From Lachnospiraceae bacterium (lineage in GTDB: Bacteria; Bacillota; Clostridia; Lachnospirales; Lachnospiraceae): a stretch of DNA of 40,638 bases. Shown here in pieces: positions 1 through 40,638 of the stretch. Positions within the stretch are counted from its first letter, which is position 1. Every line of letters starts with the position of its first letter. The position numbers and the translations under genes are program-made. The notes under the pieces were generated by a model, which saw only the letters and a list, made by a program, of their open reading frames with translations, was not told the DNA's origin and did not search any database. The stretch is taken from the NCBI GenBank assembly GCA_022792835.1, contig JAAWBT010000048.1, positions 1 through 40,638 on the forward strand. The letters run 5' to 3'.

Positions 1-14
1 CGGAATACTGGATA

Positions 15-28
15 AGGCAGTCAGTACA
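15..28 (+). repeat. 14-bp direct repeat, left copy
   Basis: AGGCAGTCAGTACA occurs here and again, identically, at 551-564. The two copies bracket the candidate toxin/antisense-RNA pair. They could be remnants of an insertion boundary or chance; no transposase lies between them. Confidence 0.5.
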
Positions 29-114
29 GCGGTATCTTGAAAAATGCGGCTCTACGGTGCGAATACCGAGCCACACAAGGATGCTTAAAAGCCAGTAAAC
101 AAGGGAATTTGTTC

Positions 115-143
115 TTGAATTTATCCGGGGATTATGCTATATT
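115..143 (+). promoter_or_regulatory. Promoter of a short rightward RNA
   Basis: TTGAAT (115-120), a 17-bp spacer and TATATT (138-143), with TGC directly before the -10 (extended -10). Transcription would start near 150 and run into the terminator at 209-248, giving an RNA of about 100 nt with no open reading frame of note. Confidence 0.6.
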
Positions 144-149
144 GTAGAA

Positions 150-250
150 AAGGGAAAGCTGGAGAAGCGGCTACCCCTCACAATAACATTATCATGTTAC
201 AAAGTAACAGCCGTCAACTATTGCGAGTAGTTGACGGCTATTTTTTTTGT
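150..250 (+). ncRNA. Candidate antisense RNA (type I antitoxin)
   Basis: A strong extended -10 promoter lies just upstream and a 12-bp hairpin followed by eight T closes the unit, so a discrete RNA of about 100 nt is predicted. It is antisense to the 3' part of the small membrane-peptide frame on the minus strand (192-383). That 3' overlap is the arrangement known for TxpA/RatA-like type I toxin-antitoxin pairs, in which the RNA blocks or destabilises the toxin mRNA. The function is inferred from layout only. Confidence 0.5.
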
Positions 251-383
251 CCTTAAAAATCTGATAGAGCAGACTGATAAGGGCAACAATGAACGTACAG
301 AACAAAAATAATACAGATGCAGGGGGTAGCCAGTTTAGACACACCTTTAGCAGATGATAACAGTTTGACACATAATCGGACAA
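192..383 (-). CDS. Possible small hydrophobic (holin-like/type I) toxin
   Basis: A frame of up to 63 residues whose middle is one membrane segment (around CTFIVALISLLYQIF) followed by the basic stretch KDKKN. This order resembles putative holin-like toxins of Firmicutes type I systems. The start is uncertain: no good ribosome binding site was found for the ATG at 383, and the frame upstream of the hydrophobic stretch does not look like the family, so the true start may be internal or the gene may be degraded. Its last 16 or so codons are read through the other strand of the antisense-RNA terminator hairpin. Such peptides act by inserting in the membrane; here that is an inference. Confidence 0.4.
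   Translation of the reverse strand: MSDYVSNCYHLLKVCLNWLPPASVLFLFCTFIVALISLLYQIFKDKKNSRQLLAIVDGCYFVT
209..248 (+). terminator. Intrinsic terminator of the short RNA
   Basis: A 12-bp perfect stem (209-220 with 228-239), a 7-nt loop and then eight T (241-248). It is directional for rightward transcripts. The minus strand has no comparable U tract, so the opposing toxin mRNA can read through it. Confidence 0.85.
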
Positions 384-550
384 TGGCAGCAGTAGTCAGA
401 GAACAGGGCATAACCATAGAGCGACAGACAAAGGAAAGCAGAATAAAGATTGTGGAGGAGATGAGTGACATGGGCTCAAGACAGTTGCAAATTATCTGTC
501 TTTATATTATAATAAGCGCGATAGCGAAAAAAAGTCCGGCTCTGGGTGTC

Positions 551-564
551 AGGCAGTCAGTACA
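551..564 (+). repeat. 14-bp direct repeat, right copy
   Basis: Identical to bases 15-28 (AGGCAGTCAGTACA). It lies just upstream of the unrecognised gene at 607. Confidence 0.5.
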
Positions 565-606
565 CTGGACGGGGCCAGGTGATGAAAAAAGGATGCCAGA
601 CAGAGA

Positions 607-1287
607 ATGGATCAAAAAATCAGCAAAAGATTGGGACACGATGACAGCAGCGGGTTTGAGTTTTCGAAAGAACTGTTAGGCAGTGACAGTACGGCGGCCA
701 TTAATTTTGACCGACTGCAAAAACATCCCAGGCTGGGGTATGTGATTATTGAGTACCTGTTATGTGAAGAGGAGCAGACCGTCACCCCATATACGAGCCA
801 TCCGAACCGGTATTGGAATAAGAATGCCTCAAAATTTTTGGCCTTATGGCGGGCAAAGCTGGATTTTCATGCGGTTTTGTATCTGGTCAATTATGCAAAA
901 AAGGGAACCAGGGCGGAAGATGAAGTGCTGTTGATCGAGGTGCTCGATATGGACGAACGGGGTATCCAGTCGGACACACGGAAACAATATTCCCGCGCAG
1001 AATTTGCAAAATGGTTCCGAAAGCTGAATCAGGAATGTCTGTCAGAAGGAGAGGCGCTGCTGACAGATATCTACCGGCACAAAAGTACAGAAGCGCTTGG
1101 GAAGCTGACTCTGCAGGGGGGAAAGCATCAGGGAGAAACCATAGAATCCGTTTATTTGAAAGATCCCACTTATCTGCAATGGCTGAGAGAGACGAACTAT
1201 CCTTACTCAAAAGCAGCATTGTGTTATCTGGATACAATAAACAACAGGAATAGAAAAAGCCAAAGAAGCGAAAGGAGCACAACATGA
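607..1287 (+). CDS. Unrecognised 226-aa protein with ExoX-like C-terminal motif
   Basis: I do not recognise the first 150 or so residues. The C-terminus (about 170-210) has the pattern [22 protein letters not shown], with the core G-K-x-x-G-x-T and D-P-x-Y-L-x-W. That pattern is typical of the small domain found at the end of ExoX-type exonucleases and in stand-alone relatives. No DEDD exonuclease motifs were seen, so a nuclease role is not claimed. The ribosome binding site before the ATG at 607 is weak (AAGGA, 13 nt away), so the start may be later. The stop codon overlaps the purH start (ATGA), which implies translational coupling with purine synthesis. Confidence 0.65.
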
Positions 1288-2834
1288 GAGCATTGATCAG
1301 CGTATCGGACAAAACCGGTATCACAGAGCTTGCAAAAGAGCTTACGGCACTTGGAGTGGAGATCATTTCCACCGGAGGCACTTACAAAAAGCTTACGGAG
1401 GAAGGGATAAAAGCCATCGAGATATCCGAACTGACCGGATTCCCGGAGTGCCTGGACGGCCGGGTAAAGACTTTGCACCCTGTTGTCCATGCAGGGCTCT
1501 TGGCCATGCGTTCCAATCCGGATCACATGAAACAGCTTGAGGAGCTTAAGATCGAGCCCATCGACATGGTCATTGTCAATCTCTATCCTTTTAAGGCAAC
1601 GATTATGAAAGAGAATGTGACCCGCGAAGATGCCGTGGAAAATATTGATATCGGCGGCCCTACCATGCTTCGGGCAGCGGCAAAGAATTATCAGGATGTG
1701 GCTGTGGTGGTGGACCCGGCGGACTATGCGGCTGTTTTAAAGGAACTGAAGGAGGACGGAAGCGTTTCTCTGGATACGAAGTTTTACCTGATGCACAAGG
1801 TGTTTATGCATACCTCCAATTATGATACCATGATCGCTGACTACCTGAAGGCGGAGCGGAAAGATTACAGTCTGCCGGAAACTTTGACCATGACCTATGA
1901 AAAGGTACAGGATATGCGTTATGGTGAGAATCCTCATCAGCAGGCGGCATTCTACCGGGAGGTGGGCAAAAAGCGCGGAACCCTCGATATGGCAGAGCAG
2001 TTAAACGGCAAGGAGCTGTCTTTCAACAATATCAATGACGCCAACGGGGCGTTGGAACTGTGTAAAGAGTTTGATGAGCCGACGGTGGTGGCCAGCAAGC
2101 ACGGCAATCCCTGCGGTGTGGGAAGCGGAGAGACCATCGAGGAAGCATGGGATAAGGCTTACGGCGCCGACAAAGTTTCTATTTTTGGAGGAATTGTGGC
2201 GGTGAACCGGGAAGTGACGGCGGCCGTGGCAGCCAAAATGAAAGAAGTATTCCTGGAGGTGATCATGGCGCCCTCCTACGAGAAAGAAGCCCTGGAAATC
2301 CTTTGTGAGAAGAAGAATGTCCGCGTGCTGCAGATTCCGGATATCACTATGCCCCAGCAGGAGCATGCGCTGGATATGAAGAAAGTGAACGGCGGCCTGA
2401 TTGTCCAGGGGATTGACAATAAGCTGACAGGGGATGAGGTCCAGGTGGTGACAGAGCGGAAACCTACAGAAAAGGAAATGGAAGACCTTATGTTTGCCTG
2501 GAAGGTTGTGAAGTATGTGAAATCCAACGGCATTGCCCTGGCAAAAGGGAAGCAGTCAGTGGGAATCGGTCCCGGCCAGGTAAACCGGATCTGGGCGGCG
2601 AAACAATCGGCAGAGCACGCTGCAGAGCTGATCGGTGCGGAGGCCACAAAAGGGGCAGTTATGGCGTCCGATGCGTTCTTTCCTTTCCCGGACTGCGTGG
2701 AGGCGGCCCGCGAAGCTGGCATCACGGCGATTATTCAGCCGGGAGGAGCCATGAGGGATCAGCTTTCCATTGACAAATGCAATGAGTACGGCATTGCCAT
2801 GGTGTTTACAGGAATGCGTCATTTCCGCCATTGA
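1284..2834 (+). CDS. purH: Bifunctional AICAR formyltransferase/IMP cyclohydrolase
   Basis: PurH catalyses the last two steps of de novo IMP synthesis in the cytosol: formylation of AICAR by 10-formyl-THF, then ring closure. At 516 residues it has the usual length. The N-terminal IMP cyclohydrolase (MGS-like) domain starts with [10 protein letters not shown] and contains STGGT and GRVKTLHP. The AICAR transformylase part has MRYGENPHQ, the catalytic Lys-His pair (K272-H273 in [10 protein letters not shown]), [10 protein letters not shown] and IQPGGAMRD near the end. The ATG overlaps the stop of the preceding gene and is preceded by AAAGGAG. No other pur gene is in the window, so purH is apart from any main purine cluster here. 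Confidence 0.97.
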
Positions 2835-2853
2835 CTGTTTGAGGAGGATTCTT

Positions 2854-3543
2854 TTGTACCAGGTATTGATCGTGGAGGATGATGAGGTCATTGCCTCCCA
2901 GGTGAAAACGCATCTGGAGTCCTGGGGCATGGAGGTGTTTCTTGTCCAGGATTTTAAAAATGTGACAGGCGAGTTTCTGACCTGCAAACCTCAGTTAGTG
3001 GTTCTGGACATTGGGCTGCCTTTTTATAACGGTTATCACTGGTGCAAAGAGATCCGAAAGGTCTCCAAGGTACCGATCCTTTTCCTCTCCTCTGCCGCTG
3101 ACAATATGAACATTGTCATGGCTATGAATATGGGCGGGGATGATTTTGTGGCCAAGCCCTTCAGTCTGGAGGTGCTGACGGCCAAGGTGCAGGCAGTCCT
3201 CAGACGGGCTTATGATTTTGGTCCTCAGACAGAGCTTTTGGAACACAGGGGGGCAGTCCTTGATCTGGATGCGGCGGCTCTGACAGTGGAAGGAAAGCGG
3301 GTGGATCTGACCAAGAATGAGTATCGGATTTTAAGGACTCTGATGGAGAACAAAGGACGGGTGGTGAGCCGGGAACTTCTGATGAACCGATTGTGGGAGA
3401 CAGACTGTTATGTGGATGACAATACGCTGACCGTCAATGTGACCAGGCTCAGGCGGAAGCTCGAGGGCGCCGGACTTGCGGACTTCATTGTGACAAAGAA
3501 AGGAATTGGTTACCTGGTTCAAAACCAGGCGGCAAAGGTGTGA
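2854..3543 (+). CDS. OmpR-family response regulator, BceR-like
   Basis: A 229-residue two-domain regulator. The receiver domain (about 1-115) has the acidic pocket EDD (8-10), the phospho-acceptor Asp52 in VLDIGLP and the conserved AKPFSLEVL. A winged-helix DNA-binding domain follows (about 130-225). The TTG at 2854 is chosen because GAGGAGG (2841-2847) sits at correct spacing and the protein then begins YQVLIVEDDE; an upstream in-frame ATG would lie inside purH. It overlaps the kinase gene by 4 nt (GTGA) and precedes a BceAB-type transporter. This is the classic module in which kinase and transporter jointly sense antimicrobial peptides such as bacitracin and the regulator switches on the transporter. 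The exact inducer cannot be told. Confidence 0.9.
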   Translation: MYQVLIVEDDEVIASQVKTHLESWGMEVFLVQDFKNVTGEFLTCKPQLVVLDIGLPFYNGYHWCKEIRKVSKVPILFLSSAADNMNIVMAMNMGGDDFVAKPFSLEVLTAKVQAVLRRAYDFGPQTELLEHRGAVLDLDAAALTVEGKRVDLTKNEYRILRTLMENKGRVVSRELLMNRLWETDCYVDDNTLTVNVTRLRRKLEGAGLADFIVTKKGIGYLVQNQAAKV

Positions 3544-4532
3544 GACTAAGGGTGTTTTTTCACTATTTAAAGGACAGATGGAAAGGGGCAGCCCTGCTCC
3601 TTTCCTGTACAGGGGTTTTTCTTCTGGTGTTCTGGCTGCAACGGCTTTCACTCCAGACAGTAGGGTATGCCTTTCTCCTCTGCGTGGCTCTGTGCCTAGG
3701 CGTGGTCCTTGTGGACTTTTTTTATTACAGAAGAAGATGGCAAGAGCTTTCCTGGATTTTAAAACAGCCCCTCGTGGATTTGTCTCTCATCCCAGAGGCA
3801 AAGGACACAGAGACGGCACTCTGGCGGGAACTGGTCAGGCAGGAATACAAAGAGAGAAGAAAGCTTCTGGAAGAAGTGCAGGAGGAAAGGCGAAATCAGC
3901 TTGATTATTATACCATGTGGGTCCATCAGGTGAAGACCCCCATCGCGGCCATGAGGCTTCTGCTGGACGACAATGAAGCCCGTGACCGGACAATCTTGGC
4001 AGAGCTTTTCGGGGTAGAACAGTATGTGGGAATGGTACTTTCTTATCTGCGGCTTTCCGGGGATGGTACAGATTTTGTGATTCGGCGGGTAAAGCTTTCT
4101 CCTCTGATCCGCCGGTCAGTCCGGAAGTTTGCGCCGCTTTTTATCCGGAAAAAATTATCCTTTTCACTGGGAGATGTGGAATGTGAGACGCTCACCGACG
4201 AAAAATGGCTGTCCTTTGTGATGGAGCAGCTTCTTTCCAATGCGCTCAAGTACACAAAGGAGGGCGGGATCTGTATCTATATGGAATCTGGGAAAAGGCT
4301 TGTGATAGAAGATTCAGGCATCGGCATCGACCCGGCGGACTTGCCCCGGATCTGGGAGCGGGGGTTCACCGGAGAAAACGGCCGCACAGTGGGGAGCGCC
4401 ACAGGAATCGGTCTGTATCTGTGCCGGGAAATCTGCCGGAAGCTGTCCCATGTGATTACCATCGAATCAGAGTCCGGAGTAGGAACGAAAGTCTGTATCC
4501 AGATGGATGAGGCGAGAGTCCGGCCCGAGTAG
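3540..4532 (+). CDS. Intramembrane-sensing histidine kinase, BceS-like
   Basis: A 330-residue membrane kinase with two N-terminal membrane segments (about 17-33 and 42-62) and almost nothing between them outside the cell. That is the hallmark of kinases that sense through an associated ABC transporter. The phospho-acceptor is His129 in MWVHQVKTPI, followed by the N box (QLLSNALKY), the G1 box (EDSGIGI) and the G2 box (GSATGIGLYL). The start is GTG at 3540, overlapping the regulator stop. The partner is the response regulator just upstream; the transporter follows after a 140-bp regulatory gap. Confidence 0.9.
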   Translation: MRLRVFFHYLKDRWKGAALLLSCTGVFLLVFWLQRLSLQTVGYAFLLCVALCLGVVLVDFFYYRRRWQELSWILKQPLVDLSLIPEAKDTETALWRELVRQEYKERRKLLEEVQEERRNQLDYYTMWVHQVKTPIAAMRLLLDDNEARDRTILAELFGVEQYVGMVLSYLRLSGDGTDFVIRRVKLSPLIRRSVRKFAPLFIRKKLSFSLGDVECETLTDEKWLSFVMEQLLSNALKYTKEGGICIYMESGKRLVIEDSGIGIDPADLPRIWERGFTGENGRTVGSATGIGLYLCREICRKLSHVITIESESGVGTKVCIQMDEARVRPE

Positions 4533-4554
4533 GTTATGATTAAACTTTCAATTT

Positions 4555-4644
4555 TGTAAGATTACAGGGGGAAATGTAAGCCAGATGCATGGCAGGACAT
4601 TTCCTCTTTTTGTATACTGACAACAGATGGCAGGCAGTTGTCAG
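4555..4644 (+). promoter_or_regulatory. Regulated promoter region of the Bce-like transporter
   Basis: The gap between kinase and transporter holds several signals. TGTAA-GA-TTACA (4555-4566) is a perfect 5-bp inverted repeat. TGTAA recurs at 4575-4579, 20 bp (two helical turns) downstream. A -10 TATACT (4613-4618) has no good -35, as expected for an activated promoter. CTGACAAC (4617-4624) and GTTGTCAG (4637-4644) form a perfect 8-bp inverted repeat at the likely transcript start. The TGTAA/TTACA elements resemble the TnACA/TGTAA half-sites known for Bacillus BceR, so this is the likely binding site of the neighbouring regulator. Confidence 0.55.
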
Positions 4645-4672
4645 CTACAAAACTTAAGGAGGCACAAGATTC

Positions 4673-5440
4673 ATGGCGATACTTGATGTGAAGCAGCTCA
4701 ACAAAATTTACACGACCAGATTTGGCGGGAATCAGGTAGAGGCTTTACGGAGTGTGACCTTTTCCGTGGAGCGGGGGGAATATGCGGCGGTTATGGGGGA
4801 GTCTGGTTCAGGAAAGACCACGCTCCTCAATATCCTGGCAGCGCTGGATAAACCGACAGGAGGAAAAGTGTTTCTGAATGGAAAGGATCTTTCTGGGGTG
4901 CTGGACCGGGATCTGGCGGCTTTCCGCCGGGAGAATCTGGGCTTTGTCTTTCAGGATTTCAACCTGCTGGATAATTTTTCTATTCGGGACAATATTTTTC
5001 TGCCTCTGGTGTTGGCTGGAAAACAATATGGAGAGATGGAACAAAAGCTCCAGGAGATCGCGGGGAGGCTGGGGATTTCGCAGATTCTTTCCAAATTCCC
5101 GTATGAGGTGTCCGGCGGACAGAAGCAGAGGGTGGCAGTGGCCAGGGCAGTCATTACCGGGCCAAAGCTTCTTCTGGCCGATGAACCGACAGGGGCTCTT
5201 GACTCGAGGGCTTCCGAGAATCTTTTGGAGCTTTTCGGATCTTTAAATGACAATGGGCAGACGATTCTCATGGTGACCCACAGTGTCCGGGCAGCCAGCA
5301 AGGCGAAACGGGTGCTGTTTATCAAGGATGGTGAGGTGTTCCATCAGATTTACAAAGGCAGGGACACATCCGAACAGATGTACCAGAAAATTTCTGATAC
5401 TCTGACCATGATTGCCACGGGAGGAGGCCGCCATGAATAA
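4673..5440 (+). CDS. ABC transporter ATPase, BceA-like
   Basis: A 255-residue MacB/LolD-type ATPase with Walker A GESGSGKT, Q-loop FQDFNLLD, signature SGGQKQR, Walker B LLLADEPT and the switch His in VTHS. It powers the large permease encoded next, with which it overlaps by 8 nt. The ATG is preceded by AAGGAGG. In Bce-type systems the pair frees or removes antimicrobial peptides bound to cell-wall precursors and also relays the signal to the kinase. Confidence 0.93.
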   Translation: MAILDVKQLNKIYTTRFGGNQVEALRSVTFSVERGEYAAVMGESGSGKTTLLNILAALDKPTGGKVFLNGKDLSGVLDRDLAAFRRENLGFVFQDFNLLDNFSIRDNIFLPLVLAGKQYGEMEQKLQEIAGRLGISQILSKFPYEVSGGQKQRVAVARAVITGPKLLLADEPTGALDSRASENLLELFGSLNDNGQTILMVTHSVRAASKAKRVLFIKDGEVFHQIYKGRDTSEQMYQKISDTLTMIATGGGRHE

Positions 5441-7448
5441 TCAGGTATTTTTTTATCCGAAACTGGCCCTCTCCAATATCCGGAAAAACGGAAGGGTCTA
5501 TTTCCCCTATCTCCTGACCTGTATTATTACGGCCGCCATGTATTTTATTATCTGTTCCCTGGCAGACAATCCGGGAATCAGCCAGGTGATCGGTGGAAAC
5601 AGTGTCCGCTCGGCTCTCACCATGGCAAGCGGCGTGGTGGCGCTGTTCGCGGTGATTTTCCTGTTTTACACCAACAGTTTTCTGGTGAAGCAGAGGAGGC
5701 GGGAGATTGCCCTTTACAATGTCCTGGGGATGGAGAAACGGCACCTGGGCCGAATGCTGTTTTGGGAAACCTTGGATGTGGGGATTTTGACACTGGTGTT
5801 TGGCCTGGGTTTCGGAATGCTGTTAAATAAATTAATGTTTCTGCTGATTCTCCGTATGTTCGGAAATGAGATTCCTATAGGTTTTTTTCTTTCGGAGAAA
5901 GCATTCCGGAACACCTGCATTCTGTTTTTAGTGGTTTTCGTGCTGATTTTTTTGAACAGTGTGCGTCAGATTCAGTTTAAGAGTCCCATGGAACTTCTGC
6001 AGGAGAGTAAAGCAGGAGAGAGGGAGCCAAAGACCAAAAGGATCACTGCGTTTTTGGGCATTGTCTGCCTGGGGATTGGTTATGCCATGGCGGTTTCCAT
6101 TAAAAACCCTGTGGCGGCCCTGGCTCTGTTTTTCGTGGCAGTGACTTTCGTGGTCATAGGAACCTATTTTATTTTCACAGCCGGAAGCATCGCCTTTCTC
6201 AAAATTCTCCGCAGTCGTAAGAAGTATTATTATAAGGCGAATCATTTTATCTCTGTGTCAGGAATGTTGTACCGGATGCGGCAGAACGCGGTGGGGCTGG
6301 CCAATATCTGTGTGCTTTCTACCATGGTGCTGGTCATGGTATCCTCCAGTTTGAGCCTCTACATGGGCATCGGAGACATTGCCAGGGCGGAAAATTTCCG
6401 GGAGATCCAGCTGACCTCAGAAGATTATTCCGAAGAAGCGGGCGCGCACCTGAAGGAACTTACGAGACAGATTCTCGAGGAAGAGGGGCTTTCTCCTTTT
6501 GCGGAAACTTCTTACGGGCTGCTTGGATTTTCTGTGCTGGAGCGGGGCAGTGACTTGGTAGTGAGTCCAGACAGCACATCGCTCCTGGAAATGAATGACA
6601 TGCGGATCCTTTACGTGATGACAGCGGAGGATTACGGAAGGCTTACGGGAGAAAAGCTCTCCATTTCAGAGGGAGAGGCTTTTCTGGCAGGCGCCCCAGG
6701 CAGTTCCTTTAAAGAGGGAGTCCTCACGGCGGCGGGGCAGGAATTCAGACTTGTCGGACAGAGAAAAGACCTTCCGGACGGCGTGACGAGAGCAGCGGGC
6801 AGCGGCACCTACAGTTACCTTCTGGTGGTAAATGGAAAGGAAGCGTTTGAGAAGCTTTCAAGTCTGCAGAGAGAATGTTATGGAGAATATGCGTCCACAC
6901 CGGAACTGATCTACGGTTTTAATGTGGGAGGGAGCGAAGAACTTCAGTCACAGACAGCGGATATCCTGTTCCAAAGGCTGGCCGGGAGGAAAGAGGAGGG
7001 CGGTGCAGAACTTCCTGTTTCCGTGAGCAGCATCGCCGGTTCCAAGGCAAACAGCATCGGAATCTTCGGAGGGCTCTTCTTCATCGGTGTGTTCCTGGGT
7101 ATTCTGTTCCTGATGGCGACGGTGTTGATTATCTATTACAAACAGCTTTCCGAAGGTTATGACGATGCGGCCCGGTTTGACATTATGAAGAAGGTGGGCA
7201 TGAGCGGAAAAGAAATCCGCCGCTCCATTCGCTCTCAGGTACTTACGGTGTTTTTTCTGCCTTTACTTGGCGCAGGTGTCCATGTGGCGGTTGCCTTCCC
7301 CTTCCTCACCAGGGTGCTTACTCTCTTCAACATGCGCAACATCAGCCTGTTTGCCGCCTGCACCGTCGGTACCATTGTTGCCTTTGCCGTTTTTTATCTG
7401 GTGGTGTACCGCCTCACAGCCAGAGTATACTACCGTATTGTGCGGTGA
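5433..7448 (+). CDS. FtsX-like permease, BceB-like
   Basis: About 671 residues. The first membrane segment (about 18-40) is followed by further segments in the N-terminal half to about residue 310. A long extracytoplasmic domain of roughly 200 residues comes next, then three C-terminal membrane segments. This ten-segment layout with one large outside domain defines BceB-type permeases, where the domain binds the peptide-lipid target. The ATG at 5433 is chosen because GGAGGAGG lies 5 nt upstream; an earlier in-frame ATG at 5412 lies ahead of that ribosome binding site. It forms a transporter with the ATPase just upstream. The substrate is unknown. Confidence 0.92.
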   Translation: MNNQVFFYPKLALSNIRKNGRVYFPYLLTCIITAAMYFIICSLADNPGISQVIGGNSVRSALTMASGVVALFAVIFLFYTNSFLVKQRRREIALYNVLGMEKRHLGRMLFWETLDVGILTLVFGLGFGMLLNKLMFLLILRMFGNEIPIGFFLSEKAFRNTCILFLVVFVLIFLNSVRQIQFKSPMELLQESKAGEREPKTKRITAFLGIVCLGIGYAMAVSIKNPVAALALFFVAVTFVVIGTYFIFTAGSIAFLKILRSRKKYYYKANHFISVSGMLYRMRQNAVGLANICVLSTMVLVMVSSSLSLYMGIGDIARAENFREIQLTSEDYSEEAGAHLKELTRQILEEEGLSPFAETSYGLLGFSVLERGSDLVVSPDSTSLLEMNDMRILYVMTAEDYGRLTGEKLSISEGEAFLAGAPGSSFKEGVLTAAGQEFRLVGQRKDLPDGVTRAAGSGTYSYLLVVNGKEAFEKLSSLQRECYGEYASTPELIYGFNVGGSEELQSQTADILFQRLAGRKEEGGAELPVSVSSIAGSKANSIGIFGGLFFIGVFLGILFLMATVLIIYYKQLSEGYDDAARFDIMKKVGMSGKEIRRSIRSQVLTVFFLPLLGAGVHVAVAFPFLTRVLTLFNMRNISLFAACTVGTIVAFAVFYLVVYRLTARVYYRIVR

Positions 7449-7491
7449 AAACCCCATGCATAGTCCCGGACATCCTCGCATATATTGTTGC

Positions 7492-8856
7492 ATGAACGGA
7501 CTAAAATCTTTCTTGGACGATCTGAATAGTATTGTATGGGGCCTGCCCATGATGGCCCTTCTCATGGGGGTCCACCTGCTTTTGACGGTGCGGCTTCGCA
7601 TCCCTCAACGGAAAATCTTCAAGGCTCTGCGGCTCTCCGTGACAGAGGAGGAGGGGGCAGAAGGCGGGATGAGCCCTTTTGCCGCCCTGGCTACGGCCCT
7701 GGCGGCGACTCTTGGTACAGGGAATATCATCGGGGTCTCCATGGCAGTGGCCCTGGGCGGCCCGGGTGCTGTACTCTGGTGCTGGCTGACCGGCGTATTG
7801 GGCATGGCGACCAAATACGGGGAGTCTCTTCTGGCAGTCAGATACCGGAGACGGGATAAACAGGGGGGTTACCGGGGCGGCCCCATGTATGTGATGGAGG
7901 AAGCCCTTCATTCCAGGCCTCTTGCTATTGTGTTTGCCGTGTTTGCCGCTTTTGCTGCCTTTGGGACCGGCTGCAGTGTTCAGGCAAATGCCATCAGCAG
8001 TGTGATGGAAACTGCCTTTCAGGTGAAACCGGCTGTCACGGGCGCGGTCATCTGCCTGTTGGCTTCCGTGGTGATTCTGGGAGGGGCTAAAAAAATTGCC
8101 GGGGTCTGTGAAAAGCTGATCCCTTTCATGGCAGTTTTTTATCTGGGCGGCTGTATGGCCCTTTTGTATATCAACCGGGCATATATCCTTCCCTCCATCC
8201 GCCTGATTGTGACGGCGGCCTTTACCCCCCGGGCGGCTGCCGGGGGCTTTGTGGGGAGCACAGTTATGCAGGCAGCCAGGCAGGGAATCGCCAGAGGACT
8301 TTTTTCTGACGAATCAGGCCTTGGGACGGCGCCCATGGCGGCAGCAGGAGCCAGAGCGCGAAATTCGGTGCGCCAGGCATTGGTTTCCATGACAGGGACC
8401 TTCTGGGATACGGTGGTATTCTGTGCTGTGACAGGAATCGTCATTGTCTCCGCCATGCTCCACCAGCCGGAAGCATTTGTGGGGATTTCCGGCGGAGATC
8501 TGGCAGAGGGGGCTTTCGGCCTGATGAACGGATTCGGCCATGTGATCTTTGCCGTCTCCCTGGTAATTTTTGCCTTTGCCACCATTCTTGGCTGGAGTTT
8601 TTATGGGGAACAGGCAGTTTCCTATCTGTTTGGGGAGGGGGCCCTGAAATATTACCGTGTCTTCTACCTTGCTGCTGTCTTTGCCGGCTCTGTGACCTCC
8701 ATGGGAGTTGTGTGGGCCTTGTCTGATCTGTTAAATGGTCTGATGGCCCTGCCCAACTTGATTTGCCTGCTGCTTTTACAGAGAATTATCATCAGAGAGA
8801 CAAACCATTACCTGTGGAACCGCTGTCTGGAAGAAAGAGACGAAAGTCTGCCCTGA
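7492..8856 (+). CDS. Sodium:alanine/glycine symporter, AgcS family
   Basis: A 454-residue integral membrane protein. The N-terminus (LDDLNSIVWG...LLTVRL), ALAATLGTGNIIGV, GPGAVLWCW, TKYGESLLAVRYR, GGPMYVMEEAL and SDESGLGTAP are landmarks of the AgcS family, which imports small neutral amino acids with sodium. The reading frame is open far upstream. The ATG at 7492 is chosen because it places the conserved N-terminus at the family position; an ATG at 7456 adds 12 residues. Neither has a good ribosome binding site. It starts 43 nt after the Bce-like permease with no terminator between them, so partial co-transcription is possible. Confidence 0.9.
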   Translation: MNGLKSFLDDLNSIVWGLPMMALLMGVHLLLTVRLRIPQRKIFKALRLSVTEEEGAEGGMSPFAALATALAATLGTGNIIGVSMAVALGGPGAVLWCWLTGVLGMATKYGESLLAVRYRRRDKQGGYRGGPMYVMEEALHSRPLAIVFAVFAAFAAFGTGCSVQANAISSVMETAFQVKPAVTGAVICLLASVVILGGAKKIAGVCEKLIPFMAVFYLGGCMALLYINRAYILPSIRLIVTAAFTPRAAAGGFVGSTVMQAARQGIARGLFSDESGLGTAPMAAAGARARNSVRQALVSMTGTFWDTVVFCAVTGIVIVSAMLHQPEAFVGISGGDLAEGAFGLMNGFGHVIFAVSLVIFAFATILGWSFYGEQAVSYLFGEGALKYYRVFYLAAVFAGSVTSMGVVWALSDLLNGLMALPNLICLLLLQRIIIRETNHYLWNRCLEERDESLP

Positions 8857-8870
8857 GTTTATACATAATA

Positions 8871-8899
8871 TTTACATTCCCTGCCAAGTCGTCTACAAT
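8871..8899 (+). promoter_or_regulatory. Promoter of the MATE gene
   Basis: TTTACA (8871-8876), a 17-bp spacer and TACAAT (8894-8899), just upstream of CGGAGG and the TTG start. Confidence 0.6.
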
Positions 8900-8925
8900 G
8901 GAAACAGCGTACGGAGGTGGCTGAT

Positions 8926-10338
8926 TTGGAGAAAAACGATTTTTCTAAAGGGAGTGTATACAGACATATCCTGGCACTGGCGGTTCCCATGACCATTGCT
9001 CAGCTGGTGCAGATGCTCTACAACATTGTGGACCGCATTTATATCGGGCATCTTCCGGGAGGCTCTTCTCTGGCCCTGACCGGGCTGGGCCTGACCTTTC
9101 CGGTGGTCACACTGATCATGGCATTTACCAACCTGTTCGGAATGGGAGGGACACCGCTCTTTTCCATTGCCAGAGGACGGCAGGATGAGACGAGGGCAGA
9201 GCGGATCCTGGGAAATACCTTTTCCATGCTCTGCTTCTGCTGTCTGATGCTGACGGGAGCCTGTTATCTGTTCATGAAGCCGATTTTATATCTTTTCGGG
9301 GCCAGTGATGCAAGCTATCCCTATGCGGCAGAGTATCTGCGGATTTATCTTCTGGGAACGCCATTTGCTATGATCAGCACAGGAATGAACGGGTTCATCA
9401 ATGCTCAGGGCTTTGCCAGGACTGGAATGGCCACGGTAATGATCGGAGCGGCCGTGAACATTCTTTTGGATCCGGTCTTTATTTTTGTGTTCGGCATGGG
9501 GGTATCAGGAGCTGCCTTAGCCACGATCCTGTCCCAGTTTTTATCGGCGGCCTGGGTTCTTCAGTTTCTTATGGGAAAGAAGACCTTATTTCGCCTCCGA
9601 AAGCAGTGTATGCATCCAGAAGGAAAGCTGATAAAGGAAATCGCAAGCCTTGGAATGGCAGGTTTTGTGGTACATGCCTCCAACGGGGCGGTACAGATTG
9701 CCTGCAATGCCACACTGAGAAATTTCGGCGGTGATGTCTATGTGGGAGTCATGACAATTTTAAATTCTGTGCGGGATGTGGTGTCCATGCCCATGCAGGG
9801 GCTGACCAATGCGTCCCAGCCGGTGCTGGGTTTCAATCTGGGGGCTGGTGCCTATGACAGAATCAAAAAGAGCATTGTCTTCGTGACAGTGGCAGGCGTT
9901 TCTTATATGTTGTTTGTCTGGCTGACCCTGTTTCTGTTCCCGGAGCCGCTCATGCGGATCTTTAATTCTGATGCAGAGCTGCTTGCGAAAGGCGTACCTG
10001 CACTCCACCTCTATTTCTTCGGCTTTTTTATGATGGCCTTTCAGTTTGTGGGCCAGTCCACCTTTGTGGGCCTTGGGATGGCAAAACAGTCTGTGTTCTT
10101 TTCCCTGTTGCGGAAGATTATCATTGTGGTTCCATTGACGCTTATCCTGCCACATGCGGCGGGGCTTGGAGCCATGGGCGTGTTTATGGCAGAACCAATC
10201 TCCAATTTCATTGGCGGGACGGCAAGCTTTACCACCATGCTGGTGCTGGTTGGACGGCTCTTTCGGAGAAATCAAGCTTCTGCAAAGCCATTGGTTCATG
10301 GCCGTCATGAGAATAAAGAGATTTCGAAAGGAAAATAA
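8926..10338 (+). CDS. MATE-family multidrug/metabolite exporter
   Basis: A 470-residue protein with twelve predicted membrane segments in two similar halves. It has the family N-terminus (ILALAVPMTIAQLVQMLYNIVDRIYIG), GMGVSGAALATILSQ at the end of the first half, and QGLTNASQPVLGFNLGAG opening the second half. MATE proteins export cationic compounds with proton or sodium antiport. The TTG at 8926 is preferred because CGGAGG (8912-8917) is 8 nt upstream; the in-frame GTG at 8917 lies inside that site. The gene has its own promoter. The substrate is unknown. Confidence 0.92.
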   Translation: MEKNDFSKGSVYRHILALAVPMTIAQLVQMLYNIVDRIYIGHLPGGSSLALTGLGLTFPVVTLIMAFTNLFGMGGTPLFSIARGRQDETRAERILGNTFSMLCFCCLMLTGACYLFMKPILYLFGASDASYPYAAEYLRIYLLGTPFAMISTGMNGFINAQGFARTGMATVMIGAAVNILLDPVFIFVFGMGVSGAALATILSQFLSAAWVLQFLMGKKTLFRLRKQCMHPEGKLIKEIASLGMAGFVVHASNGAVQIACNATLRNFGGDVYVGVMTILNSVRDVVSMPMQGLTNASQPVLGFNLGAGAYDRIKKSIVFVTVAGVSYMLFVWLTLFLFPEPLMRIFNSDAELLAKGVPALHLYFFGFFMMAFQFVGQSTFVGLGMAKQSVFFSLLRKIIIVVPLTLILPHAAGLGAMGVFMAEPISNFIGGTASFTTMLVLVGRLFRRNQASAKPLVHGRHENKEISKGK

Positions 10339-10486
10339 TCATAGTATGATGTTGATATAGAAACGAAAAGTATACAGAAAGGGACATCGCTATGAAGAAT
10401 CTCCTTTGCAAATTTTCTCAAATCAGGTAAAATAAAAGGAAAAAGGCCAGTAAGCGAAAATGGCCGCAGGAGACGGAGGACAGAAT

Positions 10487-11440
10487 ATGAGCAGGATTTA
10501 TGCAGGTGTGGATTTGGGAGGGACGACAGCCAAGCTCGGGCTGTTTGAGAAGGACGGCACGCTTCTTAAAAAATGGGAAATTCCGACCAGAAAAGAGGAC
10601 GGCGGAAAGCATGTGTGTCCGGACATTGCAGAGTCCATAAAAAAGAATATGGAGGAGATGGGAAGTGCCCCTTCAGAGCTTGCCGGGGCCGGAATCGGCG
10701 TGCCGGGCCCCATCCGCCCAGATGGGTATGTGGAGGTTATCGTCAATATCGGTATCCATGACTGGAATCCAGTGGAGGAGCTTTCCGGGCTTCTGGGTGG
10801 AATCCCGGTGAAGGGAGAGAATGATGCCAATGTGGCGGCCCTCGGTGAAATGTGGCAGGGAGGCGGCAAAGGCTACCGCGATGTGGTCATGGTGACGCTG
10901 GGAACCGGAGTGGGCGGCGGCGTAATCCTGGACGGCCGTATCGTGTCAGGCAGCAAAGGCATGGGCGGTGAGATTGGCCATATGGTGATGGATTGGAATT
11001 TTCCAGAGCCGGAAGCCTGCAATTGCGGGAATCATGGCTGTCTGGAGCAGATTACCTCAGCCACGGGAATTGTACGGATGGCAAAGCGTTTTCTGAGGGA
11101 ATCGGACAAGGCTTCCACGCTCAGAGATAGAGGGAGTGTGACGGCGAAGGATGTATTCGATGCGGCGAAGGCGGGAGATGAGTTGGCCGAAGAAATCGCC
11201 GATTACTGTATGATGTACCTGGCAAGGGCGCTGGCTTACGTTTCTCAGGTGGTGGATCCGGAAGTGTTTGTCATCGGCGGAGGGGTGTCTAAGGCCGGAC
11301 AATATCTGCTGGATCTTTTAAGAAAGCATTACGATCCGCTGATTGTACTGACAAAGGAGAAAGCGAAGCTTAAACTGGCGACATTGGGAAATGACGCAGG
11401 CATTTACGGTTCCGCGAAGATGATTATTGATGAAGAATAA
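10487..11440 (+). CDS. glcK: ROK-family glucokinase
   Basis: A 317-residue cytosolic sugar kinase. The phosphate-binding motif is VDLGGTTAK at the N-terminus. GENDANVAALGE, TLGTGVGGG and the substrate-binding GEIGHM follow, then the ROK zinc motif CNCGNHGCLEQ. This combination fits glucokinase of Gram-positive bacteria, which phosphorylates glucose to glucose-6-phosphate. The ATG at 10487 follows GGAGG by 7 nt; an earlier ATG at 10460 lies ahead of that site. The gene overlaps the start of the following ABC exporter, suggesting one operon. Other ROK sugar specificity cannot be excluded. Confidence 0.9.
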   Translation: MSRIYAGVDLGGTTAKLGLFEKDGTLLKKWEIPTRKEDGGKHVCPDIAESIKKNMEEMGSAPSELAGAGIGVPGPIRPDGYVEVIVNIGIHDWNPVEELSGLLGGIPVKGENDANVAALGEMWQGGGKGYRDVVMVTLGTGVGGGVILDGRIVSGSKGMGGEIGHMVMDWNFPEPEACNCGNHGCLEQITSATGIVRMAKRFLRESDKASTLRDRGSVTAKDVFDAAKAGDELAEEIADYCMMYLARALAYVSQVVDPEVFVIGGGVSKAGQYLLDLLRKHYDPLIVLTKEKAKLKLATLGNDAGIYGSAKMIIDEE

Positions 11441-13169
11441 GAAAAGAAAACCCTTTCTTGTCTACTATAAGCCTTACCTGGGCCTGCTTTTAAGCGACAT
11501 GTTTTTCGCCTGCCTGGGTGCGGCAGTGACTCTGGTGATCCCTCTGATCATTCGCCACATCACAGGGACGGTCATCTATTATGAGCCGGGTGAAGCCGCA
11601 GACACAATTTTAAAACTGGCCCTTGTCATGGCCGGGCTGGTGGCTCTGGAGTTTTGCTGCAACTATTACATCGGCTATTTCGGCCATATCATGGGTGCAA
11701 AGATGGAGCGGGATATGCGCCACGAGCTCTTTGCCCATTACCAGAAGCTGTCCTTTGCTTTCTACGATGAGCAGAAGGTTGGACAGCTTATGTCCCGTGT
11801 GACCAATGACCTTTTCGACATCAGCGAGCTGTGGCATCATGGGCCGGAGGATTTGATCATTTCCCTGATCCGCATGGCCGGTTCGCTGGTGATCCTTCTG
11901 TTTATCAATGTGCCTCTGGCTCTTTCAGCGGCGGCTCTGCTACCATTCATGCTCTTTTATGCAATTTTCCTTAATCGGAAAATGAAGCGGGCTTTCAGAC
12001 GCAACCGGGAGCGGATTGCGGACGTCAATGCTCAGATCGAGGATAGCCTGTCAGGCATCCGGGTGGTGAAGTCCTTTGGCAATGAAGAGGCCGAGATGGA
12101 GAAGTTTGACAGAGGAAATCAGAGGTTTCTGGAAAGCAAGCGGAACAGTTACCGGTATATGGGGGCCTACAATGCAGGGCTTGGGGCTTTTGCGACCCTG
12201 ATGACTGTGGTGGTGATCTCCGTGGGAGCCCTTCTTTTATCCAGAGGGGAGCTGGAACCGGCAGATCTGGTGGCCTTTCTCTTGATGGTAGGTAATTTTA
12301 CTGATCCCATCAAACGGCTGGTTAGCTTTACAGAACAGTTCCAGAACGGCATGTCCGGTTACGGAAGATTCCGGGAAATTTTGGAAATCCAGCCGGATAT
12401 TGAGGATGCCCCCGACGCAGAGGAGATCAGCCAGGTGAAGGGAGAAATCTGTTTTGAACAGGTGGATTTTCGTTATACTTCCTCCAGAGGGGATGTGCTC
12501 CATCATCTGGACATGGAGGTAAAACCGGGAGAATACATTGCCCTGGTGGGCTCCTCCGGTGTGGGAAAATCAACCCTTTGCAGCCTGATTCCCCGATTTT
12601 ACGAGGTGAACGGGGGAAGAATCACCCTGGACGGGAAGGATATCCGGAAGATTACCTTAAAAAGCCTGCGGGACAACATCGGTATTGTGCAGCAGGATGT
12701 GTATCTTTTTGCCGGGACAGTCTATGAAAATATCTGTTATGGGAAAAAAGACGTTTCTGAGGAAGAGGTCATGGCAGCGGCAAAGGCGGCCGGAGCCCAC
12801 GAATTTATCCTGGAGCTTGCGGACGGCTATCGCACAGATATCGGCCAGAGGGGAGTGAAGCTCTCAGGCGGGCAGAAGCAGAGGCTTTCTCTGGCGCGGG
12901 TATTCCTTCGTAATCCGCCAATTTTGCTGTTTGACGAGGCCACCTCAGCGCTGGATAATGAGAGCGAGCATGTGGTGCAGGAGGCTCTCGAAAAGCTGGC
13001 AAAGGGCCGGACCACCTTTGTGATCGCCCACCGTCTCTCCACGATCCGCAACGCGGAAAAGATTCTGGTCATGACAGATGACGGGATTGCTGAACAGGGC
13101 ACCCATGAAGAGCTTCTGGCTCAGGATGGAATCTATGCCAGATTTTACAGTATGCAGTTTGTGGACTGA
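11430..13169 (+). CDS. ABC exporter, fused membrane and ATPase domains
   Basis: A 579-residue half-transporter of the MsbA/LmrA type. It has a six-segment membrane domain (about 1-310) and an ATPase domain (about 340-579) with Walker A GSSGVGKS, Q-loop VQQDVYLFAG, signature LSGGQKQR, Walker B ILLFDEATSALD and the H-loop in IAHRLST. It works as a homodimer or pairs with another half-transporter; no partner is adjacent. The start (ATG at 11430, preceded in frame by a TTG) overlaps the end of the glucokinase gene, so translation is probably coupled. The transcript ends at the hairpin at 13185-13217. The substrate cannot be predicted. Confidence 0.92.
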   Translation: MKNKKRKPFLVYYKPYLGLLLSDMFFACLGAAVTLVIPLIIRHITGTVIYYEPGEAADTILKLALVMAGLVALEFCCNYYIGYFGHIMGAKMERDMRHELFAHYQKLSFAFYDEQKVGQLMSRVTNDLFDISELWHHGPEDLIISLIRMAGSLVILLFINVPLALSAAALLPFMLFYAIFLNRKMKRAFRRNRERIADVNAQIEDSLSGIRVVKSFGNEEAEMEKFDRGNQRFLESKRNSYRYMGAYNAGLGAFATLMTVVVISVGALLLSRGELEPADLVAFLLMVGNFTDPIKRLVSFTEQFQNGMSGYGRFREILEIQPDIEDAPDAEEISQVKGEICFEQVDFRYTSSRGDVLHHLDMEVKPGEYIALVGSSGVGKSTLCSLIPRFYEVNGGRITLDGKDIRKITLKSLRDNIGIVQQDVYLFAGTVYENICYGKKDVSEEEVMAAAKAAGAHEFILELADGYRTDIGQRGVKLSGGQKQRLSLARVFLRNPPILLFDEATSALDNESEHVVQEALEKLAKGRTTFVIAHRLSTIRNAEKILVMTDDGIAEQGTHEELLAQDGIYARFYSMQFVD

Positions 13170-13184
13170 AGAAAATTGCAATAA

Positions 13185-13217
13185 AAAAAATCCGTGTCAC
13201 TATGGCACGGATTTTTT
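13185..13217. terminator. Bidirectional intrinsic terminator
   Basis: TCCGTG (13191-13196) pairs with CACGGA (13206-13211), and the stem is extended by A/T pairs on both sides. It ends in T6 on the plus strand and T8 on the minus strand. It stops the ABC-exporter operon. On the other strand it would stop anything transcribed leftward from the promoter at 13292-13320. Confidence 0.88.
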
Positions 13218-13239
13218 ATACTCAGAGATATGGAAATTT

Positions 13240-13264
13240 CTTTCGTGGAATGTTCTATTCTACG
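13240..13264 (+). repeat. Inverted repeat, left (candidate recombination site)
   Basis: Matches the reverse complement of 14698-14722 at 23 of 25 positions. The core is CGTGGAA, a 7-bp spacer TGTTCTA and TTCTACG (13244-13264): inverted arms around a short asymmetric spacer, as in tyrosine-recombinase core sites. Confidence 0.75.
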
Positions 13265-13291
13265 TCTGATATCCGAAAAAGAATCACTTAA

Positions 13292-13320
13292 ACTATATCG
13301 GATATTTGCAGTTCTGTCAA
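13292..13320 (-). promoter_or_regulatory. Strong outward (leftward) promoter, OFF orientation
   Basis: On the minus strand, TTGACA (13320-13315), a 17-bp spacer and TATAGT (13297-13292): a full -35 and a -10 with one deviation. The start would be near 13285. An 8-bp inverted repeat, ATATCCGA (13269-13276) and TCGGATAT (13298-13305), brackets the -10 and start and may be an operator. The predicted transcript crosses the left inverted repeat and meets the terminator at 13185-13217 after about 100 nt. No gene is served in this orientation. Confidence 0.75.
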
Positions 13321-13519
13321 CATTTCTTCCTATGTAAAACGGGCCTATTCCTTTTACAGTACAAAATTTGACCCCAAATACAAAAAAAACAGAATCAAAC
13401 CACTTAATATTTATATCGGCAAATCTTTTTATTTCTTTATAGACGGAAAAACATTTTTTGTTTAAACTATATGGCATTTATTTATCGTCAAAATTATGGT
13501 CGAAATGGAGGTAAATATT

Positions 13520-14644
13520 ATGCCAAGGACAGGAAAGAACATTTACAAAAGAAAAGATGGGCGTTGGGAAGGACGCTACATCAAAGAGCGGGTAAACGGA
13601 AAGGCGCGTTACGGAACCATCTATGCCAGGAATTATCAGGAAGTGAAGAAAAAGCTGGAGGAGGTAAAGAGTCAGAGGGAAAAGAGAGAACTTTTTTCTG
13701 CCAGGGCCGGTACGGTGGATGATTTTGGAAAACAATGGCTTTTGGAAGTTGCAGAATCTTTAAAAGAATCATCTGCCATTAAATATGAAAACTTACTTCG
13801 CTGCTATATTCTTCCGGAGTTTGGGGAGGATGATCTTTCAAGAATTACAAATGAACGGTTTATAGGATTTGTGGGACGTCTGCTGAAGAGTGGAGGTACG
13901 AACGGACAGGGACTTGCCCCCTCAACTGTGTCCGAAGTGGTGTCAGTGATGAAAGGGATACGTATTTATGCCATGAAAAGAGGCTGTTTGACGGCTTTCT
14001 CACCGGAATGTGTGACAGTCAGGCAGAATCCGAAGAAAATTCGGGTGTTCAGCCTGGAAGAAGAAAAAAGGCTGATTGATTATCTTCGCAACCATATGGA
14101 TCTCACCTGTCTGGGCATTCTGCTGTGTCTTTTCACTGGGATCCGGGTGGGAGAGATCTGTGCACTGAAATGGGATGACATCAGTCTCTCAGAACAGACC
14201 ATGCAGATAGGAAAAACCATGCAGAGGCTCCGTGTGGAGGAAGAAGTAGGAGCAAGAACAAAGGTAAAGATATCTGCCCCAAAAAGTGTATGCTCTGCCC
14301 GCATCATACCCTTGCCAGATGCGCTTATGGAACTTCTTTCCGAATACTATGTGGCGGGAGCATTTTTTCTGACCGGGGACAGAGACCGCTACATAGAACC
14401 GCGGACCATGCAGAACCGGCTGCGGCGGATATTGGAGGCGAGCGGCATCCAAAAAGCCAATTTCCATACTACTCGCCATACTTTTGCGACAAGATGCATT
14501 GAAATGGGATTTGATGTAAAAACCCTCAGCGAGATTCTTGGTCATGCCAGTGTTTCCATTACCATGAACCGTTATGTCCATCCTTCTATGGCATTGAAGG
14601 CAGAACATATGAACCGCCTATCCGAGTTATTTGTCGTCAAATAA
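13520..14644 (+). CDS. Tyrosine site-specific recombinase (integrase family)
   Basis: A 374-residue recombinase. The N-terminus (GKNIYKRKDGRWEGRYI) is an integrase DNA-binding arm, followed by a SAM-like core-binding domain (about 65-165) and the catalytic domain. Catalytic residues are all present: Arg209 (TGIRVGE), Lys255, His316/Arg319 (HTTRHTF), His342 (ILGHAS) and Tyr352 (NRYVHP). The ATG at 13520 follows GGAGG by 8 nt. It lies alone between two inverted repeats, with no excisionase, relaxase or phage genes nearby. A DNA-inversion role is therefore more likely than mobilisation of an integrative element. The preceding 349-bp gap holds the terminator, left repeat and outward promoter described separately. 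A promoter for this gene was not clear. Confidence 0.93.
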   Translation: MPRTGKNIYKRKDGRWEGRYIKERVNGKARYGTIYARNYQEVKKKLEEVKSQREKRELFSARAGTVDDFGKQWLLEVAESLKESSAIKYENLLRCYILPEFGEDDLSRITNERFIGFVGRLLKSGGTNGQGLAPSTVSEVVSVMKGIRIYAMKRGCLTAFSPECVTVRQNPKKIRVFSLEEEKRLIDYLRNHMDLTCLGILLCLFTGIRVGEICALKWDDISLSEQTMQIGKTMQRLRVEEEVGARTKVKISAPKSVCSARIIPLPDALMELLSEYYVAGAFFLTGDRDRYIEPRTMQNRLRRILEASGIQKANFHTTRHTFATRCIEMGFDVKTLSEILGHASVSITMNRYVHPSMALKAEHMNRLSELFVVK

Positions 14645-14697
14645 CTGGTCAGAAGTTTTGTAAATCAAGTCAGAATGCGGGATAAAGGACGATCTTT

Positions 14698-14722
14698 CGC
14701 AGAATAGAACATTCTACGAAAG
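14698..14722 (-). repeat. Inverted repeat, right (candidate recombination site)
   Basis: Reverse complement matches 13240-13264 at 23 of 25 positions, with the same 7-bp spacer in opposite orientation. With 4 more bases on its left the site is itself a 29-nt near-palindrome (14694-14722; 12-bp arms with one mismatch). It lies between the recombinase and the TnpB-like gene, 57 nt before the latter's start. Confidence 0.75.
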
Positions 14723-14779
14723 CATGTGGCTATGTATATAAGAACAGGAAAAAACTCATTTCATCGAAGGAAGATGTGG

Positions 14780-16111
14780 ATGCCGCAGAAAACAATATAC
14801 AAGACAATCTGCCAGTACAGCAAGCTTCCAATTGCTGCCCGGGATATGGGGCGGCTGCAGGAGATTGCCAAGGACTGCAGAAAGGTTAAAAACTATGTGT
14901 ATGAACGCTACGGTGGAGTGGGCGGCTTTGCCAAAATCTATCCGGGCTATACGGTGCAGAATGAGATGACAAAGAGCGGACTCAGAGAGAAGCTCGGGCT
15001 TCCGGCCGTGTACTTCTATCTCTCTATTTTCGACGCACTTGGGGATATCAAGAGCCAGTGGACCAGGACCAAAAAGCAGATTGAGAAAAATATCCGGGCA
15101 AATGAGAATCTGACTCCAGAAGACAGACATTATCTCAGATTTATCATGAAGCAGAGCAATTGCTTCGAAGCGGTTTTGACTGGAGGGGAGATTTCCTTGA
15201 CAGGAGAATGGGAAATACGGTACAGAGCAGTCTGCGGCGAAGTGGATGCCCATAGGTTGGAACAATATCTGCGCAGACAGGTACGAAGACATCTGGTCAG
15301 GCCCCATACAGATACAGCAGACGGTTTTTCAGTCTCCCCGAAAGGATATCGGTATGCAGACCACGGTATCTATCTTTCCATGAAAGAAAGCAGGAAGAGG
15401 CTCTTCATCCTTTTGACAGACAACAACCGGTATACAAGGCAGATATATATCCGCCTTTATCCAGAGGAGGGAAGGGTGACGATCAATGTACCTGTGGAGG
15501 TAAAGCAGAAACATCCGCCGGGTTATGAAGGAGAGATGGGGCTGGCAATGGGGCTTAAATGTATGTTTGTGACAGACCAGGGCAGGACATACGGTGAAAA
15601 ATACCTGGAGTATCAGTCTGCTCTCACCGACTATGTGCGGGAAAGGCTGACCCGCCACGGTAGGAATGCGAAGAGCAATCCCGGCATGAAAAAATATAGT
15701 GCGGGGAAGGCGAGGCTGGAACGGGCATTGCACGACTATGTGAATGTGGAGATTAACCGATTGCTGGAAACAGAAAAGCCGGGGACCATTTACATTCCGA
15801 AACTGCCCGCGTTGTCTAAAGCAGGCATCAACCGGAGGGCAAACGCTACGGTCAGTATGTGGCAGAAAGGGTTTGTGAAGAGCAGACTGATTCAGAAATG
15901 CTGGGAACGCTCCGTCGAGCTGGTGGAGGTGTTCGGTAAAGGGATTAGCAGCCGGTGCAGCGGCTGTGGAGAAGAAGGACAGCGAGAAAATGAGGAGTTT
16001 TTCTGTGCGTCCTGCAGACTGAAACTGCCGGAGAGGCAGAACACGGCAAGGAATGTCCTGCAAAGAGGACGTGCTCTTCGGGAAGAAAAAGACGCACAAA
16101 GAAATTCATAA
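14780..16111 (+). CDS. TnpB-family protein with degenerate RuvC site (predicted nuclease-dead)
   Basis: A 443-residue protein with TnpB/OrfB layout. The N-terminal region begins KTIYKTI. A RuvC-like half follows, and the C-terminal zinc finger is intact (CSGC at 393-396, CASC at 409-412). By eye, the three catalytic acids are gone. The first RuvC motif, usually G-I-D-L-G, reads GLAMG (254-258). The second, usually with Glu in I-E-D-L, reads YIPKLP. The third, usually D-R-D-x-N-A-A, reads PERQNTA. The frame is unbroken, so the protein seems maintained rather than decaying. ATG 14780 follows AAGGAAG by 6 nt; upstream in-frame GTG/ATG codons lack a site. Established precedent: TldR proteins, nuclease-dead TnpB relatives, are RNA-guided repressors next to surface genes such as flagellin. 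No TnpA transposase is present. A decayed insertion-sequence relic is the alternative. Confidence 0.8.
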   Translation: MPQKTIYKTICQYSKLPIAARDMGRLQEIAKDCRKVKNYVYERYGGVGGFAKIYPGYTVQNEMTKSGLREKLGLPAVYFYLSIFDALGDIKSQWTRTKKQIEKNIRANENLTPEDRHYLRFIMKQSNCFEAVLTGGEISLTGEWEIRYRAVCGEVDAHRLEQYLRRQVRRHLVRPHTDTADGFSVSPKGYRYADHGIYLSMKESRKRLFILLTDNNRYTRQIYIRLYPEEGRVTINVPVEVKQKHPPGYEGEMGLAMGLKCMFVTDQGRTYGEKYLEYQSALTDYVRERLTRHGRNAKSNPGMKKYSAGKARLERALHDYVNVEINRLLETEKPGTIYIPKLPALSKAGINRRANATVSMWQKGFVKSRLIQKCWERSVELVEVFGKGISSRCSGCGEEGQRENEEFFCASCRLKLPERQNTARNVLQRGRALREEKDAQRNS

Positions 16112-16129
16112 AAAGTTTATAAAGAAGGA

Positions 16130-16397
16130 CTTTGCGGATGAACGTGCCCCGTGGGCGCGTTTGACTGAAACCGGAGACGGGAATAGGAACGCAGAAAAAT
16201 TCTTTTGATAAAAAACAAAGACGGCCTTAGAAGCCGGCTCCTCCTTGGAGGCGGGTATTGGGTAGGCCAAGACCCATGGGAACTCAGAGGGCAGATGTTT
16301 TCTGCGCTTTGAGAAGTACCGGGAGCGAAGCGGGCAGGAGCGCTGCGTGATAAAAAATCATGTGGCGGAGAGTGCCAGCATCACCTGAAGAGGGTGA
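16130..16397 (+). ncRNA. Highly structured RNA, candidate TnpB-type guide scaffold
   Basis: The 344-bp gap after the TnpB-like gene has no gene but many hairpins. They are: UUUGCG/CGCAGA (16131-16136 with 16191-16196), closing a junction that holds a 9-bp stem (16141-16149/16153-16161) and a CCG-GAGA-CGG GNRA hairpin (16171-16180); a CUUG-loop stem near 16230-16241; UGGGU/ACCCA near 16259-16276; a 13-position stem with one mismatch (16283-16295/16301-16313); an 11-bp stem (16341-16351/16357-16367); and UCACC/GGUGA (16381-16385/16393-16397). TnpB guide RNAs (reRNA/omega RNA) are encoded at exactly this place. A structured mRNA leader for the next operon is the alternative. No terminator is visible, and the guide segment cannot be identified. 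Confidence 0.55.
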
Positions 16398-16456
16398 CAA
16401 AATATGCCTTATTAAAAAGAAACAGAATGTGAGGAAGTAATGGGGGAGATATCTGG

Positions 16457-17371
16457 ATGAAAAGATACAGCAGAGGCGCAGGGGGAAAAAGAAAGAGACT
16501 TTGCTCCGTATTAATGGCAGCTCTGCTGACCGGAGGAGCGTGCTTTCTGCAGGGAGAGGCTGCTCAGACTGAGGAGGAAAGCAAACTGGAAACCAGATTC
16601 TGGAAAGAGGAGACAGAGAATTCCGAGACAGAGAGTGTAGAACCGGTGGCCATGGAAACAGAAATCACTTCAGGAGAAACACCGGAGACTGACATGGACA
16701 TTCCGGAGTCCGGCATTTCCGAAACAGAAGGTTCCAGTTTGGAAAGCGCGAAGGCAGTCTTTTTGGAGTCGATCGAGACAGAAACGGGAGTGTCCGATCC
16801 GGAATCGGAGGAAAGGGAAGTTCAACAAACAGAACAGCCTGTCGGGGAGTTTTCAGGAGCAGAGGGTGTCGCATGTCTGCAGATTCCGGAAAGGCTGGAG
16901 ATTGTCATAAACCCATGGGAAATGGACGGAAAAGAGCAGATTTATTCGGAACCTTTCGCAGTGAGAAATATGGGGAATGTCCCGGGTGTTGTGACTGTGT
17001 CTTTCACTTGTATGGTAAATAAGAAGGAAGGAGCAGAACTGAGGGAGACCAGGGAAGGACTTCATAGTTCCGGGGAAAAGCTGATTTATATGAAGGTAGT
17101 ACTTGGGAATGGAGAGGAAACTCTTTTTACCAGGGAAGGGGTCCAGTGTCAGGCAAAGCTCCAGCCTGGGGAAGAGATGTCCCTGTGGTTTGAGGGGGAA
17201 GTGAATGAAAATGCTGATGAGCCCTGGAAAAGCGGAGATATAGAGATTGAAGGCCGGTATTTCTGGGAAGAAGCGGTCTTATCCCGGGAGGAGGGCAAAA
17301 GCAGTTCCGGAACGGAGCAGACAATCGTCGGAGAACAGGTTGAAGGAGGAATAGAAGAAACAGATGGATAA
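16457..17371 (+). CDS. Secreted protein with acidic linker and surface domain
   Basis: 304 residues, no recognised family. A basic N-terminus and hydrophobic stretch (about 14-36) form a signal peptide. Residues 37-130 are a Glu/Ser/Thr-rich, probably unfolded linker. From about 138 a beta-rich domain runs IPERLEIVINP...QIYSEPFAVRN. It matches the start of the protein at 17942 (VPTTLAVAVDQ...QIYSEEFTIAN), so the two share a domain and may assemble together. The start is ATG after GGGGGAG. It overlaps the next gene by 8 nt. No sortase motif is present. The leader upstream is the structured RNA region, so expression may depend on it. Confidence 0.8.
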   Translation: MKRYSRGAGGKRKRLCSVLMAALLTGGACFLQGEAAQTEEESKLETRFWKEETENSETESVEPVAMETEITSGETPETDMDIPESGISETEGSSLESAKAVFLESIETETGVSDPESEEREVQQTEQPVGEFSGAEGVACLQIPERLEIVINPWEMDGKEQIYSEPFAVRNMGNVPGVVTVSFTCMVNKKEGAELRETREGLHSSGEKLIYMKVVLGNGEETLFTREGVQCQAKLQPGEEMSLWFEGEVNENADEPWKSGDIEIEGRYFWEEAVLSREEGKSSSGTEQTIVGEQVEGGIEETDG

Positions 17372-17867
17372 GAAAAAGAAAACGGTGGTCACCGTCAGTG
17401 TGATTGTGGCTCTTCTGCTTGTGGTTATTGGAGTGCTGGTTTTCCTGTTGCTTTGGAAAGGCGAAAAGGAGTCGGAGGGATATGTCATTGATGGGAATAA
17501 TTATCGAAAGATCCAGGAGAATATGGCCAATGAGGTGGCGGAGGGTTATTTTGAGACCTACATGAACACCACCTGGACATTTGGCGACGGGATGTCTGAA
17601 ACACAGGATGCAGTGCTGGGGAATTCTCCGAACAATACAAAGCCGATCCGGTGCGAAGTGATCCTGGAGGATACAGGGGAGGTCATATACAAGACGGGCA
17701 TACTGCCCCCGGGGGCAGTCCTGGAACCCTTTAAGCTGGATAAGGATTTGGATGCGGGAAACTATACGGCTGTCTGCCAGACCTACCTTTTAAAAGAGAA
17801 GGAGGATGGAACTTACGAGGATTTCAGCAGTGCCGGGTTTTATGTGACCATTGAGGTGGAAAATTAA
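17364..17867 (+). CDS. Membrane-anchored extracytoplasmic protein
   Basis: 167 residues: basic start, one strong membrane segment (about 8-31), then an outside domain. The pattern DTGEVIYKTGILPPGAVLEPFKL...LDAGNYTAVCQTY looks like an immunoglobulin-like beta-sandwich of the kind seen in small accessory proteins of Firmicutes surface-fibre operons. It overlaps the upstream secreted-protein gene and sits 75 nt before the major secreted protein, so it probably anchors or assembles its neighbours. No family name can be assigned from sequence alone. Confidence 0.8.
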   Translation: MDKKKKTVVTVSVIVALLLVVIGVLVFLLLWKGEKESEGYVIDGNNYRKIQENMANEVAEGYFETYMNTTWTFGDGMSETQDAVLGNSPNNTKPIRCEVILEDTGEVIYKTGILPPGAVLEPFKLDKDLDAGNYTAVCQTYLLKEKEDGTYEDFSSAGFYVTIEVEN

Positions 17868-17941
17868 ACCAGATAATTACGGCTCTCGACAAGGGGCAGT
17901 GATTATAGATAAAAATAATTCTTTTAAAGGAGGAAGAAGCA

Positions 17942-19207
17942 ATGAAAAGAAAGAAACTGGTATCAATGCTTACTGCAGGCGCACTTGCAGCGTCGATGGT
18001 ACTGCCGGCAATGGCGGCGGACGGCGGGACGGTCGATGTGGACGTGACCACCAAGACAGGGATCCTGAGAGTGGAGGTTCCTACGACCCTGGCGGTTGCT
18101 GTAGATCAGTTTGAGACCACGGACACTGGCTCTCAGATTTATTCTGAGGAATTCACAATCGCCAACAAGAGCGAGGTCAATGTGAAAGTCAGTGTGACTT
18201 CCACAGCGACTCTGGGAAGTGATGTGATGCTTGCAGCAAAGAGGGAGGATGTTGCTACGGCTGCTGGAGCTGGTGGAACGGCATGGCTGGCAGTGGCGGC
18301 CAGTTTAGACGGAACCAAGTATGAAGCTTCCAGTGATTTAGGAAAACTGAGCGAGGCAAGTGCAAATGTCACCACCTTCGCAAAGAACGGAGCGGCTGCG
18401 GCTGCGGCACAGACATTCTATCTGAAAAAAGGTACAGCAAACTCTGCAGCATATAAGCTTCTGGTGCCTTCAGCGGATGGAAAAAACAACGATGTTTCTT
18501 ATGCGCAGTTCTATAAGTTGACGGCACTTGCCACACAGCCGACAGATGATGCCACGCTTCAGACGGCAGTGAACGCCAGCGACGTTTATGTGGTAGTGAC
18601 TGCTAATGCAGGTAATGATGGGGAGGCAGTGACAAAACTTGCAAAGGGTTCTGCAGTTGCAAGCAGTACATTTGCAGGCACAAACACCTATTATACAATG
18701 GCAGAAGCGGCAACCACTGCGGCTGATCTGAAAGCAGCTGATGTTTATGCGTATGGGGAACTGACAAAAGAGACTGCGGGTGCAGATGCAGCATTCCGTT
18801 ATATTGGCGAATTATCTAAAAATAAAGAAACATGGGATGCAACTGATGTTTCCAAAATCAATATCGCCTATACTATCCAGGGACTTCCGCAGAGTATTTA
18901 TGACACTGCTGCTGCAGAAACTGGCGCCGATGGAATCGTATATGGGCTTTACAAGGAAAAACTTTCAGCAGTATATAGTGAAATAAGCGGTGCATACTGG
19001 ATTTCTATCGACAGGGACACTGGATTCGCGGCGGCGCCCACATCCCTTACGATTGGCGGTACTGCAAAAACTGCTGGTACAGATTATACTTTTGAAAAGA
19101 GCGGATGGATCAAACTGACTGCTAAACCCACTGCAGGCGATGAGATTGTACTGGTCGTAAATGGAACGATTTATAAAGCGACTGTTCCCACAGCTGCTAC
19201 GCCGTAA
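17942..19207 (+). CDS. Probable major secreted surface protein
   Basis: 421 residues with a clear signal peptide (MKRKKLVSMLTAGALAASMVLP, cleavage likely after AMA near 25). Ala/Thr/Asp-rich and Cys-free, which is typical of abundant surface or fibre subunits. An N-terminal domain is shared with the protein at 16457 (QIYSE-F motif). The C-terminal 60 residues (SLTIGGTAKTAGTDYTF...) look like an Ig-like or CBM-X2-like beta domain. There is no LPXTG, membrane tail or S-layer repeat, so attachment would be non-covalent, perhaps through the membrane protein just upstream. AAAGGAGGAAG gives a very strong ribosome binding site. A hairpin after the gene should separate high expression here from the glycan genes. 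Confidence 0.8.
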   Translation: MKRKKLVSMLTAGALAASMVLPAMAADGGTVDVDVTTKTGILRVEVPTTLAVAVDQFETTDTGSQIYSEEFTIANKSEVNVKVSVTSTATLGSDVMLAAKREDVATAAGAGGTAWLAVAASLDGTKYEASSDLGKLSEASANVTTFAKNGAAAAAAQTFYLKKGTANSAAYKLLVPSADGKNNDVSYAQFYKLTALATQPTDDATLQTAVNASDVYVVVTANAGNDGEAVTKLAKGSAVASSTFAGTNTYYTMAEAATTAADLKAADVYAYGELTKETAGADAAFRYIGELSKNKETWDATDVSKINIAYTIQGLPQSIYDTAAAETGADGIVYGLYKEKLSAVYSEISGAYWISIDRDTGFAAAPTSLTIGGTAKTAGTDYTFEKSGWIKLTAKPTAGDEIVLVVNGTIYKATVPTAATP

Positions 19208-19241
19208 TGTGAATGATGGTAATGTGGTAAGAAAAATAATT

Positions 19242-19275
19242 TTGGGAGGGCTGGGCATATGCCCTCCCAATTTAT
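19242..19275 (+). terminator. Hairpin, probably a leaky terminator
   Basis: A perfect 10-bp stem, TTGGGAGGGC (19242-19251) with GCCCTCCCAA (19261-19270), and a 9-nt loop. It is followed by TTTATG rather than a long T run. It likely stabilises or ends most surface-protein transcripts while allowing read-through into the glycan locus. Confidence 0.65.
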
Positions 19276-19312
19276 GATATGTAAGAGTAATTTAATCTGA
19301 CGGAGTTTTGCA

Positions 19313-20488
19313 ATGAGAATTCGTATAGGCTGTTTGGATCAGGAACTACTGTGGGCGATAGATGACGTGATTGGTGGATTATATTCTATTGACCAGAAAA
19401 CTTTTGAGACAGAATGTGTGGTTGACTGCCGAAAACTGTTTCCCCATGGGAAATTTGGAGTGCTGTCTCTATTTAAATGGAAGGAAGACTATATTGTAAT
19501 TATCCCGCAGGAACTTAATCGAAAATGGATTTTTTATAATAAAGTTACTGAAGAGATAGAATACCGGAAGGTTATAGAAAAAAAATGCCAGGAAGTCCTG
19601 GTTGCAGCTGACCAGGATAGGAATCAGCTCTATTTCTTTCCCTTATATGTATATGATCCTATTTTGATTATGGATCTGAATACATTAACCTGTGCGCAGA
19701 CGATAGAAAACTGGAGCGGCAGAGTGCCAAATGACTGCCGCGAAACTGCATGGAAAGGGATATATGACGGGCAATATCTATTTTTTCCAATAAAAAACAC
19801 GAGAATTGTTGTACGGATGGATTGCGAAACCCAAAAAGTGAATTTGCTTGAACTTGATATATCACAAAATGTAATTGATGTGGACTATGCTTTTGGAGAA
19901 TTATGGGTGCTGCCTGTGAGCGGGGACAGGCTTTACCAGATTGACGAGAATGGCCGGGTGGTCCATAGCGTAGTATTGTCAGTGGAAAATAGGACAGATT
20001 CACTGCCCGCCTTTGCCAGAATCGTTGTCCAGAGAAGATATCTGTTTCTTTTACCATACTACCGGAAAGGGATCTATGTATGCCATAAGCAGAATGGAAC
20101 AACACAGGTTATTCCAAAAGAAAGCTCCAATTCCAGAAAAAAGAATAAGGAAATTTATTTGCGTTATTGGGAATATTGTGTCAAGGGTAATCAGATCTGT
20201 TTTTTGCCTTTTCGGGACAGTTACATTGAAATTGATTTAAATACTCTTGCGTATAGGAAGAGGGAATTATTCTATCCAAATAGTTGGTCAGATGAAGAGA
20301 AAATATGGAGAATTATTTGGAGCCATGTTTCAGAAAGGGATTCTATCATAAGGGAAAAAGACGAATGCAATCTGAAGCACTTCTCAGAATATCTGCAGCA
20401 TAAAACAAACAAAGATGATTTTTCAAAAAGCGATCACACAGGGGAAAAAATATGGGATGCCATGAAAAATCGAGGCAGGACGATATGA
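19313..20488 (+). CDS. Predicted beta-propeller protein, function unknown
   Basis: 391 residues with no signal peptide or membrane segment. About seven degenerate repeats of roughly 45 residues can be read, each with a core like L-x-F-x-P followed by I-x-x-x-D. Examples are LYFFPLYVYDPILIMDLNT, LFFPIKNTRIVVRMD, LWVLPVSGDRLYQID and ICFLPFRDSYIEIDLNT. Seven such units suggest a seven-bladed beta-propeller. It is the first gene of the A/T-rich glycan locus, just after the surface-protein hairpin. A binding or scaffolding role in surface-polymer synthesis is possible, but nothing points to catalysis. Confidence 0.75.
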   Translation: MRIRIGCLDQELLWAIDDVIGGLYSIDQKTFETECVVDCRKLFPHGKFGVLSLFKWKEDYIVIIPQELNRKWIFYNKVTEEIEYRKVIEKKCQEVLVAADQDRNQLYFFPLYVYDPILIMDLNTLTCAQTIENWSGRVPNDCRETAWKGIYDGQYLFFPIKNTRIVVRMDCETQKVNLLELDISQNVIDVDYAFGELWVLPVSGDRLYQIDENGRVVHSVVLSVENRTDSLPAFARIVVQRRYLFLLPYYRKGIYVCHKQNGTTQVIPKESSNSRKKNKEIYLRYWEYCVKGNQICFLPFRDSYIEIDLNTLAYRKRELFYPNSWSDEEKIWRIIWSHVSERDSIIREKDECNLKHFSEYLQHKTNKDDFSKSDHTGEKIWDAMKNRGRTI

Positions 20489-20528
20489 GAATTTTATTTT
20501 ATAGGGGATTAGTACAAGGAGACATAAA

Positions 20529-21503
20529 ATGTACAGGGATGATGGAATAAACTGGATAAAAGTTTTGCCAAATAGAAGAATATATATTTTTGGAGCAGGA
20601 TTCAACGGAAACAGATTGTTGGAGAAGCTTAATGCGATAGGTAACTGTGAGGTTGCTGGATTTATAGATAATGATCCAAAGAAAGTTTATAATTTCAAGG
20701 CCGACACAGGTAAACAATTGAAATGCTTTCTGCTGGAGGATTATAAAAAGATAGAAGATAAGAATGATATTCTTATTCTTTCAACAGCAATTCCAGAGAT
20801 AGGAAAACAATTGATTGAGAACCACATCTATCATTATGTGGCGTGGAATCAGATTGATTTTTCTACAGTAGGTGAGGAGCATTATAACGAGGATTACTTT
20901 TCGCTGCAGATCGAGTATGCCAGGATAGATTCAGAAACGGAAAAAGATTTTTTCCAGAGATATATCAAAGAAAAAGACTGTATTGCAGAATTTGGATGTG
21001 GGGGAGGTTTGTTATTAAGCAAACTGAAATGCCAGTCAAAGGTCGGGGTTGAAATTAATCCGGCTGCAGGTGGCCATGCAGAGAAACTCGGGATAAGGAC
21101 AACTGGAAGCCTCGAGGATCTTGAGGACGAGAGCCTGGATGTCATTATTTCCTATCATGCGCTGGAACACTGTTTGAATCCATATGGGATTGTATCGGAA
21201 ATGTATAAAAAGTTAAAGCCTGCCGGGAAATGTGTTTGTGTTGTCCCTTATGAACCATTGTCTTATGAATATTCGAAAAATGATGTAAGTCAACATTTGT
21301 ATATCTGGAATCAAAGGACGCTGGGAAATCTGTTTAGGGCAGCCGGATTTTACATTAGGGAAACAGGGACAAGAGAGGTGGCCTGGCCAGTGAGATGGAG
21401 ACATATGTACGATAAGAATACAGCAGACTGGTTTCACGCACTGTCTGTATTAGAATCAGACAGAACCGGCTACTTTAGTGTTTATGTGGTTGCGGAAAAA
21501 TGA
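20529..21503 (+). CDS. SAM-dependent methyltransferase with N-terminal Rossmann-like module
   Basis: 324 residues. The first 110 carry IYIFGAGFNGNRLLEKL...GFIDNDPKK, the nucleotide-binding-like module that recurs in this locus. From about 150 there is a class I methyltransferase: motif I IAEFGCGGGLLLSKL, the acidic end of strand 2 in GVEIN, and DVIISYHALEHCLNP as motif IV. It probably methylates a sugar or lipid intermediate of the surface glycan. The start is ATG after AAGGAG. The target is unknown. Confidence 0.85.
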   Translation: MYRDDGINWIKVLPNRRIYIFGAGFNGNRLLEKLNAIGNCEVAGFIDNDPKKVYNFKADTGKQLKCFLLEDYKKIEDKNDILILSTAIPEIGKQLIENHIYHYVAWNQIDFSTVGEEHYNEDYFSLQIEYARIDSETEKDFFQRYIKEKDCIAEFGCGGGLLLSKLKCQSKVGVEINPAAGGHAEKLGIRTTGSLEDLEDESLDVIISYHALEHCLNPYGIVSEMYKKLKPAGKCVCVVPYEPLSYEYSKNDVSQHLYIWNQRTLGNLFRAAGFYIRETGTREVAWPVRWRHMYDKNTADWFHALSVLESDRTGYFSVYVVAEK

Positions 21504-21534
21504 ACAGAGGAATAACTTGAGAAGGAAGTGTTAA

Positions 21535-22026
21535 ATGGTAATTGGAATTTTGAAAAAGCAATTGAAAACAGCATGTCATATAGGGATCATTTTTTTGATC
21601 GGTTTTCGATTTGCTTTATTTGTGGGGAAAAACAAGGATAAAACAATACAAAAATATAAAACATATTATCAAATGCTGGTATCATGGATGGATTTATTGG
21701 AAAGAGGAAAGTATTTAAGCAATTATCTGGAAAAATATGGATACAATAGAGTGGCTGTCTATGGAGGACATGATACAGGGAGGCATCTTGTAAAGCAACT
21801 ACAGGGGACGAGAGTCTGCGTGGAATATATAATTGATCGGGATGGTTCATTGAAAAATAATAATTTTTTACCCATCTATCATCCAGATGATCAATTACCA
21901 AAAACAGATGCAATTGTTGTGACACCAATTTGGGATTATCAAAATATCAAAGAGAAATTATCAGCGAAAATCAGTTGTCCAGTTATTTCGCTGCAGGAAA
22001 TCATTGAGGGAATGAAAGATGTATAG
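21535..22026 (+). CDS. Stand-alone Rossmann-like module with N-terminal membrane segment
   Basis: 163 residues. A hydrophobic stretch (about 12-31) could hold it at the membrane. The rest is the module seen fused to neighbouring enzymes: VAVYGGHDTGRHLVKQL, an acidic IIDRDG turn, a short IYHPDDQLP segment and DAIVVTPIWDY. Here it has no catalytic partner domain. It overlaps the next glycosyltransferase gene by 8 nt, so the two products may act as a pair, replacing the fused form found in neighbouring genes. The function of the module is unknown. Confidence 0.75.
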   Translation: MVIGILKKQLKTACHIGIIFLIGFRFALFVGKNKDKTIQKYKTYYQMLVSWMDLLERGKYLSNYLEKYGYNRVAVYGGHDTGRHLVKQLQGTRVCVEYIIDRDGSLKNNNFLPIYHPDDQLPKTDAIVVTPIWDYQNIKEKLSAKISCPVISLQEIIEGMKDV

Positions 22027-22837
22027 ACTGGCAATCGTAGTTTTAAATTATCTGAATTATGAGGACACGATCGAATGTGTAGACAGCATATTAAAAATGC
22101 AATATCCAATATGTGGAATCGTTATTGTGGAGAATGGTTCTCATAATGCCTCACTGCGGATACTGAAAAAAACATATAAGGATATAGAACAGATTCGGAT
22201 AATAAAGAGCAGGAAAAACAGAGGATACGCAAGGGGAAATAATATTGGAATTATTTATGCCAGAAAACATCTAAAAGCAGAATATGTTTTAATTGTTAAT
22301 AATGATACCGTGATGATTGATAAAAATTATGTAAAGGGTCTGCTCAATAAATATGAACCGGGCGTTGGCGTAATAGGAAGTAGGATTCTGTTAAAGAATA
22401 ATAAAGAACAGCCTCCCATGTTGTGCTATTTGGGGGTCCGGGATTCCATATTTCGATATGTGAACAGATTGTCGGAAAAATATGGAAGCAATTTTGATTT
22501 CCCGGAAACGGAGGGAAAGCCTGCGTATATTTTGCACGGATGTACGCTGCTGTTTACTCCGGATTTTTTTCGACGCTTTCAGGGGTTTTATAAGCGTACA
22601 TTTCTATATTGTGAAGAGGCCGTATTATATCTTATGTGTCAATATAAAGGGTTGAGGCAGGTCTATGTGCCGGAAGTGAAGATATACCATAAAGAAGATC
22701 AGTCGTCTCTGATGAGCTTTCAGAATGATAAGACAGTTTTGAATAAATATACAGTCCAAAGCCAAAAATATGTAATTTGGTGGGCTGTAAAATATAGGAT
22801 TCATTTGTTTTTTAAGCAGAGAAAAAGGTGTGTCTAA
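22019..22837 (+). CDS. Family 2 glycosyltransferase, rhamnosyltransferase-like
   Basis: 272 residues with a GT-A fold: IVVLNYLNYEDTIECVDSIL at the start, then ENGSHN, NRGYARGNNIG and the metal-binding NND. The NRG-x-A-x-GNN motif is typical of WbbL/RfbF-type rhamnosyltransferases. It lacks the Rossmann tail of its neighbours, but the preceding overlapping gene encodes that module alone. It transfers a sugar from a nucleotide donor during surface-polysaccharide assembly at the inner membrane face. Donor and acceptor are not predictable. Confidence 0.9.
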   Translation: MYRLAIVVLNYLNYEDTIECVDSILKMQYPICGIVIVENGSHNASLRILKKTYKDIEQIRIIKSRKNRGYARGNNIGIIYARKHLKAEYVLIVNNDTVMIDKNYVKGLLNKYEPGVGVIGSRILLKNNKEQPPMLCYLGVRDSIFRYVNRLSEKYGSNFDFPETEGKPAYILHGCTLLFTPDFFRRFQGFYKRTFLYCEEAVLYLMCQYKGLRQVYVPEVKIYHKEDQSSLMSFQNDKTVLNKYTVQSQKYVIWWAVKYRIHLFFKQRKRCV

Positions 22838-22855
22838 GATTGAGGAATATACAAA

Positions 22856-24052
22856 ATGCAGAAAAAAGAACCGATGGTATCTATTATTGTACCAATATAT
22901 AATGCAGAAAAATATTTATTCCATTGTATCGAAAGTGTTTTAAACCAGACATATAAAAATATTGAGGTAATTCTTGTGGATGACGGTTCCAGTGATAACA
23001 GTCTTAAAATCTGTATGGAGTACTCAAAAGCGGATGAACGGATAAGAATTATACAGGGCAGCCATCAAGGGGTGGTTTTGGCCAGAAAAAGGGGAGTAAA
23101 AGAGGCGAAGGGGGAGTACTGCATATTTGTAGACAGCGATGATTGGATAGACAAGTATCTGTTAGAATCTACGGTGCCCATGACAGAGGGCGGAAGTGTG
23201 GACATTGTAAATTATAATTTATGCAGTGTGGATAACTCTGGAGTAAGGCGCTGGAAATATACGGTTCCAGAAGGACGATATAAAAAAGAATCATTAAAGG
23301 GCATCTATGGGAAAATGATATTTGATTTTCAGTATGGCTGCCCGGGACTTATCCAGTCATTGTGTACGAAATTGATCAGAAAAGAAGTATTGTGGAGCTG
23401 TCTTAAAGACGTAGATCAAAGAATTACATTGGGAGAAGATGCAGCAGTCGCTTATCCCATGATGTTAAGGGCAGAAAAGGTTGTTGTGCTTCACAAAGCT
23501 TTTTATTTTTACAGAATACGTCCGGAATCCATGTGTCATTCAACGGATGATGAGATCTTCGCTAAAGTGTCTTTATTTCAGCAATATATGCAAAAGGTTT
23601 TTGGGAAATACAGTAAAGAATATCAGTTGGAAACTCAGCTGCGGGCCTATTTATTGAATTATATAACGAAAGGCATTAGAGAGATGTTTTCCATAAAGCT
23701 GGAAAATCTGTATCAGATGCCCATGGGGTTGTTATCCGGTACAGATAGAAGAATTGTACTGTATGGGGCGGGTAAAGTTGGTAAATCGTATTATAGACAA
23801 TTGGCGAGAGAAGATAATGTCGATATTGTCGCATGGGTAGATAAGGGAAAAGCAGGTCAAAAAATATATGATCGTAGGATTGAGTCTCCAGGAATTATAA
23901 GCGGGATTAGATTTGATAAAATAATGATTGCAGTAAAAGACTGGGAGACTGCTGAAGAAATAAAAAGTGAATTAAAAAAGTTTGTTTTTCTGTCACAAAT
24001 TCTATGGGATACGCCGCGGTCAAGCTGGTGGGAGAGGGAAATAGAACTTTGA
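22856..24052 (+). CDS. Family 2 glycosyltransferase with C-terminal Rossmann-like module
   Basis: 398 residues. The GT-A domain (about 1-230) has VSIIVPIYNAEKYL, VDDGSSDNS and the metal-binding VDSDDW. The C-terminus (about 300-390) has VLYGAGKVGKSYYRQL, a VDKGKAG turn and DKIMIAVKDW, the shared module of this locus. Its closest relatives in the window are the enzymes at 25540 and 27912, which also share GEDA/SEDK-type motifs in the middle. Confidence 0.9.
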   Translation: MQKKEPMVSIIVPIYNAEKYLFHCIESVLNQTYKNIEVILVDDGSSDNSLKICMEYSKADERIRIIQGSHQGVVLARKRGVKEAKGEYCIFVDSDDWIDKYLLESTVPMTEGGSVDIVNYNLCSVDNSGVRRWKYTVPEGRYKKESLKGIYGKMIFDFQYGCPGLIQSLCTKLIRKEVLWSCLKDVDQRITLGEDAAVAYPMMLRAEKVVVLHKAFYFYRIRPESMCHSTDDEIFAKVSLFQQYMQKVFGKYSKEYQLETQLRAYLLNYITKGIREMFSIKLENLYQMPMGLLSGTDRRIVLYGAGKVGKSYYRQLAREDNVDIVAWVDKGKAGQKIYDRRIESPGIISGIRFDKIMIAVKDWETAEEIKSELKKFVFLSQILWDTPRSSWWEREIEL

Positions 24053-24099
24053 CGGGGCTGCCCTGATGACCAGGAATTCAGAATGGAGAACAATAAAAA

Positions 24100-25473
24100 A
24101 TGTGCAAAGTGTCAGTTATTATGCCAGTCTATAACTCAAAAGAGTTCTTAAGCGTGGCGGTTGGAGGAATTTTAAGTCAGTCATACAGAGATTTCGAATT
24201 GATTTGCATAGAAGATGCCTCCACAGACGGTTCTGGTACTATACTTGCACAATATCAAAAAGGCGATCCTCGCATCCGCCTGGTCCGCCATAGTAAAAAC
24301 ATGGGAGCGGCCTGTTCCAGAAATGAAGGAATGGAACTGGCACGCGGCAAATACCTGTTTTTTGTGGATGCGGATGACGTGTTTGAAATGGATTTGTTGA
24401 AACGTATGGTTCAGACGGCGGAGCAAGAGCCTGTGGACATGGTATACATCAATTATGACATGTTTGAAGACGGAGAACTCTGTGATACTGATATACGGGG
24501 GAAATATTATCATTTTGGAAGATGTTTTTCTCAATATAACGAGATAAGAGCCTGCCCCAAAGAGTTGTTTAGGGCGATTCCACTGGCACCATACAGCAGA
24601 TTATACTCAAGTGAATTTCTTAGACGAAATACATTGAGATTTCAAAATCTCAAAAGTTCTAATGACGTATATTTTGGAATTATGGCTACATTGTTGTCTC
24701 AAAAGATTGCTTTTTTGGAGGAGCAGGTAAACTTAGTCCATGTGCGGTCACATGGAGGAAAATATCGGATATCGAATATGAGGAATCCATATGATAATTT
24801 CAGGGCATATATTTGTTTAAAACAGGAAATGGAGAGATTACAATTATCAGATGGAGATATTGGGCTTATTCAGGAGCGATTTTTAAACAATACTTTGTGG
24901 GAATTGAAAGGCTATGATCCAAAACGAGGGAAGGAATTCTACCAATTTATCAACGCAGAAGGCCTGGAAAGGATGGGCTTGCTAAAAGAAGAGAGCTTGG
25001 TAAACCTGGATTTTGCTTACCGGAGCATCGCAGAGTCCTTTACCAAAAAAACATTTGAAAGCAAATGGTTTGAAGATGTTCCATGGTTTGCTTATCACCT
25101 TGAAAAATGGAAAACAAAGGTTACGGGGCTTTTTAGGCAAATGGCTGGACAGGGAAAGGAATGTGGGATTTGGGGGGCCGGAAAAAATGGCAGATTGCTT
25201 GCGGATTTCTGCATGAAACATAATTGCCGGTGCAGGGGCATCATTGATAATAAAAAAGAAAAATGGGGAGAAACACTCTGCGGTTATGAAATCTTTTCTC
25301 CTGAAGAATTATTGGAAATTGTGGATACGGTGATTATTTCAAATCAAAGATATTTTAATGATATCTATGATCAGATAAAAACCATACATAAAGGAATAGA
25401 AATGATCTCTTTGGATATGTACTTGCAGTATGAACAAGATTTATGTTCCAGTACGATCCTGGTTGCGGATTGA
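24100..25473 (+). CDS. Family 2 glycosyltransferase with C-terminal Rossmann-like module
   Basis: 457 residues. The GT-A domain starts VSVIMPVYNSKEFL and has IEDASTDGSG, NMGAACSRNEGM and the metal-binding VDADD. A middle region of about 200 residues is unassigned. The C-terminal module (about 345-440) reads CGIWGAGKNGRLLADF...GIIDNKKEKWGETLCGYEIFSPEEL...DTVIISNQRYF, the clearest copy in the window. Its ribosome binding site is weak (GGAGA, 11 nt away). Confidence 0.9.
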   Translation: MCKVSVIMPVYNSKEFLSVAVGGILSQSYRDFELICIEDASTDGSGTILAQYQKGDPRIRLVRHSKNMGAACSRNEGMELARGKYLFFVDADDVFEMDLLKRMVQTAEQEPVDMVYINYDMFEDGELCDTDIRGKYYHFGRCFSQYNEIRACPKELFRAIPLAPYSRLYSSEFLRRNTLRFQNLKSSNDVYFGIMATLLSQKIAFLEEQVNLVHVRSHGGKYRISNMRNPYDNFRAYICLKQEMERLQLSDGDIGLIQERFLNNTLWELKGYDPKRGKEFYQFINAEGLERMGLLKEESLVNLDFAYRSIAESFTKKTFESKWFEDVPWFAYHLEKWKTKVTGLFRQMAGQGKECGIWGAGKNGRLLADFCMKHNCRCRGIIDNKKEKWGETLCGYEIFSPEELLEIVDTVIISNQRYFNDIYDQIKTIHKGIEMISLDMYLQYEQDLCSSTILVAD

Positions 25474-25539
25474 GAAAGATTGGCGTGGCTGTCCTTGTTG
25501 ATAAAGTGGAGAGATATCTGCCCAAAATAAAGGAATGAG

Positions 25540-26724
25540 GTGAAACGATTTATGGACGGAAGCAGCTATGGTTTATCTGTGATTGTGCCGGTTTATAATG
25601 CGGAATCAACACTTCAGTCTTGTGTAGAAAGTATTTTAAAGCAATCCTACAGAAATTTTGAACTGATCCTGGTAGATGACGGCTCTACAGACAATTCGCC
25701 TGTTTTGTGCGATGAATATGCACAGCAGGACAGCCGGGTGACAGTCATACATATCAAAAATTCCGGGACTTTTCAGGCAAGAAAGCAGGGGGCGAAAAGG
25801 GCTGTCGGGAAAATTCTTACATTCTCGGATGCCGACGACTGGCTCGAAGAGAATACATTTGAAGCGGCCTTGCAGATCTTGTGTAAATATGATCCGGATA
25901 TACTTGCCTATGCGTATGATTGTGGAGGCAGAGTGGAAAAGCATCTATATGGAGAAGGATTGTACTGTAAAAAAGAGATAAAAAACATAATCATTCCGGG
26001 AATGATGTATGATTTTTCTCACGGCAGAAGGAAACTGAATCCTTCCCTGTGCTGCAAACTGATAAAAAAACAGTTATTTGCAAAGGTGACAGAATCGGTA
26101 AAGGACAGGGTGACTCTTGGAGAGGATGCGCTTGTCACCTATCCTGCCGTATGTATGGCAGAAAGCATCTTTGTATGCAACAAGGCTTTGTATCATTACA
26201 GAGTCAACAGTTTTTCCTGTACGCAGACCTATCCTCTGGAAAGAATCCTAGAGATAAAGGCATTTCGGGATAACATGCTGCGGCTGTTTGACGGGATGGA
26301 TCTACTGGATCAAATGAGATATCAGGTCGAAAATTACGTACGGTCATTTTTGGCGGTGATGGTGAGAAAGTGGTATGGAATGGAGCTTTCGCCGATTTTG
26401 TTCAGCTTCCCTTATAGACATGTATCAAAAGGGGCAGGTGTTCTGATTTATGGAGCCGGAGATGTGGGAAAATCCTATATCAATGAACTAAAACTCACTC
26501 GCTATGCAGAGATTGCAGGATGGGCCGACAGAAACTATGGCAGCATAAAAGAGTATAACAGTGTGGATGTACTGGCTCCTGAAACAATAAAAGAGAAACG
26601 ATTTGATGTGTTGTTGATTGCGGTTTGGGAAGAAGACACAGCAAAAGCCATAGCGGCAGATTTGCTCAAGCTTGGAATTCCTGAGGAGAAGATTATGTGG
26701 AAAAAGCCGCTGCGGATAGTCTAG
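25540..26724 (+). CDS. Family 2 glycosyltransferase with C-terminal Rossmann-like module
   Basis: 394 residues from a GTG start placed after AAGGA; an ATG 12 nt later is the alternative. The GT-A domain has LSVIVPVYNAESTL, VDDGSTDNS and SDADDW. The C-terminal module (about 300-390) has VLIYGAGDVGKSYINEL, a WADRNYG turn and DVLLIAVWEED. Its middle region with TLGEDALVTYP parallels that of the enzyme at 22856, pointing to gene duplication inside the locus. Confidence 0.88.
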   Translation: MKRFMDGSSYGLSVIVPVYNAESTLQSCVESILKQSYRNFELILVDDGSTDNSPVLCDEYAQQDSRVTVIHIKNSGTFQARKQGAKRAVGKILTFSDADDWLEENTFEAALQILCKYDPDILAYAYDCGGRVEKHLYGEGLYCKKEIKNIIIPGMMYDFSHGRRKLNPSLCCKLIKKQLFAKVTESVKDRVTLGEDALVTYPAVCMAESIFVCNKALYHYRVNSFSCTQTYPLERILEIKAFRDNMLRLFDGMDLLDQMRYQVENYVRSFLAVMVRKWYGMELSPILFSFPYRHVSKGAGVLIYGAGDVGKSYINELKLTRYAEIAGWADRNYGSIKEYNSVDVLAPETIKEKRFDVLLIAVWEEDTAKAIAADLLKLGIPEEKIMWKKPLRIV

Positions 26725-26769
26725 TTTTTGAGAGAGAAAATCTGGCTTGGATTAAGGGGGGATTTTCAG

Positions 26770-27918
26770 ATGAATACAATCAGTATCATAGTTCCAATCT
26801 TTCGGGGAAGCTATTACATAGACGGTTTGATCAGACAGGCGGAGAGCTGCAGCGAAAAGCTATCCTGCGGGGGCCGTCTGGAGCTTGTATTTGTAAATGA
26901 CGATCCATCAGAAAGATTGCCAGAGAGTTATCACTCGACTTTGATAGATATCAAAATTTTAAACACAGATATCAACCGAGGCATCCATGGAGCCAGAGTG
27001 AGGGGATTGGAGGCATGCCTCGGGGAATATGTATTGTTTCTGGATCAGGATGACCGGATTGCTCCGACTTATTTTTCCAGTCAGATGGAATGTATGGAAA
27101 ATCATGACTGTGCGGTCTGCCAGCTGCTTCATGAAAAAAAGCGGTATTACAATACAGAATATCCCTTTAAAAAAATGATGACGAAGGAGTATATGCTGGA
27201 AAAAGGCTCACCGATCATTTCGCCGGGACAGGTGCTGCTTCGGAAAAAGGCGATACCGGAGATATGGAGGAAAGAAATTCTTGTAAATAACGGAGCAGAT
27301 GATTTTTTCCTGTGGCTTTGTATGGCAGCATCAGGAAGCTCATTTGCGTTAAATGAAGAGATTTTGTTTGAACATATGGTTCGATATGACAATACTTCAT
27401 GGAATTCTTATCGTATGCTGCGCTCTGAAGAGGAGATGGTATACCTCTTAAAGAAAAACCGTCTCTTTTCTGAGGAAGAGGCAGGAAAGCTTGAAAAAAT
27501 GCTGCGGGATATACAGAGAAAAAGGCAGGAGAATTTAGATAAGTTCCGAAAAATGTTTTATGTTTTAAAGGATTTGTCCATGGCAGAAGAAAATGACCTG
27601 GAACACTGTCTGGAAAAGAAGGGGTTATACAATATTGCCCTTTACGGCGGCGGGTATCTGGGAAAGTATATTTTGAAGAAACTGGAAAAGGGCAGAATAA
27701 AAATTCATTACATCATTGATCAGAATGCAGCCTTTCTGGAACTGGGGTATCCGGCTTTTACACTGGAAGAAGAACTGGAAGAGGTGGATGCAGTGATTGT
27801 TACTCTGGTACAGAAAGAGGAAGCAGTTATCAATGGATTGAAAAAAAAGCTGAGAGCAGTGATTGTTACCGTCAGAGAGCTGGCGACAGAGCTCGGACAA
27901 GAGGAGATCATATGGTAA
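26770..27918 (+). CDS. Family 2 glycosyltransferase with C-terminal Rossmann-like module
   Basis: 382 residues from the ATG at 26770, 8 nt after AAGGGGG; an upstream in-frame start adds 14 residues but lies ahead of that site. The GT-A domain has ISIIVPIFRGSYYI, VNDDPSE and the acidic LDQDDR. A Lys/Glu-rich helical stretch links to the C-terminal module (about 285-375: ALYGGGYLGKYILKKL, IIDQNAAF, DAVIVTLVQ). The module here has GGG rather than GAG. It overlaps the next gene by 7 nt. Confidence 0.88.
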   Translation: MNTISIIVPIFRGSYYIDGLIRQAESCSEKLSCGGRLELVFVNDDPSERLPESYHSTLIDIKILNTDINRGIHGARVRGLEACLGEYVLFLDQDDRIAPTYFSSQMECMENHDCAVCQLLHEKKRYYNTEYPFKKMMTKEYMLEKGSPIISPGQVLLRKKAIPEIWRKEILVNNGADDFFLWLCMAASGSSFALNEEILFEHMVRYDNTSWNSYRMLRSEEEMVYLLKKNRLFSEEEAGKLEKMLRDIQRKRQENLDKFRKMFYVLKDLSMAEENDLEHCLEKKGLYNIALYGGGYLGKYILKKLEKGRIKIHYIIDQNAAFLELGYPAFTLEEELEEVDAVIVTLVQKEEAVINGLKKKLRAVIVTVRELATELGQEEIIW

Positions 27919-29120
27919 AGGTGTCGGTTGTTATCCCTGTCTATAACACAGAACGCTACCTCAGACGATGTCTGGACAGTGTACGGGCACAGACATTGGA
28001 GGACTTGGAGATCATCTGTGTGGATGACGGTTCCACTGATTCCAGCCCGTATATTTTGCGGGAGTATGGAGAAAAAGATAAAAGAATCCATCTGATTTAT
28101 AAAGAAAATGGAGGAGTAGTGTCGGCACGAAATGCCGGGATAAAGGCGGCTGCAGGGAGATATATTGGTTTTGTGGACAGTGATGACTGGATAGAACCAC
28201 AGATGTATGAAAATCTGTATCTGCATGGGATTGAGAGCAAGGCGGATATGGTAAGCAGCGGCTATTTTTTAGAAGGAAATTACATAACCGTACATTATGA
28301 TGACGTTCCGCCAGGTTTTTATGATGACATGAAAATGGATTTTCTGAGAGAAAATGCGATTTTTAATTGGAAAACAAGAGAGGTTGGTGTTCGGGGCAGT
28401 TTGTGCTGTAAACTTTTTTTAGCAGAACCATTAAAAAGAATCCATGCACAGATTCCAGACAAGCTTTCTATGTCAGAAGATAAAATGTGCGTATTATCTT
28501 ATCTGCTGGACAGTGATAGAGTGTATATTATGAAGGAAGCATTTTACCACTATATCATCCATGAGGATTCGGCGGTGCATACCCCGAATCCTCGCTACCT
28601 GGAAGCAGTCAACGCTGTCTACCAATATATTATCAGATTGTATGACCATCCGGCATTCACAAAAGCCATGCGGACGCAGGCAGAATTATATATTACAGAA
28701 ATGTTGTACAAAGGGATTAATTCCCGCATGGGATTTGAAAACCAGAACTTGCTGTGGCTTGACTCATATTGGCTTGAAAAAATGCCGCAAGACTTCAGGG
28801 TGGTTTTGTACGGAGCCGGGGAACTGGGAGAGGCTTACAGGCGGCAGATGAGATTCCGGAAAGACCTTGTGTTTGAGGCATGTGTGGATGCGGCATGGGA
28901 AAAGCTCACAGGAGCGGCTATGCAGGTGTGTCCGCCAGAGAGACTGCTGGAACTGGAATATGATGCGGTGGTGATCACGATAAAAAATCCACAGAAAGCG
29001 CAGGAAGTGAAAAGCAGCCTGGTGGCTCTGGGAATATCGGAAGAAAAGATCCGATGGTATGAACAAAAAGAAATTTTCTGGAAATATGCGGAGGTAAACG
29101 GTTGGATAGGATCAGATTGA
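27912..29120 (+). CDS. Family 2 glycosyltransferase with C-terminal Rossmann-like module
   Basis: 402 residues. The GT-A domain has VSVVIPVYNTERYL, VDDGSTDSS, GGVVSARNAGI and the metal-binding VDSDDW. The C-terminal module (about 297-390) has VVLYGAGELGEAYRRQM, CVDAAWEK and DAVVITIKNPQ. AGAGGAGA precedes the ATG. It overlaps genes on both sides (7 nt upstream, 19 nt downstream), so the four genes from 26770 are tightly coupled. Confidence 0.9.
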   Translation: MVKVSVVIPVYNTERYLRRCLDSVRAQTLEDLEIICVDDGSTDSSPYILREYGEKDKRIHLIYKENGGVVSARNAGIKAAAGRYIGFVDSDDWIEPQMYENLYLHGIESKADMVSSGYFLEGNYITVHYDDVPPGFYDDMKMDFLRENAIFNWKTREVGVRGSLCCKLFLAEPLKRIHAQIPDKLSMSEDKMCVLSYLLDSDRVYIMKEAFYHYIIHEDSAVHTPNPRYLEAVNAVYQYIIRLYDHPAFTKAMRTQAELYITEMLYKGINSRMGFENQNLLWLDSYWLEKMPQDFRVVLYGAGELGEAYRRQMRFRKDLVFEACVDAAWEKLTGAAMQVCPPERLLELEYDAVVITIKNPQKAQEVKSSLVALGISEEKIRWYEQKEIFWKYAEVNGWIGSD

Positions 29121-30649
29121 AAAAACTGGAGGAGCCGGATATCGAGCTGATTGAAGGCAGGGCATTGTACTGTTATGAGAAATCCGAGGCGTATTTATCA
29201 GAATTAAAGGCAGAGTTTCCCGTGCTGATAGAAAAGCTTGCCGGAATTGTAGATGATAATAAGCGAAATCAGGGAACCTTTTGCTGGGAGGGACTCTGCA
29301 TTCCGGTGGAAGATTCTTCCTGGCTTTTTCGGATAGACTGGACCAAATCGGTTCTCCTCATCACGAGTGATTACCATAGAGAGGCTTATGAAAAGTTGAG
29401 TGAAACGCTGCCATTGTCCGGAGGTGGGGGAACCATTTATTATTATGCGGACAGAGAAACGGAAATAGAGATGGACTACCGGGAAAAATACAAAGATACT
29501 GAACTGGAGAATATTATCTTGTTCCGCAGCGGCCCTTGCGCGTCTTCCTATGTAAAAGGTATGGATTTTGCGGATAATGCCAGGGCGCTTTTTGAATATA
29601 TGCTGTCAAAGAATCTGAATGAGAGATATGAACTTGTCTGGCTGGTAAAAGATCCGGAAGAATTTATCCGTTTCAGAGAAATGAAAAATGTGACCTTTCT
29701 TTCGTTTGACTGGTCCGTATCGGAGATTCCTGAAGAGCAGACGCGCTATTACCGGGCACTCTGCCTTGCCAGATATATATTTTTTACGGATGCCTATGGC
29801 TTTGCCAGAAACAGCCGTCCAGATCAAATCCGGGTTCAATTGTGGCATGGATGTGGATTTAAGACCAGAGTGAATTTTGTACGATGCGAAAAACGATACG
29901 AGTTTACTACAGTGATCAGTGACTTGTATGCGAACATTCATCAGGATATTTACGGACTTCGCAAAGATCAGACGTTGGTAACCGGATATGCAAAGGAAGA
30001 CTGGCTATTCCATCCTGCGGCGGCTGCATTGGAGAAGCTGAACATTCCCGCAGCAGGCAGCTGTATTTTCTGGCTGCCCACCTTTCGAACGGCGAAAAGC
30101 AGTCTGATGCAGCTGAATGAATATGCCTTAAAAGGGGAGACGGGGCTTCCACTTGTCGTTACATATGAAAAAATGGAGGAGTTGGAACAGCTGTTGGAAG
30201 AGCTGGATACAGTGCTGCTCATAAAGCTCCATCCTTTTCAGGCCCGGGAACAGGTGGGGCAGATCCATATGGAACATATCTGGCTTTTGGATAATGACCT
30301 TCTTGCGGACATGGATATCCAGATCAATGAGCTTTTGGGTCATGCAGATGGATTGATCAGCGATTACTCATCCGCTGCCGTTGACTATATGCTGCTCGAC
30401 CGGCCGATCGGTTTTACACTTGATGATGTGGAGGAGTATAAAAAAAGCCGGGGGTTTGTGTTCGACAATATCAGGGAATGGCTTCCAGGGGCTGAGCTCT
30501 TCTCGTTTGAACAGCTTTGCACATTTATAAAAGATACGGCCACAAATCAAGATCCTCATAGAGAAAAGCGGCAGAGGCTTGTGGATATCATGCACAAATA
30601 TGGGGATGATCAGAATTGTCGGAGAATTGTGGAAGCGCTGCATATTTGA
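29102..30649 (+). CDS. CDP-glycerol:polyglycerol-phosphate transferase-like protein
   Basis: 515 residues from a TTG start placed 6 nt after GGAGG and overlapping the preceding gene. The N-terminal 120 or so residues (GIVDDNKRNQGTF...LLITSDYHREAYEKL) look like a trimmed form of the module shared with the glycosyltransferases. The rest is TagB/TagF-type glycerophosphotransferase: QVQLWHGCG-like (QLWHGCGFK), PTFR, LIKLHP and the SDYSSAAVDYMLLDRP signature. Such enzymes add glycerol- or other polyol-phosphate units to teichoic-acid-like polymers at the membrane. The glycan made here is therefore probably phosphate-containing. No tagD-like CTP enzyme is in the window. Confidence 0.87.
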   Translation: MDRIRLKKLEEPDIELIEGRALYCYEKSEAYLSELKAEFPVLIEKLAGIVDDNKRNQGTFCWEGLCIPVEDSSWLFRIDWTKSVLLITSDYHREAYEKLSETLPLSGGGGTIYYYADRETEIEMDYREKYKDTELENIILFRSGPCASSYVKGMDFADNARALFEYMLSKNLNERYELVWLVKDPEEFIRFREMKNVTFLSFDWSVSEIPEEQTRYYRALCLARYIFFTDAYGFARNSRPDQIRVQLWHGCGFKTRVNFVRCEKRYEFTTVISDLYANIHQDIYGLRKDQTLVTGYAKEDWLFHPAAAALEKLNIPAAGSCIFWLPTFRTAKSSLMQLNEYALKGETGLPLVVTYEKMEELEQLLEELDTVLLIKLHPFQAREQVGQIHMEHIWLLDNDLLADMDIQINELLGHADGLISDYSSAAVDYMLLDRPIGFTLDDVEEYKKSRGFVFDNIREWLPGAELFSFEQLCTFIKDTATNQDPHREKRQRLVDIMHKYGDDQNCRRIVEALHI

Positions 30650-30693
30650 TTCCGATGGCAGACCAGCACATTAAAAGCCAGAGAAAAATACAA

Positions 30694-30722
30694 TTGAAAG
30701 CCCCCGGCGGATGTGATATGAT
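30694..30722 (+). promoter_or_regulatory. Promoter of the 30794 gene
   Basis: TTGAAA (30694-30699), a 17-bp spacer and TATGAT (30717-30722), with TGA before the -10 (extended -10). It starts a separate transcription unit after the glycosyltransferase genes. Confidence 0.7.
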
Positions 30723-30793
30723 TGAAAAAATAGATTTAGCGGTGTGATTTGGGAGCAGGACATCGTCCGCACAGGAAAATAGAAGGAGCCAGC

Positions 30794-32152
30794 ATGAGAC
30801 TTTATTATAAGAAGCAGTACCTGACGGCCCTGGAGAGGCTTTCAGAGGTACAGACAGAGATTGTCAATCTGATAGAAAAGAAGCAGTCCCAGGAGGCTGC
30901 AGATATACTGGAGCAGTGCCAGCAGGAGGCGATCCGCATCGGGACGGCGGTTGAGGAGTCTGAAGGGGAAGGGACGGAGGCTGTACACAGTCTGGAGCAG
31001 TACTGTGAACTGATCTATCAGCTTTATGAAGAGGTGCTGCAGGGAGCGACTGTCAATGGAAGGCAGCGGGTGAAGAAGCTGCAAAAGCTTTTGCAGAAAG
31101 CGGAAAGCAGTTTGAGGCATGAGATTCGGACACAGAAGGAGGCAGTATTTCTGCCCTACAAGGCATCCATGTGGGATTCCTTGGAATCCGTATGGAAGGT
31201 AGCCAATGAGGATCCGGACTGCAATGCGGTGGTGGTGCCGATCCCCTATTATGACAAGAATCCAGACGGAACCTTCCGGGAAATGCACTACGAGATTGAC
31301 CAATTTCCTGCCGATGTTCCGGTGGTACATTATACGGTTTACGATTTTGGGAAGAACCATCCGGATAAGATTTTCATCCACAATCCTTATGATGACGGAA
31401 ATTATGTGACAAGCGTTCATCCGTTTTTCTTCTCTGAGAATCTGAAACGATATACAGATGAACTGATCTATATTCCCTACTTTATTCTGAACGAGATCGA
31501 CCCGTCCAACGAGGAGGCTGTGAAGGGGATGGAGCATTTCTGCATGACGGCGGGAGTGGTCAACGCGGACCGGGTGATCGTGCAGTCAGAGGCCATGAAG
31601 CAGATTTATGTGAATGTGCTGTCAAAGTATTTGGGAGAAGAGAAACGCCCTTACTGGCAGGAGAAAATACTGGGACTTGGTTCCCCGAAGGTGGACCGGG
31701 TGTGCAATCCAAGAAGCGAAGACCTGGAGCTGCCAGAAGAGTGGGAAAGGTTGGTCCAGACAGAGGCCGGAGCCCGAAAAAAAATAATTTTTTATAATAC
31801 CAGCGTGAGCGCACTTTTACATCACGGGGAAGATATGCTTGCCAAGATGGAGGAGGTGTTTCGGGTGTTTGAGGAACACCGCGATACAGTGACGCTTCTG
31901 TGGCGCCCCCATCCTTTGATTGAGGCTACACTGACCTCTATGCGCCCGGCGCTGTGGGAGACTTATGAAGGGATGGTGCAGAAATACCAGGCGGCAGGAT
32001 GGGGAATCTACGACGATTCCGCCAATATGAACCGGGCCATAGCGGTAAGCGACGGTTATTATGGAGACTGGAGTTCCATTGTGTGGCTCTATCAGAAGAC
32101 AGGGAAGCCGATTATGATACAGGACTGTGCAGTCCGGGAGGGAACCCATTAA
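30794..32152 (+). CDS. Glycerophosphotransferase-like cytosolic protein, unassigned
   Basis: 452 residues from the ATG at 30794, 5 nt after AGAAGGAG. Residues 1-125 are helical and charged, probably coiled coil. The remainder has alternating strands and helices with YKASMWDSLESVW, IPYYDKNPDG, IYIPYF and, near the end, LLWRPHPLIE and SDGYYGDWSSIVW. The WRPHP and SD-x-x-x-D-x-S motifs echo those of the CDP-glycerol phosphotransferase family (K-L-H-P and S-D-Y-S-S). A distant relationship and a role in the same polymer pathway are plausible, but this is not a typical member. Confidence 0.75.
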   Translation: MRLYYKKQYLTALERLSEVQTEIVNLIEKKQSQEAADILEQCQQEAIRIGTAVEESEGEGTEAVHSLEQYCELIYQLYEEVLQGATVNGRQRVKKLQKLLQKAESSLRHEIRTQKEAVFLPYKASMWDSLESVWKVANEDPDCNAVVVPIPYYDKNPDGTFREMHYEIDQFPADVPVVHYTVYDFGKNHPDKIFIHNPYDDGNYVTSVHPFFFSENLKRYTDELIYIPYFILNEIDPSNEEAVKGMEHFCMTAGVVNADRVIVQSEAMKQIYVNVLSKYLGEEKRPYWQEKILGLGSPKVDRVCNPRSEDLELPEEWERLVQTEAGARKKIIFYNTSVSALLHHGEDMLAKMEEVFRVFEEHRDTVTLLWRPHPLIEATLTSMRPALWETYEGMVQKYQAAGWGIYDDSANMNRAIAVSDGYYGDWSSIVWLYQKTGKPIMIQDCAVREGTH

Positions 32153-32180
32153 AAATTCCGCTTTGCAAGTCCCACAGCCC

Positions 32181-32209
32181 TTGAATAATAGGATAAACTG
32201 TGGTATGAT
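32181..32209 (+). promoter_or_regulatory. Promoter of the small membrane-protein gene
   Basis: TTGAAT (32181-32186), a 17-bp spacer and TATGAT (32204-32209), with TGG before the -10 (extended -10). Confidence 0.7.
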
Positions 32210-32290
32210 ATCCAAGTATCGGCTTTGGGGCTTATCTGCTTTCAGGTGGTAGTCTACAGCCGGAATTTGCAGGGAAAGGGATTTATCATT

Positions 32291-32653
32291 ATGAGTCAGC
32301 AGAAGGTAGATAAGTATAAAGAGCAGAAAGCAAAAAGAAAAGAACTGGTTGAGAAGGAACGGAAACAGCGGAAGCGCATGAAGGCGCTGGTGATCGCTGT
32401 TGTGCTTGTGGTTGCGGCCGGAGTGGGGACGGGGATCGGTTTTACCATCCGCAACCAGTATTTGAAGATTCAGAATTCAAAGCCGGATTATTCCAGCAGT
32501 TCTCTGGTGCTCCAGGATATGGCAGGTATTTTGGCAGAGGAGACGTCAGAGGCAGCCGGTGAGAACGGCGGGGAAGAATCAGGAGAGACAAAAGATGCCG
32601 GAGAGACGGAAGCGGTAAAAGAGACGGAAGCCGCTGACGGGACAGAGAATTAA
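32291..32653 (+). CDS. Small single-pass membrane protein, function unknown
   Basis: 120 residues from the ATG at 32291. The first 32 residues are very basic (Lys/Arg/Glu helix) and inside. One membrane segment follows (about 33-52, VIAVVLVVAAGVGTGIGF). The outside tail ends in a Glu/Thr/Ala-rich low-complexity stretch with repeated ETEA/ETKD units. No family is recognised. It has its own promoter and hairpin, so it is a one-gene unit. AAAGGG lies 10 nt upstream, a moderate ribosome binding site. Confidence 0.7.
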   Translation: MSQQKVDKYKEQKAKRKELVEKERKQRKRMKALVIAVVLVVAAGVGTGIGFTIRNQYLKIQNSKPDYSSSSLVLQDMAGILAEETSEAAGENGGEESGETKDAGETEAVKETEAADGTEN

Positions 32654-32689
32654 ACAAGCGGAGGGAGCAGGCGTGTTCCCTCCGCTTGT
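32654..32689 (+). terminator. 13-bp hairpin after the small membrane-protein gene
   Basis: A perfect 13-bp stem (32654-32666 with 32677-32689) and a 10-nt loop, starting 1 nt after the stop codon. No T run follows directly; the nearest is at 32706-32712. It could be a terminator with a poor tail or a 3' stabilising structure. Confidence 0.6.
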
Positions 32690-32809
32690 ACGTGATAAAA
32701 TCAAATTTTTTTCACGGTTATAACACAGTTTTATCACATTTTACTGGTATTCTAAGGTCATTGAAGAGAAGAACAGCCAGAACAGATATCAGAGAAAGGA
32801 AAAGATAAT

Positions 32810-34213
32810 ATGAACGATTATTATGGAAATGATAATTCTCAAAACGAATACGGGAAAGAAACAGGTTCCAATTCATCCGTATATACTTATATTCCAACGG
32901 AGCCCATAGAGCCGGAAACCATCAAAAAACGGGAAAAGAAGAAAAAAAGAGGTGGCGGCGGTTTCTGGAAGAAGCTGGGCGTGTTTCTTCTGTGCGGCGT
33001 GCTCTTTGGCGGCGCAGGGGCGGGCGCCTTTATCGGGGTCATGAAGATCAGCGGCTATGAGAAAAAGCTTCAGGATGCGGTGGATGCGGCCAACCGTCCG
33101 GCGGAGACGAAGGTGGCAAAGGTGGAGCAGGCAGAGACGACTCCCACCAGCACGGGAGGAGCCGTCTCTTCCGGAAACGCCGTCGCCGATGTGGCGGAGA
33201 ATGCTATGCCCTCTATCGTGGCCATTACCAACACCCAAATGTATGAAAGCAACGGCTGGGATTACTTTTTCTACGGAGGCGGAAACCGGGAGATGAGCGG
33301 AAGCGGCTCTGGGATCATTGTAGGGCAGAATGAGACAGAGCTTCTGGTAGTGACCAATTATCATGTGATTGCCGGGGCGGATTCTCTGACTGTGACTTTT
33401 ACAGACGGGAATACAGCAGAAGCCCAGGTGAAAGGAACTGCGGAGGACAATGACCTGGCGGTGATCGCCATTCCCTTAGATTCCATGGATAAAGACACCT
33501 TGGGTGCCATCAAAGTTGCGACCATGGGCGATTCCAATAGTCTGCGGGTGGGCGACGAGGTGATCGCCATCGGAAATGCCCTTGGTTACGGGCAGTCATT
33601 AACCTATGGACATGTCAGCGCCCTGAGCCGGGAAGTGACCATTGACAATAAGACGCTTACCCTGCTCCAGACGGATGCGGCCATCAACCCAGGAAACAGC
33701 GGCGGCGCCCTGTTGAATATGAAGGGAGAGCTGATTGGGATCAATGCGGCGAAATATTCCAGCGAGGATGTGGAAGGCATGGGCTTTGCCATTCCTGTAT
33801 CAGAAGCCCAGGATATCATCTACAGCCTGATGACAAAGCAGACCAGGACTGTGGTGGATGAGGAGGATGCTTCCTGGCTGGGGATCAACGGCGTGGATAT
33901 GAACGGGAATGATGCAAGGCAGTATAATATGCCGGAGGGCGTGTATATCTACAGCATCGTTGAGGACGGCCCGGCAGCGGCTTCAGAACTCATGGAGCGG
34001 GATATCATTACGGCAATTGAGGGCAGCAGAATCTCTTCCATGAACGAGTTAAAGAATATGCTTTCCTATTATGCGGGCGACACGCAGATAGAGCTGACTG
34101 TACAGAGGTTGGAAAATAATGAGTATGTGGAGAAAAAGCTCTCTGTTACTCTGGGATATCGGAGAGACTACCAGGGACAAAGTGAGACGGAAGTCCCGGA
34201 GCAGAATAGATAA
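32810..34213 (+). CDS. htrA: HtrA/DegP-type membrane-anchored serine protease
   Basis: 467 residues: a cytosolic N-terminus of about 50 residues, one membrane segment (about 55-80), a low-complexity linker, a trypsin-like protease domain and a C-terminal PDZ domain (about 365-455). The catalytic triad is present: His185 (TNYHVI), Asp215 (DNDLAVI) and Ser297 (NPGNSGGAL). It works outside the membrane on misfolded exported proteins, which fits an envelope-gene neighbourhood. The start is ATG after AAAGGAAAAG. Confidence 0.93.
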   Translation: MNDYYGNDNSQNEYGKETGSNSSVYTYIPTEPIEPETIKKREKKKKRGGGGFWKKLGVFLLCGVLFGGAGAGAFIGVMKISGYEKKLQDAVDAANRPAETKVAKVEQAETTPTSTGGAVSSGNAVADVAENAMPSIVAITNTQMYESNGWDYFFYGGGNREMSGSGSGIIVGQNETELLVVTNYHVIAGADSLTVTFTDGNTAEAQVKGTAEDNDLAVIAIPLDSMDKDTLGAIKVATMGDSNSLRVGDEVIAIGNALGYGQSLTYGHVSALSREVTIDNKTLTLLQTDAAINPGNSGGALLNMKGELIGINAAKYSSEDVEGMGFAIPVSEAQDIIYSLMTKQTRTVVDEEDASWLGINGVDMNGNDARQYNMPEGVYIYSIVEDGPAAASELMERDIITAIEGSRISSMNELKNMLSYYAGDTQIELTVQRLENNEYVEKKLSVTLGYRRDYQGQSETEVPEQNR

Positions 34214-34234
34214 ATAAGAAAAGAAAGAAGCACA

Positions 34235-34280
34235 GCCTGCGGTGTCTGGGGGAAGGACGCTGCAGGCCCTTTGCATTTTC
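34235..34280 (+). terminator. Intrinsic terminator after htrA
   Basis: A 12-bp stem with two G-U pairs (34235-34246 with 34256-34267), followed by CCTTTGCATTTTC, a moderate U tract. Confidence 0.7.
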
Positions 34281-34312
34281 TGGTTGTTCCGGAAGGTTCA
34301 TAAAAAGTTTAC

Positions 34313-34341
34313 TTGTCCCATATCTACATCTCATATATAAT
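34313..34341 (+). promoter_or_regulatory. Promoter of the ClpX-like gene
   Basis: TTGTCC (34313-34318), a 17-bp spacer and a perfect TATAAT (34336-34341). The 5' leader is about 70 nt. No CIRCE-like or CtsR-like operator was noticed. Confidence 0.7.
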
Positions 34342-34417
34342 AGTAATGTTAGGGCCAAAAAGCCTGTTGATCCCCATATCTATAATGGATCGAGAATGCA
34401 AAAAAGAGGAGAATTCC

Positions 34418-36016
34418 ATGTCAGATAATTATAATGAAACCAAGGAAAATGAAGATTTGCAGGAAGAAAAACCGGAGGATGAATACGAGAGGGTCTGTTT
34501 TGTATGCAGAAGACCAGAGAGCCGGACGGACAAAATGATCACCATGCCGGGAAATATCAGCATTTGCCCAGAATGCATGCAGAAGGCCTTTGACAGTTTT
34601 GAACAGAATGGTTCGATCTCAGGATTCAATTTTCCCGGGCTTGGCGGTTTTTCCGGATTGGGGAATCCATCCGGGAACAGGAAGGGTTCCGGAAAGAACA
34701 GCCTTTCCGAAAACAGTGATGCCTCTGGGGATGATTCATCCAAAGACGGTGATTCCTCTGGAAACAGCCAAACTTCTGGAAACGGACACTCCGCCACACT
34801 TGACCTGTCCTCCCTTTCCAATCTGCCGGGAGTGGGATTTATCAATTTGTCGGATCTGATCGGAGGAGAGCGGGAGATCCCTCAGAGGCAGAAGTTAAAA
34901 AAGAAGAAAAAGGAAAAAAAGGAAAAAGTCCCATTTGACAGGAAGGCCATCCCTGCGCCCCACGAGATCAAAAGGATGTTAGACGAGTATGTCGTGGGAC
35001 AGGATCAGGCCAAAAAGGCCATCTCTGTGGCTGTGTACAATCATTACAAGCGGGTGGCTTCCGATAATGGAGACGGGGTAGAAATTGAGAAATCCAATAT
35101 GCTGCTTTTGGGGCCTACAGGAAGTGGGAAGACTTATCTGGTGAAGACTTTGGCCAGACTTTTAAATGTGCCCCTTGCCATTGCGGATGCCACATCACTG
35201 ACAGAGGCAGGTTACATTGGGGATGATATCGAGAGTGTGGTGTCCAAGCTTCTCCAGGCTTCCGGAAACGATGTGGAGAAGGCAGAGCAGGGGATTATCT
35301 ACATTGATGAGATTGACAAGATTGCCAAAAAACGAAACACCAACACCAGAGATGTGAGCGGAGAATCGGTGCAGCAGGAGCTCCTTAAGATGCTGGAGGG
35401 CAGCGAGGTGGAGGTGCCGGTGGGGTCCAACAGCAAAAATGCCATGGTGCCCATGACAACAGTCAATACCAACAACATCCTCTTTATCTGTGGAGGAGCC
35501 TTTCCGGAGCTGGAAGAGATCATCAAGGAACGTCTGACCAAAGAATCGTCCATCGGTTTTCGGGCGGAGCTCAAAGATAAATATGACAAGGATGAGAATC
35601 TTCTGTGTAAGGCAGAGGTGGAGGATCTGAAAAAATTCGGTATGATTCCGGAGTTTCTTGGACGGCTTCCGATCCTTGTGTCACTGGAGGCGCTGACCAG
35701 GGAATTTATGGTGCGGATCTTAAAAGAGCCGAAAAATGCCATTCTCAGACAGTATGAAAAGCTGCTCCAGATGGACGAGGTCCAGCTTGTCTTTGAGGAT
35801 GATGCATTGGAGTCCATTGCAGAGAAGGCCATGGAACGCCACACGGGAGCCAGGGCGCTCCGGGCAATCCTGGAGGAGTACATGCTGGATATCATGTATG
35901 AGATTCCCAAAGACGACAACATCGGACGGGTGACAATCACCAAGGCATATATTGAAAAGACGGGAGGTCCGCTGATCGACATGCGGGGAGTCATGAGGCT
36001 GGGAGTTCAGGCATAA
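34418..36016 (+). CDS. ClpX-like AAA+ unfoldase with long linker
   Basis: 532 residues, about 110 longer than usual ClpX. It has a zinc-binding domain (Cys27, Cys30, Cys50, Cys53), then a Gly/Ser-rich and Lys-rich linker (about 61-170), then the AAA+ core. The core has Walker A GPTGSGKT (232-239), pore loop GYIG (265-268) and Walker B IIYIDEID (293-300). The IGF tripeptide (379-381) that docks ClpX on ClpP is kept. The RKH loop that reads ssrA tags in ClpX appears absent (SNSKNAMV at that place). It therefore probably feeds ClpP but with different substrate choice. The ATG at 34418 follows AGAGGAGA; an upstream frame start has no such site. No clpP is adjacent. Confidence 0.87.
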   Translation: MSDNYNETKENEDLQEEKPEDEYERVCFVCRRPESRTDKMITMPGNISICPECMQKAFDSFEQNGSISGFNFPGLGGFSGLGNPSGNRKGSGKNSLSENSDASGDDSSKDGDSSGNSQTSGNGHSATLDLSSLSNLPGVGFINLSDLIGGEREIPQRQKLKKKKKEKKEKVPFDRKAIPAPHEIKRMLDEYVVGQDQAKKAISVAVYNHYKRVASDNGDGVEIEKSNMLLLGPTGSGKTYLVKTLARLLNVPLAIADATSLTEAGYIGDDIESVVSKLLQASGNDVEKAEQGIIYIDEIDKIAKKRNTNTRDVSGESVQQELLKMLEGSEVEVPVGSNSKNAMVPMTTVNTNNILFICGGAFPELEEIIKERLTKESSIGFRAELKDKYDKDENLLCKAEVEDLKKFGMIPEFLGRLPILVSLEALTREFMVRILKEPKNAILRQYEKLLQMDEVQLVFEDDALESIAEKAMERHTGARALRAILEEYMLDIMYEIPKDDNIGRVTITKAYIEKTGGPLIDMRGVMRLGVQA

Positions 36017-36048
36017 ACTAATATGATAAACTTTGAAAGCCTGAATAT

Positions 36049-37821
36049 ATGAAAAAAACCACAACAGACAGAGTAGAAGAAGGGATTTTGCAGAAGGCAG
36101 CTTTGCAGGAAGAGGAGCCTTCCGAGGAGACAAAAGAGTGCAGAGAACGGATCTTGTCAGAAGATTATGAGGATTTTATTTTTCCATCTGACCTGTATGA
36201 GACAGATACGGCTCTGCCAAGGCTCTTCTGTGTGGAGCAGGCGACGGACACCACGGCAGTGATTCACGTGAGTAAAGAGCTTCTTCCGCCTCTGTCAGTC
36301 CAGTTTTACAATTATGCGGCGATTCCCAGACTTTATGGTCTGACGGATGTCACCAATATGGAAGCGTCTGGGATCTTGCGGGCCAGGAATCAGCCGGTGC
36401 TGAGCCTGGATGGCGAGGGTGTACTGATCGGTCTGATTGATACGGGAATTGATTATGAAAACCAGGTGTTCATGGACCAGGCCGGCAAAACCAGGATCTT
36501 ACGGATCTGGGATCAGACCATACAGACAGGGAGACTGCCGGAGGGATTCCAGTATGGAAGCGAATATACGAAGGAGGAGATTGACGAAGCCATTGCATCA
36601 CCGGAGGGCCTTTCGCTGGTACCCTCAGTGGATGAGGACGGCCATGGCACCTTTCTTGCTTCCATAGCGGCGGGAAGCGACCTGCCAGAAGAAGAATTCA
36701 CAGGAGCGGCGCCAAAGGCTTCCATTGCCATGGTAAAATTAAAGCCGGCCAAGGAATATCTGAGAAAGTATTTTTTAATCAAAGAGGGGGCCACTGCCTA
36801 TCAGGAGACAGATCTGATGATGGGAGTCCGTTACCTGACGAAACTGGCCAGGAAGCTTTCCATGCCCCTGGTAACTCTGATTGGGGTGGGAACCAACTGG
36901 GGAGACCATGCGGGAAATGCCCCTCTTGGCTGCATGCTGAATACGGCGGCAAAACAGCTTGGCAATGCGGTGGTGATCGCGGCAGGAAACGAATCCAATC
37001 GGGGGCATCATTATTTTGGCAGAATCAGCGCCCAAGGCGGGAGCGATTATGTAGAAATCCGCATTCCCCAAAATGAGAATGGGATTACTATGGAGCTTTG
37101 GGCAGAGGCTCCGGAGGTTTACAGTGTGCAGATTCTCTCTCCCACAGGAGAAAGTACCGCGCGGGTGGTGCCCCGGCTGAACTTAAACAGCGTGTTCCAG
37201 TTTACCATGGAGAAGACTGTGATCTATGTGGATTATCAGTTGATCGAACAAGAATCGGGAAGCACCGTGGTGCGTATGCGTATGGCGGACCCGACTCCCG
37301 GAATCTGGACTCTGGTGGTTTATAACGAAGAATATACGGATGGACGTTTTCATATCTGGCTTCCCATGGAGGGATTTTTGGAGGAGGACACAGCATTTCT
37401 CCGGCCAAATCCGGATACGACGCTGACTGTGCCCTCGTCGGCAGAGGGACCCATCACCTTTGGGGCAGACAATCACAGACAGAACAGTTTATATATTCAT
37501 TCCGGGAGAGGCTACACCAGAACTGACCGGATCAAACCAGATCTGGTGGCTCCGGGAGTGGACATTTACGGGGCGCTGCCGGGAGGAGGGTTCGGCACGC
37601 GCAGCGGGACCAGCATAGCGGCGGCTCACGGAGCGGGCGCGGCGGCCCTTCTCCTGCAGTGGGGGGTCCTGCAGGGAAATTACAGAGGGATGAGGAATAA
37701 GGATATCAAAAGTCTGATGATACGGGGCGCGATCAGAAGCAGAACTGCCTCCTATCCAAACCGGGGCTCCGGCTACGGCGCCCTGGACGTGTTCCATATT
37801 TTTGAAACCATATCACTTTAG
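36049..37821 (+). CDS. Subtilisin-like S8 protease, Csp-type
   Basis: 590 residues with all catalytic motifs: Asp131 (IDTGIDY), His199 (DGHGTFLAS) and Ser522 (SGTSIAAAHGAG). A large insertion with beta structure lies between His and Ser (about 340-470). This layout matches the Csp-like proteases of Clostridia, of which CspB/CspC act on spore germination; many Lachnospiraceae carry several. No signal peptide is seen. No ribosome binding site was found before the ATG at 36049, so translation may be coupled to the ClpX-like gene 32 nt upstream. Confidence 0.85.
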   Translation: MKKTTTDRVEEGILQKAALQEEEPSEETKECRERILSEDYEDFIFPSDLYETDTALPRLFCVEQATDTTAVIHVSKELLPPLSVQFYNYAAIPRLYGLTDVTNMEASGILRARNQPVLSLDGEGVLIGLIDTGIDYENQVFMDQAGKTRILRIWDQTIQTGRLPEGFQYGSEYTKEEIDEAIASPEGLSLVPSVDEDGHGTFLASIAAGSDLPEEEFTGAAPKASIAMVKLKPAKEYLRKYFLIKEGATAYQETDLMMGVRYLTKLARKLSMPLVTLIGVGTNWGDHAGNAPLGCMLNTAAKQLGNAVVIAAGNESNRGHHYFGRISAQGGSDYVEIRIPQNENGITMELWAEAPEVYSVQILSPTGESTARVVPRLNLNSVFQFTMEKTVIYVDYQLIEQESGSTVVRMRMADPTPGIWTLVVYNEEYTDGRFHIWLPMEGFLEEDTAFLRPNPDTTLTVPSSAEGPITFGADNHRQNSLYIHSGRGYTRTDRIKPDLVAPGVDIYGALPGGGFGTRSGTSIAAAHGAGAAALLLQWGVLQGNYRGMRNKDIKSLMIRGAIRSRTASYPNRGSGYGALDVFHIFETISL

Positions 37822-37880
37822 GCCAAATAAGGAATGGAAAAACCTTAAAAAAGGTTACAAAAATGTGGTTTATGGACAGA

Positions 37881-37920
37881 AAAATCCTGTGTTACCATGA
37901 AAATGGAACACAGGGTTTTT
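37881..37920 (+). terminator. Intrinsic terminator after the S8 protease gene
   Basis: A long stem with one bulged A and a GAAA loop (37881-37898 with 37903-37920), ending in five T. Confidence 0.85.
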
Positions 37921-37973
37921 GTTGTATTGACAAGAGGTAGGAATATGATTAGAAAATCCGATACAAGAAGTGG

Positions 37974-38002
37974 TTGCCATGCTCTTCAAAAAAGTGTATG
38001 AT
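37974..38002 (+). promoter_or_regulatory. Promoter of the TIM-barrel gene
   Basis: TTGCCA (37974-37979), a 17-bp spacer and TATGAT (37997-38002). Confidence 0.65.
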
Positions 38003-38087
38003 AGAGAAATAGCAAAAGGAAAGGGAGTTTTACCTGATGGGGGCAGGGGGAATCGTGGTGTCGATCAGGAATAAGGAGGATTTGCCT

Positions 38088-38765
38088 ATGGAAAAAAAAT
38101 TTGTGCCGGTCATTGAAGGTCATCTCAGGAGCCATATGGTGCTTTTGCCGGAGATTATCGAAGAAGTCAGTGGGATCCGTATTTTCGGAAAACTGATTAA
38201 GTCTCTGGTGTTTACGACAGATATTGCAATCATCAGGAATTGTAATGCCAATGCGGTTATGGCAGTGTATCCCTTTACGCCGCAGCCGATCATTACTCAT
38301 GCGCTGATTACTTCATCGGATCTTCCGGTATTCTGCGGAGTGGGCGGCGGGACGACTACCGGAAAACGAGTGACCAGCCTGGCTGAAGATGCGGAGTTCC
38401 AGGGCGCTCATGGAGTGGTGGTGAATGCGCCGACCCCCAACGAAACGCTGGAGTATCTGAGAAAAAAAGTAGAAGTTCCTATTGTGATCACAGTGGTATC
38501 AGAAAAAACAGATATTGGAAAACGGCTGGAAAGCGGAGCCTCTATTCTGAATGTATCGGGGGCAGATAAGACTCCACAAATCGTGGCAAAAATCAGAAGT
38601 GAATTCCCGGAAGTGCCGATCATCGCCACTGGAGGGAATACAGAGGACAGTATCAAGAGGACCATCGATGCAGGCGCCAATGCCATCACCTATACTCCGC
38701 CCACCAACGGCGAGATCTTTAAAGATATGATGAATAAATACCGACAGGAAAAATATATTATTTAA
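38088..38765 (+). CDS. TIM-barrel protein of unknown reaction
   Basis: 225 residues. Regular beta/alpha units end in Gly-rich phosphate-binding-like loops: CGVGGGTTTGKRV, VVNAPTPNE, ILNVSGADKTP, IIATGGNTED and ITYTPPTNGE. The double Gly motifs near the C-terminus resemble the standard phosphate-binding site of barrels such as NanE or HisF. Relatives are often annotated simply as hydrolase, and I would not assign a substrate. The ATG at 38088 follows AAGGAGGA by 7 nt; an earlier in-frame start is upstream of that site. Its stop codon overlaps the stop of the convergent lspA-like gene. Confidence 0.75.
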   Translation: MEKKFVPVIEGHLRSHMVLLPEIIEEVSGIRIFGKLIKSLVFTTDIAIIRNCNANAVMAVYPFTPQPIITHALITSSDLPVFCGVGGGTTTGKRVTSLAEDAEFQGAHGVVVNAPTPNETLEYLRKKVEVPIVITVVSEKTDIGKRLESGASILNVSGADKTPQIVAKIRSEFPEVPIIATGGNTEDSIKRTIDAGANAITYTPPTNGEIFKDMMNKYRQEKYII

Positions 38766-39250
38766 TATTCTGTAAAAAGGCCATAAACGGCGGTCAGAAT
38801 CCCGCCGATGAAAATAAAGAAATCTGCGATATTAAAAATAATATTGCGGATTTTTTTTGCGCCTTTTCCTTCTCTCTTTGGGAGCGCCAGGTAATCCACC
38901 ACATAGCCGCGGAAAAAACGGTCGTATAAATTAGAAGCAGCTCCGCCCAAAAGGAAAGAGAACCCAAGCTTTCCGACAGCTTGTGCTGCGGCTGTGCGGC
39001 CTCTGCTCTTTTTAAAAAACAGTCGAAGAGACCAGAGGCAAAGGGGGAAAAAGATCAGGAAACAGACCAATCGTACAAGTTTGGGGTGGCGGTCAAGACG
39101 GTTCAGCGCAAAACCATAATTATGATGCCTTTTCAGGATGAAGCCGCCTGTAAGCCGGATGGGAAAGACGGCTTCATCCTGCGCTTCGATCTGTTTTTTG
39201 ATAAAAAGATCCAGACCGAAAATGCACAGGGCGAAAAGCAGATAGATCAT
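38762..39250 (-). CDS. lspA: Signal peptidase II-like membrane protease
   Basis: 162 residues with four predicted membrane segments. The Lsp family motifs are readable: HNYGFALN (usual N-x-G-A-A/F), GGAASNLYDRFFRGYVVDYL and FNIADFFIFIG. The two catalytic Asp would be Asp110 and Asp142. Lsp cuts lipoprotein signal peptides after lipid attachment. The sequence is somewhat divergent (LDLFIKK where most have LDQLTK) and it is not next to the usual rluD or ileS partners, so it may be a second copy. It follows galU by 40 nt on the same strand. GGGAGG precedes the ATG. Confidence 0.82.
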   Translation of the reverse strand: MIYLLFALCIFGLDLFIKKQIEAQDEAVFPIRLTGGFILKRHHNYGFALNRLDRHPKLVRLVCFLIFFPLCLWSLRLFFKKSRGRTAAAQAVGKLGFSFLLGGAASNLYDRFFRGYVVDYLALPKREGKGAKKIRNIIFNIADFFIFIGGILTAVYGLFTEY

Positions 39251-39290
39251 AAAAGCCTCCCTTTTAAGGTGTTGGGAAAGGTGAAAATTT

Positions 39291-40187
39291 TTATAAGGTG
39301 GCTGCCAGCTCTTTTACATAGGCGGCGACAGAATCATGGAGGTCTTCTCTGTGGAGAGCAAAATCCAAGGTGGCCTGGATGAATCCGAATTTATCTCCCA
39401 CATCGTAGCGATGTCCCTCAAAATCATAGGAATAGACAGCCTGGGCGTACATCAACCGCTTGATGGCGTCTGTAAGCTGGATTTCTCCTCCGGCGCCCAC
39501 CCCCTGAGTCTCCAGGTAATCAAAAATTTCCGGTTTCAAAACATAACGGCCCAGAACAGCCAGATTGCTGGGAGCGTCCTTTAAATTGGGCTTTTCTACC
39601 ATATCATAGAGCTTTTTCAGCCGGGACTCCTCGGAAAACTGATGGATGGAAGGAGCAACAATGCCATACTTATGAACCTGGCTGTCCTCCACCTGCTGGA
39701 CGCCAACCACAGAGGCTCCCATTTTTTCATAGGCATCGATGAGCTGCTTGAGAGCCGGCTTTCCGCCTTCATTGACAACCACATCATCCCCTAGAAGAAC
39801 AGCAAACGGCTCACTTCCAATGAAGGATTTTGCACAGAGGATGGCATGGCCTAACCCCTTGGGCTCCTTCTGGCGTACATAATAAATATTGGCCAGGCCG
39901 GCAATGTGGTCGATCAGGTCAGCCTCAGCCTGCTTGCCGGATTCTAGAAGTCTGGCCTCCAGCTCATAATTTTTGTCAAAATGGTTTTCCATACAGTGTT
40001 TGTTGGAGTTGGTAATAATCAGAATTTCTTCAATGCCGCTCTCCACTGCTTCCTCCACAATATACTGGACTGTGGGAATGTCTACAATAGGAAGCATCTC
40101 TTTCGGAATAGCCTTGGTGGCAGGGAGAAAACGGGTGCCTAGCCCGGCAGCCGGAATTACAGCTTTCTTAACAGGTACTTTTTTCAT
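39291..40187 (-). CDS. galU: UTP-glucose-1-phosphate uridylyltransferase
   Basis: 298 residues. The nucleotidyltransferase signature is AVIPAAGLGTRFLPATKAIPKEMLP, with LLGDD (metal-binding), GYGI-like KYGIVAP, VEKP and GEIQLTDAI. It makes UDP-glucose, the donor for many surface glycans, so it can supply the glycosyltransferase locus upstream. The ATG at 40187 follows AAGGAG; an upstream in-frame ATG adds 11 residues without a site. First gene of a galU-lspA unit read leftward. Confidence 0.96.
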   Translation of the reverse strand: MKKVPVKKAVIPAAGLGTRFLPATKAIPKEMLPIVDIPTVQYIVEEAVESGIEEILIITNSNKHCMENHFDKNYELEARLLESGKQAEADLIDHIAGLANIYYVRQKEPKGLGHAILCAKSFIGSEPFAVLLGDDVVVNEGGKPALKQLIDAYEKMGASVVGVQQVEDSQVHKYGIVAPSIHQFSEESRLKKLYDMVEKPNLKDAPSNLAVLGRYVLKPEIFDYLETQGVGAGGEIQLTDAIKRLMYAQAVYSYDFEGHRYDVGDKFGFIQATLDFALHREDLHDSVAAYVKELAATL

Positions 40188-40261
40188 GACAAAACTCCTT
40201 AATTTAATAATGATTGACAAGAGGAAACGTCACAAATGCTTTTGTTGTTCACCATAAGTCT

Positions 40262-40290
40262 ATCATAACAGTAGCGGTAGGAAAAGTAAA
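40262..40290 (-). promoter_or_regulatory. galU promoter
   Basis: On the minus strand, TTTACT (40290-40285), a 17-bp spacer and TATGAT (40267-40262). It gives a leader of about 70 nt before the galU start. Confidence 0.65.
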
Positions 40291-40335
40291 GGTAAGGTTT
40301 TCTGAAATAAAAATCATTTTAATTCAAAAATGTCC

Positions 40336-40365
40336 TTGACAAACCATATTCTGGTATGCTATATT
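40336..40365 (+). promoter_or_regulatory. rRNA-type promoter P1
   Basis: TTGACA (40336-40341), an 18-bp spacer and TATATT (40360-40365), with TGC before the -10. Upstream of it is an A/T-rich tract (40305-40330) like an UP element. Confidence 0.7.
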
Positions 40366-40430
40366 AAAACCCGCGACGAGAAAAGCTAAAAAATCAGCAA
40401 AAAAGTCGTGAAAAAAAGTTAAAAAAGTTG

Positions 40431-40459
40431 TTGACAAAAAATGACAACTGTGCTAGACT
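40431..40459 (+). promoter_or_regulatory. rRNA-type promoter P2
   Basis: TTGACA (40431-40436), a 17-bp spacer and TAGACT (40454-40459), with TGC before the -10, preceded by a very A-rich tract. Tandem strong promoters of this form precede rRNA operons in Clostridia. Confidence 0.75.
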
Positions 40460-40638
40460 ACAGAAGTTGTCGCTGAAAACAACAAAGAGAACAAAACACA
40501 GAACCGTGACAACTGAACAGAATATTCCAACCCCTGAAGTTACTTTAAAAAAAGAAGATTCAGAGAACCGGCCTGAAGCAGTTTAAAGACTGAAGAGGGC
40601 CAACCTAACAACAGTAAACGGGATAGAAAAAGAGCTGA
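40460..40638 (+). other. Untranslated leader, probably of an rRNA operon
   Basis: No reading frame. GGCC (40571-40574) and GGGCC (about 40597-40601) flank an inner CAGT/ACTG pairing, giving a hairpin like those near rRNA processing sites. The window ends before any recognisable 16S start, so an rRNA operon is inferred from the promoters and leader only. Confidence 0.5.

What the first reader, a model, noticed from the sequence alone, without database searches (positions are those of the whole stretch)
13240..19270. Possible new system: invertible switch + nuclease-dead TnpB + RNA + surface operon
Order and orientation join four parts: an invertible promoter, a catalytically dead TnpB-like protein, a structured RNA and a three-gene secreted/membrane-protein operon, with no terminator visible from 14780 until 19242. 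A plausible model is that inversion turns on both the surface proteins and an RNA-guided regulator that silences an alternative surface gene elsewhere. A simpler model is that the dead TnpB/RNA represses its own neighbour. The combination of a tyrosine-recombinase switch with a dead TnpB is not one I know as described.
Basis: inference. Interest (0 to 1): 0.87.

Follow-up and report, generated by a model that had tools for sequence, protein, structure and literature searches.

The report
Flippable dead-TnpB surface operon switch
Gut bacteria of the family Lachnospiraceae carry a conserved cassette in which a DNA segment that can flip appears to switch on, as one unit, a disabled relative of the TnpB/CRISPR gene scissors, a newly recognised structured RNA and a set of cell-surface genes, suggesting that a retired RNA-guided enzyme was put to work in on/off surface switching.

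Summary
Present are: a tyrosine recombinase between inverted repeats (13240-13264 / 14698-14722), with the region's best promoter-like site inside, facing away from tnpB (OFF as assembled); a TnpB-like protein without RuvC catalytic residues; a structured RNA (about 16116-16413); and surface/glycan genes. A genome scan gave 266 related stretches; the best 80 were studied. All 102 proteins aligned lack the catalytic triad. The RNA follows tnpB in 78 of 79 loci with room and covaries strongly (420 double-changed cells, 123 in shuffles). Inverted repeats flank the promoter region in 55 of 70 loci (2 of 207 control anchors); the recombinase lies between the arms in 19 of 19 long cases and occurs in both orientations. 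Two other families of the order have recombinase plus dead TnpB. Best reading: an exapted TldR-like protein and RNA acting on their own phase-variable operon; that step is inferred. Nearest published case: hin/csrA-tldR (PMC13418256).

The parts
13182..13220 (.). Hairpin with T-runs on both strands (terminator-like) between the upstream ABC transporter gene and the switch; would stop OFF-state transcription
   Evidence: Inverted repeat I2, 18 nt, 89%, 3-nt loop; terminator role is inference, and the scan does not list it
13240..13264 (+). Left inverted repeat of the switch
   Evidence: I1, 25 nt, 92% complementary to 14698-14722; equivalent repeats in 55 of 70 loci against 2 of 207 control anchors
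13292..13320 (-). Promoter-like site TTGACA-17-TATAGT inside the invertible segment, facing away from tnpB (OFF as assembled)
   Evidence: Best of 45 matches, 11 of 12
13520..14644 (+). Tyrosine recombinase (open frame from 13496; start at 13520 suggested by relatives)
   Evidence: Phage_integrase 4.2e-29, SAM_3 1.2e-07; between the arms in 19 of 19 long-type loci
14698..14722 (-). Right inverted repeat of the switch
14780..16111 (+). Nuclease-dead TnpB-like protein (open frame from 14726)
   Evidence: NCBIfam guided_TnpB 7.4e-15, below cut-off; Foldseek best AsCas12f 7.9e-13, TnpB 6.6e-12; no catalytic D/E/D in 102 of 102 aligned
16116..16413 (+). Conserved structured RNA, omega-RNA-like, ending ..ATATGCCTTATT
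   Evidence: Downstream of tnpB in 78 of 79 loci with room; 96.2% of cells paired, 420 double-changed cells against 123 +/- 15 in shuffles; no Rfam match at gathering score
16412..16430 (+). Variable stretch in the position of a TnpB guide
   Evidence: no convincing second site in own genome
16457..17371 (+). Secreted-protein-like gene, 304 aa, first gene of the operon, starts about 44 nt after the RNA
   Evidence: weak NCBIfam match to a sortase-dependent surface protein family, 0.005, below cut-off
17364..17867 (+). 167-aa membrane-anchored protein; its family is in 20 of 75 loci with a downstream gene
17942..19207 (+). 421-aa protein with signal-peptide-like start
   Evidence: sequence; no Pfam match
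19313..30649 (+). Surface-glycan genes: methyltransferase, six GT2-type genes, CDP-glycerol glycerophosphotransferase; the gene at 19313-20488 has no clear family and the one at 21535-22026 was not scanned
   Evidence: Pfam

Best explanation
This is a phase-variable surface-glycan/surface-protein operon whose first unit is an exapted, nuclease-dead TnpB with its own omega-RNA-like RNA. Shown from sequence: a recombinase-bearing segment between inverted repeats holds the promoter-like site; tnpB, the RNA and the surface genes run in one direction with the RNA in the 5' leader of the surface genes; the protein lost its catalytic triad but keeps fold and zinc finger; protein and RNA are conserved together. 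Inferred: the recombinase flips the segment, so the cell makes dead TnpB, RNA and surface products together or not at all; dead TnpB binds the RNA, and the complex acts in cis on the operon it is made from. It could do so by holding the leader transcript, or by binding the operon's own DNA just after the RNA, where the guide-position stretch matches by construction, giving feedback or timing control of the surface genes.
For: Co-occurrence. Dead in 102 of 102, zinc-finger cysteines invariant in 22 of 22. RNA covariation; all 8 RNA model matches in 250 family genomes lie beside a tnpB (against the places). Both orientations: the recombinase points with tnpB in 15 and against it in 8 of 23 loci; among short-type segments the same kind of promoter (TTGACT-17-TAGAAT or TTGATT-17-TAAAAT) faces tnpB in some (L117, L120) and away in others (L122, L125, L132, L142); L137 and L150 carry 135- and 144-nt inverted flanks as a mixed-orientation assembly would give. 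Cis placement: the first gene's open frame starts within 60 nt of the RNA end in 29 of 73 loci, and only 5 of 73 leaders hold a weak terminator-like site, four of these being the RNA's own 3' hairpin. Guide-position stretch is mostly locus-specific: 56% identical at offsets 10-18 against 58-59% further downstream, in 320 non-independent pairs. Deep conservation: L176 (another family) has a recombinase-like gene, dead TnpB and a perfect 30-nt inverted repeat.
Against: No expression, RNA-binding or inversion data. All TldRs known to me act in trans through a guide. Target searches were limited: five guides, at most 3 mismatches in 18, incomplete genomes; a guide of 9-12 nt would be missed. In four of the five searches the non-self sites outnumber those of the reversed pattern (14 against 4, 3 against 2, 8 against 2, 4 against 9, 5 against 2), all at 2-3 mismatches. 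Offsets 2-10 are 69% identical, as much as the RNA's hairpin region (69%); I ascribe this to A/T-richness. Pairs of loci sharing 12 or more of 14 guide-position bases are 21, against 7 in a control region, though many share further downstream sequence. 15 of 70 loci show no inverted repeat by my criterion, and L047, L048 and L147 lack parts.
Confidence: 0.47

Rival explanations
1. Classical TldR in trans: the ON locus makes a dead TnpB with a guide that represses promoters of alternative surface loci or other genes, giving mutual exclusion.
For: TldR precedent with guide-directed flagellin repression and predicted cross-targeting (PMC13418256); up to three copies per genome; the RNA ends in a near-invariant motif followed by a variable stretch; weak-site counts above the reversed pattern in 4 of 5 searches and some guide-like sharing between loci, e.g. 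L129/L132 and L124/L142 with 12 of 14 bases.
Against: No convincing second site for five guides in four genomes; same-genome loci 59 hits against 62 for reversed guides; offsets 10-18 not conserved, e.g. 62% in L075/L082, 94% identical proteins of one genome.
Confidence: 0.28
2. Operon-specific antiterminator, analogous in position to UpxY or LoaP (recalled): dead TnpB on the leader RNA lets polymerase pass terminators of a long glycan operon.
For: Position at the head of long surface operons with a conserved leader RNA.
Against: Few intrinsic terminators in operon gaps: 3 of 232, against 11 of 125 upstream gaps; Rho-type termination was not examined.
Confidence: 0.12
3. Selfish or passenger cassette: recombinase, dead TnpB and RNA spread as a mobile unit with no regulatory role.
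For: The cassette sits before many different operons; TnpB ancestry.
Against: Conservation of a catalytically dead protein (58% mean column identity over 22 sequences) and covarying RNA; recurrent surface-gene neighbours.
Confidence: 0.08
4. The complex controls the inversion itself (directionality factor or recombinase repressor).
For: Adjacent to the recombination site.
Against: Short-type segments lack an adjacent tyrosine recombinase (0 of 25) yet keep tnpB and RNA.
Confidence: 0.05

Closest known systems
csrA-associated TldR loci with Hin inversions (Walker et al. 2026, PMC13418256; section 11 whole and found passages read)
   Same: Chromosomal nuclease-dead TnpB with downstream guide RNA, in gut commensals, behind a recombinase and an inverting promoter, linked to surface structures, several copies per genome
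   Different: There: serine recombinase Hin, about 120-bp segment, CsrA and flagellin, guides with fliC targets shown by ChIP-seq. Here: tyrosine recombinase inside a 1.4-kb segment (or short and middle types without one), glycan and surface-protein operons, RNA in the operon leader, no target found
TldR, TnpB-like nuclease-dead repressors (Wiegand et al. 2024; not held, recalled and as cited in PMC13418256)
   Same: Dead RuvC, omega-RNA-like RNA downstream, non-transposon neighbours
   Different: Guide-directed trans target not found here; most of the guide position not conserved
Bacteroides capsule invertons with UpxY (recalled)
   Same: Invertible promoter ahead of a regulator that heads a glycan operon
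   Different: UpxY is a NusG-like antiterminator; here a dead TnpB and RNA, and few intrinsic terminators in the operons
dCas12f with sigma factor (PDB 9n9c appears; biology recalled)
   Same: Dead Cas12f/TnpB-type protein used for transcription control
   Different: No sigma factor family stood out among the recurrent neighbours named, but none was specifically searched for

Membership tests
TldR (TnpB-like nuclease-dead repressor) | TnpB/Cas12f homology and fold | tested here: met
   (22 of 22 match guided_TnpB at 0.001; the window's score is below the curated cut-off)
TldR (TnpB-like nuclease-dead repressor) | Loss of RuvC catalytic residues | tested here: met
   102 of 102, some rows redundant between the two sets; positions anchored
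TldR (TnpB-like nuclease-dead repressor) | Structured guide RNA encoded just downstream | tested here: met
   Structured RNA in 78 of 79 loci with room, covariation; that it is bound and carries a guide was not tested
TldR (TnpB-like nuclease-dead repressor) | Guide complementary to a genomic target at a regulated gene | tested here: inconclusive
   Five guides, no convincing second site at up to 3 mismatches in 18, weak-site counts above the reversed pattern in 4 of 5; short guides not testable this way
TldR (TnpB-like nuclease-dead repressor) | RNA-guided transcriptional repression | not testable with these tools
   Needs ChIP-seq and RNA-seq
Inverton (recombinase-flipped promoter) | Inverted repeats flanking a promoter | tested here: met
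Inverton (recombinase-flipped promoter) | Both orientations occur | tested here: met
   Across relatives: recombinase 15 with and 8 against tnpB, promoter both ways; not shown by reads for the window itself
Processive antiterminator system | Intrinsic terminators inside the operon that need to be passed | tested here: not met
   3 of 232 operon gaps against 11 of 125 upstream gaps
Active TnpB of an IS200/IS605 or IS607 transposon | Catalytic triad | tested here: not met
   Triad lost in 102 of 102
Active TnpB of an IS200/IS605 or IS607 transposon | Transposon ends or TnpA partner | not tested
   Not searched for; a small serine recombinase precedes some short-type loci

The most novel reading that the evidence does not exclude
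A TnpB-derived complex that has given up distant targets and works on its own operon: its guide is whatever DNA follows the RNA, so each cassette is automatically programmed to its own locus, with the near-invariant T-rich junction (CTTATT) possibly serving as target-adjacent motif, which only a dead TnpB could tolerate. This would make it a portable, self-addressing RNA-guided control unit behind a DNA switch.
Probability: 0.25. Interest if true: 0.92.

Novelty: new variant of a known kind. Interest (0 to 1): 0.8.

Why it matters
It adds a clade of dead TnpB with at least 266 related stretches in one genome collection, a new structured RNA family and a new type of apparently phase-variable surface locus in gut Lachnospiraceae, including named strains (Schaedlerella arabinosiphila DSM 106076, Acetatifactor muris DSM 23669, Dorea sp. 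5-2). It makes directly testable how RNA-guided nucleases became gene regulators, whether such a regulator can act on its own operon, and how commensal Firmicutes vary surface glycans.

Tried and rejected
Guide targets: window, G004 (stretch shared by three loci), G067 and two Schaedlerella guides: apart from the tnpB loci themselves, no second site better than 2-3 mismatches in 18; non-self sites against the reversed pattern were 14/4, 3/2, 8/2, 4/9 and 5/2. One 2-mismatch site in G580 at 636869 was not followed. L047 lies beside a flagellin-like gene (by its N-terminal sequence), but none of the frames shown around the weak sites of its guide looked like flagellin. Same-genome loci: 59 against 62 for reversed guides. 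Guide sharing between loci (91 distinct): the bulk of pairs is as in a control region; pairs with 12 or more of 14 are 21 against 7, mostly where homology goes on or a second structured element follows, but L129/L132 and L124/L142 (12 of 14) and L028/L103 (11 of 14) diverge soon after. By region in 320 pairs: motif 87%, hairpin region 69%, offsets 2-10 69%, 10-18 56%, 18-58 58-59%. Antitermination: intrinsic terminators fewer, not more. Rfam: no match for the RNA or second element at gathering score; weak matches without that threshold look like chance. Phages and plasmids: 4 and 1 records, Thermus-type TnpBs and one uncultured phage. E. coli: none. Rows dropped: L042 from RNA profiles (no RNA); seven loci skipped and two more without a usable single hit before the RNA alignment, then 58 of the 70 listed references used; L137 and L150 from the promoter comparison; L130, L042, L048. 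A first automatic search for RNA ends missed many loci and was replaced.
Full report
What is there. The window looks like a Lachnospiraceae contig (its near relatives are named so). A tyrosine recombinase gene lies between inverted repeats 13240-13264 and 14698-14722. The best promoter-like site of the region, TTGACA-17-TATAGT at 13320-13292, is inside the segment on the minus strand, so the assembled state looks OFF and inversion would aim it at the gene starting at about 14780. Overall the simple scans find promoters and terminators at about the frequency of shuffles, so this site is carried by its quality and by the relatives.

The TnpB-like protein. It matches guided_TnpB below the curated cut-off, the C-terminal part of Cas12f and related chains by profile, and Cas12f/TnpB structures by fold (AlphaFold2 mean pLDDT 82.8, pTM 0.53; Foldseek 7.9e-13 to AsCas12f and 6.6e-12 to TnpB; TM-scores are low, about 0.33). 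Of 102 aligned family sequences (22 of alignment A1, the window among them, and 80 from named contigs, partly the same genomes) none has the first catalytic Asp (Ala 79, Ser 23), the Glu (Pro 60, Val 31, Ala 8, others 3) or the last Asp (Lys 65, Arg 36, Gln 1). The column assignment was checked against Cas12f (third motif) and Thermus phage TnpBs (first and second motifs; those phage proteins themselves have Gln at the third). The zinc-finger cysteines are invariant in 22 of 22.

Distribution. Seven of 11 genus genomes, own included, and 9 of 299 family genomes, own included, have it; a scan of named genome contigs gave 266 relatives, of which the best 80 were kept. In the order, 6 of 295 genomes matched, own included, with members in other families: G523, two copies in G566, and a partial match in G481 that I did not study. 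In G523 and G566 the proteins are dead as well (L176 and L178; L177 by eye), are followed by a recognisable relative of the RNA (by eye) and are preceded by a recombinase-like gene (by eye) where the contig reaches that far (L176, L177). L176 has a perfect 30-nt inverted repeat around it; L177 a weaker one, score 15. In L176 the RNA's pseudoknot letters are changed but still complementary (by eye).

The switch. Of 70 loci (window included) with at least 1.7 kb upstream, 55 have an inverted repeat scoring 15 or more that ends near tnpB, against 2 of 207 control anchors; at 18 or more it is 49 against 1. The 55 are 19 long, 9 middle, 25 short and 2 probable assembly mixtures. In all 19 long cases the recombinase lies between the arms. 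Over the 23 loci with a neighbouring tyrosine recombinase it points with tnpB in 15 and against it in 8. Four of the 81 loci have a small serine recombinase instead. In 26 short segments scanned, 3 have a clearly better promoter towards tnpB and 16 a clearly better one away from it. Fifteen of 70 show no repeat by this test, four of them with a tyrosine recombinase.

The RNA. A nucleotide profile finds it just after tnpB in 78 of 80 loci; L111 ends 22 nt after the gene and L147 has no match, so 78 of 79 with room (which prints 77; L089 is added by hand because its stop was misplaced by a read-through, and a few matches are split in two). On 58 sequences 96.2% of cells pair, with 420 double-changed cells against 123 +/- 15 in shuffles, and 29 of 45 pairs changed on both sides; the structure was derived from the same alignment, which favours it, but slid versions reach at most 82 such cells. 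The ATTG:CAAT pseudoknot is nearly invariant there and so neither supported nor refuted (18 of 58 lack one pair); L048 and L049 show complementary changes (by eye). A covariance model of the 3' part finds the RNA in 6 of 250 family genomes, own included, always (8 of 8) beside a tnpB. No Rfam family matches at gathering score.

After the RNA. The motif AAT[AG]T...TTATT is nearly invariant, the next 6-8 bases are A/T-rich, and then conservation fades. In 320 non-independent pairs of loci with 68-98.5% protein identity, offsets 2-10 are 69% identical, like the hairpin region (69%), offsets 10-18 are 56%, against 58-59% further on and 87% in the motif. So most of the place where a TnpB guide would lie shows no visible selection; the first bases may, or may only reflect A/T-richness. 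A tail of pairs shares 12 or more of 14 bases (21 against 7 in a control region). No convincing genomic target was found for five guides, although weak sites exceed those of the reversed pattern in four of the five. The open frame of the first surface gene starts within 60 nt of the RNA in 29 of 73 loci, nine of these starts being called inside the RNA, which puts the RNA into the operon leader.

Downstream genes. Of 75 loci with a downstream gene, 58 hold a conserved gene family without Pfam match in the one representative tested, 22 a DegT-type aminotransferase, 20 the 167-aa membrane protein family of the window, 15 a sugar epimerase family, 13 a signal-peptide-like protein family without Pfam match, 11 GT2 glycosyltransferases, 10 a cytidylyltransferase, 9 NeuB and 8 LicD (one representative per family tested). 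This is surface glycan and surface protein synthesis.

How it most likely works. The recombinase flips the promoter; in ON cells the dead TnpB, its RNA and the surface genes are made together. Because the RNA is in cis, most of the guide position is not conserved and no distant target is found, I favour action on the operon itself, either through the leader transcript or by binding the operon's own DNA, over distant silencing. This is inference; no binding or expression was measured. Intrinsic terminators are rare in the operon gaps (3 of 232 against 11 of 125 upstream), which speaks against antitermination.

Known work. The closest published case read here is Walker et al. 2026 (PMC13418256; section 11 whole, other passages by search): csrA-tldR loci with Hin and about 120-bp inversions, and guides that target flagellin genes. 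Wiegand et al. 2024 was not held and is cited from recall and from that paper. An inverton survey (PMC11892184, passages only) has no occurrence of TnpB in its main text. Ten searches, among them TnpB with invertible promoter, phase variation, antiterminator, tyrosine recombinase or polysaccharide, listed nothing on this combination other than PMC13418256; most results were seen as listings only, and the library lacks most subscription papers and bioRxiv.

Noticed in passing
L032, L037, L038, L117, L122, L125, L087, L091 just after the RNA: A second large structured element (closing stem with two or three arms, one arm of about 34 pairs in L032) begins right after the conserved RNA in a subset of loci from several genomes; no Rfam match at gathering score in the loci scanned.
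   Followed up: partly
L047 (G067): Here the dead tnpB lies next to a flagellin-like gene and has no glycan operon or inverted repeat by my test, reminiscent of TldR-flagellin loci; no flagellin match of its guide-position stretch was seen.
   Followed up: partly
L137 and L150, upstream of tnpB: 135- and 144-nt inverted duplications reaching beyond the repeat arms (in L150 into the tnpB start) look like assemblies of mixed promoter orientations, i.e. traces of inversion in the sampled population.
   Followed up: no
L048 (G205), L050 (G292:C75), L081, L089, L128, L133: Copies with stop codons in tnpB or broken into pieces: decaying members of the family or assembly errors.
   Followed up: no
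L034, L111, L122, L127, L134: A small serine recombinase-like gene precedes some loci, in place of the tyrosine recombinase.
   Followed up: no
L195 and L196 (Thermus phages): The phage TnpBs used for comparison keep the first two RuvC motifs but have Gln instead of the last catalytic Asp in the alignment, so they may be inactive too.
   Followed up: no
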